Made by a program: the position numbers and the translations under genes. Source: Azospirillum fermentarium (GTDB taxonomy: Bacteria; Pseudomonadota; Alphaproteobacteria; Azospirillales; Azospirillaceae). Taken from it: a stretch of 64,000 nt of DNA. The DNA lies in the NCBI RefSeq assembly GCF_025961205.1, contig NZ_JAOQNH010000004.1, positions 62,001-126,000 on the forward strand, written 5' to 3'. Below the pieces are notes generated by a model. That model saw only the letters and a program-made list of their open reading frames with translations. It was not told the origin of the DNA and made no database searches. Of this stretch, positions 1-64,000 are shown in pieces (the first letter of the stretch is position 1; each line of letters starts with the position of its first letter).

Positions 1-275
1 GGGCCATCCTGCGCGACCTGTTCATGGTGGTGGACGAGGGATGGTTCGGGCTGTTCTTCCCGAAATACGGGTTCGACGACCTGCGCCGCTACGGCACCGG
101 CCCCACCCCAGCGGCGGTGGTGGACCGCAACCTGTGGGACCGGCTGGCGGCGGGGTCGGCGGCGGCATGGGCCGAGGCGGCGGCGGTGGACATCGACGCC
201 ACCACCTTCGACGCCATGGTCGCCGTTCCGCCCGGCACCTGGACGGCGCTGGAGGCGGGCGCATCCAAAACCTAG
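1..275 (+). CDS. 3' end of an unidentified protein (partial)
   Basis: An open frame enters from the left edge and ends at a TAG at 273-275, leaving about 90 residues of a C-terminus. It is rich in Trp, Phe and Tyr in its first third and in Ala/Asp later. I see no transmembrane segment and no motif I can name. The frame shows normal GC-rich third positions, which supports it as real coding sequence. It precedes the TPR gene at 353 by 77 bases on the same strand, so the two may be cotranscribed. The function cannot be judged from this fragment. Confidence 0.55.
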   Translation, partial: AILRDLFMVVDEGWFGLFFPKYGFDDLRRYGTGPTPAAVVDRNLWDRLAAGSAAAWAEAAAVDIDATTFDAMVAVPPGTWTALEAGASKT

Positions 276-352
276 GCAAAGCGTACAGTCTGTGATAGCT
301 GCCACAGGGGCCTTCCGGCACCGGACGCAGACAAGGAAAAGGGGCAGAGCGC

Positions 353-2503
353 ATGACCGGCCAGAACACCGCCGCCACCGGGACCGCACCTGCGCCGAAC
401 GGAGGCGCCATCGACGTGGACGCCTGGCGCCGCCGCATCCGCGCCGATGCCTTCGGCCGCTACCATTACGAGATGGGCATCGCCATCCTGGCCGAAGGCA
501 ACCTGCCGGCCGCCATCCAGCACCTGCAGACGGCCATCGACACCGACCCGACCCTGGTGGATGCCTATTACCACCTGGGCCGGATCGGCCAGTCGCAGGG
601 GCAGACGGCGGAGGCCGAGGCGCTCTATGCCCGCGCCCGCGCGCAAGATCCCGGCTTTCCCGCCGGCACCCTGGTGCGGATGGCCCTGCGCACCCTGGAC
701 CGCAACGCCGAAGGGGACGGGGCGGATCAGGCGGTGGAACTGGCGCACCAGGCGCTCGCCCATGATCCCACCCATCGCGAGGCCCCGTGGATTCAGGCCT
801 TGGTCCAGGCACGGCAAGGCCGGCTGGCTGCCGCCGCCGGGCTCCGCGCCGCCGACGGCGCTCCCCGCACCACGGGCCGGGACGAGGCCGCCGATCTGGC
901 GTGGCGGTTCTACCGGCTGGCGGAAACCTGGCGGGAAGCCGGGGGTGAATCCGCCGATGTCGGCGAGGCGGTAAGCTGCGCCCTGGTGCTCGACCCCGAT
1001 CTGCCCCAGGCTCTGGGGCTGTCGGCAGCCCTGCTGCATGAAAGCGGGCAGGCGGCCGCAGCCGAACCGCTGCTGCGGCGGGCGGTGTCGCTGCAGCCCG
1101 GCCTTCCCTGGCTGCACGCCCATCTGGGCAGCACCCTGAACGCCCTGGGCCGGGGCGCGGAAGCCGTGGCCGAATTGCGGCTCGCCGCCGCCGATCTGTC
1201 CGACAACTTCTGGGTGCTGGGCCAACTGGGCGAAGCGCTCAATCTCATCCGCGCCTATGGCGAGGCCGTTGCCGCCCTGCGCACGGCCGTCCGCCTGAAA
1301 CCCGGTGTGCCGTGGGTTCTGGGTCAACTGGGTATCGCCCTGGCCAACACCAACGCCCACGACGAGGCTATCGCCGTCTTGCGCGCAGCGCTGGAGATCC
1401 AACCCGACGTACCGTGGATGCTGGGCCAGTTGGGTGCCGCTCTGTACGGCGCCGGACGCGTCGAGGAAGCCGTGCCGGCGCTGGAAAGCGCTCTGCGCCA
1501 TGCCCCGGCCAACGCTTGGCTGCTGGCCATGCTGGGTGAAATCCGCATCGCCCAGACCCGCTTCGATGATGCCGCCGCTCTTTTCCGGCAGGCGCTGGAT
1601 CATGATCCGTCCATCGGATGGGTTCATGCCCGGCTGGGCGACACGCTGTTCAAGGCCGGGCGGCTGGAAGAGGCGCAAGCCGTTCTGGCCACGACCTCCG
1701 AACGTTTCCCCGATCAGGCGGTGGACGGCGTGATGGGGCTGGTGCTCCTGACGGTGGGCAGGGGGGACGAAGCGGCGCAGGCGTTCCGCCGGGCGCTGGA
1801 CCGCGCCCCGCTTCCCTGGCTGCACGAAGGGCTGGTCACCGCCCTTTTGATGACGGGACGGACAGCAGCGGCCGCCGACGCTTTCGCTGCCGGCTGGGCG
1901 GCGGGCATGGACCCCCTGACCGCCGCGGCCCGGCTGTTGACGTGGCCGCCACCGGCCGGGCTGGCCGCGGCGCTGACCACGCTGCGCACCGCCACGCCAG
2001 GGGCGGTCTGGCCGGTGGTTCTGATGGGACTGGCTCAAGTCGCCGACGGCAACGCCAACGGTGCTGCGGCTCTGCTGAATGGCGTGGCGGGCGAGTCCCT
2101 GCCCCAGACCGATCCGGTCTGGACCGGGACCGCATCCATCGTTCTGGGTATGGCCCGGACGGTGGCCGGCGATCCCGCGGGCGGGCTGGAGGCCCTGGAC
2201 CGCGGGCTGTCCCTGGCAGGAGCCGCCGGCACACGCTGGCGCACCTACCGCGGGCTGACACTCCACGCCCTGGGCCGGCTGCCCGAAGCCGAAGCCGAGC
2301 ACCGCGCCACGCTCGCCCTCATCCCCGAGGACAGCGCGGCCCGCCTGGCCCTGGCCCTGACGCTGGACGCCCAGGGACGCACCGCCGAAGGGCGCAACAT
2401 CCTGCGGTTGGCCGAAGGCCAGAACCCCGGCCGTGTGCGGGCGCTGTGCCGGCTGCTGCCGGCGTGGGCCGGGCCGGCGCTGGACCGCCTGCGCCGGGAA
2501 TAG
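353..2503 (+). CDS. TPR-repeat protein, 716 aa
   Basis: The protein is built almost wholly of tetratricopeptide repeats, roughly residues 35 to 640. The central units (about 240-430) are unusually regular 34-residue copies sharing a Pro-Trp then Leu-Gly-Gln-Leu-Gly core. There is no signal peptide and no fused catalytic domain, unlike the TPR-SPINDLY proteins elsewhere in this window. TPR arrays act as protein-protein scaffolds. In this setting a role in organising glycosylation enzymes or binding their acceptor proteins is plausible but inferred. The ATG at 353 follows a purine-rich stretch (AAGG, GGGG). The gene converges on the radical SAM gene at 2529, with a GC hairpin between them. Confidence 0.9.
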   Translation: MTGQNTAATGTAPAPNGGAIDVDAWRRRIRADAFGRYHYEMGIAILAEGNLPAAIQHLQTAIDTDPTLVDAYYHLGRIGQSQGQTAEAEALYARARAQDPGFPAGTLVRMALRTLDRNAEGDGADQAVELAHQALAHDPTHREAPWIQALVQARQGRLAAAAGLRAADGAPRTTGRDEAADLAWRFYRLAETWREAGGESADVGEAVSCALVLDPDLPQALGLSAALLHESGQAAAAEPLLRRAVSLQPGLPWLHAHLGSTLNALGRGAEAVAELRLAAADLSDNFWVLGQLGEALNLIRAYGEAVAALRTAVRLKPGVPWVLGQLGIALANTNAHDEAIAVLRAALEIQPDVPWMLGQLGAALYGAGRVEEAVPALESALRHAPANAWLLAMLGEIRIAQTRFDDAAALFRQALDHDPSIGWVHARLGDTLFKAGRLEEAQAVLATTSERFPDQAVDGVMGLVLLTVGRGDEAAQAFRRALDRAPLPWLHEGLVTALLMTGRTAAAADAFAAGWAAGMDPLTAAARLLTWPPPAGLAAALTTLRTATPGAVWPVVLMGLAQVADGNANGAAALLNGVAGESLPQTDPVWTGTASIVLGMARTVAGDPAGGLEALDRGLSLAGAAGTRWRTYRGLTLHALGRLPEAEAEHRATLALIPEDSAARLALALTLDAQGRTAEGRNILRLAEGQNPGRVRALCRLLPAWAGPALDRLRRE

Positions 2504-2522
2504 GGGCCGCCGGAGCGGCCCC
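2503..2522. terminator. GC hairpin between convergent genes
   Basis: An 8-bp perfect stem (2503-2510 with 2515-2522) encloses a CGGA loop, starting at the last base of the TPR stop codon. A C-rich tract and a short CTTTC follow, so it is a poor intrinsic terminator by sequence. Its place between two convergent stops, 26 bases apart, fits a shared bidirectional terminator. Confidence 0.35.
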
Positions 2523-2528
2523 CCCCTT

Positions 2529-3920
2529 TCAGCTCTGGACGGACACCGGATCGGCGCCGCGGAACACCCAATCGGCCTCCTGATCCTCGACCACCTTCAT
2601 CTGGTGGCGCTGGTAGTGGCGGGGGTCGTGGACCACCGGCCCGTCTTCCGGGTGCGCCTCGCCGAAGCCGATGACCTTGGCGTAGTCGCGGTGGAATCCG
2701 TCGCAGATGCCGGTCAGGGCACAGCCGTGGCACTCCTTCTCCTTGGTGTAGGGGTGCATGAAGCGGGTCTGCAGCACCCGGTATTCCTTGGTGCGGTATT
2801 CCCGTTCGGAAAAATGCCCGACCGGCCCCAGTTCGGGCACATAGAACGGCTCGCCCTTGCCACCGCCGGCGCGGGGGCGCAACTCGCCCAGGCGGTCGTC
2901 GATGGAGAACAGCGGCGGGCACGGTGCCGCCGAGACGCGGTTGTCGCCGCCGCCCGACCACAGTTCGGATTCGGTTTCCCATTCGTGCAGGTCGTAGATG
3001 ATCTGCTGGAAGTTCTGGACGAACTTCCGGTACGGCTCGGGGAACACGCAGAACGGCATGTAGCGGATGTTGACCTCGATCTCGTTGGCGTCGAGGGTGT
3101 CGATGACCGGCATCAGCATGCGGGCCTGATCGCTGTAGCGCGGGATCTGGTCCTCGGGCCGGCGGCTCGACTGATCAACGAAGGGGTTGAAGGCGATGTA
3201 GTTGACCGACCGCGCTCCGAAACGCACCGCCGTTTCCGCGATCTGGTGCAGCTCCGGCAGGGTTTCCCGGCACAAGGTGGTGTTGAAGCGGAACGGAACG
3301 CCCGCCGCCTGCAACAGCTCCAGCGCCTTCATCTGCCGGGCCGACCCGCCGGGCACGCCGACGATCTTGTCGTACGTCTCGCCGATGCCGTGGATGGAGA
3401 TCAGCAGGTCGAAGACGCCGGACGCCACCAGCTTCTCCACGTTCTTGGGCTTGTCGTACCACAGGGCGTTGGTGATCAGCGTCGGCTTCAGCCCGATCTC
3501 GTTGCAATAGCGGATCAGGTCGTAGATGTAGGGACAGATGGACGGTTCGCCGCCCTGGATGTCGATGGCGGTGTTGCCATAGACCTCGCGGACCTTGAGG
3601 CAGAGTTCCTTGGCCTTTTCGAACGACATGAACGCGTGCTCGGGATGGTGCGCGTTCTTGATCTTGTCGATGAAATAGCAGAAGTAGCAGCGCAGGTTGC
3701 AGGTCTGGCCCAGCCACATCACGCCGCGCCGTGACAGCGCCTTGACGTTGGACAGGCTGTAGCCGTTCTTGGCGATGCGGCGGACCTCCACCGCGGGATC
3801 CTGGGTCACCAGATAGTCGTCGTCGTCCCGGCGGAAGGCAAGGTCCAGGACCGGCGCGGCCCCTCCCTGCCGGGGCTGGTCCGTGTCGAGGCCGGCAACC
3901 GCGGCGATGGTATTCGACAT
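2529..3920 (-). CDS. radical SAM protein with a C-terminal Cys cluster
   Basis: 463 residues. Cys74, Cys78 and Cys81 form the CxxxCxxC motif that holds the radical-SAM [4Fe-4S] cluster, and a Gly-Gly-Glu-Pro motif (SAM binding) follows about 45 residues later. A second group near residue 400, Cys-x2-Cys-x5-Cys, resembles a SPASM or twitch auxiliary cluster site, so a second iron-sulfur centre is likely. Such enzymes oxidise or rearrange peptides, sugars or small molecules by a 5'-deoxyadenosyl radical. The substrate is unknown. The adjacent glycosyltransferases suggest a sugar or glycan-related task. It is cytoplasmic, with no signal peptide or membrane segment. The ATG at 3920 is preceded by a GGAG-like ribosome site (GAGGAGAAGCC). 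Confidence 0.88.
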   Translation of the reverse strand: MSNTIAAVAGLDTDQPRQGGAAPVLDLAFRRDDDDYLVTQDPAVEVRRIAKNGYSLSNVKALSRRGVMWLGQTCNLRCYFCYFIDKIKNAHHPEHAFMSFEKAKELCLKVREVYGNTAIDIQGGEPSICPYIYDLIRYCNEIGLKPTLITNALWYDKPKNVEKLVASGVFDLLISIHGIGETYDKIVGVPGGSARQMKALELLQAAGVPFRFNTTLCRETLPELHQIAETAVRFGARSVNYIAFNPFVDQSSRRPEDQIPRYSDQARMLMPVIDTLDANEIEVNIRYMPFCVFPEPYRKFVQNFQQIIYDLHEWETESELWSGGGDNRVSAAPCPPLFSIDDRLGELRPRAGGGKGEPFYVPELGPVGHFSEREYRTKEYRVLQTRFMHPYTKEKECHGCALTGICDGFHRDYAKVIGFGEAHPEDGPVVHDPRHYQRHQMKVVEDQEADWVFRGADPVSVQS

Positions 3921-4059
3921 AGGCTTCTCCTCAAAGAACGGCGCCTGTCCGGGACGGTGACACGGGCCAAGGGTACGGCGCTTCGGACGGTTGAATTACC
4001 ATGCAACGGCCATGCCGGAAACAGGGCTGTGACCGGGAAAAATACCACGGAAATCAGGG

Positions 4060-5073
4060 CTATGGATGCGGATCGGGCGATGCGCCGGTTCCCGCCGGCC
4101 AGCCCGGCGCCAGATCGGGCAGGGCGTGCGTCATGACCCACCCGCCCTCCGGCTCGCCGTTGGCGAAACGGGCCACCCGCGCGGTAAAGCCCTGGCGATG
4201 CAGGGCGGCGGGATCGCCCGCCGCCGCCAGCCGGGCGAACTCCGCCTCCACCGCCCGGCCCGGCCCGTCCAGGCCCAGCCGGGCGAGACAGCCGTCCACC
4301 TCGGCATAATACCGGGCGATGTCGGCGCTGAGACGGTCGGCGTGGAACCGGTAGACCCCCGTCACCCGGTCCAGCACCACCGGACCCGCATGGGCGGCAA
4401 AGCGGCGCCACAGGTCGAAATCGGCGGCCAGCCGGAAGGTATCGTCCAGCCGGCCCCCGGCGTCGTCCCACAGGGACCGGCGCCACATCATCCCCTCAGG
4501 CTGGATCCATTGGAAACTGCGCCCCACGTGCAGGCCGGCGGCCAGGGTGCGGCGGGGATAGCCATACATCTCCTCTTCGATGAAGAAGGGGAAATCGGCC
4601 TCGTCGATGTTGGCCCGCCGCCCACACACCCAGCGTTCATCCGGGTGGGCCCGCAGAAACCGGGCCACGGTTTCCAGAGCCCCCGGATAAAACAGGTCGC
4701 TGGCGTTGATCCAGGTCATCACGTCGTCCGGCGGCCCGCCGGCCGTCACGGTGGCAAACCCACGGTTGAGAGCATCATAGATTCCGCGGTCCGGGGCGCT
4801 GGCAACGGTCAGCCGCAGCTCCCGGCATCCGGCGGGAAGCCGTCCATCCGCCACCGCCGCCTCCCAGAAGGCCAGCCGCTCCAGCGTCCCGTCGGTGGAA
4901 CCGCCGTCCTGCACATGGTAATGCAGGCTGAAATCGCCGGCCTGGCTCAGCACGCTCAACAGCGTCCGGTCCAGCAGACCGGCATAGTTGAGACAGGGGG
5001 TGACGATGCAGAAACGGATCGGCGGCCTATCCGCGCGCACGGCGGATCTCCCATGGGTTGCAAAGGGCGGCAC
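4060..5073 (-). CDS. family 2 glycosyltransferase
   Basis: 337 residues with a GT-A fold N-terminus: a beta strand Val-Thr-Pro-Cys-Leu-Asn near 24-29, and Asp-Gly-Gly-Ser-Thr-Asp-Gly-Thr at 56-63, the classical nucleotide-binding signature of GT2. An Asn-Ala-Ser-Asp segment near 126-129 occupies the DxD (metal and UDP-sugar) position. No membrane helix is seen, so it probably works at the cytoplasmic face. The start chosen is a GTG at 5073. Another GTG 11 codons later (5040) is possible because the catalytic domain starts only near residue 20. It is divergent from the TPR gene at 5125, separated by about 50 bases. Donor and acceptor cannot be told from sequence. Confidence 0.85.
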   Translation of the reverse strand: MPPFATHGRSAVRADRPPIRFCIVTPCLNYAGLLDRTLLSVLSQAGDFSLHYHVQDGGSTDGTLERLAFWEAAVADGRLPAGCRELRLTVASAPDRGIYDALNRGFATVTAGGPPDDVMTWINASDLFYPGALETVARFLRAHPDERWVCGRRANIDEADFPFFIEEEMYGYPRRTLAAGLHVGRSFQWIQPEGMMWRRSLWDDAGGRLDDTFRLAADFDLWRRFAAHAGPVVLDRVTGVYRFHADRLSADIARYYAEVDGCLARLGLDGPGRAVEAEFARLAAAGDPAALHRQGFTARVARFANGEPEGGWVMTHALPDLAPGWPAGTGASPDPHP

Positions 5074-5124
5074 TGTCGGGCGATTGTCCTTCCCTTGTCA
5101 AGCGTCCCCCCGTTGATCCGCCCC

Positions 5125-6249
5125 ATGCTCACCACCACCCCATCCCCCGCCCTGCGGCTGCTCGAACGGGCCGAGGACGCGCTCGCCCGCCACGATCCGG
5201 CGGGTGCGGCAGCCCTGTTCCGCCGCATCGTGGCGCTGGAACCGGCGCAGGCCGGCACGCTCTATGTCTTCGGGCAGGCGCTGCGCGATCTGGGGCGGGC
5301 CGAAGAGGGCGGGGCATGGCGCCGCCGGGCCTTCCAGACCGATCCCGCCGCCCTGCCGACGGCCAACCACCGCATGGGGGTGGCCTGGGCGCGGGCCGGA
5401 CGGACCGGCATGGGCATAGCGGGCCAGCTTCAGGCCCTGGATCAGGATCCCGGTCATAGGGCGGCGGCGGACGCCCTGGAGCGGCTGGCCGCAGCGGCCT
5501 TGTCCCAGGGCGGGAATACGGGCGGCATGGATGGCGGGCTGTGGATCCGCACCGGGCACGCGGCCTTCCGCCTGGGATTCTTCGTGGTGGCGGAGGGGGC
5601 TTTCCGTCAGGCCGCCGCCGCCGCTCCCGACGACCCGGCCCCCCACCGCTATTTGGGAGACACCGGGGCCGCCATGGGGGACCACAGGGCCGCCGCCGCC
5701 GCCTTCGCCCATGCCGTCCGGCTGGCCCCGGATCATGGTGAGCACCGGCGCCGGCTGGCCGACAGCCTGTTCCGGCTGGACCGCATGGCGGACGCCGAGC
5801 GCCACCTGACCCACGCCCTGGCCCTGGACCCCGGCGGGGCCGGGCTGTGGGCCGATCTGGGGCTGGTCCGCTTCCATCGGCAAAACGGGGAGCAGGCGCT
5901 GCCGGCGCAGGCCCGTTCCATCCGGCTGGAGCCACAGACCATCGATTACCGCCGCTGTCTGGCCGATACCCTGTTCCTGCTCGACCGCACCGCCGAAGCG
6001 GAACGCCATGTGGGCAGCGCCCTGGCACTGGATCCCGGCGCCCCCATCCTGTGGACCGGCCTGGGCCATGTGCGGTTCCGGCAGCGGAAGCACGGTGGAG
6101 CGGCGGCAGCCTTCGTCCGCGCCCTGGCGCTGACGCCCGGCGTCCCGGACCTGGAGCGGTTCCGCCGCATCGCCGCCTACCGCCACCTCAACGCGCGGGT
6201 GATGGCGGGAGAGGGGACCGAGGACGATTCCGGCACGGGCCGTGCTTGA
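5125..6249 (+). CDS. TPR-repeat protein, 374 aa
   Basis: A soluble TPR protein. The open frame extends much further upstream, but that part lies antisense to the GT2 gene and lacks a TPR pattern. The ATG at 5125 is the first start that gives a normal N-terminus. Repeats with the usual small-Gly/Ala and Leu-Asp-Pro pattern fill most of the chain, clearest at about 160-360. No enzymatic domain is present. The stop lies 3 bases before the ATG of the next gene (6253), so the two are almost certainly cotranscribed. It may be the scaffold or acceptor-binding partner of the GT-like proteins that follow, which is inference from operon position. Confidence 0.85.
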   Translation: MLTTTPSPALRLLERAEDALARHDPAGAAALFRRIVALEPAQAGTLYVFGQALRDLGRAEEGGAWRRRAFQTDPAALPTANHRMGVAWARAGRTGMGIAGQLQALDQDPGHRAAADALERLAAAALSQGGNTGGMDGGLWIRTGHAAFRLGFFVVAEGAFRQAAAAAPDDPAPHRYLGDTGAAMGDHRAAAAAFAHAVRLAPDHGEHRRRLADSLFRLDRMADAERHLTHALALDPGGAGLWADLGLVRFHRQNGEQALPAQARSIRLEPQTIDYRRCLADTLFLLDRTAEAERHVGSALALDPGAPILWTGLGHVRFRQRKHGGAAAAFVRALALTPGVPDLERFRRIAAYRHLNARVMAGEGTEDDSGTGRA

Positions 6250-6252
6250 CCG

Positions 6253-8064
6253 ATGACCATGACCTACATCCAACTCCGCCCCGACCGGCGGCGGCTGGCC
6301 CACCCGCACCCGGTTCCGGCGGCACCGCTCTCATCCGGTTGGGATGCCGATCGGGGAGACGGCACCGTCACCGCCGTCAGCTTCCGCCCGCCGCCCACCG
6401 GCCATGCCGCCCGTGCCGTCCCCGTTCACGGCGCCACCCGCCTGACCCTGCCCCTCACCGGCGGCCCCGTGGTGCTGGCCCATCTGCACGGCGATTCCCG
6501 GCTGGCCCTGCCGCTGGTGTGGGACATCGTTCACGCCAGCCCCGTGGGCACCCGGTTCACGGTGGTGGAGGATGACGGCGTCCCGTCGCTGCTCGACCGC
6601 CCCTATTACACCACGTCCCTGCAGCCCCTGGGCCGCGACGGCATCCACCGCCATTACGAGAAGACCGCGCCCTGTCTGGTGGAAACCGCCGCCGGGCTGA
6701 CGGGGTGGAGCTTCGCCGTGCGCCCGGTCCCGCACGATCCCCCCCATGTCCTGCGCCTGTGCCTGGCCCGGCTGCGCGCCCTGGCCGGGGCGGACGGAGA
6801 GATCCTGGTGGCCGGACCGTTGCCGGACGGCCTTCCTCCCGGTCCGGCCCGGTCCGTGACGGCGGCGGGCGATGCCGCCGCCGTGCGCGATGCCCTGGCC
6901 GCCGCCGCCGGACAGCCGAACTTGTGCCTTTTGGACAGCCGCCACATCCTGCCGCTCAATTTCCATGCCCTGATGGCGGCCCACGGCGACGGCTTCGGGC
7001 TGCTGGGCTTCCAGACCCTGAGCGTGCTGGACCGTGCCGGGTTGCACGCGCAGCGTCACGGCGACGCCCAGACCCTGGACTGGCGGCTTCCCGGCCCGCT
7101 GCTGGCCGACCCGCCCACCGATGACGGCGAAGCGCGGGTCCGGCCCCTGATCCACCGGTTCGGCCCCTTCACCGCCCGCCCGGCCCACGCGGGCGATTAC
7201 CGGGAAAGCCAGCACCTGACCGGCATCCGCCTGTGCAAGACCGCCCTGTGGCGCCGTTACCCCGCCCACGATCCGGGGGCGTCTTCCTGGCAGGCCCCGG
7301 ACTGGGACGACGGGGCGGATGTGGAGCACGGGCTGCGGCTGGCCGCCGCCGGGATTCCCAGCCGGCTGGCCGCCCGCGGCTTCGCCCAGACCCTCTATCC
7401 CGACCCCGCCCGCGCCGGCACACGGGACGAACGGGACCGGGCCGGCACCGGCACGGTGCGGCGGGGGGTGTCCCTGGGCTGGTTGCCCACCCTGCCGCGG
7501 GGGCGCAAGCCGGTGCTGCCGGTCACCGCCGGCGAACACCGCCGGGGCCTCTACCGCGTCATCGACGCCCATGTGGAAGCCCCGTTCCGCGATGCGGTGC
7601 GCCACGCCGTCGCCACCACCCCACCGACCGCCCGCGGGCATCTGTTCCTGGCGCTGCTGATCCTGGACCGCACGCCCCTGCGCCGGGACCGGGCGGCGCT
7701 GTCGGCCTTTCTCGACGCCTGGTTCGCCACGGTGCTGCGGGTGCCGCTGCCGCCGTTCCGCAAGGCCAGACTGCTGTCCATGGCGGCAGACGCCGACGGC
7801 GATGCCTTCACCGGCGCGGTGCGCGAGACGCTGGCCCTGCGCCATCTGGCCGGGCTGTGCGCCCACGGGCGGCTGTTCGGCGAGCCCGGCGATGCCCTGG
7901 TCCCCGACACCCCGTGGACGGCGGCGGGACGGCAGCTGTTCGCCGTCTGGCTGCGGCTTCTGGGGCGGGATGCCATCGTTCATCACGGCACATGGGCCGA
8001 ACTGCTGGCCGACCTGAAGGCCGCCACCCCCTTGACCGATTTGCAGGATGGGGACACGCCATGA
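6253..8064 (+). CDS. GT-like protein, divergent paralogue of the product at 8588
   Basis: 603 residues. It aligns along most of its length with the 614-residue product at 8588-10432. Shared blocks include a Trp-Asp-Ile/Val-x-His-Ala/Arg element near residue 93, a Tyr-Tyr-Thr segment near 118, a Leu-Cys-Leu-Leu strand near 220, and an Asp-Val-Glu-His-Gly-Leu-Arg element near 357 at the place of the GT2 Glu-Asp catalytic-base region. The His-Asp-Arg that follows the Leu-Leu strand in the paralogue is Asp-Ser-Arg here, so the DxD-like site may be altered. It could be an inactive partner. Its stop overlaps the next start as ATGA, giving translational coupling. No named family is claimed. Confidence 0.7.
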   Translation: MTMTYIQLRPDRRRLAHPHPVPAAPLSSGWDADRGDGTVTAVSFRPPPTGHAARAVPVHGATRLTLPLTGGPVVLAHLHGDSRLALPLVWDIVHASPVGTRFTVVEDDGVPSLLDRPYYTTSLQPLGRDGIHRHYEKTAPCLVETAAGLTGWSFAVRPVPHDPPHVLRLCLARLRALAGADGEILVAGPLPDGLPPGPARSVTAAGDAAAVRDALAAAAGQPNLCLLDSRHILPLNFHALMAAHGDGFGLLGFQTLSVLDRAGLHAQRHGDAQTLDWRLPGPLLADPPTDDGEARVRPLIHRFGPFTARPAHAGDYRESQHLTGIRLCKTALWRRYPAHDPGASSWQAPDWDDGADVEHGLRLAAAGIPSRLAARGFAQTLYPDPARAGTRDERDRAGTGTVRRGVSLGWLPTLPRGRKPVLPVTAGEHRRGLYRVIDAHVEAPFRDAVRHAVATTPPTARGHLFLALLILDRTPLRRDRAALSAFLDAWFATVLRVPLPPFRKARLLSMAADADGDAFTGAVRETLALRHLAGLCAHGRLFGEPGDALVPDTPWTAAGRQLFAVWLRLLGRDAIVHHGTWAELLADLKAATPLTDLQDGDTP

Positions 8065-8594
8065 CCCTGCGGTTCCATTTCGTGGACGACAACGCCCTGG
8101 CCGCCGACGGCACCCTGGCCGGGCGGCTGGCGGCACGGCTGGCGGTCGAGCCGCCGTTGCCGGACCTCACCGTTCTCACCCCGGCCTATCTCGACGCCCT
8201 GCCGGCGGACGCGGCGGCCATGCCCATGACCGGCGGGCCGGACGGGACCATTCCCGACGCTCCGGCGGTGCTCTACGCCGGCCCCTTGGATGCCCTGCCC
8301 GAGCGGGCGGCGGCGATGCTGGCGGGGGGATGGTCCATGGCGGTGGTGGTCCCCGCCCCCCCGGCACAGATGCCGGCCCTGGCGGAAGCGTTGCGGCCCC
8401 GGCTGTACCTGAGCCATCCCCACCGCAGCTTCGCCGAGCTGCGGTCCTTCGCCAACCAGATCGTCGGGGACAGCATCCTGTTCAGTGAATATTCCGCCGT
8501 GCGTCCGCCGCTGCTGGCCCGCCCCACCCGGTTCGGGCGGTTCCTGCGCCAGCGGGCCATCGACTGGGTTCTGCGCCCGCTGGGGCTGTGGTGA
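8061..8594 (+). CDS. small protein between two GT-like paralogues, function unknown
   Basis: 177 residues, starting at an ATG that overlaps the preceding stop (ATGA, 8061-8064). Its own stop overlaps the GTG start region of the next gene. Such tight coupling on both sides suggests fixed stoichiometry with its neighbours. The sequence alternates short hydrophobic strands with Pro/Ala-rich loops and ends in a basic and aromatic tail (Arg-rich, then Trp-Val-Leu-Arg-Pro-Leu-Gly-Leu-Trp) that could associate with a membrane or a partner. I recognise no family. The GC-rich codon pattern and the coupling support it as a real gene. Confidence 0.65.
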   Translation: MTLRFHFVDDNALAADGTLAGRLAARLAVEPPLPDLTVLTPAYLDALPADAAAMPMTGGPDGTIPDAPAVLYAGPLDALPERAAAMLAGGWSMAVVVPAPPAQMPALAEALRPRLYLSHPHRSFAELRSFANQIVGDSILFSEYSAVRPPLLARPTRFGRFLRQRAIDWVLRPLGLW

Positions 8595-10432
8595 CCGCCA
8601 TGCGGATCATCCGCTTCCGCCACGACCGCCGCACCATGCCCCGGCTGACCGCCCCGCCGGTGGCCGTGCTGGACCCGGCGCTCGTCCGCCGGCTGGCGGC
8701 ATCGGGAGTGGAGCGGACGCTGACCTTCCGCCAAGGCGGGGAGGAGAAGGGAAGGGCAACGGCGGTGGACGCCACCACCCGGTTTTTCCATGCCGGCGAA
8801 AGCCCCGCCGTGGCGCTGGTCGGCCTCGGCACCGACACCCGCATGGGGCCGCTGATCGCCTGGGACGTGTTCCACCGCGCGCCCGTCGGGGGCCGGTTGA
8901 CGGTGGTGGAGGAGCCGGGGGGCATCCACCCCTTCGAGCGGCGCTACTACACCCCCTCCCTGACCCTGGAGGGGGAGGAGACGGTGGCCGGCATGACGGT
9001 GCGGACCTACCGCAAGTCCGCTCCCGCCGCCATCGCACCCGACGCCGGGCTGGAGGGCTGGACCTTCGGCATCCCCTGCGGGCCGGGGGACGCCTCGGCG
9101 CTCAACGCCTGCGTCGGGCGGATTCTGGACCTGGGGGTGCCACGGCTGGAGATCATCCTGTGCGGCCGTCCGGGGGCGAATTTCCTTTACCGTGACCGGG
9201 TGCGGGTGATCGGCGAAGACCTGCCGCCCACGCCGCTGCGCCTGGGCGACAAGAAGAACCGGCTGGCCGAAGCGGCGTCCCACGGAAACCTGTGCCTGCT
9301 GCACGACCGGGTGATCCTGCCCCTGACCTTCATGGCCGCGGTGCGGGCGTTCGGCGACGATTACCCCATCACCGGGTTCCAGGGGCTCTATTTCTACGAC
9401 CGCGCCAACCTGACCGGCCAGCGCTATGCCGATATCGAAACCCTGACGTGGCGGTCGCTCGGCCTGTTCGAAGTGCTGCCGGGCGATGCCGGCACCCATG
9501 CCCAGCCTCTGGTGTTCGGGGAGGAGCGCTACCAGCAGGCCTACGGCCACGCCGCCGTTCATACGGGCGAGGATTACGTGATCGGCAGCCTCTACATGGC
9601 CAAGCGGACGGTGTGGCGGCTGTGCCCCCAGAACGCCGAACGCGGCTGGATGGAGTGGGAGGATATCGAACACGGCGCCCGTGCATCGCGTCTGTGGGGC
9701 ATTCCCGGCCGGCTCAACCCCCACGCCTTCACCCAGTCGCTGGGATCGCGCTTCCGCACCCTGGGGTGCCAGTGGGCGCCGGGGGACGGGCATATCCACG
9801 AACACCTGCTGCGCCCCACATGGCCGCTGCTGGGGCCGCTGCTGGGCCGGCTGCGCAAGCCGCACATCCGCCTGACCGAAGACGCCTACCGCGCCAACCT
9901 GCGGCTGTTCGCCCGCCGCCACCTGCCCCCCGAACACCGGGAGGAAGCGGAAACGGCCGTCGCCACCGTAAGGCTGGATTTCCACGGACGGGCGGCACTG
10001 ATGCACCTGCTGCTGGCCCGTGCCCAGGTCCACCGCACGCCGCCGGCGGTGGACGCCTTCATCCGCGACCTGTTCGCCCTTGTGGTGGGGGAGGGGGCGG
10101 AGCCGCCCTATTACTGGCGGGGGCTGCGGGACGAGCTGCTGAACGGCACCGACCCCGAACGGCTGCGGCGGGCCGTGATGCGCCACTGGGTCATCCGCGG
10201 CCCCATGCGCTATTTCCCCCTGCGGCGGATGTTCGGGGCCGATCCCGCCGACGTCATGGCACTGCCGCACGGGCCGTTTCTGACGGTGACGACGGTGCTC
10301 TGCGCGCTGTACCTGAAGCTGTTCCGCCGCGGGTCGGTGCATTTCCCCGGCGGAGTGCGGGCACTGGCACGGGCCATTCTGGCGTCCACGCCCACACCCG
10401 GCCTGCTGCGGCGGGACGGCGGCGGCCCATAG
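8588..10432 (+). CDS. GT2-like protein with an N-terminal extension
   Basis: About 614 residues. GTG codons at 8588 and 8591 and an ATG at 8600 all fit as start, since the preceding gene ends at 8594. Residues about 170-430 look like a GT-A glycosyltransferase: a Gly-Asp-Lys-Lys-Asn-Arg-Leu element, a Leu-Leu-His-Asp-Arg-Val strand (place of the donor/metal site) and Trp-Glu-Asp-Ile-Glu-His-Gly-Ala-Arg (place of the catalytic base). The N-terminal 150 residues and C-terminal 180 residues are of unknown kind. It forms a coupled trio with the two preceding genes and converges on the GmhA-like gene 21 bases away. Transferase activity is inferred from the motif pattern only. Confidence 0.7.
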   Translation: MVTAMRIIRFRHDRRTMPRLTAPPVAVLDPALVRRLAASGVERTLTFRQGGEEKGRATAVDATTRFFHAGESPAVALVGLGTDTRMGPLIAWDVFHRAPVGGRLTVVEEPGGIHPFERRYYTPSLTLEGEETVAGMTVRTYRKSAPAAIAPDAGLEGWTFGIPCGPGDASALNACVGRILDLGVPRLEIILCGRPGANFLYRDRVRVIGEDLPPTPLRLGDKKNRLAEAASHGNLCLLHDRVILPLTFMAAVRAFGDDYPITGFQGLYFYDRANLTGQRYADIETLTWRSLGLFEVLPGDAGTHAQPLVFGEERYQQAYGHAAVHTGEDYVIGSLYMAKRTVWRLCPQNAERGWMEWEDIEHGARASRLWGIPGRLNPHAFTQSLGSRFRTLGCQWAPGDGHIHEHLLRPTWPLLGPLLGRLRKPHIRLTEDAYRANLRLFARRHLPPEHREEAETAVATVRLDFHGRAALMHLLLARAQVHRTPPAVDAFIRDLFALVVGEGAEPPYYWRGLRDELLNGTDPERLRRAVMRHWVIRGPMRYFPLRRMFGADPADVMALPHGPFLTVTTVLCALYLKLFRRGSVHFPGGVRALARAILASTPTPGLLRRDGGGP

Positions 10433-10453
10433 GCCGCCCCCACCCCACGGGCA

Positions 10454-11035
10454 TCATCCGACCAGCCCCAATTCCCGTTCCAGGGCGCCGCACAGCATGT
10501 GCCCCAGGGTGATGTGCATTTCCTGGATGCGGGCGGTGACGGTGCTGGGGACCACCACCAGCGGATCGGCCAGCCCCACCAGCCGCCCGCCATCCCGCCC
10601 CGACAGGGCCGCCGGCACGATTCCCATCGAGCGGGCCATTTCCAGCGCCAGCAGCACGTTCGGGCTGTTGCCCGACGTGGTGATGCCGATCACCACGTCG
10701 CCGGGACGGCCCAGGGCCTGGACCTGACGCGAGAACAGGTGGTCGAAGCCCAGGTCGTTGCCGATGGCGGTCAGAGCCGACGTGTCGGTGTTGAGCGCAA
10801 TGGCGGCGATGGGCGCCCGGTCCTTGACGTAGCGCACCGTCAGTTCGGTGGCCAGATGCTGAGCATCCGACGCACTGCCGCCGTTGCCGAACAGCATGAT
10901 CTTGTTTCCCGCCCGCACCGCGGCGGCACAGACCGACGCGAGCCGGACGAACGGCTCCTTCAGCGCCGCGGCCGTGCGGGCCGCCGTTTCGGCGTGGTCG
11001 GTCATTTCCTGGGAGAAATAGGCGTCGAGATCCAT
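10454..11035 (-). CDS. gmhA: sedoheptulose-7-phosphate isomerase-like SIS protein
   Basis: 193 residues from the ATG at 11035, the usual GmhA length. An in-frame ATG at 11068 would add 11 residues. GmhA converts sedoheptulose 7-phosphate to D-glycero-D-manno-heptose 7-phosphate, the first step to ADP- or GDP-heptose. Visible family marks are the Gly-Asn-Gly-Gly-Ser-Ala-Ser loop at 50-56, Glu64 in the Ala-Thr-Glu-Leu element, the Thr-Thr-Ser-Gly-Asn-Ser phosphate loop at 119-124, and His174 and His179 near the C-terminus. No other heptose genes (gmhB, hddA, hldE) are in the window. Related SIS proteins also act on other sugar phosphates, so the substrate is likely but not certain. Confidence 0.82.
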   Translation of the reverse strand: MDLDAYFSQEMTDHAETAARTAAALKEPFVRLASVCAAAVRAGNKIMLFGNGGSASDAQHLATELTVRYVKDRAPIAAIALNTDTSALTAIGNDLGFDHLFSRQVQALGRPGDVVIGITTSGNSPNVLLALEMARSMGIVPAALSGRDGGRLVGLADPLVVVPSTVTARIQEMHITLGHMLCGALERELGLVG

Positions 11036-11136
11036 TCCGGCGCTGCTCCGGCAAAAGGTGACGGTCATCCCCCATCGCCCCGGGGGACGGGTGGGAGACA
11101 GTACCGCCCTTTCCCCGTTCCATTCAACCAAGGGAA

Positions 11137-11186
11137 GGAAAAACGGCACAGGCCGCCGCCGTCCTTGTGCGGACGGCGGCGGCCTG
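11137..11186 (-). terminator. intrinsic terminator of manC
   Basis: A perfect 16-bp GC-rich stem (11149-11164 paired with 11171-11186) with a 6-base loop. Reading on the minus strand it is followed by TGCCG and a run of five T (complement of the A-run at 11139-11143). It lies about 28 bases after the manC stop and upstream of the GmhA-like gene, so manC is probably a separate transcript. Confidence 0.78.
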
Positions 11187-11213
11187 CATCCTATCCTCCG
11201 ATCCGTGGGGGCG

Positions 11214-12644
11214 TCAGTTGCGCCCGTACACGTCTTCCAGCCGGACGATATCGTCTTCGCCCAGATAAGACCCGGACTGCACCTCGATCAGGTTCAGCGG
11301 AACCTTGCCGGGGTTTTCCAGCCGGTGGACCGTGCCCATGGGGATGTAGATGGACTGGTTCTCATAGACCATCACCTGATCCTCGCCGCGGGTGACCAGG
11401 GCGGTTCCCGACACCACCACCCAGTGCTCGGCACGGTGATAGTGCTTCTGCAACGACAATTGGCGGCCCGGTGCCACGGTCAGGCATTTCACCTGGAACC
11501 GGTCGCCGGCGTGGATGGACTGGTACGACCCCCAGGGGCGGTGCACCTTGCGGTGGCTCACCGGCTCACTGCGGCCCTCCTTCTTCAGCCGTTCGACCAC
11601 GGCCTTGACGTTCTGGACCTTGTTGCGGTCGGCGACCAGCACCGCGTCGTCGGTGACCACCACGACCACGTCGTCCAGCCCGACCACGGCGGTCAGGTGC
11701 TGTTCGGAACGGACGTAGCAATTGCCGGCCTCGTGCATCACCACGTCGCCGACGGTGACGTTCCCCTCGCCGTCCTTGGCCCCGACATCCCACAGGGCCG
11801 ACCATGCGCCGACATCGGTCCAGCCCAGGTCGGCCGGCACCACCACGGCGGCGTCGGTGCGTTCCATCACCGCGTAGTCGATGGAGGTGGACGGCGCCGA
11901 AGAGAAGGCGGCGGGGTCCAGGCGCAGGAAGTCCAGATCCGACGCGCCGACGGCCAGCGCCTGACGGCAGGCTTCCAGAACCGCGGGCTCGTAACGCTCC
12001 ATCTCGCTCAGCAGCTTGGCGACCGGGAACAGGAACATGCCGCTGTTCCAGAAATGCTCGCCGCCGTCCACATACTGCTGGGCGACGTCGCGGCTGGGCT
12101 TTTCCACGAATTCGGCAACGCGGTACGCACCGCCGGGACGCGCCAGCGCCGTACCGCGGCGGATGTAGCCGTACCCTGTCTCAGGCCCGGTCGGCTGGAT
12201 GCCGAAGGTCACCAGATAGCCCGATTCGGCTGCTGCCGCGGCCTTGTCCACCGCCTCCAGGAAGGCCGGGGTGTCCAGCACCATATGATCCGCCGGCAGG
12301 ATCAGAATCAGCGCATCGGGGTCGGTTTCCGCCACCTTCAGCGCCGCCACGGCACAGGCGGCGGCGGTGTTGCGGCCCACCGGCTCCAGAACGATGGCGG
12401 CGGGCGTACAGCCGATCTGGCGGAGCTGTTCGGCGATGATGAAGCGGTGCTCCTGGTTGCAGACCACCAGCGGGGCGGCGAAACGTCCATCATCGGTGAC
12501 GCGCAGAGCCGTGTCCTGGAGCATGGATTTGTCCGAGCACAGGCTGAGAAGCTGCTTGGGGTACAGTTCCCGCGACATCGGCCACAGCCGGGAACCGGAA
12601 CCGCCCGACATCAGAACCGGAATGATCTTTCGGGAGGACGTCAT
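11214..12644 (-). CDS. manC: mannose-1-phosphate guanylyltransferase / mannose-6-phosphate isomerase
   Basis: 476 residues, the normal length of the type II bifunctional enzyme. It makes GDP-mannose from mannose 1-phosphate and GTP, and its C-terminal cupin can isomerise fructose 6-phosphate to mannose 6-phosphate. The N-terminal signature Gly-Gly-Ser-Gly-Ser-Arg-Leu-Trp-Pro, ending in Pro-Lys-Gln, lies at about 14-31. The cupin begins near residue 365 (Arg-Pro-Trp-Gly-Ser-Tyr) and carries the His-Tyr-His-Arg-Ala-Glu-His metal site. The ATG at 12644 is chosen; one at 12653 adds three residues. The product supplies GDP-mannose for mannosylation or for GDP-fucose or rhamnose-type sugars. Single gene with its own terminator. 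Confidence 0.93.
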   Translation of the reverse strand: MTSSRKIIPVLMSGGSGSRLWPMSRELYPKQLLSLCSDKSMLQDTALRVTDDGRFAAPLVVCNQEHRFIIAEQLRQIGCTPAAIVLEPVGRNTAAACAVAALKVAETDPDALILILPADHMVLDTPAFLEAVDKAAAAAESGYLVTFGIQPTGPETGYGYIRRGTALARPGGAYRVAEFVEKPSRDVAQQYVDGGEHFWNSGMFLFPVAKLLSEMERYEPAVLEACRQALAVGASDLDFLRLDPAAFSSAPSTSIDYAVMERTDAAVVVPADLGWTDVGAWSALWDVGAKDGEGNVTVGDVVMHEAGNCYVRSEQHLTAVVGLDDVVVVVTDDAVLVADRNKVQNVKAVVERLKKEGRSEPVSHRKVHRPWGSYQSIHAGDRFQVKCLTVAPGRQLSLQKHYHRAEHWVVVSGTALVTRGEDQVMVYENQSIYIPMGTVHRLENPGKVPLNLIEVQSGSYLGEDDIVRLEDVYGRN

Positions 12645-12825
12645 CGCGCACATGCCTTTTCCACTGCACAAAGAGAGCACCGCGCCGGCCACGGGCGGAG
12701 CGATAAATCAGCCCAGACCACCGGGTGTTTTCAAGGAAAAAGCGTTGCCGTCACCCGCTTGAGAAGCCACAAATCCTTTCTTTATTTGAATGCCCCCCAT
12801 CCCCGGCGCGGTATAGAAACCTCTT

Positions 12826-15501
12826 ATGACCCAGCCCGATACGCCGTTTGACCGGGAACAGGCCGTCGCCCTGATCCGCTTGGGCCGGCTGGCCGACGCC
12901 GAAACCCTGTGCGCCGCCGCCTTGGCCCGCAATTCCGCCGCCGGCATCCCGCTTGCCACCCTGGCGGCCCTCCGCATGGTCCAGAATCGGACCGGCGAGG
13001 CGCTTACCCTGTTCCGTCAGGCTCTGAGCCATCAGCCGGATCACGCACCGGCCCATGCCAACCACGCCCAGCTCCTGGCCGGTCTGGGGCAGGGGGAGGA
13101 GGCCGCCGGCCACGCCCGGCGGGCTCTGGCCCTCGATCCGGTGCTGACGGCACCCTATGAACTGCTGAGCATGCTGGCAATGGTGCGGAGGGACCGGAAA
13201 AATGCCGCCCGCCATCTCGGCCGCAACGTGGTTCTTGATCCCGGCGATGAGAAAACGTCCGAGGCGCTTGGTGCCATTCTGGAGCAGATCGGCGATCCGG
13301 GCGCCCTGATGGCATTCTGCCCCACCGCCCTGCACCACCATCCCCGCAATGTCACCTTGTGGCGGGGATGGGGAGGCGCGCTGTACGACCGGGGGGAAAT
13401 GGTTCTGGCGGAAGCAGCCTACCGCCGGGCGCTGGCCTTGGCACCGGCGGACCCGCGATCACTGAACGGATGGGCCAACGCCGTCCAGCGCCGCCACCAC
13501 CAGCACGCAGCATTGACCGGTTACCGCCGGGCATCCCAGGTGCAGCCCACCTACGTCAGCCCCTATATCAATGCCGCCAACATCCGGCAAATGATCGGCG
13601 AACCGTGGACGGCGATACCGGTCTATCGGCGGGCAATGGCTCTCGACCCAAGCTTTGGTGAAAGCCACTGCAACATGGCCTCGGCTCTCGCGACCATCGG
13701 AGAAGACCAGGAGGCCATGACCCATTACCGCCGCGCCATCCAGATCGGCTTTACCGCGGCGGAACAAAACCTGCGTGGCTTCGCCGTTTATCTCAACGAG
13801 ATGGACGCGCACAGCGTAGCGCGGCTGCACCTTGACTATGCAGCCGCCCTGCCGCCGCCGGCGCCGGCGCCGCACGCCAACAGCCGGGATCCTGAGCGTC
13901 GTCTGGTGATCGGTTATGTTTCGGGGGATTTCCGCCAGCATGTGGCGGCGGAATTCATGGCGCCGCTGCTGGCGGCCCACGACCGCTCGCGGTTCCGCAT
14001 CCACGCCTATTCCGAAACCCCCAGCCCCGATGCCGTCACCGCCCGCATCCAAACCCTGGTCGATCTCTGGCGCCCGATCCGCGGCCTGTCCGACGAGCAG
14101 GCCGACGCCCTGATCCGCGCCGACGGCGTGGACATCCTCATCGACCTCGCCGGCCATTCCGCCCACAACCGCCTGCCCCTGTTCGCCCGCAAGCCGGCAC
14201 CGGTCCAGGCCACATGGCTGGGATACCCCGCCACCACCGGCGTCCCCGCCATCGACTACCGCATCGTCGACAGCATCACCGACCCCGAGGGCACCGCCGA
14301 CGCCCACGCCTGCGAGGCCCTCGTCCGCCTCGACCCTTCCTTCCTGTGCTACCAGCCCCCCGCCGACGCCTCGCCCGTCGGGCCGCTTCCGGCGCAGCGC
14401 AACGGCTTCGTCACCTTCGGATCCTTCAACAACCTGCTCAAGACCAACCCGGCGACCATCGCCCTCTGGGCCGCCCTGATGGCCCGCGTCCCCGGCAGCC
14501 GCCTGATCCTCAAAAGCCGCCCCCTGGCCGATGCCGGCGTCCGCAACCGGGTGACCGCCCGCTTCGCCGCCGCCGGCATCGCACCCGAGCGCCTCGACCT
14601 CATCCCCTGGACCAGCGGCACCGCCGAGCATCTCGGCCTCTACAACCGCCTCGACATCGCCCTCGATCCCTTCCCCTACAACGGCACGACCACCACCTGC
14701 GAGGCCCTGTGGATGGGTGTGCCCGTCCTCACCCTGTGCGGTGACCGCCACGCCGCCCGCGTCGGCGCATCCCTCATGCGCGGCATCGGCCTCGGCTCCT
14801 TCGTCGCCCATGACCAGCCCGACTTCATCGAACGCGGTGCCCAGATCGCCGCCGACATCCAGGCTCTCGACGCCATTCGCCACGGCCTGCGACACCGTAT
14901 GGCCGCATCGCCCCTGTGCGATACAAACCGCTTCACGCGCCGCTTCGAAGCCGCCCTCCGCGTCATGTGGCACCGCTGGTGCGACGGGCTGCCGACCGCG
15001 GCCTTTTCAATCGCAGCACCACCAAAAGGCTGGATTCCTCCCGCCGACGCCCCTCGGGTCGCACCGCCCCCAACAACCATGGGGCAACGCACCACCATCG
15101 GCCTTGCCGCCAGTCTAGATGACACCGAGCGCCGAACAGCGGCGGCGGCCTTGCCGGATGTGTTGTGGATCGACGAAAGGGATTTTCCTCAAGACCGGGC
15201 CAGCAGGCTGATCCGGTGGTCCATGATGGATATCCGGCTGGCTCCTGGAGACGATCCGGTGGATTTCACCGCCGATGCGGCCTGGATGGGTATCGCCACC
15301 GTTACCACGGCCCGGCCCGGCGCCCTGGCACATCCCGTCAACGCCCTGCTGGGGCTGGATCGTCTGAGTGCCGCGGATGTCTGCACCATGACACGGGCCG
15401 CCGCGGAACTCTGTAACGACCGCATGGGGCTGGCCCGCCTGCGGGCCGGGCTGCGCTTGAAGATGGAAGCGGCCGCTCCCTCCCTGTCCCCTGTCTCCTA
15501 G
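12826..15501 (+). CDS. SPINDLY-type O-GlcNAc transferase with TPRs and an extra degenerate C-lobe
   Basis: 891 residues. Residues 1-345 are TPR repeats. Residues about 352-724 form a complete GT41 (SPINDLY/OGT) catalytic domain, with the [10 protein letters not shown] element ending at His372, a Gly-His-Ser-Ala-His-Asn-Arg block, a Thr-Phe-Gly-Ser-Phe-Asn-Asn strand, and a Glu-Ala-Leu-Trp-Met-Gly-Val-Pro-Val nucleotide-binding loop. GT41 enzymes O-glycosylate Ser/Thr of proteins in the cytoplasm. Residues about 766-885 are a second, eroded copy of the C-terminal lobe (Ala-Ala-Trp-Met-Gly-Ile-Ala-Thr-Val, then the closing helices). DNA from 13847 to about 14993 is nearly identical, inverted, to 57942-59088. 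The gene ends 12 bases before the replication module. Confidence 0.92.
13847..14993 (+). repeat. long inverted repeat, copy 1 (SPINDLY catalytic half)
   Basis: About 1.15 kb nearly identical to the reverse complement of 57942-59088. It covers almost the whole GT41 catalytic domain of both genes. Outside it, the TPR parts and the C-terminal tails differ. Homology starts inside a Pro/Ala-rich linker at CCCTGCCG and fades after the Trp-His-Arg-Trp-Cys-Asp codons. Recent duplication or gene conversion is the simplest reading. Recombination between the copies would invert the 43 kb between them. Confidence 0.9.
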
Positions 15502-15512
15502 ACTGTTCTCAG

Positions 15513-15536
15513 GGGTTGGAGTCTTGTCGCTCCCCC
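15513..15536 (+). repeat. left 24-bp inverted repeat bounding the rep module (contains iteron 1)
   Basis: These 24 bases match the reverse complement of 17049-17072 without a mismatch. The core is the 13-base iteron GGAGTCTTGTCGC at 15518-15530, extended on both sides (GGGTT before, TCCCCC after). It starts 12 bases after the stop of the upstream SPINDLY gene. Only this copy and its partner share the full 24 bases; the other iterons share the 13-base core. Confidence 0.9.
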
Positions 15537-15697
15537 TTCCCAGCGTGATTCAGGTAGAAGGGAAGGTGTTGGAGCTTTGTCGCGCCCGACTCGGGGGCAT
15601 GGACCTGAAAAATTCAGCCGGCTTCCGTCTTTGTTTCATTGACAGCAGCAAGAAGCGCTGCAGGCCACGGCAATCCCGATTCGCATCAGGGGCATTT

Positions 15698-15759
15698 TTA
15701 TCCCCAGGAGTCTTGTCGCGATAGCAAAGAAACGCGGCTACTTCTTGTTTTTATCCCCA
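15698..15759 (+). promoter_or_regulatory. two DnaA-box-like sites abutting iterons
   Basis: TTATCCCCA occurs at 15698-15706 and again at 15751-15759. Each differs by one base from the DnaA consensus TTATCCACA and directly touches the following iteron (15707 and 15760). The repeated composite of DnaA-like box plus iteron suggests joint loading of DnaA and RepA at the origin. Confidence 0.5.
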
Positions 15760-15881
15760 GGAGTGTTGTCGCGCCCGAATCGCTGATTCGGGCCGCTGAC
15801 AAAAACACCGCCTGGAGTGTTGTCGCAGGGAGTCTGGACTCTTGTCGCGCGACTCGCGGTTTTCCACTGGAGTCTTGTCGC

Positions 15882-15922
15882 TCAAACAAATAATAGTAAC
15901 TAATAATCCGCAAATAGTGTCC
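15882..15922. other. AT-rich candidate DNA-unwinding element
   Basis: About 40 bases rich in A and T (CAAACAAATAATAGTAACTA and on) lie between the last direct iteron and the inverted one, in sharp contrast to the surrounding GC-rich DNA. Position and composition fit the melting site of an iteron origin. A repA promoter in the same stretch is also possible, but I see no convincing -35/-10 pair. Confidence 0.6.
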
Positions 15923-16002
15923 GCGACAAGACTCCAAGTTGCCCAGAGAATGAGGGCATGGTACATCGGCCCTGCTAAGGAAATACGGCAGGGCCTGGGC
16001 CT

Positions 16003-16941
16003 ATGGGAAAGATACATCAGCTGATTACCCAGGTTGGGCGTGAGCAGGCCAAATCACTGCAGGGCACACCCACCGAACGGTCGATAGTCGATGTTGCCGC
16101 CGCCATCATGGAAGAGGAACGGCAGGATCTTGGCATCACCTATTCCGGCTTTGCGCTGACCGCTCTTCCTCATCGCCGTCTTCCCGACGAACAAGCATGG
16201 GAACGGCGTGGTCATCGCATTCGCTTGCTGATCGAACCTGGCCGTCTTCCGCTTCGCGGCGGGGGTTTCCGCCTTTATGGGGTTCCTTACGGCAGCCGGG
16301 CGCGGATGATCCTGCTTTATTTGCAGACACGCGCCATTCAAACGGACAGCCGCGAGGTGGAACTGGGCCGCAGCATGCACGAATGGCTGGACCGCATGGG
16401 TTTGTCCATCGGAGGGCAAACATACCGGGATATCCGGGAGCAATCGTGCCGCATCGCCGCCTGCAACTTGACCTTCGCATGGGACGAGGAAAACGGTGTC
16501 GGGTTCGAAAAGGATTCCATCGTCAAAGGCGGTATCCATCTGTATTCAGGCTCGGATCCGCAACAGGGAACCTTGTGGGAAGACCGCGTTCTCTTGTCCG
16601 AAGCCTTTTTCCGCGAATTGAAGGCTCATCCGGTCCCCATCTGGGAGCCCGCGCTTCGCCATATCCAGAACAACAGTTCAAGCATCGATATCTATATCTG
16701 GCTGGCTTACCGGCTGCACAGCCTGACACGGACCACTACGATTACTTGGCCCGCGGTTTTTGAACAGTTCGGTGCCGGGTACAGCCGGCTGCGCGATTTC
16801 CGCAAGCGGTTTATCGAAGCTTTGCAGCTCTCGCTCGCCGTCTATCCAGAGGCGAAAGTGGATGTGGAAGAGCACGGTTTGATCCTCCATCCGTCTCCCC
16901 CGCCCATTCCCGAACGGAAGTTTGCCGAGCTGTGCCGGTAA
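16003..16941 (+). CDS. repA: plasmid replication initiator RepA (RepA_C-type)
   Basis: 312 residues. It resembles the RepA family found on many alphaproteobacterial plasmids: a Gly-Val-Pro-Tyr-Gly-Ser-Arg-Ala-Arg segment near 88-96, followed by a helix and Ser-Arg-Glu-Val-Glu-Leu-Gly-Arg-Ser near 115-123, then the Trp-Leu-x-Arg-Met-Gly-Leu-Ser-Ile-Gly-Gly helix-turn region near 127-137 and a long basic C-terminal half. It should bind the iterons lying just upstream and open the origin. No other in-frame start exists between the stop at 15976 and the ATG at 16003; the ribosome site is weak. No parA/parB or toxin-antitoxin genes are in the window. A strong terminator follows. Confidence 0.88.
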   Translation: MGKIHQLITQVGREQAKSLQGTPTERSIVDVAAAIMEEERQDLGITYSGFALTALPHRRLPDEQAWERRGHRIRLLIEPGRLPLRGGGFRLYGVPYGSRARMILLYLQTRAIQTDSREVELGRSMHEWLDRMGLSIGGQTYRDIREQSCRIAACNLTFAWDEENGVGFEKDSIVKGGIHLYSGSDPQQGTLWEDRVLLSEAFFRELKAHPVPIWEPALRHIQNNSSSIDIYIWLAYRLHSLTRTTTITWPAVFEQFGAGYSRLRDFRKRFIEALQLSLAVYPEAKVDVEEHGLILHPSPPPIPERKFAELCR

Positions 16942-16963
16942 CCATTTTCCCGGTTTTTGAAGC

Positions 16964-16976
16964 AAGACAAGACTCC
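16964..16976 (-). repeat. degenerate inverted iteron downstream of repA
   Basis: AAGACAAGACTCC matches the inverted iteron GCGACAAGACTCC at 11 of 13 positions. It lies between the repA stop and its terminator hairpin. Confidence 0.6.
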
Positions 16977-16980
16977 AAAG

Positions 16981-17018
16981 AACGCCGCAACCACTTCAAA
17001 GGGTTGCGGCGTTTTTTT
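16981..17018 (+). terminator. intrinsic terminator of repA
   Basis: A 12-bp perfect stem (16981-16992 with 17002-17013), 9-base loop and seven T. It is the clearest intrinsic terminator in the window. It begins 39 bases after the repA stop and shields the converging SPINDLY gene from repA transcription. Confidence 0.92.
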
Positions 17019-17048
17019 CATCCATTCGCATCACATTCAACCCGGCTG

Positions 17049-17072
17049 GGGGGAGCGACAAGACTCCAACCC
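17049..17072 (-). repeat. right 24-bp inverted repeat bounding the rep module (contains the last iteron)
   Basis: Perfect reverse complement of 15513-15536, with the inverted iteron core at 17055-17067. It ends exactly one base before the stop codon of the converging SPINDLY gene (17073). The 1560-bp rep module is therefore bracketed by identical inverted ends that abut the 3' ends of two GT41 genes. Confidence 0.9.
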
Positions 17073-18905
17073 TCAGGCCCCCGGCACGGCAAACGCCTGG
17101 GGTTCACGACCCTCGCGGAACCGCGCGGCCATATAGGTGAATGCCCATTCCAGGCGGCCTGCGAAACGTTCCCCATCACACAAGGGAGATGCCAGCATAC
17201 GGGCACGCAAAGTCCGGCGAAGATTGGACAACCGGTATCGGTCCCCGGCAAGCGCAAGCGCTGCAGTCACAAACCGATCCTCATCGCCGGTACTCAGATC
17301 GGAAAGACCAAGGGTTACCAGAAAGCCCATGGTCTGCCGGGAAACCGGCCGCCGCCCGGCAAGGGTAACCACGGGAACGCCCATCCACAAAGCCTCGCAA
17401 CTGGTCAAGCCACCGTTGTAAGGGAACGGATCAAGGGCGATGTCGATCTGACCATAATCGGCGAGCATGGCGGGATGGGGCGAATGGCCCCGCAGCAGCA
17501 CCCGGTCAGAACCGATGCCATGGACGGCAAAACGGCGGCGGACCTCCGCCTGTTCCGACAGATCGGCGAGGGTGCGCCATTTCAGCACCAGACGGGCATC
17601 GGGAATGCTGCACAGCACCCGCGACCAAAGAGCAACCACCGTGGGCGTCAGCTTCTCCAGCTTGTTGAAGCTGCCGAACGTCACGAACCCATTGGCCTCT
17701 GCCGGAAGTGAGGCAACTGCAGGGGCATAATCCGGGGGCACATAACAAAAACGGCAATCCGGCAGCCGAACGATCTTTTCGGTAAAAAACACCTCCGCCC
17801 CCGGTGGCACACTGACCGCATCGAACAGGGCATAGTCCACGGCTGGGACGGCAGTGGTCGCAAAATAATCGAGCCATGAGACCTGAACCGGGGCGGCACG
17901 GCGCGCCAGCACCGGCAGGCGGTTTCCCCCCGAATGACCGGACACATCCACCAGGATGTCCAGCCTGTCGGCACGTGCCATCTCCCACACGGCCTCATCC
18001 GAAAAGCCGGCGGTGGCACGCCAGCCATCGGCCATCCCGCGCAGACGGACAGTCAAATCGTCCGGGATCCGGGCGTCATCATACAGTATGGCCGTGGTCT
18101 GGCGCCGATGGGCAAGAAAGGGTTCCAGGAAGTACCCGACGGGATGCCGGCCGATGCGGGCCCCCATGAAGCCCACGCGCAACGGTTCGCCGCTTTCCCT
18201 CTGCGGCGCTGCCGGCAAGCGGGCAGCCGGCAGTCCACCGGCCCATTCCCGGTGCAACCGGACCAGAGTGGCGTCGTCCACCCGTGGATCGAAATTCAGG
18301 GAATAGAGGAGGATGGACCCGGCCCGCAGCGGCTCGGGATCGGATGAGAGCACCGTTTGATAGGCCCGTATCCCCTCGTCGAAACGCCCGGCTTCGAAAT
18401 GAAGCGCCATCAGACGCCGCCCGGCCTCGAACCGTGCCGGATCGAGAGCGAGGGCGGTTTCCAGAGCCTGCCGCGCCCCCGTGGTCAACCCGGCTGCGGT
18501 CAGAGCCTGTCCCAGCAAGGTATGCGTCTCGGCAGCCAAGGCCGGGGGCAGATGGGCCAACAGTTGGGACAGGGCCACGAACGCTTCGTCCAGCCGTCCC
18601 CGCTCCAGTCGTATTTCCGCCAGCCGCAGCAGGGCCAGGGGATAAAGGGGGGCCTGGGACAACACCCGCAACAGGGCGGCTTCCGCCGCCTCCACCCGCC
18701 CCAGCCGCAGCAGGGCAAACGCTCGGGCCAGGATGGCGTCGGCCAGACCCGGGAACAGCATCAGAGTCCGTTCCGCGGTTTCAAGGCCGCGGGCGGCATC
18801 CCCGCACCGGCATTCCGCGAGGGCCAGGGCGGTCCAGGCGGCGGCATCGGCGGGCTGAAGGGCAACCTGCTGCCGGGCCGTCCGCAGAAGGGATGGAGTT
18901 TTCAT
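17073..18905 (-). CDS. SPINDLY-type O-GlcNAc transferase with short TPR region
   Basis: 610 residues. TPR units fill about 1-215. The GT41 catalytic part runs from about 243 to 590, with Arg-Val-Gly-Phe-Met-Gly-Ala-Arg-Ile-Gly-Arg-His (the GYVS-DF-H element, here altered to Gly-Phe-Met-Gly-Ala-Arg), the Gly-His-Ser-Gly-Gly-Asn-Arg block, Thr-Phe-Gly-Ser-Phe-Asn-Lys, and Glu-Ala-Leu-Trp-Met-Gly-Val-Pro-Val. The altered first element is odd, although its His is kept. It points toward repA, with its stop touching the right inverted repeat. Paralogue of the genes at 12826, 45015 and 57908. It probably glycosylates a protein acceptor in the cytoplasm; donor sugar unknown. Confidence 0.88.
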   Translation of the reverse strand: MKTPSLLRTARQQVALQPADAAAWTALALAECRCGDAARGLETAERTLMLFPGLADAILARAFALLRLGRVEAAEAALLRVLSQAPLYPLALLRLAEIRLERGRLDEAFVALSQLLAHLPPALAAETHTLLGQALTAAGLTTGARQALETALALDPARFEAGRRLMALHFEAGRFDEGIRAYQTVLSSDPEPLRAGSILLYSLNFDPRVDDATLVRLHREWAGGLPAARLPAAPQRESGEPLRVGFMGARIGRHPVGYFLEPFLAHRRQTTAILYDDARIPDDLTVRLRGMADGWRATAGFSDEAVWEMARADRLDILVDVSGHSGGNRLPVLARRAAPVQVSWLDYFATTAVPAVDYALFDAVSVPPGAEVFFTEKIVRLPDCRFCYVPPDYAPAVASLPAEANGFVTFGSFNKLEKLTPTVVALWSRVLCSIPDARLVLKWRTLADLSEQAEVRRRFAVHGIGSDRVLLRGHSPHPAMLADYGQIDIALDPFPYNGGLTSCEALWMGVPVVTLAGRRPVSRQTMGFLVTLGLSDLSTGDEDRFVTAALALAGDRYRLSNLRRTLRARMLASPLCDGERFAGRLEWAFTYMAARFREGREPQAFAVPGA

Positions 18906-19247
18906 GGAAACATCCCGTTTATGCAGGCGCAGGGGACGCGGTTCTCCCCCGGATCAGCGCAGTTCCGTCCCGCAGAGCCGGGCCAGAAGAGCATACAGCT
19001 ATGCCGATTGCGCCCCTGCGTAAGCCGGCGGGTACCACACGATTCAGGTTGATCCACCAGTGCGAAGCGCGACAAGACCCCATCGCTGACCAGACAAGGC
19101 CAGGACAGGGACACCAGCAGATCCAGCGGGCCTGGCGGCAGATGGTCGGCGAGGTTGCGGGCCTCCGGGCCATCCAGCGCCAGCAGCCGCAGCACCACAC
19201 CTATCGGTTAGCCACTGGAACCAGGCGACGAAAGATCGCTGGCCCGT
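18906..19247 (-). pseudogene. intergenic 342 bp with a possible formyltransferase-like remnant
   Basis: No complete gene is seen. On the minus strand, a frame from about 19207 down to 18902 reads Leu-Asp-Leu-Leu-Val-Ser-Leu-Ser-Trp, then Val-Leu-Ser-Arg-Phe-Ala-Leu-Val. This resembles the central strand and loop of formyltransferases such as Fmt or ArnA-type enzymes, where an Asn-x-His follows; here it reads Val-Asp-Gln. A stop lies just upstream and the rest is unconvincing, so at best it is a decayed fragment. Formyltransferases do occur in sugar clusters, which makes a remnant beside pseI plausible. Confidence is low. Confidence 0.22.
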
Positions 19248-20294
19248 TCACCCCACCATATCCCACGACAGAGGCTCGCCCGCGGCGATATCGCGCGTGG
19301 CATGACGCCCGAGAACCGTCGGCAGGGCCTTGGGCGGCAGCCCATGCCCCGGCCGTACCGAACGGATGTTGTCACGGCTGAAGACCTCGCCGCAGCCAAT
19401 GGGCTGGCTGGCATAGAGCGAGCGGCGGAACGCCAGAGATTTCATCTCGCCAGCGTCGGGCCCATATGTGATCCGCCCACGAGCCAGAAAGGCTGCGCGA
19501 CAACTGCGTACCAGTTCGACAAACTGCTCTTCCGTAGACGAGAACGCTGAATCCGCGGTCGCCGGCTCCCGGGTATCAATGACATGCTTCTCAACGACAC
19601 AAGCCCCCAAGGCAACGGCGCAGACTGCTTGGATGGCGTCGAGCGTGTGGTCCGAATAACCGACCGGAACACCGAAACGCGCCGCCATGTCGGGGATCGC
19701 CGCCAAATTGGCTTCCGACGGGTCGGCCGGGTAGCTGCTGTTGCATCGCAACAAAATCAGATCGCGGCCACCGGCTTTGCGGAAGGCCTCCACGGCGTCC
19801 GCAATGTCCTCCACCGCACACAGGCCGGTGGAAATGATGGTTGGTTTGCCGGTGGCGGCACAGGCGGCGACCAGTTCCAGATCCACGGCCTCGAACGATG
19901 CGATCTTGTAGGCCGGGGCCTCCAGCATCTCCATCAGCGCGATTCCGGCAATGTCGAACACCGAGGCGAAGGGAGTGATCCCCTGGGCACGCGCATGGGC
20001 GAACAGCGTGGGAAACCATTCGTACGGCGTGGCGGCGCGGGCATACAGGTCATAAAGCCGTTCGCCGTCCCACAACCCTCCTTCGATGTGGAAGTCGGGG
20101 CGGTTGGCGTCGAGCGTCAGGGAATCGGCGGTATAGACCTGGAACTTGACGGCATCGGCGCCGGCCTTGGCCGACAGATCGATGATCCGTTTGGCCCGCT
20201 CCAGGTCGCCGCCGTGGTTGGCCGACAGCTCGGCGATCATGTAGGGGGAAAAGCCGGGGCCGATGGAGCGGCCGGCAATGGTGATGGTATTCAT
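19248..20294 (-). CDS. pseI: pseudaminic acid synthase (nonulosonate synthase)
   Basis: 348 residues. NeuB-type enzyme that condenses phosphoenolpyruvate with a 2,4-diacetamido-2,4,6-trideoxy sugar (PseI: 6-deoxy-AltdiNAc) to give the nine-carbon acid. Seen are the Ile-Ala-Glu-Leu-Ser-Ala-Asn-His-Gly-Gly start of the TIM barrel (19-29), Lys-Phe-Gln (near 50), Cys-Asn-Ser-Ser-Tyr-Pro, Gly-Tyr-Ser-Asp-His-Thr, and Glu-Lys-His-Val-Ile with metal and substrate residues, then a C-terminal SAF/antifreeze-like domain (about 280-348, Arg-Pro-Gly-His-Gly-Leu). Ala-Asn-His fits PseI or LegI better than sialic acid synthase. ATG 20294 follows GGGAAGA. It lies 46 bases after pseC, forming the leftward unit pseB-pseC-pseI. 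Confidence 0.92.
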   Translation of the reverse strand: MNTITIAGRSIGPGFSPYMIAELSANHGGDLERAKRIIDLSAKAGADAVKFQVYTADSLTLDANRPDFHIEGGLWDGERLYDLYARAATPYEWFPTLFAHARAQGITPFASVFDIAGIALMEMLEAPAYKIASFEAVDLELVAACAATGKPTIISTGLCAVEDIADAVEAFRKAGGRDLILLRCNSSYPADPSEANLAAIPDMAARFGVPVGYSDHTLDAIQAVCAVALGACVVEKHVIDTREPATADSAFSSTEEQFVELVRSCRAAFLARGRITYGPDAGEMKSLAFRRSLYASQPIGCGEVFSRDNIRSVRPGHGLPPKALPTVLGRHATRDIAAGEPLSWDMVG

Positions 20295-20340
20295 CAGCAA
20301 CGGTCTTCCCTTATCCAAAACGTTTCGCCATACGGCATGG

Positions 20341-21546
20341 TCAACCGCGCACAATCCGGGTCAGGGCATGGGCTACCCGCTCGGCGTCCTCATCCGCCAT
20401 GTCCGGGAACAGCGGCAGGGACAGGCAGCGCGCGTAATAACGGTCGGCACCCGGCAAGTTGGCCATACCATAGCGCTGCCGGTAATAGGATTGGCGATGC
20501 ACCGGCAGGTAATGGACCTGAGTACCGATGCCCTCGGCGTCCAGCCGGCGCATCAGCGTGGCCCGGTCTGTTCCCAGCGCGGGGAAATCCATCAGGATGG
20601 CATAGAGATGCCAGCCCGGCCGCCCGCCGGTCCGGCCGGCCGGCCGGATCACGGGGGCCAACGGTGCCAGCAGGCGGTCGTAGAGTGTGACCAGTTCCCT
20701 GCGCCGGGCGATGAAGCGGTCAATGCGCTGGAGCTGGCTGAGCCCCAGAGCGCACTGCAGATCGCAGGCACGGTAATTGAACCCCGGTTCCGGCATCTCG
20801 TAGTACCAGGGGTTGGCGGCGCCTGCCGGATCCCATGCCTGATCCGCCATGGTGAAATCCGCGGGATCCCGGGTCATACCATGGTTGCGCAGGCGGGCCA
20901 CACGCCGGGCCAAGACAGGATCGTTGGTCGTGACAACGCCACCCTCTCCCATCGTGATGGTCTTTACGGGATGCAGCGAGAACACGGCCATGGTGGAATG
21001 CTGGCAGTTTCCCACCACATCGCCGGTTGCCGTTACACCGCCGACGGCATGGCAGGCATCCTCGACCACGGCCAGCTCCCGGGCGGTGGCAATGGCGGCG
21101 ATCCCGGCCATGTCCGCTGTCTGACCGTTCAGATGCACAGGATAAACGGCCTTCACCGGTCCGGGAGAGGTGGCCAGCGCGGCTTCCAGATCCTGGGGGC
21201 GCATCAGCCCGGTCTCGGGATCGCAATCGGCGAACACCACCTCGGCTCCGACATAGCGGGCGGCGTTGGCTGTCGCAAGAAAGGTCAGGGACGGCACCAC
21301 CACATGGTCGCCGGGCCCCAACCCCAAGGCAAGGGCGCTCAGGTGAAGCGCCGCCGTCCCGTTGCAGCAGGCCACGGCATGCGCGGCTCCGGTGATGCCG
21401 GCAAAGGCCGTCTCGAATGACGCGACCGCCGGCCCGCCGGTCAGCCAATCCCCCCGCAGCACCGCGGTGACAGCCGCAATGTCGCTCTCGTCGATGCTCT
21501 GCCTGCCGTAAGGCAGCCGGCGGGACATGGGAGGGGTGTCCGTCAT
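20341..21546 (-). CDS. pseC: UDP-4-keto-sugar aminotransferase (PseC type)
   Basis: 401 residues, DegT/DnrJ/EryC1 fold type I PLP enzyme. In the Pse pathway it puts an amino group on C4 of UDP-2-acetamido-2,6-dideoxy-L-arabino-hexos-4-ulose. Marks are Cys-Cys-Asn-Gly-Thr-Ala-Ala-Leu-His (PLP phosphate loop), Val-Glu-Asp-Ala-Cys-His-Ala-Val-Gly-Gly (Asp for the pyridine nitrogen), and Ser-Leu-His-Pro-Val-Lys, with the Schiff-base Lys just before Thr-Ile-Thr-Met-Gly-Glu-Gly-Gly. The opening Arg-Leu-Pro-Tyr-Gly-Arg-Gln-Ser-Ile fits PseC. Its start overlaps the pseB stop by four bases, so the two are translated in tandem. Confidence 0.92.
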   Translation of the reverse strand: MTDTPPMSRRLPYGRQSIDESDIAAVTAVLRGDWLTGGPAVASFETAFAGITGAAHAVACCNGTAALHLSALALGLGPGDHVVVPSLTFLATANAARYVGAEVVFADCDPETGLMRPQDLEAALATSPGPVKAVYPVHLNGQTADMAGIAAIATARELAVVEDACHAVGGVTATGDVVGNCQHSTMAVFSLHPVKTITMGEGGVVTTNDPVLARRVARLRNHGMTRDPADFTMADQAWDPAGAANPWYYEMPEPGFNYRACDLQCALGLSQLQRIDRFIARRRELVTLYDRLLAPLAPVIRPAGRTGGRPGWHLYAILMDFPALGTDRATLMRRLDAEGIGTQVHYLPVHRQSYYRQRYGMANLPGADRYYARCLSLPLFPDMADEDAERVAHALTRIVRG

Positions 21547-22565
21547 ATGTGGCCTTTATCGAAGAGCGTGTTGAGCCCGTCAGCGTCGAGCCATTCGGCA
21601 TTGTCGCCGCTTTCGTAGTGGAAATCCTCGGGCACGGGCTTTCCGCCGTAGTCGATGGATGGATCCCACATGGCGAAGGAGGGCTTGACGATGTAGCGGT
21701 CTTCCAGCTCCAGGGTGAGGCGGGCGTCGTCACGGGTGATGAGGGCCTCGTGGAGCTTCTCGCCCGGGCGGATGCCGATGGTGCGCAGGGGCAGGCCGGG
21801 TGCCATGGCACGGGCCAGATCGGTGATGCGCATGCTGGGGATCTTGGGCACCAGGATCTCGCTGCCCTTCATGGTGGCTAGGCAATCGACCACGAAATCC
21901 ACCCCCTGGGTGAGGGTGATCCAGAAGCGCGTCATCCGTTCGTCGGTGACCGGCAATTCCGTGGCCCCTTCGGCCAGGAGGCGACGGAACATCGGAACCA
22001 CGCTGCCGCGCGAGCCGATCACGTTGCCGTAGCGCACGACCGAGAAGCGGACGTCATCGTTGCCCGACAGGTGGTTGGCGGCGATGAAGATCTTGTCCGC
22101 GGCCAGCTTGCTGGCCCCGTACAGGTTGATCGGGTTCACCGCCTTGTCGGTGGACAGGGCCAGAACCCGGCCAACCTTGGCCCGCAGGGCCGCCCGCACC
22201 ACGTTTTCCGCCCCGTGGACGTTGGTGCGGATGCATTCGAAGGGGTTGTATTCGGCTGCCGGCACATGCTTGAGCGCCGCGGCGTGGACAACGGTGTCGA
22301 TCCCGCGCATCGCCAGGTCCAGGCGGTCGGCGTCGCGCACGTCGCCGATGAAGTAGCGCAGCGCCGGATGACGCCCGAACGCCAGGTTCTGCTGCATCTC
22401 GAACTGCTTGAACTCATCGCGGGAGAACACGACAACCCGCGCCGGCGCCGCCTCGCTCAGGATCTTCTCGATGAAGCGCTGCCCGAACGACCCCGTGCCA
22501 CCGGTGATCAGGATCGATTTGCCGTTCAGGGCCGCATAGGATGACGCCCGACGATAGTCCCGCAT
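21543..22565 (-). CDS. pseB: UDP-GlcNAc 4,6-dehydratase (inverting), copy 1
   Basis: 340 residues. First enzyme of CMP-pseudaminate synthesis: it dehydrates UDP-GlcNAc and inverts C5. It has the NAD(P) loop Thr-Gly-Gly-Thr-Gly-Ser-Phe-Gly (21-28), Thr139-Asp140-Lys141 (the PseB catalytic Asp-Lys) and Tyr149-x3-Lys153. The start is Met-Arg-Asp-Tyr with a short N-terminal lead. Ser235 is Cys in copy 2 (27216-28238); the two proteins are otherwise the same. It heads the leftward set pseB-pseC-pseI. The copy in its natural operon context is this one, so it is probably the older of the two. Confidence 0.93.
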   Translation of the reverse strand: MRDYRRASSYAALNGKSILITGGTGSFGQRFIEKILSEAAPARVVVFSRDEFKQFEMQQNLAFGRHPALRYFIGDVRDADRLDLAMRGIDTVVHAAALKHVPAAEYNPFECIRTNVHGAENVVRAALRAKVGRVLALSTDKAVNPINLYGASKLAADKIFIAANHLSGNDDVRFSVVRYGNVIGSRGSVVPMFRRLLAEGATELPVTDERMTRFWITLTQGVDFVVDCLATMKGSEILVPKIPSMRITDLARAMAPGLPLRTIGIRPGEKLHEALITRDDARLTLELEDRYIVKPSFAMWDPSIDYGGKPVPEDFHYESGDNAEWLDADGLNTLFDKGHI

Positions 22566-22598
22566 GAACCCAAAAACCTCGCGCTTTCAAACTCCGGC
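21543..22598 (-). repeat. direct repeat, copy 1 (pseB)
   Basis: About 1056 bp repeated at 27216-28271 in the same orientation, offset 5673 bases. By eye I find about seven differences inside the gene, one of them changing an amino acid. The match begins at the pseB stop, continues about 33 bases past the start codon, and then a weaker block (GGCATGCAT, GCAGAAAAC, CTTCAAGGC) continues in both leaders with a 10-base length difference. Confidence 0.93.
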
Positions 22599-22880
22599 GC
22601 CGGGAAGCCCTTGCCCCCAGACCCGGCATGCATTGCAGAAAACACTTCCTCCTTCAAGGCCTCTTACACCCTGACAGAAAGACAAAATACGGTACCTGCT
22701 CCAAAACGTTCATCGTTTGCGCGAAAAATACCCGAGAAAAATGGACGAGCTGCACACGCTCATTTCGAAGTTTTCATGCTGTGCCGCCCCATAAAGGAAT
22801 GGTTCTGTGCCTCATCAGAATAGCAGGTTTGCCATGATGAGCTGTATCATGTCACTGGAGACATCGATCCGTGTTTCATA
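22566..22880. other. leader of pseB copy 1
   Basis: About 315 bases upstream of pseB with no gene I can support. The first 35 bases and a block at 22624-22670 resemble the leader of pseB copy 2, so they may hold a shared promoter or untranslated leader. I could not pick out a convincing -35/-10 pair. A transposase remnant begins at the right end. Confidence 0.5.
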
Positions 22881-23078
22881 GGTGTTGGAGTGGCGTGGCA
22901 GAAATCATCCCGGTACAATGTCCGCGCCCTGGTCGATGTCTTTTAGCGGTTGGACACGATCATTGGCAACAGTGTGAGATTTTGCACTAAGGATCCTGGA
23001 GCACCGAAAGCGCCACGGCGGTCCAGGTTCTGAACCGCATATTCACGCTCGGACGCCGCAATTCCGTCCGTGCTACGG
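22881..23078 (+). pseudogene. C-terminal remnant of a DDE transposase (IS5-like)
   Basis: Reading from 22893, the frame gives Trp-Gln-Lys-Ser-Ser-Arg-Tyr-Asn-Val-Arg-Ala-Leu-Val, then a stop and Arg-Leu-Asp-Thr-Ile-Ile-Gly. After a frame change near 23001 it reads Thr-Glu-x3-Ala-Val-Gln-Val-Leu-Asn-Arg-Ile-Phe-x-Leu-Gly-Arg. This pattern (Tyr-Asn-x-Arg-Ala, Ile-Ile-Gly, Thr-Glu-x-Ala, Val-Leu-Asn-Arg-Met, Gly-Arg-Pro) is typical of the end of IS5-group transposases. An in-frame stop and the frameshift show it is dead. No terminal repeats were identified. It lies between pseB copy 1 and the E1 cassette, marking an old insertion at the cassette edge. Confidence 0.6.
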
Positions 23079-23231
23079 ACCCCAGGACGCGCGGGGAAAC
23101 GGTTCAGATTGCCTCGCTGCAACAAAGTCCGATCCCGCTATACGAGGGCCTTGCCAGAAGGGGCCGGAGGGCGCTTTGATCCGCTTCCGAAAATGACCGC
23201 CCCCCTTGGAAACGCCGGCAATGGGACACGA

Positions 23232-24128
23232 ATGATCGAGGCCGTCGACATATACCGGAAAATGATCCTGATCCGCCGCTTCGAAGAGCTCCTGCTGGAG
23301 CTTTTCTCGGCGGGCAAGCTTTCCGGCACCACACACACTTATGTAGGCCAAGAGCCAGTGGCGATCGCGGTGGCTAGCCATCTCGGCCCGGGCGATTGCG
23401 TCTTCAGCAACCACCGTTGCCACGGTCATTACATTGCCCATACCGGCGACATCGAGGGTTTGTTGGCCGAGATTATGGGCCGTACCGGGGGCGTGTGCGG
23501 CGGGCGCGGCGGTAGCCAGCACCTGCACCGGGGAAACTTCTATTCCAATGGGATCCAGGGCGGCTTTATGCCCATCGTGGTCGGCATGGCGCTGGCGGAG
23601 AAGAAGAGGGCCCGCGGAAACGTGGTGGTCGCTTTTATCGGCGATGGAACCCTCGGCGAGGGGGCCGTGTACGAAGCACTGAACATGGCCGCCTTGTGGT
23701 CGGTGCCCCTGCTGGTGGTGGTCGAAAACAACCGTTACGCCCAATCGACTCCCATTACGCTGGGGGTAGCCGGATCGATCCCGGACCGGGGGCGGTGTTT
23801 CGGCCTGTCCGTGGGAGAGAGTGACGGCTGGGATGTAACGGGGCTGACCGCACGTTTCGGAACCCTGGTGGCGCAGGTACGCAACGAGGGGCGGCCCCAT
23901 ATGGAAGTCGTCGAGACATACCGCCTGAACGCCCACTCGAAGGGGGACGACACCCGCGCGACCATGGAGGTGGCGGCCTTTCGTGCCCGTGATCCGGTGG
24001 AGCATTGGGGCAGAGGGCTTCCACCCGGCCTGCGAGCTGCTGTCGATGCCGAAGTCGCGGGCCGCCTTGCCGAAACCCTGGCGGCGGTCGAGGCCATGCC
24101 TCTTGCCCAACTGGCGGAGGTGGGCTGA
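23232..24128 (+). CDS. 2-oxoacid dehydrogenase E1 alpha subunit
   Basis: 298 residues, slightly short for the AcoA/PdhA family (about 320). An upstream ATG at 23193 would add 13. With the beta subunit it binds thiamine diphosphate, decarboxylates a 2-oxoacid and transfers the acyl group to a lipoyl domain. The thiamine motif Gly-Asp-Gly-Thr (137-140) through Glu-Asn-Asn (165-167) is intact. So are His-Arg-x-His-Gly-His (61-66) and the Arg-Gly-Gly-Ser-Gln-His-Leu-His block near 92-99. The start has GGGA 7 bases upstream. Its stop overlaps the E1 beta start (TGATG). Pathway neighbours are nonulosonate genes, not central metabolism. Confidence 0.9.
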   Translation: MIEAVDIYRKMILIRRFEELLLELFSAGKLSGTTHTYVGQEPVAIAVASHLGPGDCVFSNHRCHGHYIAHTGDIEGLLAEIMGRTGGVCGGRGGSQHLHRGNFYSNGIQGGFMPIVVGMALAEKKRARGNVVVAFIGDGTLGEGAVYEALNMAALWSVPLLVVVENNRYAQSTPITLGVAGSIPDRGRCFGLSVGESDGWDVTGLTARFGTLVAQVRNEGRPHMEVVETYRLNAHSKGDDTRATMEVAAFRARDPVEHWGRGLPPGLRAAVDAEVAGRLAETLAAVEAMPLAQLAEVG

Positions 24129-25138
24129 TGCGTGTGGTCGAATCCCTCAACGGTGCTCTTCACCGCATGATGGCCGCCGATCCCGAGGTGGTGCTGATCG
24201 GCGAGGATGTCCTCGACCCCTACGGCGGCGCGTTCAAGGTCTCCAAGGGGTTGTCCACCGCCTTTCCCGGCCAGGTTATCACCACGCCCATCTCGGAAGC
24301 GGGTCTGGTCGGGGTGGCTGTTGGCATGAGCCTGCAGGGCTTCAAGCCGGTGGCCGAGATCATGTTCGGTGATTTCGTCACTCTGGCCATGGACCAGATC
24401 ATCAACCACGCCGCCAAATTCCCCTGGATGTTCGGGCTGGCGGCGCTGCCGCTGGTGGTCAGGGTGCCCATGGGCGGTTACCGGGGTTATGGACCGACCC
24501 ACAGCCAGTCTCTGGAAGCGCTGTTCATGGCGGTACCGGGACTGACCATGGTGGCACTTTCTCATCTCCACGATCCGGGGGCACTGCTGGAGCGGGCAAC
24601 GCTCGACGCTGGGGTGCCGATCCTGTTCGTCGAAAACAAGAGCCTTTATCCTGTGGAACTGGAAGAGGGCGACATGGTGGGCGGTCTGCACCGCCGGGTC
24701 CTCGATCCACGGCGGCCTTATCCGAGCGTGGCCCTGAGTGCGGCTCCAGACGAGCGGCCCGACGTCACTCTTGTTGCCTACGGCGGTCTTGTGCCCATGG
24801 CGGTCAGAGTCGCTGCTGAAGCCATGATTGAGGATGAGATCCTGGTCGAGGTGGTGGTGCCCGCACAGCTGCGCCCTTTGCCGATCGAGGATATCCTGGT
24901 GTCGGCAGAGGCGTCGGGGCGGGTTCTGGTGATCGAGGAAGGGCCGCGCGTCGGTGGCTGGGGTGCCCATGTGGCGGCGGATTTGACGGAGCGGGCCTTC
25001 GGCCGGCTGAAGGCCCCGGTCGCCCGCATTGGCGCCAGGGACGTGCCGATCCCCAGCGCCCGGCAGATGGAAGCCCAGATGCTTCCGGCGGCCGGGGATG
25101 TGTTGGCGGGGATCCGGGATCTGATGGGAAAGTCGTAG
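24128..25138 (+). CDS. 2-oxoacid dehydrogenase E1 beta subunit
   Basis: 336 residues, the usual AcoB/PdhB length. Conserved features include Gly-Glu-Asp-Val near 25-28 (Glu for the thiamine aminopyrimidine), Thr-Pro-Ile-Ser-Glu-Ala-Gly near 58-64, a Gln-Ile-Ile-Asn-His-Ala-Ala-Lys segment, Pro-Met-Gly-Gly-Tyr-Arg-Gly-Tyr-Gly-Pro-Thr-His-Ser-Gln near 119-132, and the C-terminal domain with Leu-Arg-Pro-Leu-Pro-Ile-Glu and a Glu-Glu-Gly-Pro block. Nothing looks broken. The start overlaps the alpha stop by one base, so the subunits are coupled. Four bases after its stop begins the lipoyl-fusion gene, which takes the place of a normal E2. No E3 (lipoamide dehydrogenase) gene is in the window. Confidence 0.9.
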   Translation: MRVVESLNGALHRMMAADPEVVLIGEDVLDPYGGAFKVSKGLSTAFPGQVITTPISEAGLVGVAVGMSLQGFKPVAEIMFGDFVTLAMDQIINHAAKFPWMFGLAALPLVVRVPMGGYRGYGPTHSQSLEALFMAVPGLTMVALSHLHDPGALLERATLDAGVPILFVENKSLYPVELEEGDMVGGLHRRVLDPRRPYPSVALSAAPDERPDVTLVAYGGLVPMAVRVAAEAMIEDEILVEVVVPAQLRPLPIEDILVSAEASGRVLVIEEGPRVGGWGAHVAADLTERAFGRLKAPVARIGARDVPIPSARQMEAQMLPAAGDVLAGIRDLMGKS

Positions 25139-25142
25139 GCTC

Positions 25143-26264
25143 ATGCATATGCATATCCAGACGGTCCCCCAACTGGGGGTGAACGACGACACCGTGCGTA
25201 TCACGCGCTGGCTGGTGGCCGAGGGTGAGCGCGTGGCGCCGGGCATTGCCATCGCCGAGGTGGAGACCACGAAGGCGGCAGTGGAAATCACCGCCGACGT
25301 GGGCGGGCTGGTGGTGTTCCTGGCGGCCGAGGGCGATTCGCTGGCGGTCAGTAAGCCCTTGGTATTGCTGGGAGACGACCTGTCCGTTCTGGAACAGGAA
25401 CGGGACAGCCGTCTGGCGGCGTGCCCCGACAGTGCCGCCGTCGCGGCTGGGGGCGCCGGCGAGATGGTGACCCGGAAGGCGGCCCGTCTGGCGGCGGAGC
25501 ATGGGCTCGATCCCGCCGTGGTGGCGGCGGAAACCAGGGGGATCGTCCGTGAAGCCGATGTCAGGCGCTTTCTGGCCGCGCGGACGATTGCGGAGCGGGC
25601 TCTGCCCGAGCGTTTTCCGGCTCTGAACGGGCGCAAACCGGTTCTGATCTGGGGAATTGGCAATGGTGCGGTGACCATGCGCGAGGCATTGTCCCTGGGC
25701 GACGCCTATGACGTGGTCGGCTTCATCGCCGACCGACCATCCGATTCCGCCGTCAAGGACGAGCTTCCTGTGTATCCCGATACAGTGCTGCCGCAACTGG
25801 CGGCGAGCGGGGTCTCAGGGGTCGGGCTTGCCATCACGTCGAGCGAACAGCGCTTGGAGAATTGCCGGCGTCTGCTCACGCTGGGCATCGAACCCCTGAT
25901 GGTGCAGCACCCGCGCGCCTGGGTGGCCCCTTCCGCCCGGATTGGGAAGGGCTGCCATATCAAGGCGGGGGCGGTGGTCGAGACCCGCGTGGAAATCGGG
26001 ATGGCCTGCCAGATTGATAACGGCGTAATCGTCGCCCACGATACCTGCATCGGTGACGGCTGCCATGTGGCCCCTGGTGCCTCGCTGGGCTCCAGCGTCA
26101 CCGTTGGGGCCGGAACCATCATCGGCATCGGCGCGTCGGTGGCGACCGATGTCCGTATCGGGGATCACAGCATCGTGGTGGTCGGCAGTTCCGTCACGCG
26201 TGACGTTCCCCAGCGTTCGATCATCGAGGGGGTTCCAGGCCGGACCATCGGCCGCCGCCGGTGA
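25143..26264 (+). CDS. lipoyl domain - subunit-binding domain - NeuD/PglD-type acyltransferase fusion
   Basis: 373 residues in three parts. Residues 1-80 are a lipoyl domain with Glu-Thr-Thr-Lys44-Ala, the place of lipoylation. Residues about 108-146 look like a peripheral subunit-binding domain (Thr-Arg-Lys-Ala-Ala-Arg-Leu, Gly-Leu-Asp, Gly-Ile-Val-Arg-Glu-Ala-Asp-Val). Residues about 166-255 are the Rossmann-like start of a NeuD/PglD sugar N-acetyltransferase (Ile-Trp-Gly-Ile-Gly-Asn-Gly). Residues 256-373 are a left-handed beta helix with His299 (Val-Ala-His-Asp-Thr, the PglD catalytic His place) and His308. In ordinary E2 the third part is a chloramphenicol-acetyltransferase-like domain, which is absent here. 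The direct link with E1 suggests lipoyl-borne acyl groups go to an amino sugar. ATG at 25143 or 25149. Confidence 0.88.
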   Translation: MHMHIQTVPQLGVNDDTVRITRWLVAEGERVAPGIAIAEVETTKAAVEITADVGGLVVFLAAEGDSLAVSKPLVLLGDDLSVLEQERDSRLAACPDSAAVAAGGAGEMVTRKAARLAAEHGLDPAVVAAETRGIVREADVRRFLAARTIAERALPERFPALNGRKPVLIWGIGNGAVTMREALSLGDAYDVVGFIADRPSDSAVKDELPVYPDTVLPQLAASGVSGVGLAITSSEQRLENCRRLLTLGIEPLMVQHPRAWVAPSARIGKGCHIKAGAVVETRVEIGMACQIDNGVIVAHDTCIGDGCHVAPGASLGSSVTVGAGTIIGIGASVATDVRIGDHSIVVVGSSVTRDVPQRSIIEGVPGRTIGRRR

Positions 26265-26448
26265 CGGGCGCGATGGCGGGGCTCACGCCCTGAGCAGGGG
26301 TGATCGCCCCGATGAGGGTAACCTCGGTCGGAGACGCCTCCCTTGCAGCGCATTTCGACATCACGGCCTTGGCACATCAGAGGCCGCCGGGAGCGTCCAT
26401 CCCATCGCCTACCGATCCACCGCTTCCATCGCACGAGAGGCTTTCGCC

Positions 26449-27183
26449 ATGACCACCGCCATCATCGTCCAGGCGCGCATGACCTCCACCCGCCTTCCGG
26501 GAAAGGTGCTGTTGCCGCTGGGTGACCGCACGGCCCTGGCCCAGGTGCTCGGGCGTTGCCGGCTGGTGCGTGGTGTGGATGTGGTGTGTTGCGCGGTCCC
26601 CGATGCTCCCGCCTCCGACCCGGTGGCAGCCGAAGCCGAAGCCTGCGGTGCGGTGGTGGTGCGCGGTTCGGAGCATGACGTTCTCGGCCGCTACCGCCAG
26701 GCTGCCGAAGTGGTGGCGGCGGATCTTGTGATGCGGGTGACCAGCGATTGCCCGCTCATCGACCCGGAAAGCTGCGCTGCCGTTATCGCCGAGGTCGCCG
26801 CCGGCCGTGCCGACTATGCCTGCAACAACATGCCGCGCACCTGGCCCCATGGTCTGGATTGCGAGGCTTTCCCCGCCGCTCTGCTGGAGCGGGCGGGGCG
26901 GGAGGCAACGGCGCCGTATGAGCGCGAGCATGTAACGCCCTGGATGCGCACCCATCCCGGCCTGCGCCGGGTCAATGTGCCCGGACCCCGTCCGGAGCAG
27001 GCGGGCCTGCGCTGGACCCTCGATTTTCCCGAAGATTACGTTTTTCTCAAAGCGGTGTTCGGCCACTTGCCGCCGCTGCCGGAGGTTCCGTCAGCGACGG
27101 CCGTTGCTGCCATGGTCGCCGCCGACCCGGGGTTGTCCGCAGCTGCCGAGCGGTGTCTTGAAACGGCCCGCCGTCACGCCTGA
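26449..27183 (+). CDS. SpsF-type cytidylyltransferase (probable CMP-nonulosonate synthetase)
   Basis: 244 residues. Gln-Ala-Arg-Met-Thr-Ser-Thr-Arg-Leu-Pro-Gly-Lys-Val at 8-20 is the nucleotide loop of the SpsF/acylneuraminate cytidylyltransferase group; Ser-Asp-Cys-Pro-Leu-Ile-Asp-Pro holds the metal-binding Asp. The family activates sugar acids as CMP derivatives. No classical PseF is in the window, so this protein or its paralogue at 37194 may do that step; this is inference. A good ribosome site (GAGAGG, 8 bases before the ATG at 26449) fixes the start, although the frame is open further upstream. It follows the lipoyl-fusion gene after 184 bases on the same strand and converges on pseB copy 2. 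Confidence 0.85.
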   Translation: MTTAIIVQARMTSTRLPGKVLLPLGDRTALAQVLGRCRLVRGVDVVCCAVPDAPASDPVAAEAEACGAVVVRGSEHDVLGRYRQAAEVVAADLVMRVTSDCPLIDPESCAAVIAEVAAGRADYACNNMPRTWPHGLDCEAFPAALLERAGREATAPYEREHVTPWMRTHPGLRRVNVPGPRPEQAGLRWTLDFPEDYVFLKAVFGHLPPLPEVPSATAVAAMVAADPGLSAAAERCLETARRHA

Positions 27184-27215
27184 TGAGGCGTCCGCCCGCC
27201 CTCTCGATCATCCGA

Positions 27216-28238
27216 TCATATGTGGCCTTTATCGAAGAGCGTGTTGAGCCCGTCAGCGTCGAGCCATTCGGCGTTGTCGCCGCTTTCGTAGTGGAAATCC
27301 TCGGGCACGGGCTTTCCGCCGTAGTCGATGGATGGATCCCACATGGCGAAGGAGGGCTTGACGATGTAGCGGTCTTCCAGCTCCAGGGTGAGGCGGGCGT
27401 CGTCACGGGTGATGAGGGCCTCGTGGAGCTTCTCGCCCGGGCGGATGCCGATGGTGCGCAGGGGCAGGCCGGGTGCCATGGCACGGGCCAGATCGGTGAT
27501 GCGCATGCTGGGGATCTTGGGCACCAGGATCTCGCAGCCCTTCATGGTGGCCAGGCAATCGACCACGAAATCCACCCCCTGGGTGAGGGTGATCCAGAAG
27601 CGCGTCATCCGTTCGTCGGTGACCGGCAACTCCGTGGCCCCTTCGGCCAGGAGGCGGCGGAACATCGGAACCACGCTGCCGCGCGAGCCGATCACGTTGC
27701 CGTAGCGCACGACCGAGAAGCGGACGTCATCGTTGCCCGACAGGTGGTTGGCGGCGATGAAGATCTTGTCCGCAGCCAGCTTGCTGGCCCCGTACAGGTT
27801 GATCGGGTTCACCGCCTTGTCGGTGGACAGGGCCAGAACCCGGCCAACCTTGGCCCGCAGGGCCGCCCGCACCACGTTTTCCGCCCCGTGGACGTTGGTG
27901 CGGATGCATTCGAAGGGGTTGTATTCGGCTGCCGGCACATGCTTGAGCGCCGCGGCGTGGACAACGGTGTCGATCCCGCGCATCGCCAGGTCCAGGCGGT
28001 CGGCGTCGCGCACGTCGCCGATGAAGTAGCGCAGCGCCGGATGACGCCCGAACGCCAGGTTCTGCTGCATCTCGAACTGCTTGAACTCGTCGCGGGAGAA
28101 CACGACAACCCGCGCCGGCGCCGCCTCGCTCAGGATCTTCTCGATGAAGCGCTGCCCGAACGACCCCGTGCCACCGGTGATCAGGATCGATTTGCCGTTC
28201 AGGGCCGCATAGGATGACGCCCGACGATAGTCCCGCAT
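27216..28238 (-). CDS. pseB: UDP-GlcNAc 4,6-dehydratase (inverting), copy 2
   Basis: 340 residues, identical to the product at 21543-22565 except Cys for Ser at residue 235, far from the Thr-Asp-Lys and Tyr-x3-Lys catalytic groups, so it is presumably active. It stands alone: the genes at its 3' side converge on it and the PseG fusion gene diverges from its start. It has no pseC following it, and its last bases run straight into the junction with unrelated sequence at 27215. That fits a duplicated gene carried as the end of an inserted cassette. Confidence 0.92.
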   Translation of the reverse strand: MRDYRRASSYAALNGKSILITGGTGSFGQRFIEKILSEAAPARVVVFSRDEFKQFEMQQNLAFGRHPALRYFIGDVRDADRLDLAMRGIDTVVHAAALKHVPAAEYNPFECIRTNVHGAENVVRAALRAKVGRVLALSTDKAVNPINLYGASKLAADKIFIAANHLSGNDDVRFSVVRYGNVIGSRGSVVPMFRRLLAEGATELPVTDERMTRFWITLTQGVDFVVDCLATMKGCEILVPKIPSMRITDLARAMAPGLPLRTIGIRPGEKLHEALITRDDARLTLELEDRYIVKPSFAMWDPSIDYGGKPVPEDFHYESGDNAEWLDADGLNTLFDKGHI

Positions 28239-28271
28239 GAACCCAAAAACCTCGCGCTTTCGAACTCCGGC
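27216..28271 (-). repeat. direct repeat, copy 2 (pseB)
   Basis: Partner of 21543-22598. The left junction is sharp: homology starts at TCATATGTGG, the last codons of pseB. Recombination with copy 1 would delete 5673 bases, removing the E1 genes, the lipoyl fusion, the SpsF gene and one pseB, while leaving one intact pseB. Confidence 0.93.
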
Positions 28272-28499
28272 TCCTCACCGGATGGCACGGCATGCATCGC
28301 AGAAAACGCCCCCGCCTTCAAGGCTTCTCACGCCGTCCCCGCAGACCGCAAACCGAAACCACGGTCCTGAAACCGGGCGTTTCCCTTCTTGACAACCGCC
28401 GTATACATGCGGTTTTCTGGCCACCCGGCAGTGCCCCATTGCGGCGGCGCAAAATTCCCGGCCCAACGCTGGACGAGACAACGCTGGACAAGAGGCGGC

Positions 28500-29990
28500 A
28501 TGCCGAAAGTCTGTTTCCGTTGCGACGCCTCTCCCGCCATCGGGATGGCCCATGTCCTGCGTTGCGTGGCGCTGGCCGAGGTCCTGGCCGAAATGGAATG
28601 GGACGTGGTCTTTGCCTGCAGCAGGGACACCCATGCCACGGTTCCCTACATCGCGGCCATGGGGTTTGATGTCCTGCCCCTGGACGTGATGGCTCAGGAT
28701 GAACCGGCGGCCCTGGGTGCCCGCTGGGCCAAGGGCTGCGACCTGCTGGTGATCGATCATTACGGACGGGACGCCGAGTTCGAACGGGCCTGCCGCCTCT
28801 GGGCGCGGCACATCCTGGTTTTCGACGACCTTGCAGACCGGCCCCACGATGCCGACCTGCTCCTCGATCCGACGCTGGGGCGTACTGCCGATCATTACGC
28901 CGGCCTGGTGCCGTCGGGGTGCCGACTGCTGCTGGGGCCCCGTTACGCCCTGCTGCGCTCCAACTTCGTCAACGTCTGCTCCACCGCGCCGGCTCGGCGG
29001 GCCGAACACCGGTCGGTGGACCGAATCCTCGTCAGCCTAGGCACCAACAACCCGTTCAACAGCACTGAACTGGCACTCGATTCCCTGAAATTGGCAGGGA
29101 TCGACGCCGAGATCGACGTCATCCTCGGTCCTCACACCGTCGGTCAGTCCGAACTGCTCCGGCGCGCCGCCCGGATGCAGCAGAAGGTGAACATCCACAC
29201 CGACAGCCGCTCTGTCGCCCCGGTGATGGCGCGGGCCGATCTCGCCATCGCCGCCGCGTCCGTCACCTCGTGGGAGCGCTGCTACTTCGGGCTGCCGACC
29301 ATTGCTGTCCTGACCAGCGAGAATATGCGCTTCTTCGCCCGGCAGATGGCCGAACAGGACATCGTCATGCTGGTGGAGCACGGCCGCGAGGATATCACCC
29401 AGCAGATCGCCCGGCGCCTGCGCGATCTTGCGGCCAGCCCGTCCCTGCTCGCCCGCTTGAGGGAGGCCGCGTCCTCAGTCTGCGATGGGCTGGGCCTCGT
29501 GCGCCTGCTCAACGTGCTGGCACCGGTGTGTGCGCGCGACGGCAAGCCGGTGTTGCTGCGCCCAGTCGAGGCGGTGGACGCGCCCCTGGTCGGGGCATGG
29601 CTGTCAGACCCCCGGCTGCCGCCCTTGTCGCGGGTGGCCGGCGGCGTGGCGGCCTGGCTTGATCTGCGCCTGTCCGATCCCGCCTCGCGGCTGATGATGA
29701 TCATCCATGGCGACCGTCCCGGCGGACTGGTCCGTCTCGACCGCCGGGAGGACGGGGGAGAGGCGTCCCACGAGGTCTCCCTGTTCATCGCCCCCGACAG
29801 CGGTGGCTTGGGCCTGGGCCGCGCTGTGCTGCATCTGGTTCGCCGGGTTCTGCCGGGCGTGGAAATCCGGGCGCCGATGATGTTCAACACCCTGGCCAGC
29901 CATGCCCTGTTCCGTCAAGCCGGCTTCGTCGCCTCCAGCGGCTATTATCGCCGCCTGTCGCGCCTGCCGGCGGGGCGTTACAACCATTGA
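28500..29990 (+). CDS. pseG: PseG-type UDP-sugar hydrolase fused to a GNAT acetyltransferase
   Basis: 496 residues. Residues 1-340 match PseG, the GT-B-fold hydrolase that removes UDP from UDP-2,4-diacetamido-2,4,6-trideoxy-L-altropyranose: Arg-Cys-Asp-Ala-Ser-x2-Ile-Gly-x2-His18-Val-x-Arg near the start and a Leu-Gly-Thr-Asn-Asn switch near 178-182. Residues about 347-490 are a GNAT domain with an Ile-Ala-Pro-Asp-x3-Leu-Gly-Leu-Gly-Arg-Ala acetyl-CoA loop, in the place expected for PseH, which N-acetylates C4. One chain could thus do two successive steps. ATG at 28500 has AGAGG just upstream. Its stop overlaps the TTG start of the HAD gene. It diverges from pseB copy 2. Confidence 0.88.
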   Translation: MPKVCFRCDASPAIGMAHVLRCVALAEVLAEMEWDVVFACSRDTHATVPYIAAMGFDVLPLDVMAQDEPAALGARWAKGCDLLVIDHYGRDAEFERACRLWARHILVFDDLADRPHDADLLLDPTLGRTADHYAGLVPSGCRLLLGPRYALLRSNFVNVCSTAPARRAEHRSVDRILVSLGTNNPFNSTELALDSLKLAGIDAEIDVILGPHTVGQSELLRRAARMQQKVNIHTDSRSVAPVMARADLAIAAASVTSWERCYFGLPTIAVLTSENMRFFARQMAEQDIVMLVEHGREDITQQIARRLRDLAASPSLLARLREAASSVCDGLGLVRLLNVLAPVCARDGKPVLLRPVEAVDAPLVGAWLSDPRLPPLSRVAGGVAAWLDLRLSDPASRLMMIIHGDRPGGLVRLDRREDGGEASHEVSLFIAPDSGGLGLGRAVLHLVRRVLPGVEIRAPMMFNTLASHALFRQAGFVASSGYYRRLSRLPAGRYNH

Positions 29991-30700
29991 GCCGGCCGGT
30001 ATCGAGCGGTCCGGCGTCCTTTTCGGACGCGGCGGGACAGGGGCTGTTCCTGGACCTCGACGGCACCCTGGCCGACAGCCTGGGGATCATGCGCCGGGCT
30101 TACGACGGGTTCCTGGCCGTTTACGGCCATTCCGGCCTGGACGCAGAGTTTGCCGCCCTGAATGGTCCACCGCTGCGGGAGATCGTGCGTATCCTGAAGC
30201 GGACCCGTGGATTGACGTCGCCGCCGGATGAGTTGCTCGCCGTCTACCGTGAACAGATCGAACATCATTACCTGACCGGTGTTGCTCCGGCCGCCGGTGC
30301 GGAAGCGTTGCTGGCAGCGGCACGGGCGCGAGGATGGCGGGTGGCGGTGGTGACATCCAATCGCAGGGGTCTGGCTTGGGAGTGGCTGGGCACTGTGGGG
30401 CTGGCGGACTTTGTCGAAACCGTCGTGGGGGGCGAGGACGTGATGTGCGGCAAACCCGCTCCCGACCCGTATCTGGCGGCCATCCGTGCGCTGGACTGTG
30501 CGCCGGCCCGCTCCCTGGCGGTGGAAGATTCGCCGCAGGGGGCGCAGGCCGCGCTTGCCGCCGGCCTGGAAACCCACGTCGTGGGGAGCGGGCCCGGTCC
30601 CGGCTGGCCGGAGGGGATCGCCGTCTTCCTGCCCCGACTAGCGGACTTGACCCGCCTGTTTCAGGAGGGCGGGGTAGAAAAGATCGCGAGAGATTGCTGA
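29987..30700 (+). CDS. HAD-superfamily phosphatase
   Basis: 237 residues. Motif I Leu-Asp-Leu-Asp-Gly-Thr-Leu-Ala-Asp-Ser at about 22-31 has both catalytic Asp residues; motif II is Val-Thr-Ser-Asn near 120; motif III is Lys-Pro-Ala-Pro-Asp-Pro; motif IV is Val-Glu-Asp-Ser. The alpha-helical cap after motif I fits the phosphoglycolate-phosphatase subgroup. The only start before motif I in this frame is a TTG at 29987 overlapping the previous stop (TTGA), so expression depends on the PseG fusion gene. In nonulosonate clusters a phosphatase could remove phosphate from an Ser/PEP-derived or sugar-phosphate intermediate. PseI releases phosphate itself, so the exact substrate is open. Confidence 0.85.
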   Translation: MSRPVSSGPASFSDAAGQGLFLDLDGTLADSLGIMRRAYDGFLAVYGHSGLDAEFAALNGPPLREIVRILKRTRGLTSPPDELLAVYREQIEHHYLTGVAPAAGAEALLAAARARGWRVAVVTSNRRGLAWEWLGTVGLADFVETVVGGEDVMCGKPAPDPYLAAIRALDCAPARSLAVEDSPQGAQAALAAGLETHVVGSGPGPGWPEGIAVFLPRLADLTRLFQEGGVEKIARDC

Positions 30701-30925
30701 AGCCATCCTTGGTGGTGGAAGGAGCGCCAGTTTCCAGGGCATCGCCGGTGCTGGTGACTCTCCGCTTCCCATAAGATCTCGTCTGGTCTACCTTGCGTCC
30801 GGCTGGAGACGAACTTGGTATCTATCCAGGCAGTACCGAATACATGATTGCTGCATTCATCAGGCAGAGATATGCAGTTATCTTAAAAATAGGTCTTTAG
30901 TGAAATATGGAAACAGGGTCGAAAA

Positions 30926-32023
30926 ATGTTGTTTGTAAGGGGCGAGATCACAAAAATGCGCCTTGAACACGCAATCAAAAGAATAAAATATTTTGATTCT
31001 CTTCCTCATCCTATAGAGTCAAAGTGGTATGGCCTCGATAGCCATCTTCTCGATTGGCTTGGCCTGCCGAGAAGTGTGCAAATTGTTGTTCAGATGTACC
31101 ATGGCCCTGATAGTTATAGTGATACGCTGCCAGTATATTTGGCGCGACAGGCGCCTGTTCTTGTCGGAAGAGATGAAACAAAAGAGAATTACGAAAAACA
31201 AGGCAAGGTGGCATTCGTCACCGGGTCGGTTCACGCGCACTATCGCCATATGCAAGGCATTCAGAAATCTCCCGACGCCAGGGGAACCATCGCTTTTCCA
31301 TCCCATTCGACGCATCATAATCATGCCCAGTTCGATGTCGCGTCCTATGCTGAGAAGCTGCTCGCCTTGCCGGAAAGGTTTCAGCCCGTCGCCGTTTGCG
31401 CTTATTGGAAGGATATCCTAAACGGAAATACCCAGGCGTTCCTGGACCGCGGGATTCCGGTGTTCACCGCTGGGCATATATTCGATCCAAATTTTTGTGT
31501 CGAATTCTATGATATATTGAAAAATTTCGCCTATGCAACGTCGAACGTCGCTCTTGGAACGGCATCATTCCTGTCGATCGAGATGGGGCTTCCATTCTTC
31601 GTGATGGGTGCAGAGGCTCATTACTTCTTGGACGGTCAGGATCCGAACATCAATGAGGACTGGAGCACCGAAACGCGGTTCATAGAGCGGGCCTGCCAAG
31701 ATCCGCTTGCCAAGGAGTTTTATCGAATCCTACCCCGTTGGGAGGATATGGCGCCCGATGCCGATGTGACGCTTTCGAAGACGCTGGCCGATCTTACCTT
31801 CCATATGATGGGCGGCAATGCAAAAATTGATAAGCATCAACTCAGGAAATTGATTTTCTTAAGCCATATCCAGACGAATCCGTCTGTCATGCATAAGGTA
31901 AAGTGGCTGATTTATAATCAGGATATCCTGCCGAAGGACGTATGTTCATCTATATTCCACGACAATCCTGAAATGCGGGATCTTTGCCATGTCTTGCGGG
32001 AATATCCTGAGATCTTCAGGTGA
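30926..32023 (+). CDS. GT-B-like protein of surface-glycan loci, function unknown
   Basis: 365 residues, no signal peptide. It has a Phe-Pro-Ser-His-Ser-Thr-His-His motif near 124-131, then Cys-Ala-Tyr-Trp-Lys-Asp near 157-162, Ala-Gly-His-Ile-Phe-Asp near 182-187 and a Thr-Ser-Asn-Val strand near 205. Together these look like the nucleotide-binding half of a GT-B transferase. I know of no assigned function for this pattern. Codons are markedly richer in A/T than in the flanking genes, suggesting acquisition from elsewhere. An ATG ten codons in (30956) is an alternative start. It probably transfers or handles an activated sugar such as the nonulosonate made next door; this is inference from position only. 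Confidence 0.7.
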   Translation: MLFVRGEITKMRLEHAIKRIKYFDSLPHPIESKWYGLDSHLLDWLGLPRSVQIVVQMYHGPDSYSDTLPVYLARQAPVLVGRDETKENYEKQGKVAFVTGSVHAHYRHMQGIQKSPDARGTIAFPSHSTHHNHAQFDVASYAEKLLALPERFQPVAVCAYWKDILNGNTQAFLDRGIPVFTAGHIFDPNFCVEFYDILKNFAYATSNVALGTASFLSIEMGLPFFVMGAEAHYFLDGQDPNINEDWSTETRFIERACQDPLAKEFYRILPRWEDMAPDADVTLSKTLADLTFHMMGGNAKIDKHQLRKLIFLSHIQTNPSVMHKVKWLIYNQDILPKDVCSSIFHDNPEMRDLCHVLREYPEIFR

Positions 32024-32090
32024 TGGAGCCGTGTCAGATGTTTCGTAATGAGCGTGCCGTCCACTTGACCTCGAACCGGAGATTGTTTAT

Positions 32091-33062
32091 ATGAGTCGCT
32101 TCGACGTCATCCGCTGGGAAGAGGGTGAAGCGGCGTGGGATCAGTTTGTCAGAACATCCCCGCAGGGGACGGTCTTCTGCGAAACACGCTTTTTTGATTC
32201 ACTGTCCTGCACGGCGGATCGCTGGGCCGTGATCTTCGAAGGAAGGGTGGTTGCCGCGGTTCCCATGCTGCGGGACGGTGAGCGTGTGGTTTCCGTCGGG
32301 AGCTTGCCGGCTCTTTATATCGGGCCGATGCTGTCTTCCGAGTTCATGGCTCTGCCGGCCCATCGCCTGCACAAGGTCTTGCCAGAGCTTCTGGAGGAGA
32401 CCTACGCCTGTCTGAGTGCGGTCTACCCGGTGGTGACATTCTGCTTCCATCCGAGCTTTCCCGACCTGCGGGGTGCGTCCTGGTTCAATTACCACCGTCC
32501 CGACCTGGGCCTGGTCAAGCTGAACCTGTGTTACACGGGCGTCCTCGATCTGAAGAACGACGAGCCGCTCGATAGCCTGCTGAAAGGAATGCGGGATAGC
32601 CGCTGTTACGACCACAGGCGAGCCAGGAAGCACGGCTATCGACCGGTCGTTGCCGATGATGTCTCGCTTCTCGACCGCCTTCATCGGGCGACGTTTGCCC
32701 GGCAGGGGCTGTCCCGCCCCGAAGCTCATGACAAGCTCATCGTGCCGATAGCCCGGCATGCCATCGAAGGCGGTTTCGGCGAGATGATCGTCGTGGAAAC
32801 GGCCGAGGGCGCGCCAGCCTTTGCCATGCTGGCGCTGTTCGACGACAAGAGCGCGTATTATGTCTTCGGTGCTGGCGATCCGGAACTCAGGAATTTCGGG
32901 GGCGGCACGTTGGGGCTGATCACATCGTTCGAAAGGATGCGCGACCGAGGAATCCGGCGGTTCGATTTCCTGGGTATCAACTCCCCGCAACGTGGTGATT
33001 ATAAGACCAGTTTCAACGCAGGGGTGGTTGCATATATTTCCGCGAAGTGGGAACGTCCCTGA
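32091..33062 (+). CDS. FemAB/GNAT-like acyltransferase
   Basis: 323 residues. Two tandem acyltransferase-like folds are suggested: a Trp-Asp-x-Phe-Val N-terminal start as in FemAB/BioF2-like proteins, a central Met-Arg-Asp-Ser-Arg...Arg-Arg-Ala-Arg-Lys-His basic helix near 165-182 (typical place of the family), and a C-terminal Gly-Gly-Gly-Thr-Leu-Gly-Leu loop followed by Phe-Asp-Phe-Leu-Gly-Ile-Asn near 297-303. Proteins of this group transfer an aminoacyl or acyl group to an amino function. In this cluster the acceptor could be an amino sugar. ATG 32091 has GGAGA 8 bases upstream. Codon use is intermediate between the AT-rich neighbours and the GC-rich bulk. Confidence 0.78.
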   Translation: MSRFDVIRWEEGEAAWDQFVRTSPQGTVFCETRFFDSLSCTADRWAVIFEGRVVAAVPMLRDGERVVSVGSLPALYIGPMLSSEFMALPAHRLHKVLPELLEETYACLSAVYPVVTFCFHPSFPDLRGASWFNYHRPDLGLVKLNLCYTGVLDLKNDEPLDSLLKGMRDSRCYDHRRARKHGYRPVVADDVSLLDRLHRATFARQGLSRPEAHDKLIVPIARHAIEGGFGEMIVVETAEGAPAFAMLALFDDKSAYYVFGAGDPELRNFGGGTLGLITSFERMRDRGIRRFDFLGINSPQRGDYKTSFNAGVVAYISAKWERP

Positions 33063-33164
33063 CCATACCCCGTCCCTGCGTGGCGGGAACGGGCCTACTG
33101 ATATTTAAAAATATTAGTGGTCCAATGCAAAAAATCTCGAAAGTATGCAGCGGAGTTTGCCTAG

Positions 33165-33818
33165 ATGAATAAGAATAGCAAAGAAATCGATCAATCAATT
33201 AATGAAATATACAATAATGCTATCGATCAAGGCAAGTCACCTTTTGAGAGAATATTGTGTGGTGAGCCAGCGCGACAGTATCATCGCTTCAATGAGATCG
33301 TCGCTCTTATCGGTGATCTGCAGAGATCGGACGTATCCGTGCTTGATTTCGGGTGTGGCAACGGTGAATTCTATAAATTTTTGAATTTCATGGGTTTTCG
33401 TGGAGCTTATCAGGGAGTGGATATCAATGCCCGCCTGATCGAGGAAGCAAAGAAGCGTTTCCCTCAAGGAAATTTTTCCAACACCAATATCGATGATCTC
33501 GATTGCGTGGCGGATATTACCGTCATGTCTGGCATCTTCAATGTCAATGTTGGGCAAAATATTGACTATGTAAGAAATATCATTGAAAAAATTTCTAAGA
33601 GCAATACAAGTAAAATTGTCATATTCAACGCGATAAGCTCTTATGTGAATTTCAAAGAAGAAAAAATGTTCTATATATCGCCTGAAGATGCCATTGGAAT
33701 TGCGGCTTCAATCAGCCCCAAGTTCGAAATCAGGCATGGCTTCGTGCCGTTCAATTACACGGTCGCCATTCACCTCGATGGTAAGCCCTGGGCGGGGATC
33801 GAAGAGCATCCGGTGTGA
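33165..33818 (+). CDS. class I SAM-dependent methyltransferase
   Basis: 217 residues. Motif I is Val-Leu-Asp-Phe-Gly-Cys-Gly-Asn-Gly-Glu-Phe at 59-69, followed by a Gly-Val-Asp-Ile acidic end of strand 2 near 86-89. The rest has the class I methyltransferase alternation of strands and helices, with a Met-Ser-Gly-Ile-Phe-Asn motif IV near 125-130. The substrate is unknown. The gene is strongly AT-rich (many AAT, ATA and AAA codons) compared with its neighbours, so it was probably imported. ATG 33165 has GCGGAG about 10 bases upstream. It converges on the leftward gene at 33883. Confidence 0.85.
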   Translation: MNKNSKEIDQSINEIYNNAIDQGKSPFERILCGEPARQYHRFNEIVALIGDLQRSDVSVLDFGCGNGEFYKFLNFMGFRGAYQGVDINARLIEEAKKRFPQGNFSNTNIDDLDCVADITVMSGIFNVNVGQNIDYVRNIIEKISKSNTSKIVIFNAISSYVNFKEEKMFYISPEDAIGIAASISPKFEIRHGFVPFNYTVAIHLDGKPWAGIEEHPV

Positions 33819-33823
33819 CACCT

Positions 33824-33854
33824 GGTGCCGCCCCCTCGCGTTCCGGGCGGCGCC
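33824..33854. terminator. GC hairpin between convergent genes
   Basis: A 10-bp stem (33824-33833 with 33845-33854, one G-T pair) with an 11-base loop and then CTTTG. It starts just after the methyltransferase stop (33818) and precedes the converging gene end at 33883. The T run is short, so termination strength is uncertain. Confidence 0.4.
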
Positions 33855-33882
33855 CTTTGACCGGGAGCCGCCCTCGTCCTTA

Positions 33883-34869
33883 TCAAGCAGGTGTGAGCGC
33901 TGCCGGGAACGGCTGCTCTTCCCCTCTCCGCGGCAGGTTCAGCGGCCCGTGCAGAGGATGGCGCGGCCAGAGGGAGACCGCTGGCCGGCCAAGCGCGCCG
34001 GCCTCTACGAACAGGGTGCTGTCCATGCCGGCCACAACATCGGCTGCCAACACGGCGTGCAGGCTGTCGCCGTCGGTGCTGACCACCACCGTGGGTGGGG
34101 CGGCGTAGCGGTCGTATTTGCCGGGCGTGTCCTTGGGGTGGGGGCGGATCACCACACAGGCTCCGGCCTCCGCCGCCTGGGCGAGGACGTGTTCCAGGCA
34201 GGCGAATTCGTCATAGCGGGCTATGCGGCCCGTGGCGCACATCTCGGCCTGGGCCTCACCGGGAAACAGAACCACCACGGCACCGGGGGAAACCCCCCAC
34301 GTCAGGCGCAGCGCCGCGGCCGCTTCCGCTGATACCCGGCTGCCGCACCGGTGCAGCCGTGCTTTGTGCAGGTCGCCGCCCAGCCGCAGCCGTCCGCGTG
34401 GAACGCCCTGCGCTTCCAGCCCGGCGGCCATGGCAGCATCGATGGCGAAAACATGATCGGGATAGGTGACGCCGCCGTCCCGGCTACGGAACCGTTCGCC
34501 GAGGTTGGCGGAGTGATCGATGAAGGCGGCACAGGGCAAACCGGCAGCCCGTGCCGCCTGCCACAACCTTTGCGGGCTGTCGTCGTCCACGTCGCTGGTG
34601 GCGGTCAGCACTGTGTCTACGCCAAGCTCTGCCAGCCAAGCGGCTCCATCCCGGCCATCCGGCCAGACGGCCGGCTCGATCCCGGCCCGCCGCCAGACGG
34701 CCACGGCATGGTCCCGACCGCCCGCCACCACCTTCACGGGGCCGAGCGATGCCGCGAAGCCGGCAAGGTCCGGGGTAGGCGCCGGCATGACCCCGGTCAG
34801 CACGTCGTGCAGCCCGGCCATCTGGTTTGCCCCGCCGGCATCCCGGCTGAACAGCAGAACCCGCTTCAT
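33883..34869 (-). CDS. GT-B-like sugar protein, possible glycosyltransferase or epimerase-like
   Basis: 328 residues. The start is Leu-Leu-Phe-Ser-Arg-Asp-Ala-Gly-Gly-Ala-Asn, a glycine-rich loop. The second half has Val-Leu-Phe-Pro-Gly-Glu, Val-Val-Ile-Arg-Pro-His-Pro-Lys-Asp and Gly-Met-Asp-Ser-Thr-Leu-Phe-Val-Glu-Ala, a pattern of GT-B proteins related to CDP-glycerol/UDP-GlcNAc-2-epimerase-like folds. No membrane segment is seen. The ATG at 34869 overlaps the stop of the aminotransferase gene (ATGA). It is the last gene of a four-gene overlapping unit (37943 to 33883), so it is likely to use or transfer the sugar made by the other three. The specific reaction is not known. Confidence 0.72.
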   Translation of the reverse strand: MKRVLLFSRDAGGANQMAGLHDVLTGVMPAPTPDLAGFAASLGPVKVVAGGRDHAVAVWRRAGIEPAVWPDGRDGAAWLAELGVDTVLTATSDVDDDSPQRLWQAARAAGLPCAAFIDHSANLGERFRSRDGGVTYPDHVFAIDAAMAAGLEAQGVPRGRLRLGGDLHKARLHRCGSRVSAEAAAALRLTWGVSPGAVVVLFPGEAQAEMCATGRIARYDEFACLEHVLAQAAEAGACVVIRPHPKDTPGKYDRYAAPPTVVVSTDGDSLHAVLAADVVAGMDSTLFVEAGALGRPAVSLWPRHPLHGPLNLPRRGEEQPFPAALTPA

Positions 34870-36158
34870 GCCGCCTGGCTGCCCTTGGCCAGCGCAGCCA
34901 GGCGGTGGCGGGCCGCGTGGACCTTGTGGAAGGCGTCCGCGATCCGGTCGATCGCGTCCTGCTCCAACTGATGGGAGCAGATGGCGAAGCTGAGAAGCTC
35001 GGTCTCGTGCATCCGCTCGCACACCGGGGCGAGCCCGTCGGGATAGCGCCGTTCGCTCAGGCTGAAGGGCCAGCCGCCTCCGAACGCCTGGCGCCGCTGG
35101 AACGGCGGCAGGCGGTACAGGGGCCGTACGTACCCCTGACCCAGGGGGACGCCTTCAGCGGCCATGGCCTGGGCAAACAGGGCGCGTGGCACACCCACGG
35201 CGCCGGCATCGTAGCGCGCCGCCCACACATAGTAGACGTGCCGGCACCCCGCACGCACGGCCGGCGGCGTCAGCCCCTCCAGCCCGGACACCGCCGCGGT
35301 CAGGCGGGCGGCCAGTTCCTCGCGCCGGCTGACGATGACGCCGGCGCGTTCGAGCTGGGCCAGCCCCACCGCTGCCGACAGTTCCGACAGACGGTAGTTG
35401 AAACCGACCAGACCGGATGCGTCCTCGACGCCGAAGGCCTCGATCAGGTTTTCTCCGTGGTTGCGGATCAGGCGCAGACGCAGGGCCAGCCGCTCGTCGT
35501 CGGTGACGCAGACCCCGCCCTCGCCGGTCTGGACGTGTTTGTGGCGGTTGAGGCTGAACACCCCGATGTGGCCGACGGTACCGGCCTGCCGGCCGTGCTC
35601 GGCGGCCAGCGGTCCCTGGGCGTTGTCTTCTACCAGATACAGCCCGCGTGCATCGGCCAAGGCCCGCAGCTCGGCCAGGCGGGCGGGATGGCCGAAGAGG
35701 TTGACGGCCAGGATCGCGCGGGTCCGGGGGGTGATGGCCGCTGCCACCTGCGCCGGGTCGAGGCAGAAGGTCTCCGGCTCGATGTCGACGAATACCGGGA
35801 TGCCGCCGTAGATCAGGGGGGCCATCGCCGTCGCCGACATGGTGTAGGGCGGTACGATGACCTCGTCCCCCGGCTCCAGGCCGATGGCGCCCATGGCCGC
35901 GTACAAGCCGGAGGTGGCGGAATTGACGGTGACCGCGTAGCGGCAGCCGAAATGCCCGCACCACTGGCGTTCCAGTTCGCGGACCATGGGGCCTCCGTCA
36001 AACTCGGGGCCATCGACGGCGATGAAGCCGGACAGGACGCCGCTGTCCATCACCTCCAGGACACGGGCACGTTCCAGCGGGCCGATCTGGTTGTAGGGGG
36101 CCAGCGGCGCGCCGATCACCGGCGTTCCGCCCAGCAGGGCCAAGTCGTTGCTCGTCAT
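34866..36158 (-). CDS. DegT/DnrJ/EryC1 sugar aminotransferase
   Basis: 430 residues. PLP-dependent fold type I transaminase acting on keto sugars. Seen are Asn-Ser-Ala-Thr-Ser-Gly-Leu (PLP phosphate), Val-Glu-Asp-Asn-Ala-Gln-Gly (pyridine Asp) and Asn-Arg-His-Lys-His-Val-Gln-Thr-Gly-Glu-Gly-Gly with the Schiff-base Lys. It is less like PseC than the gene at 20341 and slightly longer. Its partner oxidoreductase upstream would supply the keto sugar, as in 3-amino or 4-amino sugar routes (Wlb-like); this is inference. ATG 36158 has GGAGAG about 9 bases upstream and overlaps the upstream stop as ATGA. Confidence 0.88.
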   Translation of the reverse strand: MTSNDLALLGGTPVIGAPLAPYNQIGPLERARVLEVMDSGVLSGFIAVDGPEFDGGPMVRELERQWCGHFGCRYAVTVNSATSGLYAAMGAIGLEPGDEVIVPPYTMSATAMAPLIYGGIPVFVDIEPETFCLDPAQVAAAITPRTRAILAVNLFGHPARLAELRALADARGLYLVEDNAQGPLAAEHGRQAGTVGHIGVFSLNRHKHVQTGEGGVCVTDDERLALRLRLIRNHGENLIEAFGVEDASGLVGFNYRLSELSAAVGLAQLERAGVIVSRREELAARLTAAVSGLEGLTPPAVRAGCRHVYYVWAARYDAGAVGVPRALFAQAMAAEGVPLGQGYVRPLYRLPPFQRRQAFGGGWPFSLSERRYPDGLAPVCERMHETELLSFAICSHQLEQDAIDRIADAFHKVHAARHRLAALAKGSQAA

Positions 36159-37201
36159 GCTATGGTTCTCTCCGGGGGCAGAGACAGGGCCTTGCGTCGC
36201 AGGCTGTCGCACAAATGTTCCGCGGCCACCGCTTCGACGCCGCCGCAAGGGGGGACCGTGCCGTATGCCACTGCCTGGTACAGGGCATCGACGGCCGCCG
36301 GCAACGCCTGGTCCAGTCCGGTGTCCGTCACCGTCCCGGCGGCGTCGATCTGGCGAAATCCGGGGAAGCGGCGGCTGTCCTCAACCGGCTGGCGCCGCAG
36401 GCGGAAACCGAAATCTTCCATGTCGATCCGGCCGCATGGGGTGACGATCTGCGCTTCGAACAGGGCATAGTGTTCGTGGCCCGCGCCCACCAGATAGACC
36501 GGCGCGCCGGCGGCGGTGTACAGCACGGCGTCTACCGTGGGATCGTCGGGCCGGTAATCCGGCCGGGACCGCAGCACCGGGCCGTCGGTCAGCGGTCCGA
36601 GCAGGAAGCGGAGCAGATCGACCATGTGCGCGCCGTTGTGGCGGATGCCTTTGGTATAGGTGGCGGTGACGTGCTGGACCGGTCCCCAGACGCCAGACTC
36701 CAGCTCTGCCGCAAGCGCACGGATCCCTGGCGCGAAACGGCGGCTGTAGTTGACCAGCAACGTCTTGCCCGCCTGCGTCCAGGCGGCGGCCACCGCCGCG
36801 CCACGGACCGGATCGGTGGTCATGGGCTTTTCGCACAGCGCGCCGCGCACCGGGGCATGCAGAAGGCGCTCCAACTGGGGCGTGTGGGCGTGGTCGGGAG
36901 AGCACACGCTGACCACGTCGAAGACAGTGCCGCTGGCGAGCGCGGCTTCCAAGTCGGCGAAACCCTGCGGAATGCCCCAATGCTCCATGAAGGCGGTGCG
37001 CCGCGCCGTGTCCGGTTCGACGCAGCCCAGCAGCCGGAAGCCGGGATGCGCGCGGTAGGCGCCGGCATGGCTGAACACACCGGCGCTCCGCCGTTGCGGC
37101 ATGGCGCTGTCGTAGCCGCCGGCGATCTGGCCGCAGCCGACGACCAGCGCGTTCAGCACCGGCAGCGGCCTGGCGGTGCCCGCTGTCGGGCGGTCAGACA
37201 T
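36155..37201 (-). CDS. Gfo/Idh/MocA-family sugar oxidoreductase
   Basis: 348 residues. N-terminal Rossmann fold with Val-Val-Gly-Cys-Gly-Gln-Ile-Ala-Gly, then Cys-Glu-Lys-Pro-Met near 132-136, the hallmark Lys of the family, and Gly-Ile-Arg-His-Asn-Gly-Ala-His-Met-Val-Asp near 183-193 with the catalytic Asp/His group. These enzymes oxidise or epimerise sugars with NAD(P). In this coupled unit it probably oxidises a hydroxyl to the keto group used by the aminotransferase gene that follows. It overlaps the upstream cytidylyltransferase gene by 8 bases and the downstream gene by 4. Confidence 0.87.
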   Translation of the reverse strand: MSDRPTAGTARPLPVLNALVVGCGQIAGGYDSAMPQRRSAGVFSHAGAYRAHPGFRLLGCVEPDTARRTAFMEHWGIPQGFADLEAALASGTVFDVVSVCSPDHAHTPQLERLLHAPVRGALCEKPMTTDPVRGAAVAAAWTQAGKTLLVNYSRRFAPGIRALAAELESGVWGPVQHVTATYTKGIRHNGAHMVDLLRFLLGPLTDGPVLRSRPDYRPDDPTVDAVLYTAAGAPVYLVGAGHEHYALFEAQIVTPCGRIDMEDFGFRLRRQPVEDSRRFPGFRQIDAAGTVTDTGLDQALPAAVDALYQAVAYGTVPPCGGVEAVAAEHLCDSLRRKALSLPPERTIA

Positions 37202-37943
37202 AGCGTTGGCGTACCATGCTGTTGACGGCGCGAAGGTCCGGCCGGCCGTCCAGGAAGCGTAGGATGTCGGCCAGGGTGAAGGCAGGGCCGGCGGCGGGAT
37301 AGAGTGCCTCGAACACCGCGGAGATCAGGGTGTAGTCCTCTACGGTGTCCAAGGTCAGCCGCAGGCCAGGGTCGGCGAGGGCGGGCCGGGGCGGGCAGTC
37401 GGCCAAGCTGTAGAGCTGGGGATTGCGGTAGATGAACAGGCTGACGTGTTCATGATCCACCGGGTCGTCAGAGCGCCGTGCCACGTCCTCCAGAATGGTG
37501 GTGGCGAAGGCCTGGGTCTCCATCCCCAGAGGATAGCGCCGTCCTTCCAGGAAGTTGGACACGTAATCCACGCCGCTTTCGCGGTAGCGGGCAATCACAT
37601 CCTCCACCACGCCGGGGTCGATCAGCGGGCAGTCGCCGGTGATTTCGACGATGACGTCCACCTCATGGGCGCGGGACGCTTCCAGGACACGGGTCAGCAC
37701 GTCCTCCTCGCTGCCACGGTAGCAATCAACCCCGAGCCGCCGGGCCAGCGCCTCCACCGGGTCGTCGGTGGCGTTGACGGTGGTGGCGATGACGATGCCC
37801 GCTAGCGACGGCACACGGCGCAGCCGCTCCACCATCAGCTCCAGCATGGGTTTGCCGACGGCCGGCAGCAGCACCTTTCCGGGAAGACGGGTCGAGGTCA
37901 TACGCGCTTCGATGATGGCGCAGAAACGCAACGGCGGGGCCAT
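37194..37943 (-). CDS. SpsF-type cytidylyl/nucleotidyltransferase
   Basis: 249 residues, same family as the product at 26449 but clearly different in sequence. Glu-Ala-Arg-Met-Thr-Ser-Thr-Arg-Leu-Pro-Gly-Lys-Val at 12-24 is the nucleotide-binding loop. Thr-Gly-Asp-Cys-Pro-Leu-Ile-Asp-Pro near 101-109 gives metal ligands, and Thr-Leu-Asp-Thr-Val-Glu-Asp-Tyr lies near 196-203. It heads a tightly overlapping unit with an oxidoreductase, an aminotransferase and a GT-B-like protein, which implies a second activated amino-sugar or sugar acid besides the pseudaminate-like one. It may instead, or also, act in the nonulosonate route; sequence alone does not decide. Confidence 0.85.
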   Translation of the reverse strand: MAPPLRFCAIIEARMTSTRLPGKVLLPAVGKPMLELMVERLRRVPSLAGIVIATTVNATDDPVEALARRLGVDCYRGSEEDVLTRVLEASRAHEVDVIVEITGDCPLIDPGVVEDVIARYRESGVDYVSNFLEGRRYPLGMETQAFATTILEDVARRSDDPVDHEHVSLFIYRNPQLYSLADCPPRPALADPGLRLTLDTVEDYTLISAVFEALYPAAGPAFTLADILRFLDGRPDLRAVNSMVRQRYV

Positions 37944-38263
37944 GGCTCTTCCAGACAGCTACCGGGACAGCCCACGATAGAGCCGTGCCTGCACACGCCG
38001 CAAGGGGGCAGGATGCGTTTTCCCCGAGTGGACGGGCAACTTCCATGTTCTGCACCGGGGGGCTGAACGGGATCGGACGCGTGCCGCATGTCCACGGAAC
38101 CCTGGCTGTTCAGGCCCACTCCACCCACCACATCACCGCCGCATTCGATGCCCAGTGCTACGCGGCAGTCATAACGAGTTTGACGTGCCGTACCCTTACG
38201 AAGATCCGGTTGCACGCGAGGGCTGCCGTCGCTGCACGTCACGGGTCTTTCGCCGGGGGCAGC
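37944..38263. other. intergenic 320 bp, nothing assigned
   Basis: This lies between the start of the cytidylyltransferase gene (minus strand) and the end of the Nudix-like gene (minus strand). It must hold the promoter of the four-gene unit, but I see no clear promoter motif, RNA gene or terminator. A short open frame crossing it on the plus strand has no ribosome site and runs antisense into the next gene. Confidence 0.5.
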
Positions 38264-39256
38264 TCATGGCGTCCGGGGCGGCGGAACGGCAGCCGGGAGT
38301 GTTCCCCGTGCGGACCGGCGGTGTTCCAGCATCCGCATGTCCGCGTCACAGGCGTTCAGGAAACGGAGGCTGGCGTGAAACTCGCCCCACAGATCCTCCA
38401 GCAGATCGTCGGGCGTTGAGGCCGCCGTGGGACCGTTCCAGTCCGCCGGGCTGTCAACGTAGCGCAAAGCGTCGTGGACGTTTCCTGCCGGCGCGGACCC
38501 TCCGGCGGCGATCAGGCCGCAGACCGTCAGGGCGTAACGGCTTGACGGCACCAGAATCCGTCCCGGTTCGTCGAGGAAGGCTTCGAGTCTGGCCAGGGGC
38601 ACCACGGCCAGGTTGGCGTACTCGTCGTGCGACCGGCGTGCAAAGGCCGCTTCAACGTCCTCCACCGAAAGATCAAGGGCCAGTTCGATGAAGATATCGT
38701 GCACATGGCTTTCGTCGTCAGCCAGCACCAGCAGCGGGGTTTCTGAAGCCACGGTTTCCGGGCCGAGGTTCACCTCTTCCGAGAGCTCCTCCAAGACTTG
38801 GCGGCGCAGGCTGAGTCCATCGCCCGACGGTTCGCGGGCATGCGGAGAAAAGCCGCCGGCGGGCACCAATTCCCATTGATCGGCACCTTGCGATACCGAC
38901 TTGGTGCGTTGGCCGAACAGAAGCCCTTCCGGTGTGTGGGTAATGCCGGTGACGGCCAGAGGTCGTATGGACAGCCAGGGAAAAAGGGATGGATCGCGGA
39001 GCTGGGCCAGAAAATCACGGTACTCGACAAAGCGTCCGGTCAGCCGTCCTTCGGCAACCTGCGCCTCCACATCCGGGCCCGTGATGCTGAACAATTGTCC
39101 GTTGAACAGCTTTCCATGCCGCCGTTCCATTTCCTGCTGCCAGATGGCCTCGATACGGGCTTCGATTTCCGGCTGCCGCGGGGTGGCCGCGGCACCGGCA
39201 TCCTGAACGGCAAAGTCTGCTGGAAGCTGGAACGCACGGAAGGTCGGATAGGCCAT
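38264..39256 (-). CDS. Nudix-like hydrolase
   Basis: 330 residues from the ATG at 39256. Near residues 150-178 it has Gly-Gly-Phe-Ser-Pro-His and then Arg-Arg-Gln-Val-Leu-Glu-Glu-Leu-Ser-Glu-Glu-Val. This resembles the Nudix box (G-x5-E-x7-REUxEExGU), with the Glu-Glu metal ligands kept but the Arg-Glu and final Gly changed. A Gln-Trp-Glu-Leu-Val-Pro-Ala strand before it also fits Nudix. The N-terminal 110 residues are extra and of unknown kind. Nudix proteins split nucleoside diphosphates linked to a second group, so a nucleotide-sugar substrate is plausible here. It is separated by 185 bases from the GT4 gene upstream. Confidence 0.65.
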   Translation of the reverse strand: MAYPTFRAFQLPADFAVQDAGAAATPRQPEIEARIEAIWQQEMERRHGKLFNGQLFSITGPDVEAQVAEGRLTGRFVEYRDFLAQLRDPSLFPWLSIRPLAVTGITHTPEGLLFGQRTKSVSQGADQWELVPAGGFSPHAREPSGDGLSLRRQVLEELSEEVNLGPETVASETPLLVLADDESHVHDIFIELALDLSVEDVEAAFARRSHDEYANLAVVPLARLEAFLDEPGRILVPSSRYALTVCGLIAAGGSAPAGNVHDALRYVDSPADWNGPTAASTPDDLLEDLWGEFHASLRFLNACDADMRMLEHRRSARGTLPAAVPPPRTP

Positions 39257-39441
39257 GATGGTGCCGTTTCCCAAATGGACGCAGAAGGCCGGCCTGACCA
39301 TACTCCCGGCGCCCGCCGCGGAGCCACCGGACTCTCGCGCGGCCTCAGGGGCTGCACCCCGGTCTCGAGAGCGGATCGGAGCCGACGGCGTTGGAATAGG
39401 CAGGATCACCGCGTCCAGCCCATGACCCGCGCCATGGCCGG

Positions 39442-40695
39442 TCAGGACAGCAGCGACCGGTAGAGATCGCGATAACGCGATGCCATAACCTCCAGCGTGT
39501 GCTCCCGTTCGATACGGGCGCGGGCCATGCGGCCCATGGCCGCCAGATGGGCCGGATCGGCGAGGGCGGTGGCCAGGGCGGCGGACAGCGCCTCGGTATC
39601 GGCAGGCGGGGCGAGATAGCCGGTTTCACCGGGGATCACGAGATCGGGGACGCCACCGATGTCGAAGCCGATCACCGGGGTGCCGGCGGCCATGGCTTCC
39701 AGCATGGTGTTGGGCAGATTGTCCTCCAGGCTGGGCATGGCCACGATGTCGGCGGCGCTGTAGAGCCGCCCGACCATGGCATCGTCCGCCACCAACCCGG
39801 TGCGCAGGTGATGAACCTGGGATTTCAGCGCCATGGTTCCGCCGCCCACCAGCAGCAGCGCCACGTCGGGCCGCGGCCCCAGCCGGCAGAGTGCCTCGTC
39901 CAGATAGGACAACCCCTTGCGCGGATCGTCCACCATATGGGCGATGAACAGAATGACCTTCAGGCCGGGCGGCAGCTTGAACGCCTGCCGCATGGCCTGC
40001 CGGTCGTGGGCAACGAAGGTATCGGTTTCCAGGCCCGGCGGAATGACACTGACCGGGATATCGCGGAACAGGCTGCTGCGCGCCGCCTCCCGCCCGAGCC
40101 AATGGCTGGGGGTGACAATGTGCAGGCGGTTGTTTCGCCGGGCCAGAGCGGTGGTTTTGCGTTCCAGGATGCGGGCCGACAGGTCCGCTGGATCATCGGA
40201 TTTCAGGAAGGGGCACGCACCGCAGCCCTGGGTGAACCGCTCGCATTCCCCGGCATAGTGGCAGCCGCCGCTGAAGGGGTGCATGTCGTGCAGCGTCCAC
40301 ACCACCGGCTGATCCGGGCGGCGGTTGGCGAAGAACGACGGGTAATCGACCAGACCGCGCACCCAGTGAAGATGGATGATATCGGCGGGGGGAAGCTGGC
40401 TGACCATGATTTCCCCCGGCGCCGCGCGTTCGCTGTGAAAGCTGACGAACCCCGGTGCGGACAGCATGGGATAGGGGGCGGCTTCGGCCTGGATTTCCGC
40501 CTGGATGGCGTGGGCACGGGCCAGTTGGTCGGGGGTGACCGATCCCAGGGTGGCGACGTCGGGATCATTGCCGGTCTTGTGCAGGACCAGCATCCGGCTT
40601 TCTTCCCCGATGGCGCGCAATCCCTTGAACAGCCGGAAAGCAGCGCGGGCGGCGCCGCCGTGGATGTCGAAGGTGTTGATGTGCAGGATCTTCAT
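39442..40695 (-). CDS. family 4 (GT-B) glycosyltransferase
   Basis: 417 residues. The start Met-Lys-Ile-Leu-His-Ile-Asn-Thr-Phe-Asp-Ile-His-Gly-Gly-Ala-Ala-Arg-Ala-Ala contains the glycine loop of GT4. The C-terminal half has Met-Pro-Ser-Leu-Glu-Asp-Asn-Leu-Pro-Asn-Thr-Met-Leu-Glu-Ala-Met-Ala, the E-x7-E-type donor site, with Gly-Thr-Pro-Val-Ile-Gly-Phe-Asp following. A Cys-Glu-Arg-Phe-Thr-Gln-Gly-Cys-Gly-Ala-Cys group near 130-140 is seen in a GT4 subgroup of polysaccharide loci. Retaining transferase, cytoplasmic or membrane-peripheral. The frame is open upstream, but the ATG at 40695 begins the conserved fold. Confidence 0.9.
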   Translation of the reverse strand: MKILHINTFDIHGGAARAAFRLFKGLRAIGEESRMLVLHKTGNDPDVATLGSVTPDQLARAHAIQAEIQAEAAPYPMLSAPGFVSFHSERAAPGEIMVSQLPPADIIHLHWVRGLVDYPSFFANRRPDQPVVWTLHDMHPFSGGCHYAGECERFTQGCGACPFLKSDDPADLSARILERKTTALARRNNRLHIVTPSHWLGREAARSSLFRDIPVSVIPPGLETDTFVAHDRQAMRQAFKLPPGLKVILFIAHMVDDPRKGLSYLDEALCRLGPRPDVALLLVGGGTMALKSQVHHLRTGLVADDAMVGRLYSAADIVAMPSLEDNLPNTMLEAMAAGTPVIGFDIGGVPDLVIPGETGYLAPPADTEALSAALATALADPAHLAAMGRMARARIEREHTLEVMASRYRDLYRSLLS

Positions 40696-40759
40696 CGGAG
40701 AAGCACCGGTTGGCGGATGTGGGTGCGAAAATACCCATCCCCCTGTTCCGGCGATAGAG

Positions 40760-41464
40760 CTATTTGTCCGTTGCCTCCGCCGCTCGGCGCCGGGGAGCGG
40801 CGCACACGGTGAACAGATAATGGGCCATGGGAGCATAGCCGGTGTGGACCACCTCGTCGTTCATGGAGAACAGGAAGACGGTGTGGAAGTGCCGCTCCAT
40901 CAGCGCCTTGAAGTCCCGGCCCGTCTTGCAGTTCACATGTCCCTCCCGGCTGGGGGGGGAGGCATGGGCCTGGGATTCCAGCGACGGGATGCCGATGATC
41001 AGCACCCCGTGATCGGTCAGTGAGGCGGCGGTGTTGGATAGGAACGGCCCCTCCCGCTCCGCCGGGATGTGTTCGAGCACGTCGAGGGAATAGGCGGCGT
41101 CGAACGGCGGCCCGTCCAGCGGACCATCCAGGATGTCGTGGACGCGGGCATCCATGGGCCAGCGGTCCACGGCGCGGTCCTGGATGTCGCGGATGAACAG
41201 CGGGTCGAAATCGGTGACGGTGAGGGCGCCCACCTCCTGCGCCACGATGCGGGCGCCGAAGCCGTCGCCACACCCCACCTCCAGCACCCGCGCCCGCCCG
41301 CTCAGCATCTTGGCGACGAACTTGTAGCGGGACAGGGTGAACACCAGCCGCTTGGGGTCGTCGTACCAGACCTGATTGTTCATCAGCCCCAGCCGCTGAA
41401 AGCCGATGCGGTCCCGCACCTCCAGCAGGTTCCTGTTCACCGGGTCGCGGGTGGTGTCGGTCAC
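40760..41464 (-). CDS. class I SAM-dependent methyltransferase
   Basis: 234 residues. Motif I is Val-Leu-Glu-Val-Gly-Cys-Gly-Asp-Gly-Phe-Gly near 60-70. A Tyr-Ser-Leu-Asp-Val-Leu-Glu-His-Ile motif near 125-133 is the usual motif IV of small-molecule methyltransferases. Substrate unknown, probably a sugar or glycan in this leftward operon (44769 to about 39442). It lies 13 bases after the previous methyltransferase gene. Confidence 0.87.
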   Translation of the reverse strand: MTDTTRDPVNRNLLEVRDRIGFQRLGLMNNQVWYDDPKRLVFTLSRYKFVAKMLSGRARVLEVGCGDGFGARIVAQEVGALTVTDFDPLFIRDIQDRAVDRWPMDARVHDILDGPLDGPPFDAAYSLDVLEHIPAEREGPFLSNTAASLTDHGVLIIGIPSLESQAHASPPSREGHVNCKTGRDFKALMERHFHTVFLFSMNDEVVHTGYAPMAHYLFTVCAAPRRRAAEATDK

Positions 41465-41477
41465 GGGGGCCGCCTCG

Positions 41478-42143
41478 TCACTCGAACGTGATGTAGGAAT
41501 AGTCGCCGGTGTAGCCGGTGCGGGCGAACAGCCACTCCCATTCCTCGGGCGTGTGGAAGGCGCGGCAGGTGAGCTGCCAATACATCAGGTTCACCTTTTC
41601 CCGCTCGTTGCGGTACGCCTCGATCACGATGTGCTTGGCGTTGCCCTTGCCCACGCGTTCGATCTCCTCCAGCGACGACCACAGGTCGGGCAGGTGAAGG
41701 TTGTGCAGCGCGTTGATGCTGACCACGAAATCGAAGGCGTTGTCGTCGAACGGCAGCGATTTGGCGTCACCCACCTGAAGGAAGGGGCGCACCTCCTCCT
41801 TGGCGTTCTCCACCGCATAGGACGAGATGTCGATCCCCACCACCTCGCAGCCGGGCACCACCTGGGTGAACTCATAGAGCAGGAAAGCCTTGCCGCAGCC
41901 CACGTCCAGGATGCGGTCGCCGGGCTTGATGCCGTAATGGCGGGCCATGTCCTCGGCCACCACGCGCCAGCGCCCGTCATAGCGGTAACCGCCGTAGCCG
42001 GTGTGCCGCTCCCCGTCCCAGTAATCCTTGTCGAAGCGGCCGGCGATCTCGGCGCAGGCGGCCTTGTCGTGCTCGACCACCCGCTGCACATAGTCGCGCT
42101 TGGTGGATTTGTGGACCTTGGAGATGAAATCGACGTACGCCAT
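41478..42143 (-). CDS. class I SAM-dependent methyltransferase
   Basis: 221 residues. Motif I is Ile-Leu-Asp-Val-Gly-Cys-Gly-Lys-Ala-Phe-Leu near 78-88; Val-Val-Gly-Ile-Asp-Ile-Ser follows; Ser-Ile-Asn-Ala-Leu-His-Asn-Leu is motif IV. The N-terminus (Lys-Ser-Thr-Lys-Arg-Asp-Tyr-Val-Gln-Arg-Val, then Lys-Asp-Tyr-Trp-Asp-Gly) is characteristic of a methyltransferase subgroup found in sugar clusters. It is three bases from the epimerase gene and clearly in the same operon. Acceptor unknown. Confidence 0.88.
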   Translation of the reverse strand: MAYVDFISKVHKSTKRDYVQRVVEHDKAACAEIAGRFDKDYWDGERHTGYGGYRYDGRWRVVAEDMARHYGIKPGDRILDVGCGKAFLLYEFTQVVPGCEVVGIDISSYAVENAKEEVRPFLQVGDAKSLPFDDNAFDFVVSINALHNLHLPDLWSSLEEIERVGKGNAKHIVIEAYRNEREKVNLMYWQLTCRAFHTPEEWEWLFARTGYTGDYSYITFE

Positions 42144-42146
42144 GGC

Positions 42147-43139
42147 TCAGGCCTTGTGCTGGTAGTCGTGGGGAAGGGTGCGGATCGTGTCCCAGTGGGT
42201 GTCGATCCACGCCGCCACCTCGCCCAGCCCCTCGTCCAGCATGACGCGGGGCGCCCAGCCGAAGCTCTGGCGGGCCTTGGTGGAATCGATGACGTAGGCG
42301 GCGTCCTGCCCCGGCCGTTCGGCCACGGTTTCGGTGCAGTCCTCGAACCGCCGGCCCATGCGCTCGCAGATGATCCGCACCACGTCGCGCACGGCGATGC
42401 CGGCGTCGGGGGACAGGTGATAGATCGCCCCCGGCGTCCCGTGGTGCAGGATGGCCCGTTCGCCTTCCGACACGTCGCGGATGTGGATGTAGGATTTGAC
42501 CGCGGTGCCGCCGCCGTGAAGCTGGATCTTGCGGCCCAGCTTCAGATAGACCGCCGTGCGGCAGACGATCTTGAACAGCTGCTGGCGGGCGCCGTAGACG
42601 TTGGTCGCCCGCACCGTCACCACCGGAAAGCCGAACTGCCGGTGAAACACCCCCAGAAGCTGGTCGGCGGCGGCCTTGGACGCGGCGTAGGGGGTGCTGG
42701 GGTTGAGGGGGGCGTCCTCCGTCACCCGGCCCACGCAGGTGCCGTATGCCTCGGGCGAGGAGACATGCAGGTAGCGCGACAGGTAATCGCGCCGCCGCAG
42801 ATGGTTGATCAGCCGGGCCAGCGCCACGGTGTTGGTCTGATACCAGTGTTCGGGGTGGTCCCAACTGGGCGCCACCTCGCTTTGGGCGGCGAAATTGACG
42901 ATGTATTCCGGGGCTTCTCCGTCCAATTCCGCCAGCAGCGCATCCATGTCCCGGTTCAGATCGGCCTGGACGAAGCGCACCGCCCCGGCGTTGGGGTGGG
43001 AGCGGTAGCGCAGGAACAGGTCCGGGCGTTCGGGGGAACGGCTGACGGCCAGCACCCGCGCACCCGGCTCGTCGAGCAGGCGGTCGATGAAATCCTGGCC
43101 GGAAAAGGCATTGCTGCCGATCACGCAATAGGTCGTCAT
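42147..43139 (-). CDS. NAD-dependent nucleotide-sugar epimerase/dehydratase
   Basis: 330 residues, extended short-chain dehydrogenase. N-terminal Gly-Ser-Asn-Ala-Phe-Ser-Gly NAD loop, Val-Asn-Phe-Ala-Ala-Gln-Ser-Glu-Val near 94-102, Ser-Ser-Pro-Glu-Ala-Tyr-Gly, and Pro-Tyr-Ala-Ala-Ser-Lys with the catalytic Tyr-x3-Lys. Arg-Ala-Thr-Asn-Val-Tyr-Gly-Ala-Arg-Gln fits the dTDP-glucose or GDP-mannose 4,6-dehydratase and related epimerase group. The Thr of the catalytic triad appears as Ser, so an epimerase is as likely as a dehydratase. Product probably feeds the methyltransferases and GT4 downstream. Confidence 0.85.
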   Translation of the reverse strand: MTTYCVIGSNAFSGQDFIDRLLDEPGARVLAVSRSPERPDLFLRYRSHPNAGAVRFVQADLNRDMDALLAELDGEAPEYIVNFAAQSEVAPSWDHPEHWYQTNTVALARLINHLRRRDYLSRYLHVSSPEAYGTCVGRVTEDAPLNPSTPYAASKAAADQLLGVFHRQFGFPVVTVRATNVYGARQQLFKIVCRTAVYLKLGRKIQLHGGGTAVKSYIHIRDVSEGERAILHHGTPGAIYHLSPDAGIAVRDVVRIICERMGRRFEDCTETVAERPGQDAAYVIDSTKARQSFGWAPRVMLDEGLGEVAAWIDTHWDTIRTLPHDYQHKA

Positions 43140-43147
43140 GCCGGTTC

Positions 43148-44158
43148 TTATGCCGGGAAAGCGGGCAGGGTGGCAAGCCGGGCCAGTGCGCTCCGCGCCT
43201 TGTCCAACTGGCGCCGAAGGCGGGTTGCAGTCCCGGCGGCGGTCTCGGGCCCGGCGGAGAAGGCGCGGCGGCTGCCGCCCGCGGGCAGGAAGTCGTTGAG
43301 CACGATCGCCACCCATTTGAGCCCGTAGAGCGGCATCACCGCATCGCATCGGCGGGCGGTGTCCTCCGGTTCGGGGAACAGCGCGGCGATCCGGTCCCGG
43401 AACGCCGGATAATGCTCCATCGCCACCGGCACCGCCGGCTGGTGAAAGAAATCCCCCACCAGCTTGGCCGGATCGTCCCAGCCGGCGTATTCGAAATCCA
43501 GGAACACCGCCTGTCCGTCCCCATCCACCAGGGCGTTGTGAAAGCCGAAATCCGACGGTGACAGGCATCGGCGGTTCGGAGGCAACGGATCGTCGGCGTC
43601 CGCCGACAGGATAACCGCGTGGAAACGGGGCAGGGCCTCGTCCCGCACCAGCCGGGATGCCGCGGCGTGCAGATCCGTCTCGGGGGCCAGGGCGGCCAGC
43701 CGGGCCAGCCGGCGTTCCACCGTCGCCCGGTGGTCGGCCAGGGTGAAGCATGCCTCCGATCCAGGAGGAAGATGATCGGCTTGCAAGCGCAGACGCTGCA
43801 GTGCCGCGACAAAGCCGGCTGCCTGATCGACGAGTGCTGCGGTCGCCGCCGCCGGGCGTGTGCCGGGGACGAACCCGTACAGCGCCATGTGCCGGGCCGG
43901 GTCGGCGGCCCGGGGCCGGGGCACGCAACGGATGCCGCCAGCCCACGCGGCGCTCAAGAAACCATATTCGGTCCCCAGCCGGTCGCGGGGGTCGTGGGGG
44001 TGATGGAAATAGAGTTTCAGCACGGCCGGGCCGTCGGTGGTGTCGGCACGAAGCACCCGGTTGTTGGCCCCGCCGGCCAGGGGCGACACCCCCTCCAGCC
44101 GGCCCAGGCCAGCCTGCTCCACCAACCGGGCGGCACCCTGGGGAACCGGGATGGTCAT
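43148..44158 (-). CDS. APH/choline-kinase-like phosphotransferase
   Basis: 336 residues. Kinase-like fold of the aminoglycoside phosphotransferase group. A Gly-Gly-Ala-Asn-Asn-Arg loop lies near 29-34; Ala-Val-Leu-Lys-Leu-Tyr near 45-50 gives the ATP lysine. The catalytic loop is Ser-Pro-Ser-Asp203-Phe-Gly-Phe-His-Asn208, and the metal site is Leu-Asp221-Phe-Glu. It would phosphorylate a small molecule such as a sugar, choline or ethanolamine. Coupled by ATGA overlap to the HAD gene upstream; a kinase and phosphatase pair on one sugar is possible. A phosphocholine-type decoration is also conceivable, but no nucleotidyltransferase partner of that kind is visible. Confidence 0.83.
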   Translation of the reverse strand: MTIPVPQGAARLVEQAGLGRLEGVSPLAGGANNRVLRADTTDGPAVLKLYFHHPHDPRDRLGTEYGFLSAAWAGGIRCVPRPRAADPARHMALYGFVPGTRPAAATAALVDQAAGFVAALQRLRLQADHLPPGSEACFTLADHRATVERRLARLAALAPETDLHAAASRLVRDEALPRFHAVILSADADDPLPPNRRCLSPSDFGFHNALVDGDGQAVFLDFEYAGWDDPAKLVGDFFHQPAVPVAMEHYPAFRDRIAALFPEPEDTARRCDAVMPLYGLKWVAIVLNDFLPAGGSRRAFSAGPETAAGTATRLRRQLDKARSALARLATLPAFPA

Positions 44159-44769
44159 GACGGCGTGCCGCCCAGGATCAAGCCGGCCACCGCATCCCAA
44201 TCGCCGGCCCGTTGGCAATCCGCCGGGGTGTCCCCCGTGGCGTGGGGATCGAAATGGATGCGCCGCACACCCACCGGAAAGCCGGGGTCGCTCAGGAACT
44301 CCGGCAGGTCGTCGATGAAGACGGAGCAGGACAGGGAGGCGATGCGGTTGAGCTTGCCGCTCTTGGCCGGCTCGAAGAACACCCGGTCCGGTGTCAGGCC
44401 GATGGCAGGGTCGTCGAAAACCCCCAGTTGCTCCAGCCAGCCGCGGGCGGCAGCGTGGAGATCGTACGGCGGCCCGGCAAAGGGATGCCGTGTCTTGTGG
44501 CTGACCACCGCCACCGGCTGCCCCTCCGTCCGGCAACGCCGCAGGAAATCCAGAAATCCCGGGAAGGCCGGGGCCCGATGAATCCGCGCGCCGTACACCA
44601 GACCCTGCAGGGCGGTCCAATCCTCTTCCCGGCCCGCGGCGCGCAGCCAGTCGCGGACCGCGCCTTTGCTGCGTCCGGTTGTGATGGGGATCACTCCTTC
44701 GGAAACGGCGATCTGATAGAACACATCGTCGTAACAGACGATGGTGTTGTCGAAATCGATGCCGATCAT
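44155..44769 (-). CDS. HAD-superfamily hydrolase
   Basis: 204 residues. Motif I Gly-Ile-Asp-Phe-Asp-Asn-Thr-Ile is near the N-terminus (3-10), with Asn in place of Gly in the usual Asp-Gly-Thr. Motif II is Val-Ser-His-Lys-Thr near 88-92, and a late Phe-Ile-Asp-Asp-Leu near 151-155 is motif IV. Small cap. Phosphatase or phosphotransferase on an unknown substrate. First gene of the leftward operon; its start is 245 bases from the divergent SPINDLY-type gene at 45015, so promoters for both must lie in between. Confidence 0.82.
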   Translation of the reverse strand: MIGIDFDNTIVCYDDVFYQIAVSEGVIPITTGRSKGAVRDWLRAAGREEDWTALQGLVYGARIHRAPAFPGFLDFLRRCRTEGQPVAVVSHKTRHPFAGPPYDLHAAARGWLEQLGVFDDPAIGLTPDRVFFEPAKSGKLNRIASLSCSVFIDDLPEFLSDPGFPVGVRRIHFDPHATGDTPADCQRAGDWDAVAGLILGGTPS

Positions 44770-45014
44770 GACAGTCCCAGCCCATCCCAGCCGCCAGAGG
44801 GCCGATGCCCGCCGGGCACCCTATGGAGGGTGTTGCAGCGGCTCAAGGCTCTTGCGGTTTCCACTAGCCTGTGCGGATGTTTTTGCGCAAAAAAAGCGTT
44901 CACCTTTCTGGACGCCGGCGGGGTAAAGGTGCATTCCCGCACCGCCGTTTTCCCGGCCGCCGTGCCCGCTTCTTATGACGGTGTTTCGAGTCCTCACAAC
45001 GTGTTTATGCCTTT

Positions 45015-47279
45015 ATGAACCGGAAAGATCGAAAAGCGGAGGCGAGGACGGCGCACGGCAAGCGCGCGCCGCTGCCTGCCGTTCTGACGCCGAAGCCGGT
45101 GCAGGCCTCCTTTCAGGTGGAGAGCACGTTTGAACAGGCCGTCCGCCATCATCAGGCCGGGCGTCTGGCCGAGGCGGAAAAGCTTTACTGGACCGTCCTG
45201 AAGCTGCGGCCCAATCACGCCCGCGCCCTGCAGTATCTGGGTGTCATTGCCCGGCAGACCGGCCATTTGGGGGCGGCTATTTCCCTGCTGCGCCAAGCGG
45301 TGGAGGCTGCACCCAAGGCGGTGGACGGGCGGCTCAGCCTGGGCAACGCCCTGTCCGATGCCGGCTATCTCGACGAGGCCGCGGCGGTCTATGGCGAAGC
45401 GCTGGCCCAGAAACCCGATTTTCCCGAAGCGCATTTCGCCCTGGGCAACGTGCTGATGCGCCAGGGGCATTATGAGCAGGCCCAGCTCAGCTACCTGTCG
45501 GCCCTGTCCCTGCGCGCGGATTACGCGGATGCCTGGATCAATCTGGGCAATGCCCACCGGGGGCGCCGCCACTTCGCCGAAGCCGCCGCCGCCTATCGCC
45601 GCGTGATCGCCCTCAATCCCGCCTTCGTCCAAGTCTACGCCAATCTTGGCAGTGTGCTGAGAGAGGTGTTTGATCTGGACGGTGCCCGCCGGTCGTGCCT
45701 GCGTGCGCTGACCCTTCAGCCGGCCTCGGCCCAGGCGTGGAACAATCTGGGGATCGTTGAAGGGGAGCGGGGCGATGCCCCCGCCGCCGCCGCGGCCTTC
45801 CGCCAGGCACTTGCCGACAAACCCGACTTTGCCGAGGCTTGCGGCAATCTGGGCAACCTCAGCCAGACCGACGGTCAACTGGCTGCGGCCGTGCGCTCCT
45901 ACGAGCAGGCGGTGGCGATGGACCCGGCCTACGCCGAGGTTTATGGAAATCTGGGTGTGGTCCATCAGCGCCAGGACCGGCTGAAGCAGGCGCTGACCGC
46001 GTACCGGCGCAGCCTGTGTCTGCGCCCCGACAACGCCGCGGTGCATTCCAATCTGATTTTCGCCATGGATTTCGATCCCGGCTGCGGGGTGGCGGTTCAT
46101 CAGGCGGAGCGGCGGTTCTGGAACGAACGGCATGCGTGGCCCCTGTCGATGCTGGTGGCCCCCCACGACAACGACCACACCATCGACCGGCGCCTGCGCA
46201 TCGGCTATGTGTCGGCGGACTTCCGCCGTCATTCCGCGGCCTATGCCTTCGCTCCCATCCTGTTGAACCATGACCGCAGCCGTTTTGACGTGCTGTGCTA
46301 TTCCCAGGGTGGAACCGAGGATGCCATGACCGCCCGGCTGCGCGGAGCGGCCACCGTGTGGCGGTCGATCCGCGGACAATCCGACGAGGCGGTGGCCCGC
46401 CAGATCCGTGCCGACGCGGTGGACATCCTGGTCGATCTGTCCGGCCATTCCGCCGGCAACCGTCTTCTGGTCTTTGCCCGCAAGCCGGCGCCGGTGCAGG
46501 TGTCGGCGTGGGGGCATGTGACCGGTACCGGTCTCAGCGCCATGGATTACCTGCTGGCCGGGCCATCGCTGATCCAGCCGTCGGAACGGGAGCTGTTCAG
46601 TGAAACGGTGGTAGACCTTCCGTGCCTGTTCGTCTATCAGCCGCCCGACGATCTGCCCCCGGTCGCACCGCCGCCGTTGCTGATGCGGCGTGGGACCATT
46701 ACGTTCGGCTGTCTCAACCGGCTGGCCAAGGTGTCGGCAGAGGTGCTTTCCCTGTGGGCCGAGCTTTTGAAGGCCGTGCCGGGTGCGCGGCTGCTGCTGA
46801 AGGACACGGTGCTCGACGATCCGCACCAGCAGCAGCGGATCCTGACGGCCTTGCGGGAGGTGGGGATTGGTCCAGAACGGGTTGTTCTGATGGGGGGGTC
46901 GTCGCACCGTGACCATCTGGCCGCCTATGGGCAGGTGGACATCGCACTCGACCCCTTCCCTCAGAACGGCGGCATCAGCACGGCGGAAGCGTTGTGGATG
47001 GGGGTTCCGGTGATCACCCTGCGCGGAGGAAGCCTGCCGGGCCGGGTGTCGGCCAGTCTCCTGGAAGCCGTGGGATGCGGGGCCTGGGTTGCGGACACCC
47101 GCGACGATTATCTGCGTCTGCCGCTGGCCATTCTGAGCAACCTGCCGGAGATGGTGCGCACAAGGGCCGAACTCAGGGGACGGATGGCGTCGTCCCCGCT
47201 GGGCAACGTGCGGGCCTACACCGCCATGGTGGAACGGGTCTACCGCGCCATGTGGCGCTGCTGGTGCGAGGGACAGTAA
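45015..47279 (+). CDS. SPINDLY-type O-GlcNAc transferase with long TPR array
   Basis: 754 residues. Residues about 35-345 hold nine or so regular TPR units (recurrent Asn-Leu-Gly with Ala-Tyr-x-Arg pattern). The GT41 domain spans about 390-750 with Gly-Tyr-Val-Ser-Ala-Asp-Phe-Arg-Arg-His, Gly-His-Ser-Ala-Gly-Asn-Arg, Thr-Phe-Gly-Cys-Leu-Asn-Arg, and Glu-Ala-Leu-Trp-Met-Gly-Val-Pro-Val. All the key elements are intact. The TPR part is longer and cleaner than in the other three family members, so its acceptor protein may differ. Cytoplasmic. A terminator-like hairpin follows 80 bases on. Confidence 0.92.
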   Translation: MNRKDRKAEARTAHGKRAPLPAVLTPKPVQASFQVESTFEQAVRHHQAGRLAEAEKLYWTVLKLRPNHARALQYLGVIARQTGHLGAAISLLRQAVEAAPKAVDGRLSLGNALSDAGYLDEAAAVYGEALAQKPDFPEAHFALGNVLMRQGHYEQAQLSYLSALSLRADYADAWINLGNAHRGRRHFAEAAAAYRRVIALNPAFVQVYANLGSVLREVFDLDGARRSCLRALTLQPASAQAWNNLGIVEGERGDAPAAAAAFRQALADKPDFAEACGNLGNLSQTDGQLAAAVRSYEQAVAMDPAYAEVYGNLGVVHQRQDRLKQALTAYRRSLCLRPDNAAVHSNLIFAMDFDPGCGVAVHQAERRFWNERHAWPLSMLVAPHDNDHTIDRRLRIGYVSADFRRHSAAYAFAPILLNHDRSRFDVLCYSQGGTEDAMTARLRGAATVWRSIRGQSDEAVARQIRADAVDILVDLSGHSAGNRLLVFARKPAPVQVSAWGHVTGTGLSAMDYLLAGPSLIQPSERELFSETVVDLPCLFVYQPPDDLPPVAPPPLLMRRGTITFGCLNRLAKVSAEVLSLWAELLKAVPGARLLLKDTVLDDPHQQQRILTALREVGIGPERVVLMGGSSHRDHLAAYGQVDIALDPFPQNGGISTAEALWMGVPVITLRGGSLPGRVSASLLEAVGCGAWVADTRDDYLRLPLAILSNLPEMVRTRAELRGRMASSPLGNVRAYTAMVERVYRAMWRCWCEGQ

Positions 47280-47357
47280 TACGGGCGAGGGCTTGAAATG
47301 ACCCTTTCAGGCGTTCGCCGGCCGCCGCGGCTGCGCGCCACATGGCGCGGGAGAACC

Positions 47358-47388
47358 GGGGGCAGTTGAACGCACTCCCCCTGTTTTT
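47358..47388 (+). terminator. intrinsic terminator of the SPINDLY-type gene
   Basis: A stem of five GC pairs plus three further pairs (47358-47366 with 47374-47381, one bulged C), a 7-base loop, and then TGTTTTT. The T run overlaps the stop region of the converging gene at 47387. Confidence 0.55.
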
Positions 47389-49330
47389 ACTCCCACACCG
47401 TGACGCGCCGGAACCCGCCTGTGGCCCTGTCCGGCTCCACCACCAGCCGGGCGCGAGTGCCGAAGGCCGCCGCCAGCCGGGCGAATCCCCCATAGCTCAA
47501 CGCCACCACATCGGCGTTCATCAGCAGGTGGAAATCCTGCAGATGCTCCAGCCCTTTCCACGGCTCCGCCAGGGACTGCAGGGTATGGGGGGCGAAGGGG
47601 GCGAATTCCGGCAGGACCAATGGATCGTCGGTCGCCACCAGCAGCACCGGGCGATGCAGCGTATCCCACATCTGCCCCAGCCATGCACGGTAGGCAGGGA
47701 AATCAATCCCTCCTTCCAGAGAACGGTCGGTGCGGCGGATGTGAACGGCGACAATGGTTTCCCCCATTGCATCGAGCCGGTCAACCGCCGGGCGGAGCCA
47801 CGGATCCCAGAGCGCCCGTGGCCGCATCCAGCCTTGAATCGTTGCACGATGTCCGGCGATCTCGGCCAACTCCATCACCGGCCAACCGAGGAAGACATCC
47901 ACATTTTGGATGGGGTCCGCGGTGTCATTCAACAGCCCGTCCCGGAACCGCGCCCGGAATCCCGTGTGGTCCCGCAGGATGTTGTCCTGCGGTTTGATCA
48001 TCAGCGGATCGTCGAGCTCGAAGAGCAGGGCCCCGCTCCATTCCGGCGTTTCCAGTTCAAGCCCGTATTTCTCGGCATAGAGACGGGTGGAGATGTAGTC
48101 GTAGAGGGTGTGGGCAAATCGGCCGTAACTGTTCAACGACGACACCGACAGAACGCCCCGGCCCAAAGAGCCGCGCCGGTCGAACCGGGTACCGGCCGGG
48201 GCCGACTGGCGCAGGCGCAGGCAGCTCAAGGCCGAGCTGGTGCTGCTGATATGGCTTTTCAGCCACTGGGACCGTTCCAGCAGTCGGTACGCCTCCTCCC
48301 TTCTTTCCTGATCCAGACACGCAAGCCCGACGCCGCCGATGGCCTCTGCCGACACGGGCTCAAGCGCGGCGGCCTGGCGATAGGCATGCTCCGCCTTTGC
48401 CGCGTGTCCACCGAGGCGTAGCGTATCGCCGTAGAATGTATAGGACGGCACATAATCGGGATCGACCTGGATGGCATGGGCCAGTAACCGGGCCGCCTCT
48501 TCATGGCGGCCCAGCCGGCTGAGTGTCAGGCCCAAAACGATCCAAGGGTTTCGCATATGGGGGACGGCATCGACCAAGCGCCGGCAGACGCTTTCCGCTT
48601 TTTCCAGATGAAAGCCGTTGAAGAGATCCAGGGCCACATTGGCCAGCGTCCGGTAGCAGTCGAGTGCGGTGTCATGGTGCCCCATGTCATGCAGCACGCT
48701 GGCCAGATTGAGCAGGATCATGCTCTCGGCCGGAGCAATGCTGTGGCATCGCCTCAGGATGCTTAAGGCATGTTCCCGATCCCCGCGCCGGCGTTGAATC
48801 ATGGCATAAAGATTGAGAAGGAACGGATCGTCATCGATCGTTTCGGCGACCGGTTTCAGCAGCGCGTGCGCATCATCCATCCGGCCATCGCGATAGTGGG
48901 CAAAGGCCACGGCCTGCCATCGTTCCGAGACACGGCTCCGTAGCTGGGCGAGAAAGTCACCCGGAGGCTGAAGCGCCGCTGTTTGCGCAATGGTGGCGCA
49001 ATCCCAGAAGGGGGTGGGCAGGGTAGAGGATGTGCGCGCCCAGATCACCGGCAGAAGATTGATGATATTATCGTTCAGATTGGGCTGATCCGGGGACAGG
49101 CGCCGGCTGCGGGCGAGCAAGGCCAGCCCATGCGGCATGTCGCCGATGCGAACCTCCACCAGCCCTTGGAAATGCATGATGGCAGGATTGCCGGGATCCA
49201 GGGAGCATGCATGACGATAAAGGGGCAGGGCCTCGACTAAGAGCTGCTTCCGGTGCAGTTCAAGGGCGCGCGCCGTCAGTGTCGCAGACAAAAGTGCCGA
49301 AGCTCCGGCATCATCCTGATCCTGGATCAT
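47387..49330 (-). CDS. TPR protein with a fucosyltransferase-like C-terminus
   Basis: 647 residues from the ATG at 49330. Residues about 20-360 are loose TPR units. The C-terminal 280 residues contain Val-Ala-Val-His-Ile-Arg-Arg-Thr-Asp near 528 and, about 40 residues later, Val-Ala-Thr-Asp-Asp-Pro. These resemble the GDP-fucose site of alpha-1,6/alpha-1,2 fucosyltransferases (NodZ/FUT8, GT11), where His-x-Arg-Arg-x-Asp binds the donor. With ManC in the window a GDP-fucose donor is conceivable, although GDP-mannose dehydratase and fucose synthase are not obvious. A TPR-fused transferase parallels the SPINDLY layout. Start overlaps the upstream stop by one base. Confidence 0.75.
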   Translation of the reverse strand: MIQDQDDAGASALLSATLTARALELHRKQLLVEALPLYRHACSLDPGNPAIMHFQGLVEVRIGDMPHGLALLARSRRLSPDQPNLNDNIINLLPVIWARTSSTLPTPFWDCATIAQTAALQPPGDFLAQLRSRVSERWQAVAFAHYRDGRMDDAHALLKPVAETIDDDPFLLNLYAMIQRRRGDREHALSILRRCHSIAPAESMILLNLASVLHDMGHHDTALDCYRTLANVALDLFNGFHLEKAESVCRRLVDAVPHMRNPWIVLGLTLSRLGRHEEAARLLAHAIQVDPDYVPSYTFYGDTLRLGGHAAKAEHAYRQAAALEPVSAEAIGGVGLACLDQERREEAYRLLERSQWLKSHISSTSSALSCLRLRQSAPAGTRFDRRGSLGRGVLSVSSLNSYGRFAHTLYDYISTRLYAEKYGLELETPEWSGALLFELDDPLMIKPQDNILRDHTGFRARFRDGLLNDTADPIQNVDVFLGWPVMELAEIAGHRATIQGWMRPRALWDPWLRPAVDRLDAMGETIVAVHIRRTDRSLEGGIDFPAYRAWLGQMWDTLHRPVLLVATDDPLVLPEFAPFAPHTLQSLAEPWKGLEHLQDFHLLMNADVVALSYGGFARLAAAFGTRARLVVEPDRATGGFRRVTVWE

Positions 49331-50565
49331 CAATTTATCCTGCTGGCGGGAGGCGCTGCAGCACGTCCCATAAGTGGGGCGAAACGCTCCAAGAAATGCT
49401 GGGAGACGCGGCTGTCGCTGATACGGGCGCAGCCGACGGGATCCATCCCGTTGAGGTGCTGCTGCTGTGGTGTCATCGGCGGAATATCGGCATGCGACAG
49501 GCCAAGCGCTTCCTGGGTGGCGGCCAGGATCTCGTCGGCAGCAGCAGGACGGGCGGTCAAGGCCGCGTCGGGGAAATTCCAGAAGGAGAATTCGGGAAAC
49601 TTCGACAAGAGGCCGTAGTGTTCGGAAAAGGGAAGCATCCTGCCGCTTTGCCGCTCCGTCAGCACCGACGGCAGTGCGACCGCCCGCCGGGCAAAGGGAG
49701 GAAAGCACAAATGCCAGTAGTTGGCATAGACGAAGGGGATGTCGAAGCTCTCCGCCAGATAGGAAATCCCCGAACCGGCCAGCAGGGCAAAGCGCGCATG
49801 GCGAAACAGGATCAGGTCGTTCTCGAACGATGCCAGGGGATCGCCGGCATAGTTGTAGATGTCGAAGCGGCGGAACGCGTCGGGCATCGGCTCCCGCCCC
49901 GCCATCACCAGCCGGTATCCGTTGTCGTGCAGATAGGCCATGGCATCGAGGTATGTAGCGGGATCCGTCGGCCGCGCCGTAGCGTTGATGGGATCCACCT
50001 TCAGATGGATCAGCGCGTACTTCTGCACCCGCCCGATGCGTTCCGCCAGTGCCCCGGGAAGAGGAACGTCGTGCCACAGAGGCATGTAGCCCCGGCTGAG
50101 TGCCCGGCGGCGGTAGAGCCGCACCGTCAGGTCGATGGCCGGGCCACGGGGCAGCATATGCCAGAGCTGCGAACCCAATGCGAAGATCCGTGTCTTCTGG
50201 CCTGGTGGAACCCATGTCTTCAGGTGCGAAACGCCCACATCCACGGTCAGTTCGGGGTGATAGAGCGCCACCTCCCGTGCCATGGCGTGCCATTGGTCGC
50301 TGACCACCACATTGGTGAAGTGGGATGCATAAAGCCGTCCGATGGCACGGGCGAAGCCGGTTTGGGGCAGGATCAGAAGATAGGGGCAGTCCTGCCGGAT
50401 CTCGCCCAGATGCCGCATGCGCAGGAAGTTTTCGGTTTCCGCGATGACATGCCCGGTGGCCTGGAACATGTTCACCGGCAGGCGTGAACCGGTCCTTTGC
50501 AGGAAATCCACCAGATCATGCAGGTTGCGGATGGGGCCGGGCGGAGGGGAGTGGACGGCGGTCAT
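49330..50565 (-). CDS. putative glycosyltransferase, TIGR04372-like
   Basis: 411 residues. It has Ile-Leu-Pro-Gln-Thr-Gly-Phe-Ala near 69-76 and Leu-Ile-His-Leu-Lys-Val-Asp near 187-193. Gly-Ser-Gly-Ile-Ser-Tyr-Leu-Ala-Glu near 271-279 and Val-Tyr-Ala-Asn-Tyr-Trp-His match my memory of a family of putative glycosyltransferases in polysaccharide loci (TIGR04372). The Gly-Ser-Gly-Ile-Ser part looks like a GT-B nucleotide-sugar loop. Start: the ATG at 50565; the longer open frame would overlap the next gene. Cotranscribed with the TPR-fucosyltransferase-like gene downstream. Confidence 0.75.
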   Translation of the reverse strand: MTAVHSPPPGPIRNLHDLVDFLQRTGSRLPVNMFQATGHVIAETENFLRMRHLGEIRQDCPYLLILPQTGFARAIGRLYASHFTNVVVSDQWHAMAREVALYHPELTVDVGVSHLKTWVPPGQKTRIFALGSQLWHMLPRGPAIDLTVRLYRRRALSRGYMPLWHDVPLPGALAERIGRVQKYALIHLKVDPINATARPTDPATYLDAMAYLHDNGYRLVMAGREPMPDAFRRFDIYNYAGDPLASFENDLILFRHARFALLAGSGISYLAESFDIPFVYANYWHLCFPPFARRAVALPSVLTERQSGRMLPFSEHYGLLSKFPEFSFWNFPDAALTARPAAADEILAATQEALGLSHADIPPMTPQQQHLNGMDPVGCARISDSRVSQHFLERFAPLMGRAAAPPASRIN

Positions 50566-50602
50566 GCAGCTATCCTGCACTGCAGGTGGAACGAAGAGTG
50601 GA

Positions 50603-51886
50603 TCAGGGCCGCCAGAGATCGATCCCATCGGGCCGCCCATGGCGATTCAGGCAGGACCGGACATCCACCACCAACCCTGCTCCGCCCAGGAGCAAGGCGC
50701 TCAGCTCTGCCCAGGACAGCCGGCGGTAATCATGGTGCGGCACGGCCAGGATCACCGCGTCGGCCGCTTCCAGCCTGTCGAACGGCACCAGATCCAGGCC
50801 ATGCTCGTGGCGTGCATGTCTGGGATCGGCCAAAGGATCGCTGACCTGGACCCGCACGCCAAAGCTTACCAGTTCATGCACGATATCGATGACGCGGGTG
50901 TTGCGGATATCCGGGACGTTTTCCTTGAAGGTCAGCCCCAGGACCGTGATCATCCGTGGGCGGGTGCCGTGGCGCAGCAGGTGCTTTACGGTCTCCTGCG
51001 CGATTCGAAGCCCCATACCGTCGTTGATCCGCCGCCCGGCCAGGATCACCTCGGGATGATAGCCGAACTGTTCGGCCCGGTAGGTCAGGTAATAGGGATC
51101 GACGCCGATGCAGTGGCCCCCCACCAGACCCGGCGTGAAAGGCAGAAAATTCCATTTTGTGCCGGCCGCCGCCAACACGTCATGGGTATCGATGCCCAGG
51201 CGCTGGAAGATGATCGACAGCTCGTTCATCAGCGCGATGTTCAGGTCACGCTGGGTGTTCTCGATGACTTTGGCCGCTTCGGCCACGGCGATGGAGGGGG
51301 CGCGGTGAATGCCTGCCTTGACCACGCTGCCATAGACGGCTGCTATCATGTCCAGGGTGGCGGCATCGGACCCCGACACCACTTTGGTTATGCTCTCGAA
51401 CCGGTGTTGCCGGTCGCCGGGGTTGATGCGTTCGGGGGAATAGCCCACGCCGAAATCCCGCCCCAGCCGCAAACCCGATTCCGCTTCCAGGATCGGCACG
51501 CAGTCCTCTTCGGTGGCGCCAGGATAGACGGTGGATTCGTAGACAACGATCGCGCCTGGTTTCAGATACCGGCCCACGGTCTTTGACGCCGCCAGAAGCG
51601 GCCCCAGGTCGGGACGTTTGGTGACGGTGACCGGGGTGGGAACGGTGATGATATGGAAATCGGCCTCGGCCAGCCGGGCCGGGTCGCTGGTCAGATCCAG
51701 AGGAACGGCGGCCAGCCTATCCGTGCCGATCTCGCCCGTTCGGTCATGGCCGTCGGCCAGTTCCCGGATACGCTCCGGGTCGATATCGAACGCAATCACG
51801 GCGCCATGGTGCGCAGCCATCGCCACGGCGACGGGCAAACCCACGTAACCCAAGCCGATCACGGCAACGCGACGGGGCGAATTCAT
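50603..51886 (-). CDS. UDP-sugar 6-dehydrogenase (UDP-HexNAc dehydrogenase type)
   Basis: 427 residues. Two-domain UDP-glucose/GDP-mannose dehydrogenase family: it oxidises the C6 hydroxyl of a UDP-sugar to a carboxylate with two NAD. N-terminal Gly-Leu-Gly-Tyr-Val-Gly-Leu-Pro at 11-18; catalytic Cys259 in Gly-Gly-His-Cys-Ile-Gly-Val-Asp-Pro-Tyr-Tyr; Thr-Phe-Lys-Glu-Asn near the domain joint. The Tyr-Tyr-Leu after the Cys loop and the Asn-Phe-Leu-Pro-Phe element favour the TviB/WbpO group acting on UDP-GlcNAc or UDP-GalNAc over UDP-glucose. First gene of the leftward unit with the two following transferases. Confidence 0.9.
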   Translation of the reverse strand: MNSPRRVAVIGLGYVGLPVAVAMAAHHGAVIAFDIDPERIRELADGHDRTGEIGTDRLAAVPLDLTSDPARLAEADFHIITVPTPVTVTKRPDLGPLLAASKTVGRYLKPGAIVVYESTVYPGATEEDCVPILEAESGLRLGRDFGVGYSPERINPGDRQHRFESITKVVSGSDAATLDMIAAVYGSVVKAGIHRAPSIAVAEAAKVIENTQRDLNIALMNELSIIFQRLGIDTHDVLAAAGTKWNFLPFTPGLVGGHCIGVDPYYLTYRAEQFGYHPEVILAGRRINDGMGLRIAQETVKHLLRHGTRPRMITVLGLTFKENVPDIRNTRVIDIVHELVSFGVRVQVSDPLADPRHARHEHGLDLVPFDRLEAADAVILAVPHHDYRRLSWAELSALLLGGAGLVVDVRSCLNRHGRPDGIDLWRP

Positions 51887-52083
51887 TCTGAAAGCGACCG
51901 TTTTTTTCTGTCTTTTCGTGCCGGTTTTCACCCCGGTCAGGCAGAGATACCGTTACCCCTGCCGTTTGGCAACATTTGATCGTTCTGCTCAATATTATGG
52001 CGAAGCAAGACAGGGGGATTGACGGTTCGATGATTGAGCGATGGCCGGCTGCCGTTAACATCAGGCTTGGATTGTGGCGTGTC
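51887..52083. other. divergent intergenic region
   Basis: Part of a 600-base gap between the dehydrogenase gene (minus strand) and the radical SAM gene (plus strand). Composition shifts from GC-rich to AT-rich toward the right. No gene is supported here. The dehydrogenase promoter must lie in it, but I see no clear motif. Confidence 0.4.
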
Positions 52084-52112
52084 TTGAAAAAAATGAATGC
52101 CTTTTGTATAGT
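52084..52112 (+). promoter_or_regulatory. sigma70-type promoter
   Basis: TTGAAA (52084-52089), 17 bases, then TATAGT (52107-52112). Each hexamer matches the consensus at five of six positions and the spacing is ideal. It points toward the small open frame at 52152 and the radical SAM gene. It is the best-looking promoter I found in the window, in an AT-richer block. Confidence 0.6.
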
Positions 52113-52151
52113 CCATCCTCACATTAATTATGAAGATGATATAGGATAATC

Positions 52152-52412
52152 ATGGGCCTTGGCATATGGGACGATTTCGATATCGCTCTGCTTGGTCGTG
52201 ATGATACCGATAATATGCCGCGAAAGCCTCTGAATATTTCCGCTGGAATTATTAAAGATGGGTACGCCGAAGAGGTGTCGGCCCCTCATGCCGGTGGGGA
52301 AGCGATACGTGAACAAGTCAAGTTTTTCTTCAGCCTGACGCATTGTTTCAAGCTGTTCCAAGTGAAATTTTCTCGATTTCAGCAACTTCGGCATGCTGTC
52401 CGGTTGTTGTGA
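52152..52412 (+). CDS. possible small leader protein, 86 aa
   Basis: An open frame with AGGA five bases before its ATG, 40 bases after the promoter at 52084-52112. The N-terminal part is acidic (Trp-Asp-Asp-Phe-Asp), the C-terminal part hydrophobic and basic. I recognise no family. A longer frame also lies on the opposite strand (52128-52511), so coding status is uncertain. If translated it would sit in the leader of the radical SAM transcript. Confidence 0.3.
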   Translation: MGLGIWDDFDIALLGRDDTDNMPRKPLNISAGIIKDGYAEEVSAPHAGGEAIREQVKFFFSLTHCFKLFQVKFSRFQQLRHAVRLL

Positions 52413-52491
52413 TAAAATGATCTGTAAAATGATACTCACTTCATTAGTGAGTAATGATGCTGATCCTGACAGTGGCGCTGACAAAGGCTTT

Positions 52492-54069
52492 ATGATGATT
52501 GGCAAGACCATGTGTGAAAGCGATCGTGCCTATCCTGCCCCAGGTTCTGAGGCCCAATCGGGAAGCCTCAATCCGATAGGGCTTATTATTCCGCCATCAG
52601 CCTTTCTGCTTGATGAGAGAGTCTTTGTCAGTCTTGGAATATTGAAGATTGCAAGTGCTCTGGAACAGCAGGGCCATGCTGTTGCGCTTCTCGATCTTTC
52701 GGGCATCAAGAACTTTGATGACGCTCTGGTCTCCTTCTTGGATGATAATGTCATAAAGGTCATCGGGATCACAGCAACCACCCCTCAGCTTCCGGCCATT
52801 GCGGTCGTGGCAGCCACCATCCGCCGTTTGCGGCCTGATATCCGTCTCATTCTGGGCGGGCCGCATGTAACCTTGGTCTATGCCGCCTTGAAGCTTGAGC
52901 GGCGTACGCGGCCCGGTGTCCAGGGCCGTGCGGCTCAGGCCGCAGCCCAATTGGAAGAGATGTTTGATGTTCTTGTGACCGGGGATGGCGAACGGGCCGT
53001 CTTTGCAGCCCTGGCACCAGATGCGCCAAAGGTCATTGATGGGGATGACAACAAGGGGCCTTATTTCCTCAGCAACGCGGATTTTACCGCCAGCCCCTTG
53101 CCGGCGCGTCATTTGATCGACCTTAACACATATAAGTATTCTATCGAGGGATCTCCTGCAACCAGCCTTATTGCTCAGCTCGGATGCCCGTTCAGCTGTG
53201 GGTTTTGTGGTGGCAGAAACAGTAAGAGTCTGCGAATCATTCGAACGAGAACGGTTGAATCCATTCTCGCGGAAGTGAAATTCCTTCATAAGGAGTATGG
53301 ATATACTGGGTTTATGTTCTATGATGACGAGTTGAACGTCACGAAGACGATGGTCAATTTGCTTAATGGATTGGCTGATCTTCAGGAGGAATTGGGGGCA
53401 AAATTTCAATTGAGGGGCTTTGTCAAAGCCGAGCTGTTCACGGAGGAGCAGGCTGAGGCAATGGTGCGTGCCGGATTCCGTTGGCTTTTGTGTGGGTTTG
53501 AAGCAGCTCATCCACGGATTCTGACCAACATCCGGAAGCGCGCTACGCTGGAAGAAAATACCCGCGCTGTTGAGATCGCTAAGAAGTATGGGCTTAAGGT
53601 TAAGGCTTTGATGTCTTTGGGGCATCCTGGAGAAACAGAAGAAACGGCTCTTTCGATTCGTGACTGGTTGATTAAGTCACAAGTCGATGATTTTGATTGT
53701 ACAGTAATTACAACTTATCCTGGAACTCCGTATTACGATGAGGCAGTCCCTCATCCTGATCTTCCCGATGTATGGACATATACTCAACCTGAGACAGGCG
53801 ATCGCTTGCATTCCGAGAATGTCAACTTCATGCGGACCGCCGAGTATTATAAGGGAGACCCCGAAGGAGGGTATGTATCCCATATCTTTACTGATGCACT
53901 ATCGCCTCGTGATATTGTTAATCTTCGGAATGTTATCGAACGTGATGTGCGGGCGGCTCTCGGGATCCCATTCAACCCCTCCCGCGCAGCTGTCCTTTAT
54001 GAACATTCGATGGGGCAGAGCCTTCCTCCCTTTATCCTGCGGTCAAGTTCAGTGACCCAACATCAGTAA
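52492..54069 (+). CDS. B12-binding-domain radical SAM protein
   Basis: 525 residues from the ATG at 52492 (AAAGG upstream; ATG 52495 is equally good). Residues about 20-195 resemble the cobalamin-binding fold that precedes many radical SAM domains, including Gly-Gly-Pro-His-Val, but the Asp-x-His-x2-Gly cobalt-ligand motif is not present (Leu-Asp-Leu-Ser-Gly instead). The CxxxCxxC motif is at Cys232, Cys236 and Cys239. A Tyr-Asp-Asp-Glu-Leu block and Gly-His-Pro-Gly-Glu-Thr follow. Such enzymes methylate unactivated carbons or rearrange C-C bonds, so a C-methylated or otherwise altered sugar is possible. Codons are AT-richer than the surroundings. It starts the second imported-looking block. 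Confidence 0.83.
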   Translation: MMIGKTMCESDRAYPAPGSEAQSGSLNPIGLIIPPSAFLLDERVFVSLGILKIASALEQQGHAVALLDLSGIKNFDDALVSFLDDNVIKVIGITATTPQLPAIAVVAATIRRLRPDIRLILGGPHVTLVYAALKLERRTRPGVQGRAAQAAAQLEEMFDVLVTGDGERAVFAALAPDAPKVIDGDDNKGPYFLSNADFTASPLPARHLIDLNTYKYSIEGSPATSLIAQLGCPFSCGFCGGRNSKSLRIIRTRTVESILAEVKFLHKEYGYTGFMFYDDELNVTKTMVNLLNGLADLQEELGAKFQLRGFVKAELFTEEQAEAMVRAGFRWLLCGFEAAHPRILTNIRKRATLEENTRAVEIAKKYGLKVKALMSLGHPGETEETALSIRDWLIKSQVDDFDCTVITTYPGTPYYDEAVPHPDLPDVWTYTQPETGDRLHSENVNFMRTAEYYKGDPEGGYVSHIFTDALSPRDIVNLRNVIERDVRAALGIPFNPSRAAVLYEHSMGQSLPPFILRSSSVTQHQ

Positions 54070-54293
54070 TGTTCGGGTGTCGTCAATCCCGGTGTGGCGA
54101 AGGGGGGCTCTCACGCAAACTCTGTGAACACGCCCGCCGATAATCTTGGAAGATGCTGTGGCTATGGTGGAGGGAGGTACTGTGCACAGTACCTCCGCCG
54201 GCGCGCTCAAAATTTCTACACAGGCCTGGCTGGTCTGTCTTGCCGTTGACGAGCGCCAGAGGCGCAGCACGGAGACAAGGCCTTATCGGAGCA
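54070..54293. other. intergenic 224 bp with a perfect palindrome
   Basis: Between converging radical SAM and GT-B-like genes. It contains the palindrome described at 54173-54196. GC content rises sharply here compared with both flanking genes, as if a small GC-rich piece were inserted. A short open frame on either strand is not convincing as a gene, and I found no terminal repeats. Confidence 0.45.
54173..54196. repeat. 24-bp perfect palindrome
   Basis: GGAGGTAC, TGTGCACA, GTACCTCC: the outer eight bases on each side are reverse complements and the middle eight are self-complementary. It could form a 12-bp cruciform or hairpin or bind a dimeric protein. No T run follows, so an intrinsic terminator is unlikely. 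Confidence 0.7.
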
Positions 54294-55418
54294 TTAACGG
54301 AAGTGAAGTCGCAAAGTTTCAATCATTCGGGCGATGCGGTTGACCATCGTGTGGTTTCTCATGGCATAAAGGTGGCGCTTATAAGCTCCCTCCCTGCCCC
54401 CCTGATCAAACTGCTTCAAGGCAATTTCATAAGCCCGTCGAATCTCATTAATATCATAATAATTGAACCGAATAACTGGAAGTCTCAACTGATCTTCTAC
54501 GCTGATAATATGGTCTAGACCATTGATGTTGGAGCAAACCAATGGAATCTGTCCTGCAGACAAGGCATCGAAAATGCGAATCGGTATGTCAGTATTAATA
54601 GATACGGACAATGATACCTTATGATTTACCCATTCTGCGAATCTATCCTCTGTAGTTGGCAGATTATAGTATTTATCATTGATTATGTTCTGTGGGCGCA
54701 GATACAAATTATTTTCGGTAATTTTCTCTATACACTCTCGCAATATAAAATTGCGACTCATGTCTGGATATTCTCTGAATCCACCGTATAGTGAATCGGA
54801 CCTTTGGCGTGCTCCGAACTTAATATACATCTCCTCCATTTCATGAATTGATCCAAATTGATAGGTTGCTGCTGGAAGTGAATTCATTACATGAGTATTG
54901 ATTGTCTTGAGGTAATCGACGCTTGTCTCGTGTATTGGGAATACAATATCAAAGTACGACGATATGGACAGGGATGTGCCAAACATATGGTGGTGATCCC
55001 ATAGCCATATACACGAAATACCATTTTTGCCGCAATTAATTGTATAATTAACAGCAGAAGAAAGATTATTTTGCGTCAATACATAATTACTCGTCGTGAA
55101 AAATATGTCATATAGTTCAGTTTCTTTCTCAAGATCTTCCGCTTTTTCTATTATCTTTACATTGTGGCCATGCATCCTGAAATGATTCGATATTGCTTCA
55201 GATATATGGTCATAAAAAAGCCCAACGATATTGAGCGAGGGCTTTTCAGCAATGGCTCGGCCTTTTCTGGAGACGATCAGTGCTTTTTGGGTTCGCAGAG
55301 CCGCAACCTCATCCGAGGCGGCATTTTCGAGGGCGCGAAGCTGTTGGTTGGCCTGCGCGATCCTCCCAATTACCTTTTGCGCAATCTCATGAGACAGGTT
55401 GAATGTTTCTGCGGCCAT
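54294..55418 (-). CDS. GT-B-like glycosyltransferase
   Basis: 374 residues from the ATG at 55418 (GGAG about 11 bases upstream); a TTG at 55442 would add eight. The first 45 residues form a helix likely to be a short coiled coil. The C-terminal half reads Val-Ser-Leu-Ser-Val-Ser-Ile-Asn-Thr, then Pro-Ile-Arg-Ile-Phe-Asp-Ala-Leu-Ser-Ala-Gly-Gln-Ile-Pro-Leu-Val near 284-299. This is the donor-binding Glu/Asp-Ala-x-x-x-Gly pattern of GT1/GT4 proteins, often seen in spore- or glycoprotein-related transferases. Strongly AT-rich with many ATA and AAT codons, unlike the bulk of the window. Confidence 0.78.
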   Translation of the reverse strand: MAAETFNLSHEIAQKVIGRIAQANQQLRALENAASDEVAALRTQKALIVSRKGRAIAEKPSLNIVGLFYDHISEAISNHFRMHGHNVKIIEKAEDLEKETELYDIFFTTSNYVLTQNNLSSAVNYTINCGKNGISCIWLWDHHHMFGTSLSISSYFDIVFPIHETSVDYLKTINTHVMNSLPAATYQFGSIHEMEEMYIKFGARQRSDSLYGGFREYPDMSRNFILRECIEKITENNLYLRPQNIINDKYYNLPTTEDRFAEWVNHKVSLSVSINTDIPIRIFDALSAGQIPLVCSNINGLDHIISVEDQLRLPVIRFNYYDINEIRRAYEIALKQFDQGGREGAYKRHLYAMRNHTMVNRIARMIETLRLHFR

Positions 55419-55733
55419 GGCGAAGTCCGACTCCAGAGGCAAGCATAAAGTGAAATCTTAATTAATATGGCATGATAAATTTATTTGGTCAAGTTGACGC
55501 CGATGCTTTTTTACGGATCGGGAATGTATTTTTTCTTGAAAAATTGGTTGATCCAAAGTCCTATTTTTTGCGTAACATGAATTAACTATTTATTATTCAA
55601 GAGAGATAATCTGCTATCAAAAAAATTTGTCTCCGCCCGCGCGGACAGAGGCCCGGTTGCTGGAACGGGAAAGGGTGGATAATATCCACCTTCTCAGATA
55701 CCGCCTTGCCTTGAGGGCTTCAAAGGATACGTT
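55419..55733. other. divergent AT-rich intergenic region, 315 bp
   Basis: It separates the GT-B-like gene (minus) from the GT8-like gene (plus). AT-rich up to about 55,615. A possible promoter for the rightward gene is TTGCGT (55568-55573), 17 bases, TATTAT (55591-55596); the -10 is good, the -35 poor. The composition changes back to GC-rich at about 55,625, marking the end of the AT-richer block. No gene or RNA is supported. Confidence 0.4.
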
Positions 55734-56642
55734 ATGGCCGCTTCCAACGCCGACACCACCTGTCTGGTGGTCTGCGCCGACAGCAATATCTTCGATCTTC
55801 TGGTGGGCTTGTTGCTGTCGTTGCAGGCGCGCGATCGCTCCCGGTACGTGGTGGGATTGATCGATGTCGGGTTGGACCAGCCCCAGCGGGACTACCTGAA
55901 GAATCTGTGCGATGGGATCGAGCCCGTGGATCCCGAGCGTCTGGTCCCGTTGCCCGATGAAATCCGCCGTAAGATCGAAGGCCAAAGCCCATTCTGGCGG
56001 GCGCAGGCGTGCCGCCCCTTCCTGCCGGAGTATTTTCCCGGCCATCGCCATTATGTTCATCTGGATGCTGATATGTGGGTCCAGAGCTTTGGCTTCCTGG
56101 ATGCCGCGCGGGATTTCATGGACGCTGGGAAAGCGGTGATCGTACCGGAGGCCGACGCCATGTATCCGCACCTTTTCTCCTGGCAGGCAAGTGAACGCTA
56201 TACCACGGACAAAGCGGTACTGACGGCCCAGATCCTCGGTGAAACGGTGGCGCGCCAAACGTCGGCCATGCCCTATCTGAACACGGGCTTTTTCGGTCTC
56301 CACCGGGATGCGCCCCATTGGGGGGTGTTCAAGGATTGGCTGGGTCGTGCCTTTGCCCGCGGTTACCACCATCTCAGCGAACAGATGACCTTCAATGCCG
56401 TCCTTTACCATCTGACGGGAAGGGTTCAGGCCATGCCGGCAGTGTGCAACTGGCTGTGCAGCTATGCCACCCCGGTGCGCGACGAGCAGGGGCGATGGTG
56501 TTCACCGGGATACCCGCGCCAGCCCATCGACCTGTTGCATCTGACCGGGACCGACAAGGTGGCGCGGTACAAGCCTCTGGGGCTGCTGTACGATGGTGGC
56601 GCCTATCTGCAGGGCATTGCGCACCTCTGCCGTACGGCCTGA
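55734..56642 (+). CDS. GT8-like glycosyltransferase
   Basis: 302 residues. Asp111-Ala-Asp113 follows a Tyr-Val-His-Leu strand and precedes Met-Trp, the DxD metal site of family 8-like (GT-A) transferases. Asn-Thr-Gly-Phe-Phe-Gly-Leu near 182-188 is the second typical block (acceptor/donor loop). Leu-Leu-His-Leu-Thr-Gly near the C-terminus has the His used in family 8 for metal binding. A retaining transferase, probably on LPS or capsule. ATG 55734 has AAGGA six bases upstream. It is followed after nine bases by a GT61 gene in the same operon. Confidence 0.85.
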   Translation: MAASNADTTCLVVCADSNIFDLLVGLLLSLQARDRSRYVVGLIDVGLDQPQRDYLKNLCDGIEPVDPERLVPLPDEIRRKIEGQSPFWRAQACRPFLPEYFPGHRHYVHLDADMWVQSFGFLDAARDFMDAGKAVIVPEADAMYPHLFSWQASERYTTDKAVLTAQILGETVARQTSAMPYLNTGFFGLHRDAPHWGVFKDWLGRAFARGYHHLSEQMTFNAVLYHLTGRVQAMPAVCNWLCSYATPVRDEQGRWCSPGYPRQPIDLLHLTGTDKVARYKPLGLLYDGGAYLQGIAHLCRTA

Positions 56643-56651
56643 TAGGGGGAT

Positions 56652-57851
56652 ATGACGTTGCGTCCGTTCACCTTCATCTCTGCCGAGCGCTTGTGCCCGC
56701 AGGTGGCATCTGTGGATCAGATGGACCCGGCCATTCCGGGCCGCGTGACCATTCATCCGGCGGGAAGCATCGCCCATCAGCCGCCCCGCTATGCCTTTGA
56801 CGACGACGACCTGATGGCGCCGGGGCAGGTCTCGGAAGCGCCGATCAATCTGCGTGCTCACACCGCTGACCACAGCAGCACCTTTCTGGCAACGTTGCCA
56901 GGGGCGGTCGTGGAAAAATTCGCCGCCTTCCCGACCCCAGCCAACACGTTCCATGTCTTCGCCGATGAAGGGGTGGCGGTTGCAGAGGCATTTCACAACC
57001 GTACCAGCCATGAATTTGTATCGCGGCTGATGGGGGAATGCCTGACCGTGCCGGCATCGGGCGGTGGTCCCAGCCTGGCGGTGCCCGTGGTCGATTGGGC
57101 CGAGCCTGACCTGACGGTGGCCGAACCGTGCCTGCTGATGTCCAGCCGTTTCATTCATCACAACTATTATCACTGGCTCTTTGAAGGGTTGACCCGTTTC
57201 TGGTGCCGGGAGCATCTGCCGGATTTCGACTCCCTGACCCTGATTCTGCCATCGGGTGATCTGCGCCCTTTCCACACGGGAGTGTTGGAGCGCATGGGGT
57301 TGCGCAATCGGCTGATGGTCTTGAACCGCCGGCTCACCCGGTTCGAGCGGCTGTGGTTCCCGTCCTTTCTCGATCCAGGTACGGTGACTCCCCGTCAGGT
57401 GGCGTGGCTCCGGCGGCTGATGTTTTCGGTTTTCCCTGCCGCGGCGGCCCCGGCCCGGCGGCGGCGCATCTATGTGTCCCGTTGTGACGCCAAGGCCCGC
57501 ATCGTCAGCAATGAGGCCGAGGTGATGGCCCGTCTGGAACCGCTGGGCTTCACCATGATCGTACCGGGCCGCATGAGTCTGGAGCAGCAGGTCGCTGCCT
57601 TCGCCGGAGCCGAAATGGTGGTGGCGCCCCATGGGGCAGCCAATGCCAGCATCGCCTTTTGTCCTCCGGGAACGCCGTTTATCGAACTGGTGCCTGCCGG
57701 TAACCGGTCGGCCCTTTACTGGATGCAAGCGAATGTGGGCGGGTTGCCTTATGGGCGCCTGGTGTGTGCCGAGGACCGCCCCGGTGTTTCAATGATCGCT
57801 GATCCGGTACGGCTGGCCCATATGGTGCAGCAGGCCGTGAAGGACTGCTGA
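56652..57851 (+). CDS. family 61 glycosyltransferase
   Basis: 399 residues. His-His-Asn-Tyr-Tyr-His-Trp-Leu-Phe-Glu near 169-178 and, later, Gly-Ala-Glu-Met-Val-Val-Ala-Pro-His-Gly-Ala-Ala near 317-328 with Phe-Cys-Pro-Pro-Gly-Thr are the hallmarks of GT61 (DUF563), which includes plant xylosyltransferases and bacterial capsule enzymes. The central basic Arg-Arg-Arg-Arg-Ile-Tyr-Val-Ser-Arg stretch near 272-280 is also usual. Soluble or membrane-peripheral. Operon with the GT8-like gene; converges on the SPINDLY-type gene at 57908, with an imperfect hairpin between them. Confidence 0.9.
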   Translation: MTLRPFTFISAERLCPQVASVDQMDPAIPGRVTIHPAGSIAHQPPRYAFDDDDLMAPGQVSEAPINLRAHTADHSSTFLATLPGAVVEKFAAFPTPANTFHVFADEGVAVAEAFHNRTSHEFVSRLMGECLTVPASGGGPSLAVPVVDWAEPDLTVAEPCLLMSSRFIHHNYYHWLFEGLTRFWCREHLPDFDSLTLILPSGDLRPFHTGVLERMGLRNRLMVLNRRLTRFERLWFPSFLDPGTVTPRQVAWLRRLMFSVFPAAAAPARRRRIYVSRCDAKARIVSNEAEVMARLEPLGFTMIVPGRMSLEQQVAAFAGAEMVVAPHGAANASIAFCPPGTPFIELVPAGNRSALYWMQANVGGLPYGRLVCAEDRPGVSMIADPVRLAHMVQQAVKDC

Positions 57852-57880
57852 CGGCTCTTGTCGTCGCCTGTTTGAAGTCG

Positions 57881-57911
57881 TGAATGCCCGCCAGCATGCG
57901 CCGGCATTCAC
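57881..57911. terminator. hairpin between convergent genes
   Basis: A 9-bp perfect stem (GTGAATGCC at 57881-57889 with GGCATTCAC at 57903-57911) and a 13-base loop straddle the end of the converging SPINDLY-type gene. No T run is seen, so termination by this element alone is doubtful. Confidence 0.3.
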
Positions 57912-60157
57912 GGTGTGGCGCCGGTGAAGAAGGGCAGAGCCGGCAGGCTGTCGCACCAGCGGTGCCAGATTGTGCGGAGGACGGTTTCGAAGCAGCGCGT
58001 GAAGCGGTTTGTATCGCACAGGGGCGATGCGGCCATACGGTGTCGCAGGCCGTGGCGAATGGCGTCGAGAGCCTGGATGTCGGCGGCGATCTGGGCACCG
58101 CGTTCGATGAAGTCGGGCTGGTCATGGGCGACGAAGGAGCCGAGGCCGATGCCGCGCATGAGGGATGCGCCGACGCGGGCGGCGTGGCGGTCACCGCACA
58201 GGGTGAGGACGGGGACGCCCATCCACAGGGCCTCGCAGGTGGTGGTCGTGCCGTTGTAGGGGAAGGGATCGAGGGCGATGTCGAGGCGGTTGTAGAGGCC
58301 GAGATGCTCGGCGGTGCCGCTGGTCCAGGGGATGAGGTCGAGGCGCTCGGGTGCGATGCCGGCGGCGGCGAAGCGGGCGGTCACGCGGTTGCGGACACCG
58401 GCATCGGCCAGGGGGCGGCTTTTGAGGATCAGGCGGCTGCCGGGGACGCGGGCCATCAGCGCGGCCCACAGGGCGATGGTCGCCGGGTTGGTCTTGAGCA
58501 GGTTGTTGAAGGATCCGAAGGTGACGAAGCCGTTGCGCTGCGCCGGAAGCGGCCCGATGGGTGAGGCGTCGGCGGGGGGCTGATAGCACAGGAAGGAGGG
58601 GTCGAGGCGGACGAGGGCCTCGCAGGCGTGGGCGTCGGCGGTACCCTCGGGGTCGGTGATGCTGTCGACGATGCGGTAGTCGATGGCGGGGACGCCGGTG
58701 GTGGCGGGGTATCCCAGCCATGTGGCCTGGACCGGTGCCGGCTTGCGGGCGAACAGGGGCAGGCGGTTGTGGGCGGAATGGCCGGCGAGGTCGATGAGGA
58801 TGTCCACGCCGTCGGCGCGGATCAGGGCGTCGGCCTGCTCGTCGGACAGGCCGCGGATCGGGCGCCAGAGATCGACCAGGGTTTGGATGCGGGCGGTGAC
58901 GGCATCGGGGCTGGGGGTTTCGGAATAGGCGTGGATGCGGAACCGCGAGCGGTCGTGGGCCGCCAGCAGCGGCGCCATGAATTCCGCCGCCACATGCTGG
59001 CGGAAATCCCCCGAAACATAACCGATCACCAGACGACGCTCAGGATCCCGGCTGTTGGCGTGCGGCGCCGGCGCCGGCGCCGGCAGGGTGCTGCCATATG
59101 CCCTGTGCGCTTCATAAACGGCCCTTGGCGTGGCTTCAGCCATGTAGAGGAGGGTCATCGTCTTGTTCTGGTGCGCCCCGATCTCGCCCATCCGGATGGA
59201 GCGGTCATAGCACCGGAGCGCGGCGTTAAAATCACCCCAATAGCGCAGGCTGTTGCCAAAATTACGCAGGCAGGCGGCGCTGTCCGGCGCCAGGGCAAGG
59301 CTCCGGCTGTAAAAGATGCAGGCCTCCTCCACCCTCCCGATGTCGTTCATGGCGATGCCCAGATTGTAGTGAACAATCCAGGCGCCTTCCGGGATAATGG
59401 TGATCGATGGCCACACCCGAAGCGCGCGGCGTAATGCGGGGATGGCTTTGGGCGTCAATCCCGCGGCCTGAAGGGTTGCCCCAAGGCTGTTCAGGATGTC
59501 GGGCGAACCAGGGTCAAGCGCCAGAGCCCGGACATGGTACGGCAATGCCCTCTTTGGATGTTCCAGGCGGTTGAGGCTGTCTCCCATACGGTTCTGCGCC
59601 ATGCTGTCTGCAGGATTGACGCGTACCATGCGCCAAAACAGTTGCAGTGCGTCTGCAGGCTTCCCCCATCCATTGAGAATGTTACCCAAATTTCCCAACG
59701 CGTCGGCGTATGCCGGATCAACCATCAGCGCCCGGCGATAGGAGGAAACGGCCTCGTCCAAGCGGCCCAGCCGCCGGAGTATGGCACCATAATTCGTGTG
59801 CAGTTGCGGGAGGTCGGGTTTGTTGCGCACCGCCTGCCGGTAATGGGCCTCCGCCTCATGGATGGCACCCAGACGGTACAGAAGGTTGGCGAGATTCCCC
59901 CGCGCCTCGATGGTGGTCGGGGCGAGGGCAAGTGTTCGGGTGAACGCGGCAATGGCGTCCTGGGGCTTCTCTTGTTGCAGCCGGATACCCAATGACAGGT
60001 AGACGTCCACCAAACGAGGCTCCAGGACCATGGCTCGTTTGTAGAGGCCCAAGGCCGTGGGGGTATCGGCGTGAGCGGCGGCGAGGAAGCAACGCCGAGC
60101 CAGTTCCAACCCTATGGGGCCGGCCGGAATGGCGGGAAGAGCGGTGTTCTGGTCCAT
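57908..60157 (-). CDS. SPINDLY-type O-GlcNAc transferase sharing its catalytic half with the gene at 12826
   Basis: 749 residues. TPR units occupy about 15-350; they differ from the TPRs of the gene at 12826. The GT41 domain (about 368-745) is almost residue-for-residue that of the other gene (one visible Val/Ile change in the Ser-Pro-x-Gly-Pro segment), with the [10 protein letters not shown] and Glu-Ala-Leu-Trp-Met-Gly-Val-Pro blocks intact. It lacks the extra degenerate lobe. The two proteins thus pair the same chemistry with different TPR acceptor-binding parts. ATG 60157; converges on the GT61 gene. Confidence 0.92.
57942..59088 (-). repeat. long inverted repeat, copy 2 (SPINDLY catalytic half)
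   Basis: Partner of 13847-14993. Edges fall inside the coding regions, at the Pro/Ala linker before the catalytic domain and just past the last catalytic helix. The repeat is therefore a domain-level exchange, not a whole-gene duplication. Confidence 0.9.
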
Positions 60158-60244
60158 GGCAGGCTTCTACACCACTTTCCCGCTCAAGCCCTAGCGCGGA
60201 TCGCAGGGAGCCGGGGGTAATTCGAGCGGATCCGCCCCGGTCCG

Positions 60245-61657
60245 TTACTTCGGCTTGTTGGAGCCGCTGAGGGCGCGCAACGGCGCGGTCAGCTTCCACG
60301 AGGGGGAATTCATGAGGGCCGCAATCTGTTCATCCCGCTCCCGCAACGCTGTGCGCAGAGCGCTGCGGTTCTCCTCGATCATGACCAGGGCTTCATCCTG
60401 CTTATGAATGGCCTGCTGCAGGGTGTCCCGTTCGTGGATGGCCTTATCACGCTCGGCGATGAGCTGAGCGATCCGCTCGTCCTGCATGGCGATATGACGT
60501 CCCCGGTTGCCGATCTCTTCATCCCGCTCCTTGACCATCAGATCCCGCTTGGCGATCTCTTCGGCCTGGAGGGCGTGTTGCCGGCTGTAGTCGGCCCGCT
60601 CCTGCGCGATGAACGCCAGGGTCTGGTCCAACGTGGCACGGTCGGCGTAACGGGCATCCCATGCGTCGTCCCCCGCCACCACATAGCGGGCCCGTTCCTG
60701 GATGTGGTGGGACAGGGGGATGCCGTGGGTCGTGACCCGTTCGATATCATTGTAGCGAATGGCAAGCAGGGAGGAGACGTGCTCCAGCAGCGCGTGCACG
60801 GGGGCCTGCCCCCGGTCCTCCACCCCCAACGCCATCAGCCGTTGAACCGTGTCGCCGTAGCCCAGCCGCTCCAGCCGTTCCCGTCCCACGGCATCGAACA
60901 GGGTCTGCAGCTCGGCCGGGGAAAACAAAGCCTCCCATCCGTCGATGGACCGGGTGTGGGGAGCCGTGGTGGAGAGGATCTTGGGGTCGCCGAAACTGTC
61001 CGCCGTCCGTTTCTGGTGGGAGAGATCGGTCAGCTTTTCCATATCGGCGGGCGGAAAACCCAGGAACTCCAGCACGCCGGCCATGATCCCGGACGGATCG
61101 GTCACCAGGGCTTCGTACTGGATGCGGTGAACGGCCTTTCCCATCGTGCCGGCAAAGGCTTCCAGCGTCTCAAGGCCAAGAACGAAGTCGAAGACATTGG
61201 AATCATCCACCCGATTGGCAATCAGATCCGGCAGATCGACGTTCCAGGTGGTCTTGTACGAGGCGGCAATGGCAAACGGGTTCCGGACAAGCCACAGGTA
61301 TTTGGCTTGTGGGAAAATCTGATTGATGTAGTCGAGAATGAGGTAGTAGCGCGGAGTCTTGTCGATCAGCAGCGTTTTTCCATTCAGCGCATGATCGTAA
61401 AGAGTGCAGGCCGCCGCTCTGGCAGCAGCAAGGCCGGCTTCACCTGCGGTGAAATCACGAATGGCCTTTCCAACCGACTGAGCATTTGCCGGATGGCGGA
61501 TATCTACATGAGCCAGCTGCTGGAGAGCCAGCATAATCCAAGGTTCGGTCGGTGAGGCAATCTCCGAATGATTGTCCAGCATCACCGACAGAAGCGTCGA
61601 ACCCGAGCGCGGAAGAGAGAGAAGAAAGCCGAGATTTTCACCATGCTGTCCGACCAT
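60245..61657 (-). CDS. sulfotransferase with a coiled-coil tail
   Basis: 470 residues from the ATG at 61657 (GGGAAGA 7 bases upstream); ATG 61687 would add 10. Leu-Pro-Arg-Ser-Gly-Ser-Thr-Leu-Leu near 13-21 is the 5'-phosphosulfate loop of PAPS-dependent sulfotransferases, and Val-Arg-Asn-Pro-Phe-Ala-Ile-Ala-Ala-Ser near 127-136 the 3'-phosphate loop. Residues about 330-450 are heptad-like, rich in Glu, Arg, Gln and Asp (repeated Glu-Arg-Asp), and should form a coiled coil. The last 25 residues are Pro-Ser-Trp-Lys-Leu-Thr, as in glycosyltransferase tails. It probably sulfates a glycan before export by the ABC transporter encoded just upstream. Confidence 0.88.
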   Translation of the reverse strand: MVGQHGENLGFLLSLPRSGSTLLSVMLDNHSEIASPTEPWIMLALQQLAHVDIRHPANAQSVGKAIRDFTAGEAGLAAARAAACTLYDHALNGKTLLIDKTPRYYLILDYINQIFPQAKYLWLVRNPFAIAASYKTTWNVDLPDLIANRVDDSNVFDFVLGLETLEAFAGTMGKAVHRIQYEALVTDPSGIMAGVLEFLGFPPADMEKLTDLSHQKRTADSFGDPKILSTTAPHTRSIDGWEALFSPAELQTLFDAVGRERLERLGYGDTVQRLMALGVEDRGQAPVHALLEHVSSLLAIRYNDIERVTTHGIPLSHHIQERARYVVAGDDAWDARYADRATLDQTLAFIAQERADYSRQHALQAEEIAKRDLMVKERDEEIGNRGRHIAMQDERIAQLIAERDKAIHERDTLQQAIHKQDEALVMIEENRSALRTALRERDEQIAALMNSPSWKLTAPLRALSGSNKPK

Positions 61658-61790
61658 CGGATTCTTCCCGCCTCCATCCTGCTTCATAATAGGGGGGCAA
61701 GATTGGCCGAACCAGGGCGAGGAGGTCAAGGCAGAAGGTTATCTGCCTTGCTTCACGCCTCGTATTACACGAACCCTCCGCGCCGTATGC

Positions 61791-62546
61791 TCAGGCGGCG
61801 TGGATCAATTCATTATAGGCTTCGATCACTTCGTTGATGGGGCCAGCCTTGCGGACAGCCCCCTGATGCATCAGCACCGCCTTGTTGCACCATGTGGTGA
61901 CGATCTCCATGGAATGGGACGCCAGGACCAGGATGCTGGATCGCTGGACGAACGCTTCCATCCGGCGGCGCGCCTTTTCCAGGAAACGGGCATCGCTGGT
62001 ACCGATCCATTCATCCATCAACAGGATTTCAGGATGGATGGAGGTGGCCACGGCAAAGGCCAGCCGGATTTTCATGCCTTCGGAGTAGGTCCGGACCGGC
62101 ATGTTCAGATACTCGCCCAGTTCGGTGAAGTCGGCGATCTCGTCGATCCGCTCACGGCACTGGCTCGGGGTCAGGCCATACAGCAGGCCCCGCAGGACGA
62201 TGTTCTCATACCCCGTCGCTTCGCCATCCATCCCGAGGCCGATTTCGAACAGCGGAGCGATCTGCCCCTCGACCCGGATACGGCCGCCCACGGGATAATA
62301 GATCCCCGCAAGAACCCGCAGCAGCGAGGTCTTGCCGGCCCCGTTGATGCCGACCAGGGCCACCCGGTCACCGTGTTCAAAGGCCAGCGACACATGGTCG
62401 AGCGCCTTCACGCACACGCGGTCAGTGGCATCGCGGGCAATCCGCCCGCCGGTCCAGCTGTTCAGGATGCTCTTCTTCAGAGACCGGTTGCCGGTGTGAT
62501 ACAGCGGGAACTCGACCGTGACGTCATCCAGAATGATGCGGGCCAT
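61791..62546 (-). CDS. ABC-2 polysaccharide exporter, ATP-binding subunit
   Basis: 251 residues. Walker A Gly-Ile-Asn-Gly-Ala-Gly-Lys-Thr near 66-73, signature Ser-Glu-Gly-Met near 155-158 (typical in KpsT/Wzt instead of SGGQ), Walker B Ile-Leu-Leu-Met-Asp-Glu, and a His-Ser-Met switch near 216. Residues 1-25 and Ala-Leu-Asp-His-Val-Ser fit the KpsT/Wzt group. It lacks the C-terminal carbohydrate-binding domain of Wzt, so it resembles the short KpsT-type ATPases, in which chain-end recognition lies elsewhere. Powers export of a surface polysaccharide with the permease at 62553. Six bases separate the two genes. Confidence 0.93.
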   Translation of the reverse strand: MARIILDDVTVEFPLYHTGNRSLKKSILNSWTGGRIARDATDRVCVKALDHVSLAFEHGDRVALVGINGAGKTSLLRVLAGIYYPVGGRIRVEGQIAPLFEIGLGMDGEATGYENIVLRGLLYGLTPSQCRERIDEIADFTELGEYLNMPVRTYSEGMKIRLAFAVATSIHPEILLMDEWIGTSDARFLEKARRRMEAFVQRSSILVLASHSMEIVTTWCNKAVLMHQGAVRKAGPINEVIEAYNELIHAA

Positions 62547-62552
62547 GTGCGG

Positions 62553-63407
62553 TTACACCCAATAGCTGATGCGGTGACGCAGCCGCATGTAAAGACGCAA
62601 GGTCACGGCCCAGCCGATGACCGCCACCCCGATCACGGTGAGCCAGTTCTCCACGCTGGGAAGATGACCCAGCAGGGGGGCGCGCATGATCTCCACCATG
62701 TGGGCGAACGGGTTGAAATGGATCAGTGCCACCCGGTCGGCGGCCAGCTCCGGTTTCCAGATCACCGGGGTGAAGAAGAACAGCACCTGGATCAGGCTGC
62801 TGATCACCGGCGGGATGTCGCGGAAGCGGGCCGACAGGATCCCCATCAGCAGCACTGCCCACACGGCGTTGACGATGAACAGCACCAGACCCAGGAACGA
62901 CAGCAGCAGCATGCCGGCCCCCGGCCACAGCCCGAACCACAGCGCCGTGCCGAAATAGACGACCAGATTGTGCGCGAAGACGATCAGGTTGCGCCACAGG
63001 ATCCGGTATACATAGGTCGAGAGCGGCAGGGATACGTTGCGTATCAGCCCTTCGGCGTCGATGAACACCGAGCAGCCCTCGATCAGCGTGGTCGAGATCA
63101 GCCCCCACACCACAAGCCCCGCCGCGAGGAAGGGCATGTAGTCGTGAATGTTGATTTTGAACAGGCTGCTGTACAGCACGCCCAGGGCGATCATCATGAT
63201 GCCCATGCTGATGGACAGCCAGAACGGCCCCAGCATGGAGCGGCGGTAGCGCAGCTTGGTATCCTGCCAGCCCATGCGGTGCCAGACGTACCAGCGCCGC
63301 ACGCCTTCACGAAGATCGGTCAGGGCGACGGACAGCGTCCCGGCTTGGGACGCATCGGAGATGCGTGTGATCGCCGGGGTGGGGGAGACGGAAAGTGCGT
63401 CAGTCAC
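62553..63407 (-). CDS. ABC-2 polysaccharide exporter, permease subunit
   Basis: 284 residues with about six transmembrane segments from residue 60 on, after an amphipathic N-terminal region. The Trp-Gln-Asp-Thr-Lys-Leu-Arg-Tyr-Arg-Arg-Ser-Met-Leu-Gly-Pro-Phe-Trp start near 47-63 is the conserved entry of Wzm/KpsM/RfbA-type permeases. With the ATPase downstream it forms an inner-membrane channel for an O-antigen or capsule chain linked to a carrier. The 170-base gap upstream contains two minus-strand hairpins, so it probably has its own promoter. Confidence 0.93.
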   Translation of the reverse strand: MTDALSVSPTPAITRISDASQAGTLSVALTDLREGVRRWYVWHRMGWQDTKLRYRRSMLGPFWLSISMGIMMIALGVLYSSLFKINIHDYMPFLAAGLVVWGLISTTLIEGCSVFIDAEGLIRNVSLPLSTYVYRILWRNLIVFAHNLVVYFGTALWFGLWPGAGMLLLSFLGLVLFIVNAVWAVLLMGILSARFRDIPPVISSLIQVLFFFTPVIWKPELAADRVALIHFNPFAHMVEIMRAPLLGHLPSVENWLTVIGVAVIGWAVTLRLYMRLRHRISYWV

Positions 63408-63452
63408 GGCAGAACTCTCGCTCGCTAATCGCAGAAATCCCGAAAGCCGCCC

Positions 63453-63541
63453 AAAGAAAAAGACGGCTGATGCCGTAACGGTTTCCGGGCCCGGTATTCT
63501 CTAGCGCATAAGCCTCATAAAAGATACCGCGGAAGCGGTAT
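63453..63541 (-). terminator. two terminator-like hairpins before the exporter genes
   Basis: On the minus strand, a 7-bp stem (63535-63541 with 63524-63530, TTCC loop) is followed by CTTTTATG. About 50 bases on, a 5-bp stem (63472-63476 with 63463-63467) is followed by CTTTTTCTTT. Both fit intrinsic terminators of the gene ending at 63578; the second has the better T run. Confidence 0.5.
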
Positions 63542-63577
63542 GGTGCGTCCTTGACCGAAACGTCCTTAACAAGAGCT

Positions 63578-64000
63578 TTACAGACGGGTTGTCTCGAACA
63601 GACGGATCACGCGGCGATTCTCCAACCGGCTGCGCTGCTTGGCCCACATGAACCGCACGATGCTGGTCAGATAGACAAGATTGAAGCTCGGCATCCGCGC
63701 CCGGCGGATCTGCCTCAGCCGATTCAGCTTCCGCGTCAGGCGGGCGGGGAAGAAACGCTGCAGGTAGAACATCCATACGCAAGACGCGTAATAGAGGATG
63801 AGCGTCTTCAGCCGCAGGCCTTCGGGCGCATAGTTCATGACGATGTAGGCGATCGTCGGAATCCGGCGGTCGGAGCGCTTGTGCCAGAACAGCCGGTGCA
63901 GCTTCTGGATCGGGGTCAGCAGCCGGCTCACCGGTTTCGGCAGACGGGTAAAGAAGTCGGGCGGATTGAGGATGTCGATCTGCCCGGTCCAATTGTCCAC
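63578..64000 (-). CDS. C-terminal part of an unidentified protein (partial)
   Basis: An open frame of 140 residues leaves the right edge, so the N-terminus is not seen. The GTG at the edge should not be taken as the start. It is basic and aromatic: Trp-His-Lys-Arg-Ser-Asp-Arg-Arg, a Leu-Ile-Leu-Tyr-Tyr-Ala-Ser-Cys-Val-Trp-Met-Phe-Tyr-Leu hydrophobic stretch, then Arg-rich helices. This looks like the tail of a membrane-peripheral glycosyltransferase, but I cannot assign a family. Two hairpins follow its stop. Confidence 0.5.
   Translation of the reverse strand: MDNWTGQIDILNPPDFFTRLPKPVSRLLTPIQKLHRLFWHKRSDRRIPTIAYIVMNYAPEGLRLKTLILYYASCVWMFYLQRFFPARLTRKLNRLRQIRRARMPSFNLVYLTSIVRFMWAKQRSRLENRRVIRLFETTRL

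Follow-up and report, generated by a model that had tools for sequence, protein, structure and literature searches.

What do the two subunits of a thiamine diphosphate (ThDP)-dependent E1 enzyme, and a lipoyl domain fused to a sugar acyltransferase, do in the middle of a pseudaminate gene cluster? This question is raised by three adjacent genes of Azospirillum fermentarium, which we analysed within a stretch of 64,000 nucleotides (the window; Table 1). The original prediction described them as E1-alpha, E1-beta and a lipoyl-NeuD fusion without an E2 core, and this is what was found, with coordinates and reading frames exact. The start of E1-beta overlaps the stop codon of E1-alpha (TGATG), and both proteins score below the cut-offs of PDH equivalog models, E1-alpha far under that of TIGR03182 (225.6 against 393.9 bits) and E1-beta under that of NF006667 (212 against 321 bits). 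In the fusion protein, Pfam and NCBIfam searches gave no match to the E2 catalytic core (PF00198); in its place stands a NeuD-type domain (residues 167-367), which at 144.4 bits is a near miss of the curated TIGR03570 (NeuD_NnaD) cut-off of 160.8. Its fold, a Rossmann-like N-terminal part with a left-handed beta-helix, matches PerB, PglB and PglD in Foldseek (TMt 0.89-0.90 against PerB 4ea7/4eaa), and His299 aligns with PerB H141, the residue mutated in 4eaa and 4eab. Of the three domains proposed for this protein, the lipoyl and NeuD-type ones are borne out, while the peripheral subunit-binding domain is no more than probable: the Pfam model E3_binding had no reported match in the window protein and matches three of ten relatives weakly (best E 0.0027), and the predicted model places at residues ~111-151 the helix, short helix and helix (111-119, 124-128 and 137-151) expected of such a domain. 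No E3 (dihydrolipoamide dehydrogenase) gene was recognised within the window's cassette.

Table 1. Features of the cassette and of the surrounding locus, in window coordinates.
Feature	Position	Strand	Evidence
TPR-GT41 protein, FlmG-like candidate flagellin O-glycosyltransferase	12826..15501	+	Glyco_transf_41 169 bits; TPRs
Second TPR-GT41 protein	17073..18905	-	Glyco_transf_41 104 bits; TPRs
PseI pseudaminate synthase	19248..20354	-	TIGR03586 417.5 bits
PseC aminotransferase	20341..21546	-	TIGR03588 490.4 bits
PseB copy 1	21543..22565	-	TIGR03589 508.9 bits
E1-alpha subunit, ThDP-binding, clade of RenH/NRPS-cluster E1s	23232..24128	+	PF00676 (E1_dh) 155.7 bits; tree; residue signatures
E1-beta subunit	24128..25138	+	PF02779 (Transket_pyr) 102.7 bits; PF02780 (Transketolase_C) 81.2 bits
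Lipoyl - probable subunit-binding - NeuD-type acyltransferase fusion, 373 aa	25143..26264	+	
Lipoyl domain of fusion	25161..25367	+	PF00364 (Biotin_lipoyl) 41.2 bits, residues 7-75
Lipoyl-Lys44 codon	25272-25274	+	Lys44 within VETTKAA
Probable peripheral subunit-binding domain of fusion	25464..25580	+	Helices in predicted model; weak E3_binding in relatives
NeuD/PglD/PerB-type left-handed beta-helix acyltransferase domain	25641..26243	+	TIGR03570; Foldseek; invariant His
Catalytic His299 codon of NeuD-type domain	26037-26039	+	
CMP-sugar synthetase-like cytidylyltransferase, downstream of fusion	26443..27183	+	PF02348 75.7 bits
PseB copy 2	27216..28238	-	TIGR03589 508.8 bits
PseG fused to GNAT-like C-terminal domain	28500..29990	+	TIGR03590 233.5 bits; PF00583 21 bits
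HAD phosphatase	29987..30700	+	PF13419
DegT aminotransferase, common to window and locus L029	34866..36248	-	PF01041; 398 bits against L029 homologue

The cassette does lie inside a pseudaminate-type cluster, as had been proposed, with PseB, PseC, PseI and PseG equivalogs all above their NCBIfam cut-offs. The two PseB copies are 99.3% identical, and the GNAT-like C-terminal part of the PseG fusion, with 21 bits to PF00583, had no NCBIfam match to PseH. A homologue of the HAD phosphatase is found directly 3' of the lipoyl-NeuD gene in two other loci, L029 and L065. For the TPR-GT41 candidate flagellin O-glycosyltransferase, FlmG is the comparison case (PMC7591256).

Nine further lipoyl-NeuD genes were found beside that of the window, 20-74% identical, and the co-occurrence with E1 that the original prediction proposed to look for holds throughout: all ten lie immediately downstream of E1 genes (in L065 the contig begins within E1-beta, so that E1-alpha is out of view), nearly all of them in sugar loci. 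The lysine of the lipoyl domain (Lys44 in the window) and the catalytic histidine of the NeuD-type domain (His299) are both invariant in the alignment of the ten proteins. With ten independent copies, a chance or frame artefact was rejected. A search of 296 genomes of the order of genome G645 gave no new full-length copies. The operon of locus L098 encodes a NeuB-like protein, NeuC, a dihydrolipoyl dehydrogenase (447 bits, cut-off 408.8), a deacetylase, an E1-alpha-beta fusion and lipoyl-NeuD. In locus L171, E1-alpha and E1-beta accompany a lipoyl domain fused to a different beta-helix acyltransferase, together with NeuC, NeuB, a deacetylase and NeuD; this is a second, structurally different lipoyl fusion in the same type of locus. 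From this recurrence, the invariant lysine and histidine, the E3 of L098 and the second fusion of L171, we infer with good support that E1 loads an acyl group onto the lipoyl arm and that the NeuD-type domain hands it to an amino sugar, as originally suggested.

Which acyl group would be handed over is a matter of the E1 enzymes. In our tree, those of the lipoyl-NeuD loci and those of NRPS clusters form one clade (support 100/100) outside the sampled 2-oxoacid dehydrogenases, within which the L098 E1 is sister to RenH of renieramycin (98/94); the placement of the window E1 inside the clade is not strong, the deeper branches having 81-86% support. The antibiotic-cluster E1s in the tree were RenH and those of Streptomyces, S. 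cattleyicolor and Nonomuraea, taken as proxies for QncN/QncL, and judging from architecture and from such proxies (RenH and the Streptomyces loci), QncN, QncL, NapB, NapD and Rif15 apparently belong to the same clade. Its members carry residues absent from six 2-oxoacid dehydrogenases (T33, T36, Q96, S105, Q171, K237 and D240 in E1-alpha, Y121 and T124 in E1-beta), and the lipoyl-NeuD and NRPS-cluster proteins have in common a lipoyl motif E[TG][STA]K, as opposed to ETDK/ETEK, and an N-D/E signature. In an annotated Streptomyces NRPS locus the gene order is ACP, E1-alpha, E1-beta, lipoyl-E2. An acyl-carrier-protein pattern scanned around the E1 loci had zero matches at any locus, which makes the pattern uninformative, and the idea that NRPS clusters are the setting of every degenerate form of lipoyl-E2 in gammaproteobacterial genomes was unsupported, their contexts being mixed or unclear. 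For central metabolism the host genome encodes other E1s, which have lipoyl proteins of their own; since the window E1 also falls outside their clade, a displaced housekeeping PDH was rejected.

The layout of the NRPS-cluster members of this clade matches that of QncN/QncL (SclQ1-4/QncM-N-L), for which transfer of a ketose-derived glycolyl unit to lipoyl and on to a carrier protein is reported (PMC6335953), and this is why we read the transferred group as glycolyl. We therefore favour, with moderate confidence, a lipoyl-charged amino-sugar acyltransferase that would take a ketose phosphate through glycolyl-lipoyl to an N-glycolyl amino sugar. E1-alpha and E1-beta with ThDP would cleave a ketose. 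This is most likely phosphorylated, for example xylulose-5-P or fructose-6-P, both of which are used by Rif15, a two-subunit ThDP transketolase (PMC6002545). The two-carbon unit would be reductively transferred to the lipoyl group expected on Lys44, giving glycolyl-dihydrolipoyl. The arm may then swing to the fused beta-helix, where His299 as general base would assist transfer of glycolyl to an amino group of a pseudaminate-pathway sugar, either that made by PseC or one further along the pathway. Reoxidation of the dihydrolipoyl group would fall to dihydrolipoamide dehydrogenase, from the housekeeping pool in the window host and operon-encoded in L098, and the resulting N-glycolyl nonulosonate would probably be attached to flagellin by the adjacent TPR-GT41 enzyme. 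More tentatively, the cassette could be a dedicated, CoA-free bacterial route by which ketose-phosphate-derived glycolyl reaches nonulosonates via lipoyl; in loci with NeuC, NeuB and deacetylase, and in L098 also E3, N-acetyl would be swapped for N-glycolyl, giving Neu5Gc-like or N-glycolyl legionaminate sugars without CMAH.

The same hand-off might also be fed by decarboxylation of a 2-oxoacid by E1. Pyruvate would then give an acetyl group, hydroxypyruvate a glycolyl group and a branched 2-oxoacid a branched group. By fold and by Pfam/NCBIfam family the E1s are indeed of the PDH type, the catalytic-site histidines of both subunits are retained in the alignment, and a related E1/E2-NRPS system has been proposed to carry 2-oxoacid-derived acyl groups (PMC5384830). 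However, the E1s group with RenH-type enzymes and not with the dehydrogenases sampled, and the GF-x-H-L motif of the latter is replaced by GT-x-H-T in 15 of 15 clade members, with a more polar pocket. It is because of their position in the RenH/NRPS-cluster clade that a 2-oxoacid donor, which the original prediction had assumed, is probably wrong; we give it a limited chance. Of the acyl groups listed there, hydroxyacyl is the sole one remaining, and branched, propionyl and butyryl groups are unsupported.

It could also be argued that the NeuD domain uses acetyl-CoA as usual and that the lipoyl domain and E1 do an unrelated job, the fusion being merely a scaffold. NeuD, PglD and PerB use acetyl-CoA (structures 4ea7, 4m99 and 3bsy), and the window fusion retains a GVPGR tail, a type also found among CoA-dependent relatives. 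Such a scaffold is nonetheless improbable in view of the strict E1 linkage over wide divergence, the invariant lipoyl lysine, the E3 encoded in L098 and the second fusion in L171. The CoA-binding GxPA[KR] tail is kept in 3 of 10 fusions, the window's among them, against 47 of 83 stand-alone proteins, with L069 (the L098 fusion) counted among the fusions and L043 among the stand-alone proteins; its loss (7 of 10 against 36 of ~83) is not decisive, and was dropped as proof of non-CoA chemistry. Finally, E1 could be a carboligase like Rif15, whose paper mentions no lipoyl (PMC6002545), and place a C2 unit on the carbon skeleton of a sugar, or form an ester directly, with no lipoyl intermediate. 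In contrast to this scheme, the clade E1s examined precede a lipoyl protein in which the lysine is intact, joined in the sugar loci by an acyltransferase domain, which makes a carboligase very hard to credit.

How novel, then, would a glycolyl hand-off from lipoyl to a sugar be? E1-lipoyl delivery to carrier proteins is known from quinocarcin and naphthyridinomycin, so the earlier statement that no system of this kind had been described holds for the sugar acceptor only. A literature search on lipoyl and NeuD found no paper, and one on nonulosonic acid, lipoyl and E1 gave only lipoyl/PDH papers among the matches listed. With QncN/QncL/QncM and NapB/NapD, SclQ1-4 (scleric acid) and RenH/RenI the cassette has in common the apparent E1-alpha/beta clade, the lipoyl motif, a lipoyl protein gene adjoining E1 and the absence of a CoA acceptor, but their lipoyl proteins have an E2-type core that charges an NRPS acyl carrier protein, whereas that of the window has a NeuD-type core and lies in a nonulosonate cluster. 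The dehydrogenase complexes for pyruvate, acetoin and branched-chain 2-oxoacids have the fold of E1 and a lipoyl domain in common with it, probably a subunit-binding domain as well, and likewise need E3; they differ in having the PF00198 core, another E1 clade and CoA as acceptor, where we propose a sugar. NeuD, PglD and PerB, hexapeptide sugar N- or O-acetyltransferases, agree with it in fold, catalytic histidine and sugar-cluster setting, but are stand-alone and acetyl-CoA-dependent, whereas the window domain is fused to a lipoyl arm with a cognate E1. In the pepteridine pathway (Photorhabdus plu2796 region), the proposal for E1/E2-like proteins is likewise that a free small molecule receives the acyl group. 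There it is a pterin, reached via a T-C NRPS fusion (PMC5384830), whereas here it would be a sugar, acylated by an enzyme of the beta-helix type. CMAH (CMP-Neu5Ac hydroxylase) and mycobacterial N-glycolylmuramate formation also yield N-glycolyl sugars, the product proposed here, but they hydroxylate an existing N-acetyl, whereas the window's enzymes would transfer the whole glycolyl group.

The known donors of carbohydrate N-acyltransferases are acyl-CoA and acyl-ACP. If the glycolyl reading is true, surface-sugar chemistry would be tied to ThDP/lipoate metabolism and to the pentose phosphate pool, and the unusual hydroxy-acyl groups on the sialic-acid-like sugars of some bacteria would be explained. 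Hydroxy-acyl nonulosonates, for which the genes of acylation are an open question, would gain a genetic marker in the cassette; in Tannerella, the gene for the glyceroyl group of Pse 'remains elusive' (PMC6120980). According to a review of 2018, Neu5Gc had not been demonstrated on microbes in any study (PMC6288428), and the cassette would offer a testable bacterial route, possibly independent of CMAH, to N-glycolyl sialic-acid-like sugars. Furthermore, the acceptor domain of the E1-lipoyl module appears exchangeable, being E2-type, NeuD or another beta-helix, and this would make the module useful for enzyme design.

The three open reading frames of the cassette are intact and lie where the original prediction placed them, with the TGA stop of E1-alpha sharing bases with the ATG of E1-beta, and the lipoyl-NeuD gene beginning four bases past the E1-beta stop. 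Pfam and NCBIfam assign E1_dh, transketolase pyrimidine and C-terminal domains to the E1 genes, and to the 373-aa protein a lipoyl domain (residues 7-75) and NeuD_NnaD (167-367) with no match to an E2 core, which bears out the proposed replacement of that core. For the AlphaFold2 model of this protein (ten-sequence alignment, mean pLDDT 86), the closest solved structures by Foldseek are PerB (a GDP-perosamine N-acetyltransferase; TMt 0.89-0.90), PglB and PglD. The subunit-binding domain fared less clearly: helices in the model make it plausible, but the Pfam match is weak and found in three of ten relatives.

A relative at 73% identity (full length) occurs in an uncultured Rhodospirillaceae MAG (L029), neighboured by E1-alpha, E1-beta, a HAD protein, a pseudaminate synthase (501.5 bits), a cytidylyltransferase and a DegT aminotransferase. 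Two diverged cassettes, one with E1-alpha fused to E1-beta, occupy separate loci (L033 and L034) in another genome of that genus. A further six full-length fusions came from HMM surveys covering 385 genomes of the class and 398 of the phylum; these counts are lower bounds, as few candidates were scored per genome. The co-occurrence that had been suggested as a check is indeed found, since E1 lies directly 5' of lipoyl-NeuD in 10/10 loci, with sugar genes around several. Both Lys44, the lipoyl-lysine, and His299, the NeuD catalytic histidine, are invariant in all ten, at identities to the window protein down to 20%. Because the distribution among surveyed genomes is rare and patchy, horizontal spread would fit.

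Features of the window and of related loci in other genomes (L numbers)
Feature	Position	Remark
E1-alpha, E1-beta, lipoyl-NeuD	window 23232-24128, 24128-25138, 25143-26264 (+)	
Two pseB genes	window 21543-22565, 27216-28238	direct repeats, ~1 kb, 99.3% identical
PseG fused to weak GNAT-like domain	window 28500-29990	GNAT-like part without match to NCBIfam PseH model
RepA_C plasmid replication protein	window 16003-16941	adjoins sugar cluster
DegT aminotransferase, Gfo/Idh oxidoreductase, cytidylyltransferase	window 34866-37943	second block
HAD phosphatase	window 29987-30700; L029:10119-10745; L065:2169-2828	directly 3' of lipoyl-NeuD in L029, L065
Dedicated dihydrolipoamide dehydrogenase	L098:13158-14573	sialate-type operon; 447 bits, cut-off 408.8
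Lipoyl fusion	L171:5495-7717	lipoyl domain, long Pro/Ala-rich linker, different hexapeptide acyltransferase
L097 cassette		pseB/pseC
L095 cassette		flagellin, DegT
L094 cassette		dTDP-sugar genes
L034 cassette		DegT
L098 cassette		sialate-type genes
L033, L065 cassettes		close to contig ends, little surrounding sequence

So which acyl group would be carried? The original prediction had a 2-oxoacid as donor, giving for example branched or propionyl groups. Among plasmid-borne relatives, those nearest to the window E1-alpha are RenH (renieramycin cluster) and E1s encoded in actinomycete loci, at 48-52%; PDH and acetoin enzymes stand at 37-43%. One annotated actinomycete locus encodes an ACP, E1-alpha, E1-beta and an 'E2' adjoining NRPS genes, and in 4/4 RenH-type loci the lipoyl-E2 has the DHRxxDG motif without its Asp. 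In a maximum-likelihood tree of concatenated E1, compared with six 2-oxoacid dehydrogenases and leaving out QncN/QncL, NapB/NapD and Rif15, all 18 lipoyl-NeuD, NRPS and degenerate-E2 rows form one clade (100/100), with the E1 of L098 as sister of RenH (98/94). Residues found throughout the clade include T33, T36, Q96, S105, K237 and D240 (alpha) as well as Y121 and T124 (beta). Nearly all members have the lipoyl motif E[TG][STA]K (degenerate L102 and L169 depart from it), against ETDK or ETEK in dehydrogenases, and in the 398-genome search clade E1s score at least 323 bits, every other E1 at most 259. According to PMC6335953, QncN, QncL and QncM were shown to produce a C2 glycolicacyl unit and to attach it; that paper gives the same domain order as here, and proposes that the homologous SclQ1-4 take the unit from a ketose phosphate, e.g. 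xylulose-5-phosphate. In vitro, Rif15 uses Xu5P best, but also F6P, Ru5P, S7P and dihydroxyacetone (PMC6002545). Based on clade, residues, lipoyl motif, bit-score gap and these precedents, we think that the acyl group is glycolyl. Branched or propionyl groups are disfavoured, as the E1 groups with RenH/NRPS-cluster E1s, apart from the six dehydrogenases.

Clade E1s of L099, L100, L101, L102, L169, L170 and L131-L134 adjoin lipoyl-E2 proteins; those read have lost the Asp (DHRxxNG, DHRxLTG, DHRLLAG), and several of these loci, in same-phylum genomes, have no clear NRPS context. The window's genome has further E1-alpha genes with lipoyl proteins of their own.

The L098 operon runs NeuB-like, NeuC (417 bits, cut-off 235.9), dihydrolipoyl dehydrogenase (E3), polysaccharide deacetylase, E1-alpha-beta fusion, lipoyl-NeuD. 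A lipoyl acyl-transfer cycle requires E3, whereas a CoA-dependent NeuD does not. L171, located through the E1 model, combines E1-alpha, E1-beta and a 740-aa lipoyl fusion with NeuC (447.7), NeuB (460.8), stand-alone NeuD, DegT and a deacetylase related to that of L098 (23% identical). That one module is joined to two structurally different acyltransferases, within one type of locus, argues that lipoyl-to-acyltransferase hand-off would be its purpose.

While parts, recurrence, conserved residues and clade are read from the sequences, we infer every chemical step. A ketose phosphate and E1-ThDP would yield dihydroxyethyl-ThDP, which would reductively acylate lipoyl-Lys44 to glycolyl-dihydrolipoyl. 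The arm would then reach the beta-helix active site, where His299 would aid attack by the sugar amine, and E3 would reoxidise the dihydrolipoyl group. The natural acceptor in the window would be either the PseC product, whose amine ends up as N7 in pseudaminate, or a different amino sugar; substrates of PglD and PerB are such 4-amino sugars.

The genome comprises 5.89 Mb in four contigs, of which C4 holds the window, and the RepA-type protein suggests that C4 is a plasmid or chromid. On the minus strand 5' of the cassette lie the genes for PseI, PseC and PseB; 3' of it come those for a cytidylyltransferase, the other PseB, PseG-GNAT and a HAD phosphatase. The pseB repeats bracket the E1/lipoyl-NeuD/cytidylyltransferase block, and homologous recombination between them could delete or duplicate it. 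Ordinary acetylation may fall to the competing GNAT-like domain of PseG. Phosphoglycolate phosphatase is among the best NCBIfam matches of the HAD phosphatase, at a score far below cut-off. Homologues of the second block's DegT and cytidylyltransferase also lie close to the L029 cassette, hinting at a second modified sugar. Two TPR-GT41 proteins are encoded 5' of the cassette. Since FlmG of Caulobacter, which joins an N-terminal TPR part to a C-terminal GT-B part, attaches pseudaminate to flagellin (PMC7591256), flagellin is a reasonable candidate target for the window's sugar.

The claim that no such system had been described stands for the sugar acceptor, as none of the papers searched described a fused sugar acyltransferase that delivers the group to a sugar. 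It does not stand for non-CoA acceptors at large: E1-lipoyl delivery is already known for carrier proteins, and has been proposed for a pterin (PMC5384830). A 2018 review states that Neu5Gc had not been shown on microbes in any study (PMC6288428). Should the sialate-type loci prove to make N-glycolyl sugars, bacteria would have a route to them that is independent of CMAH.
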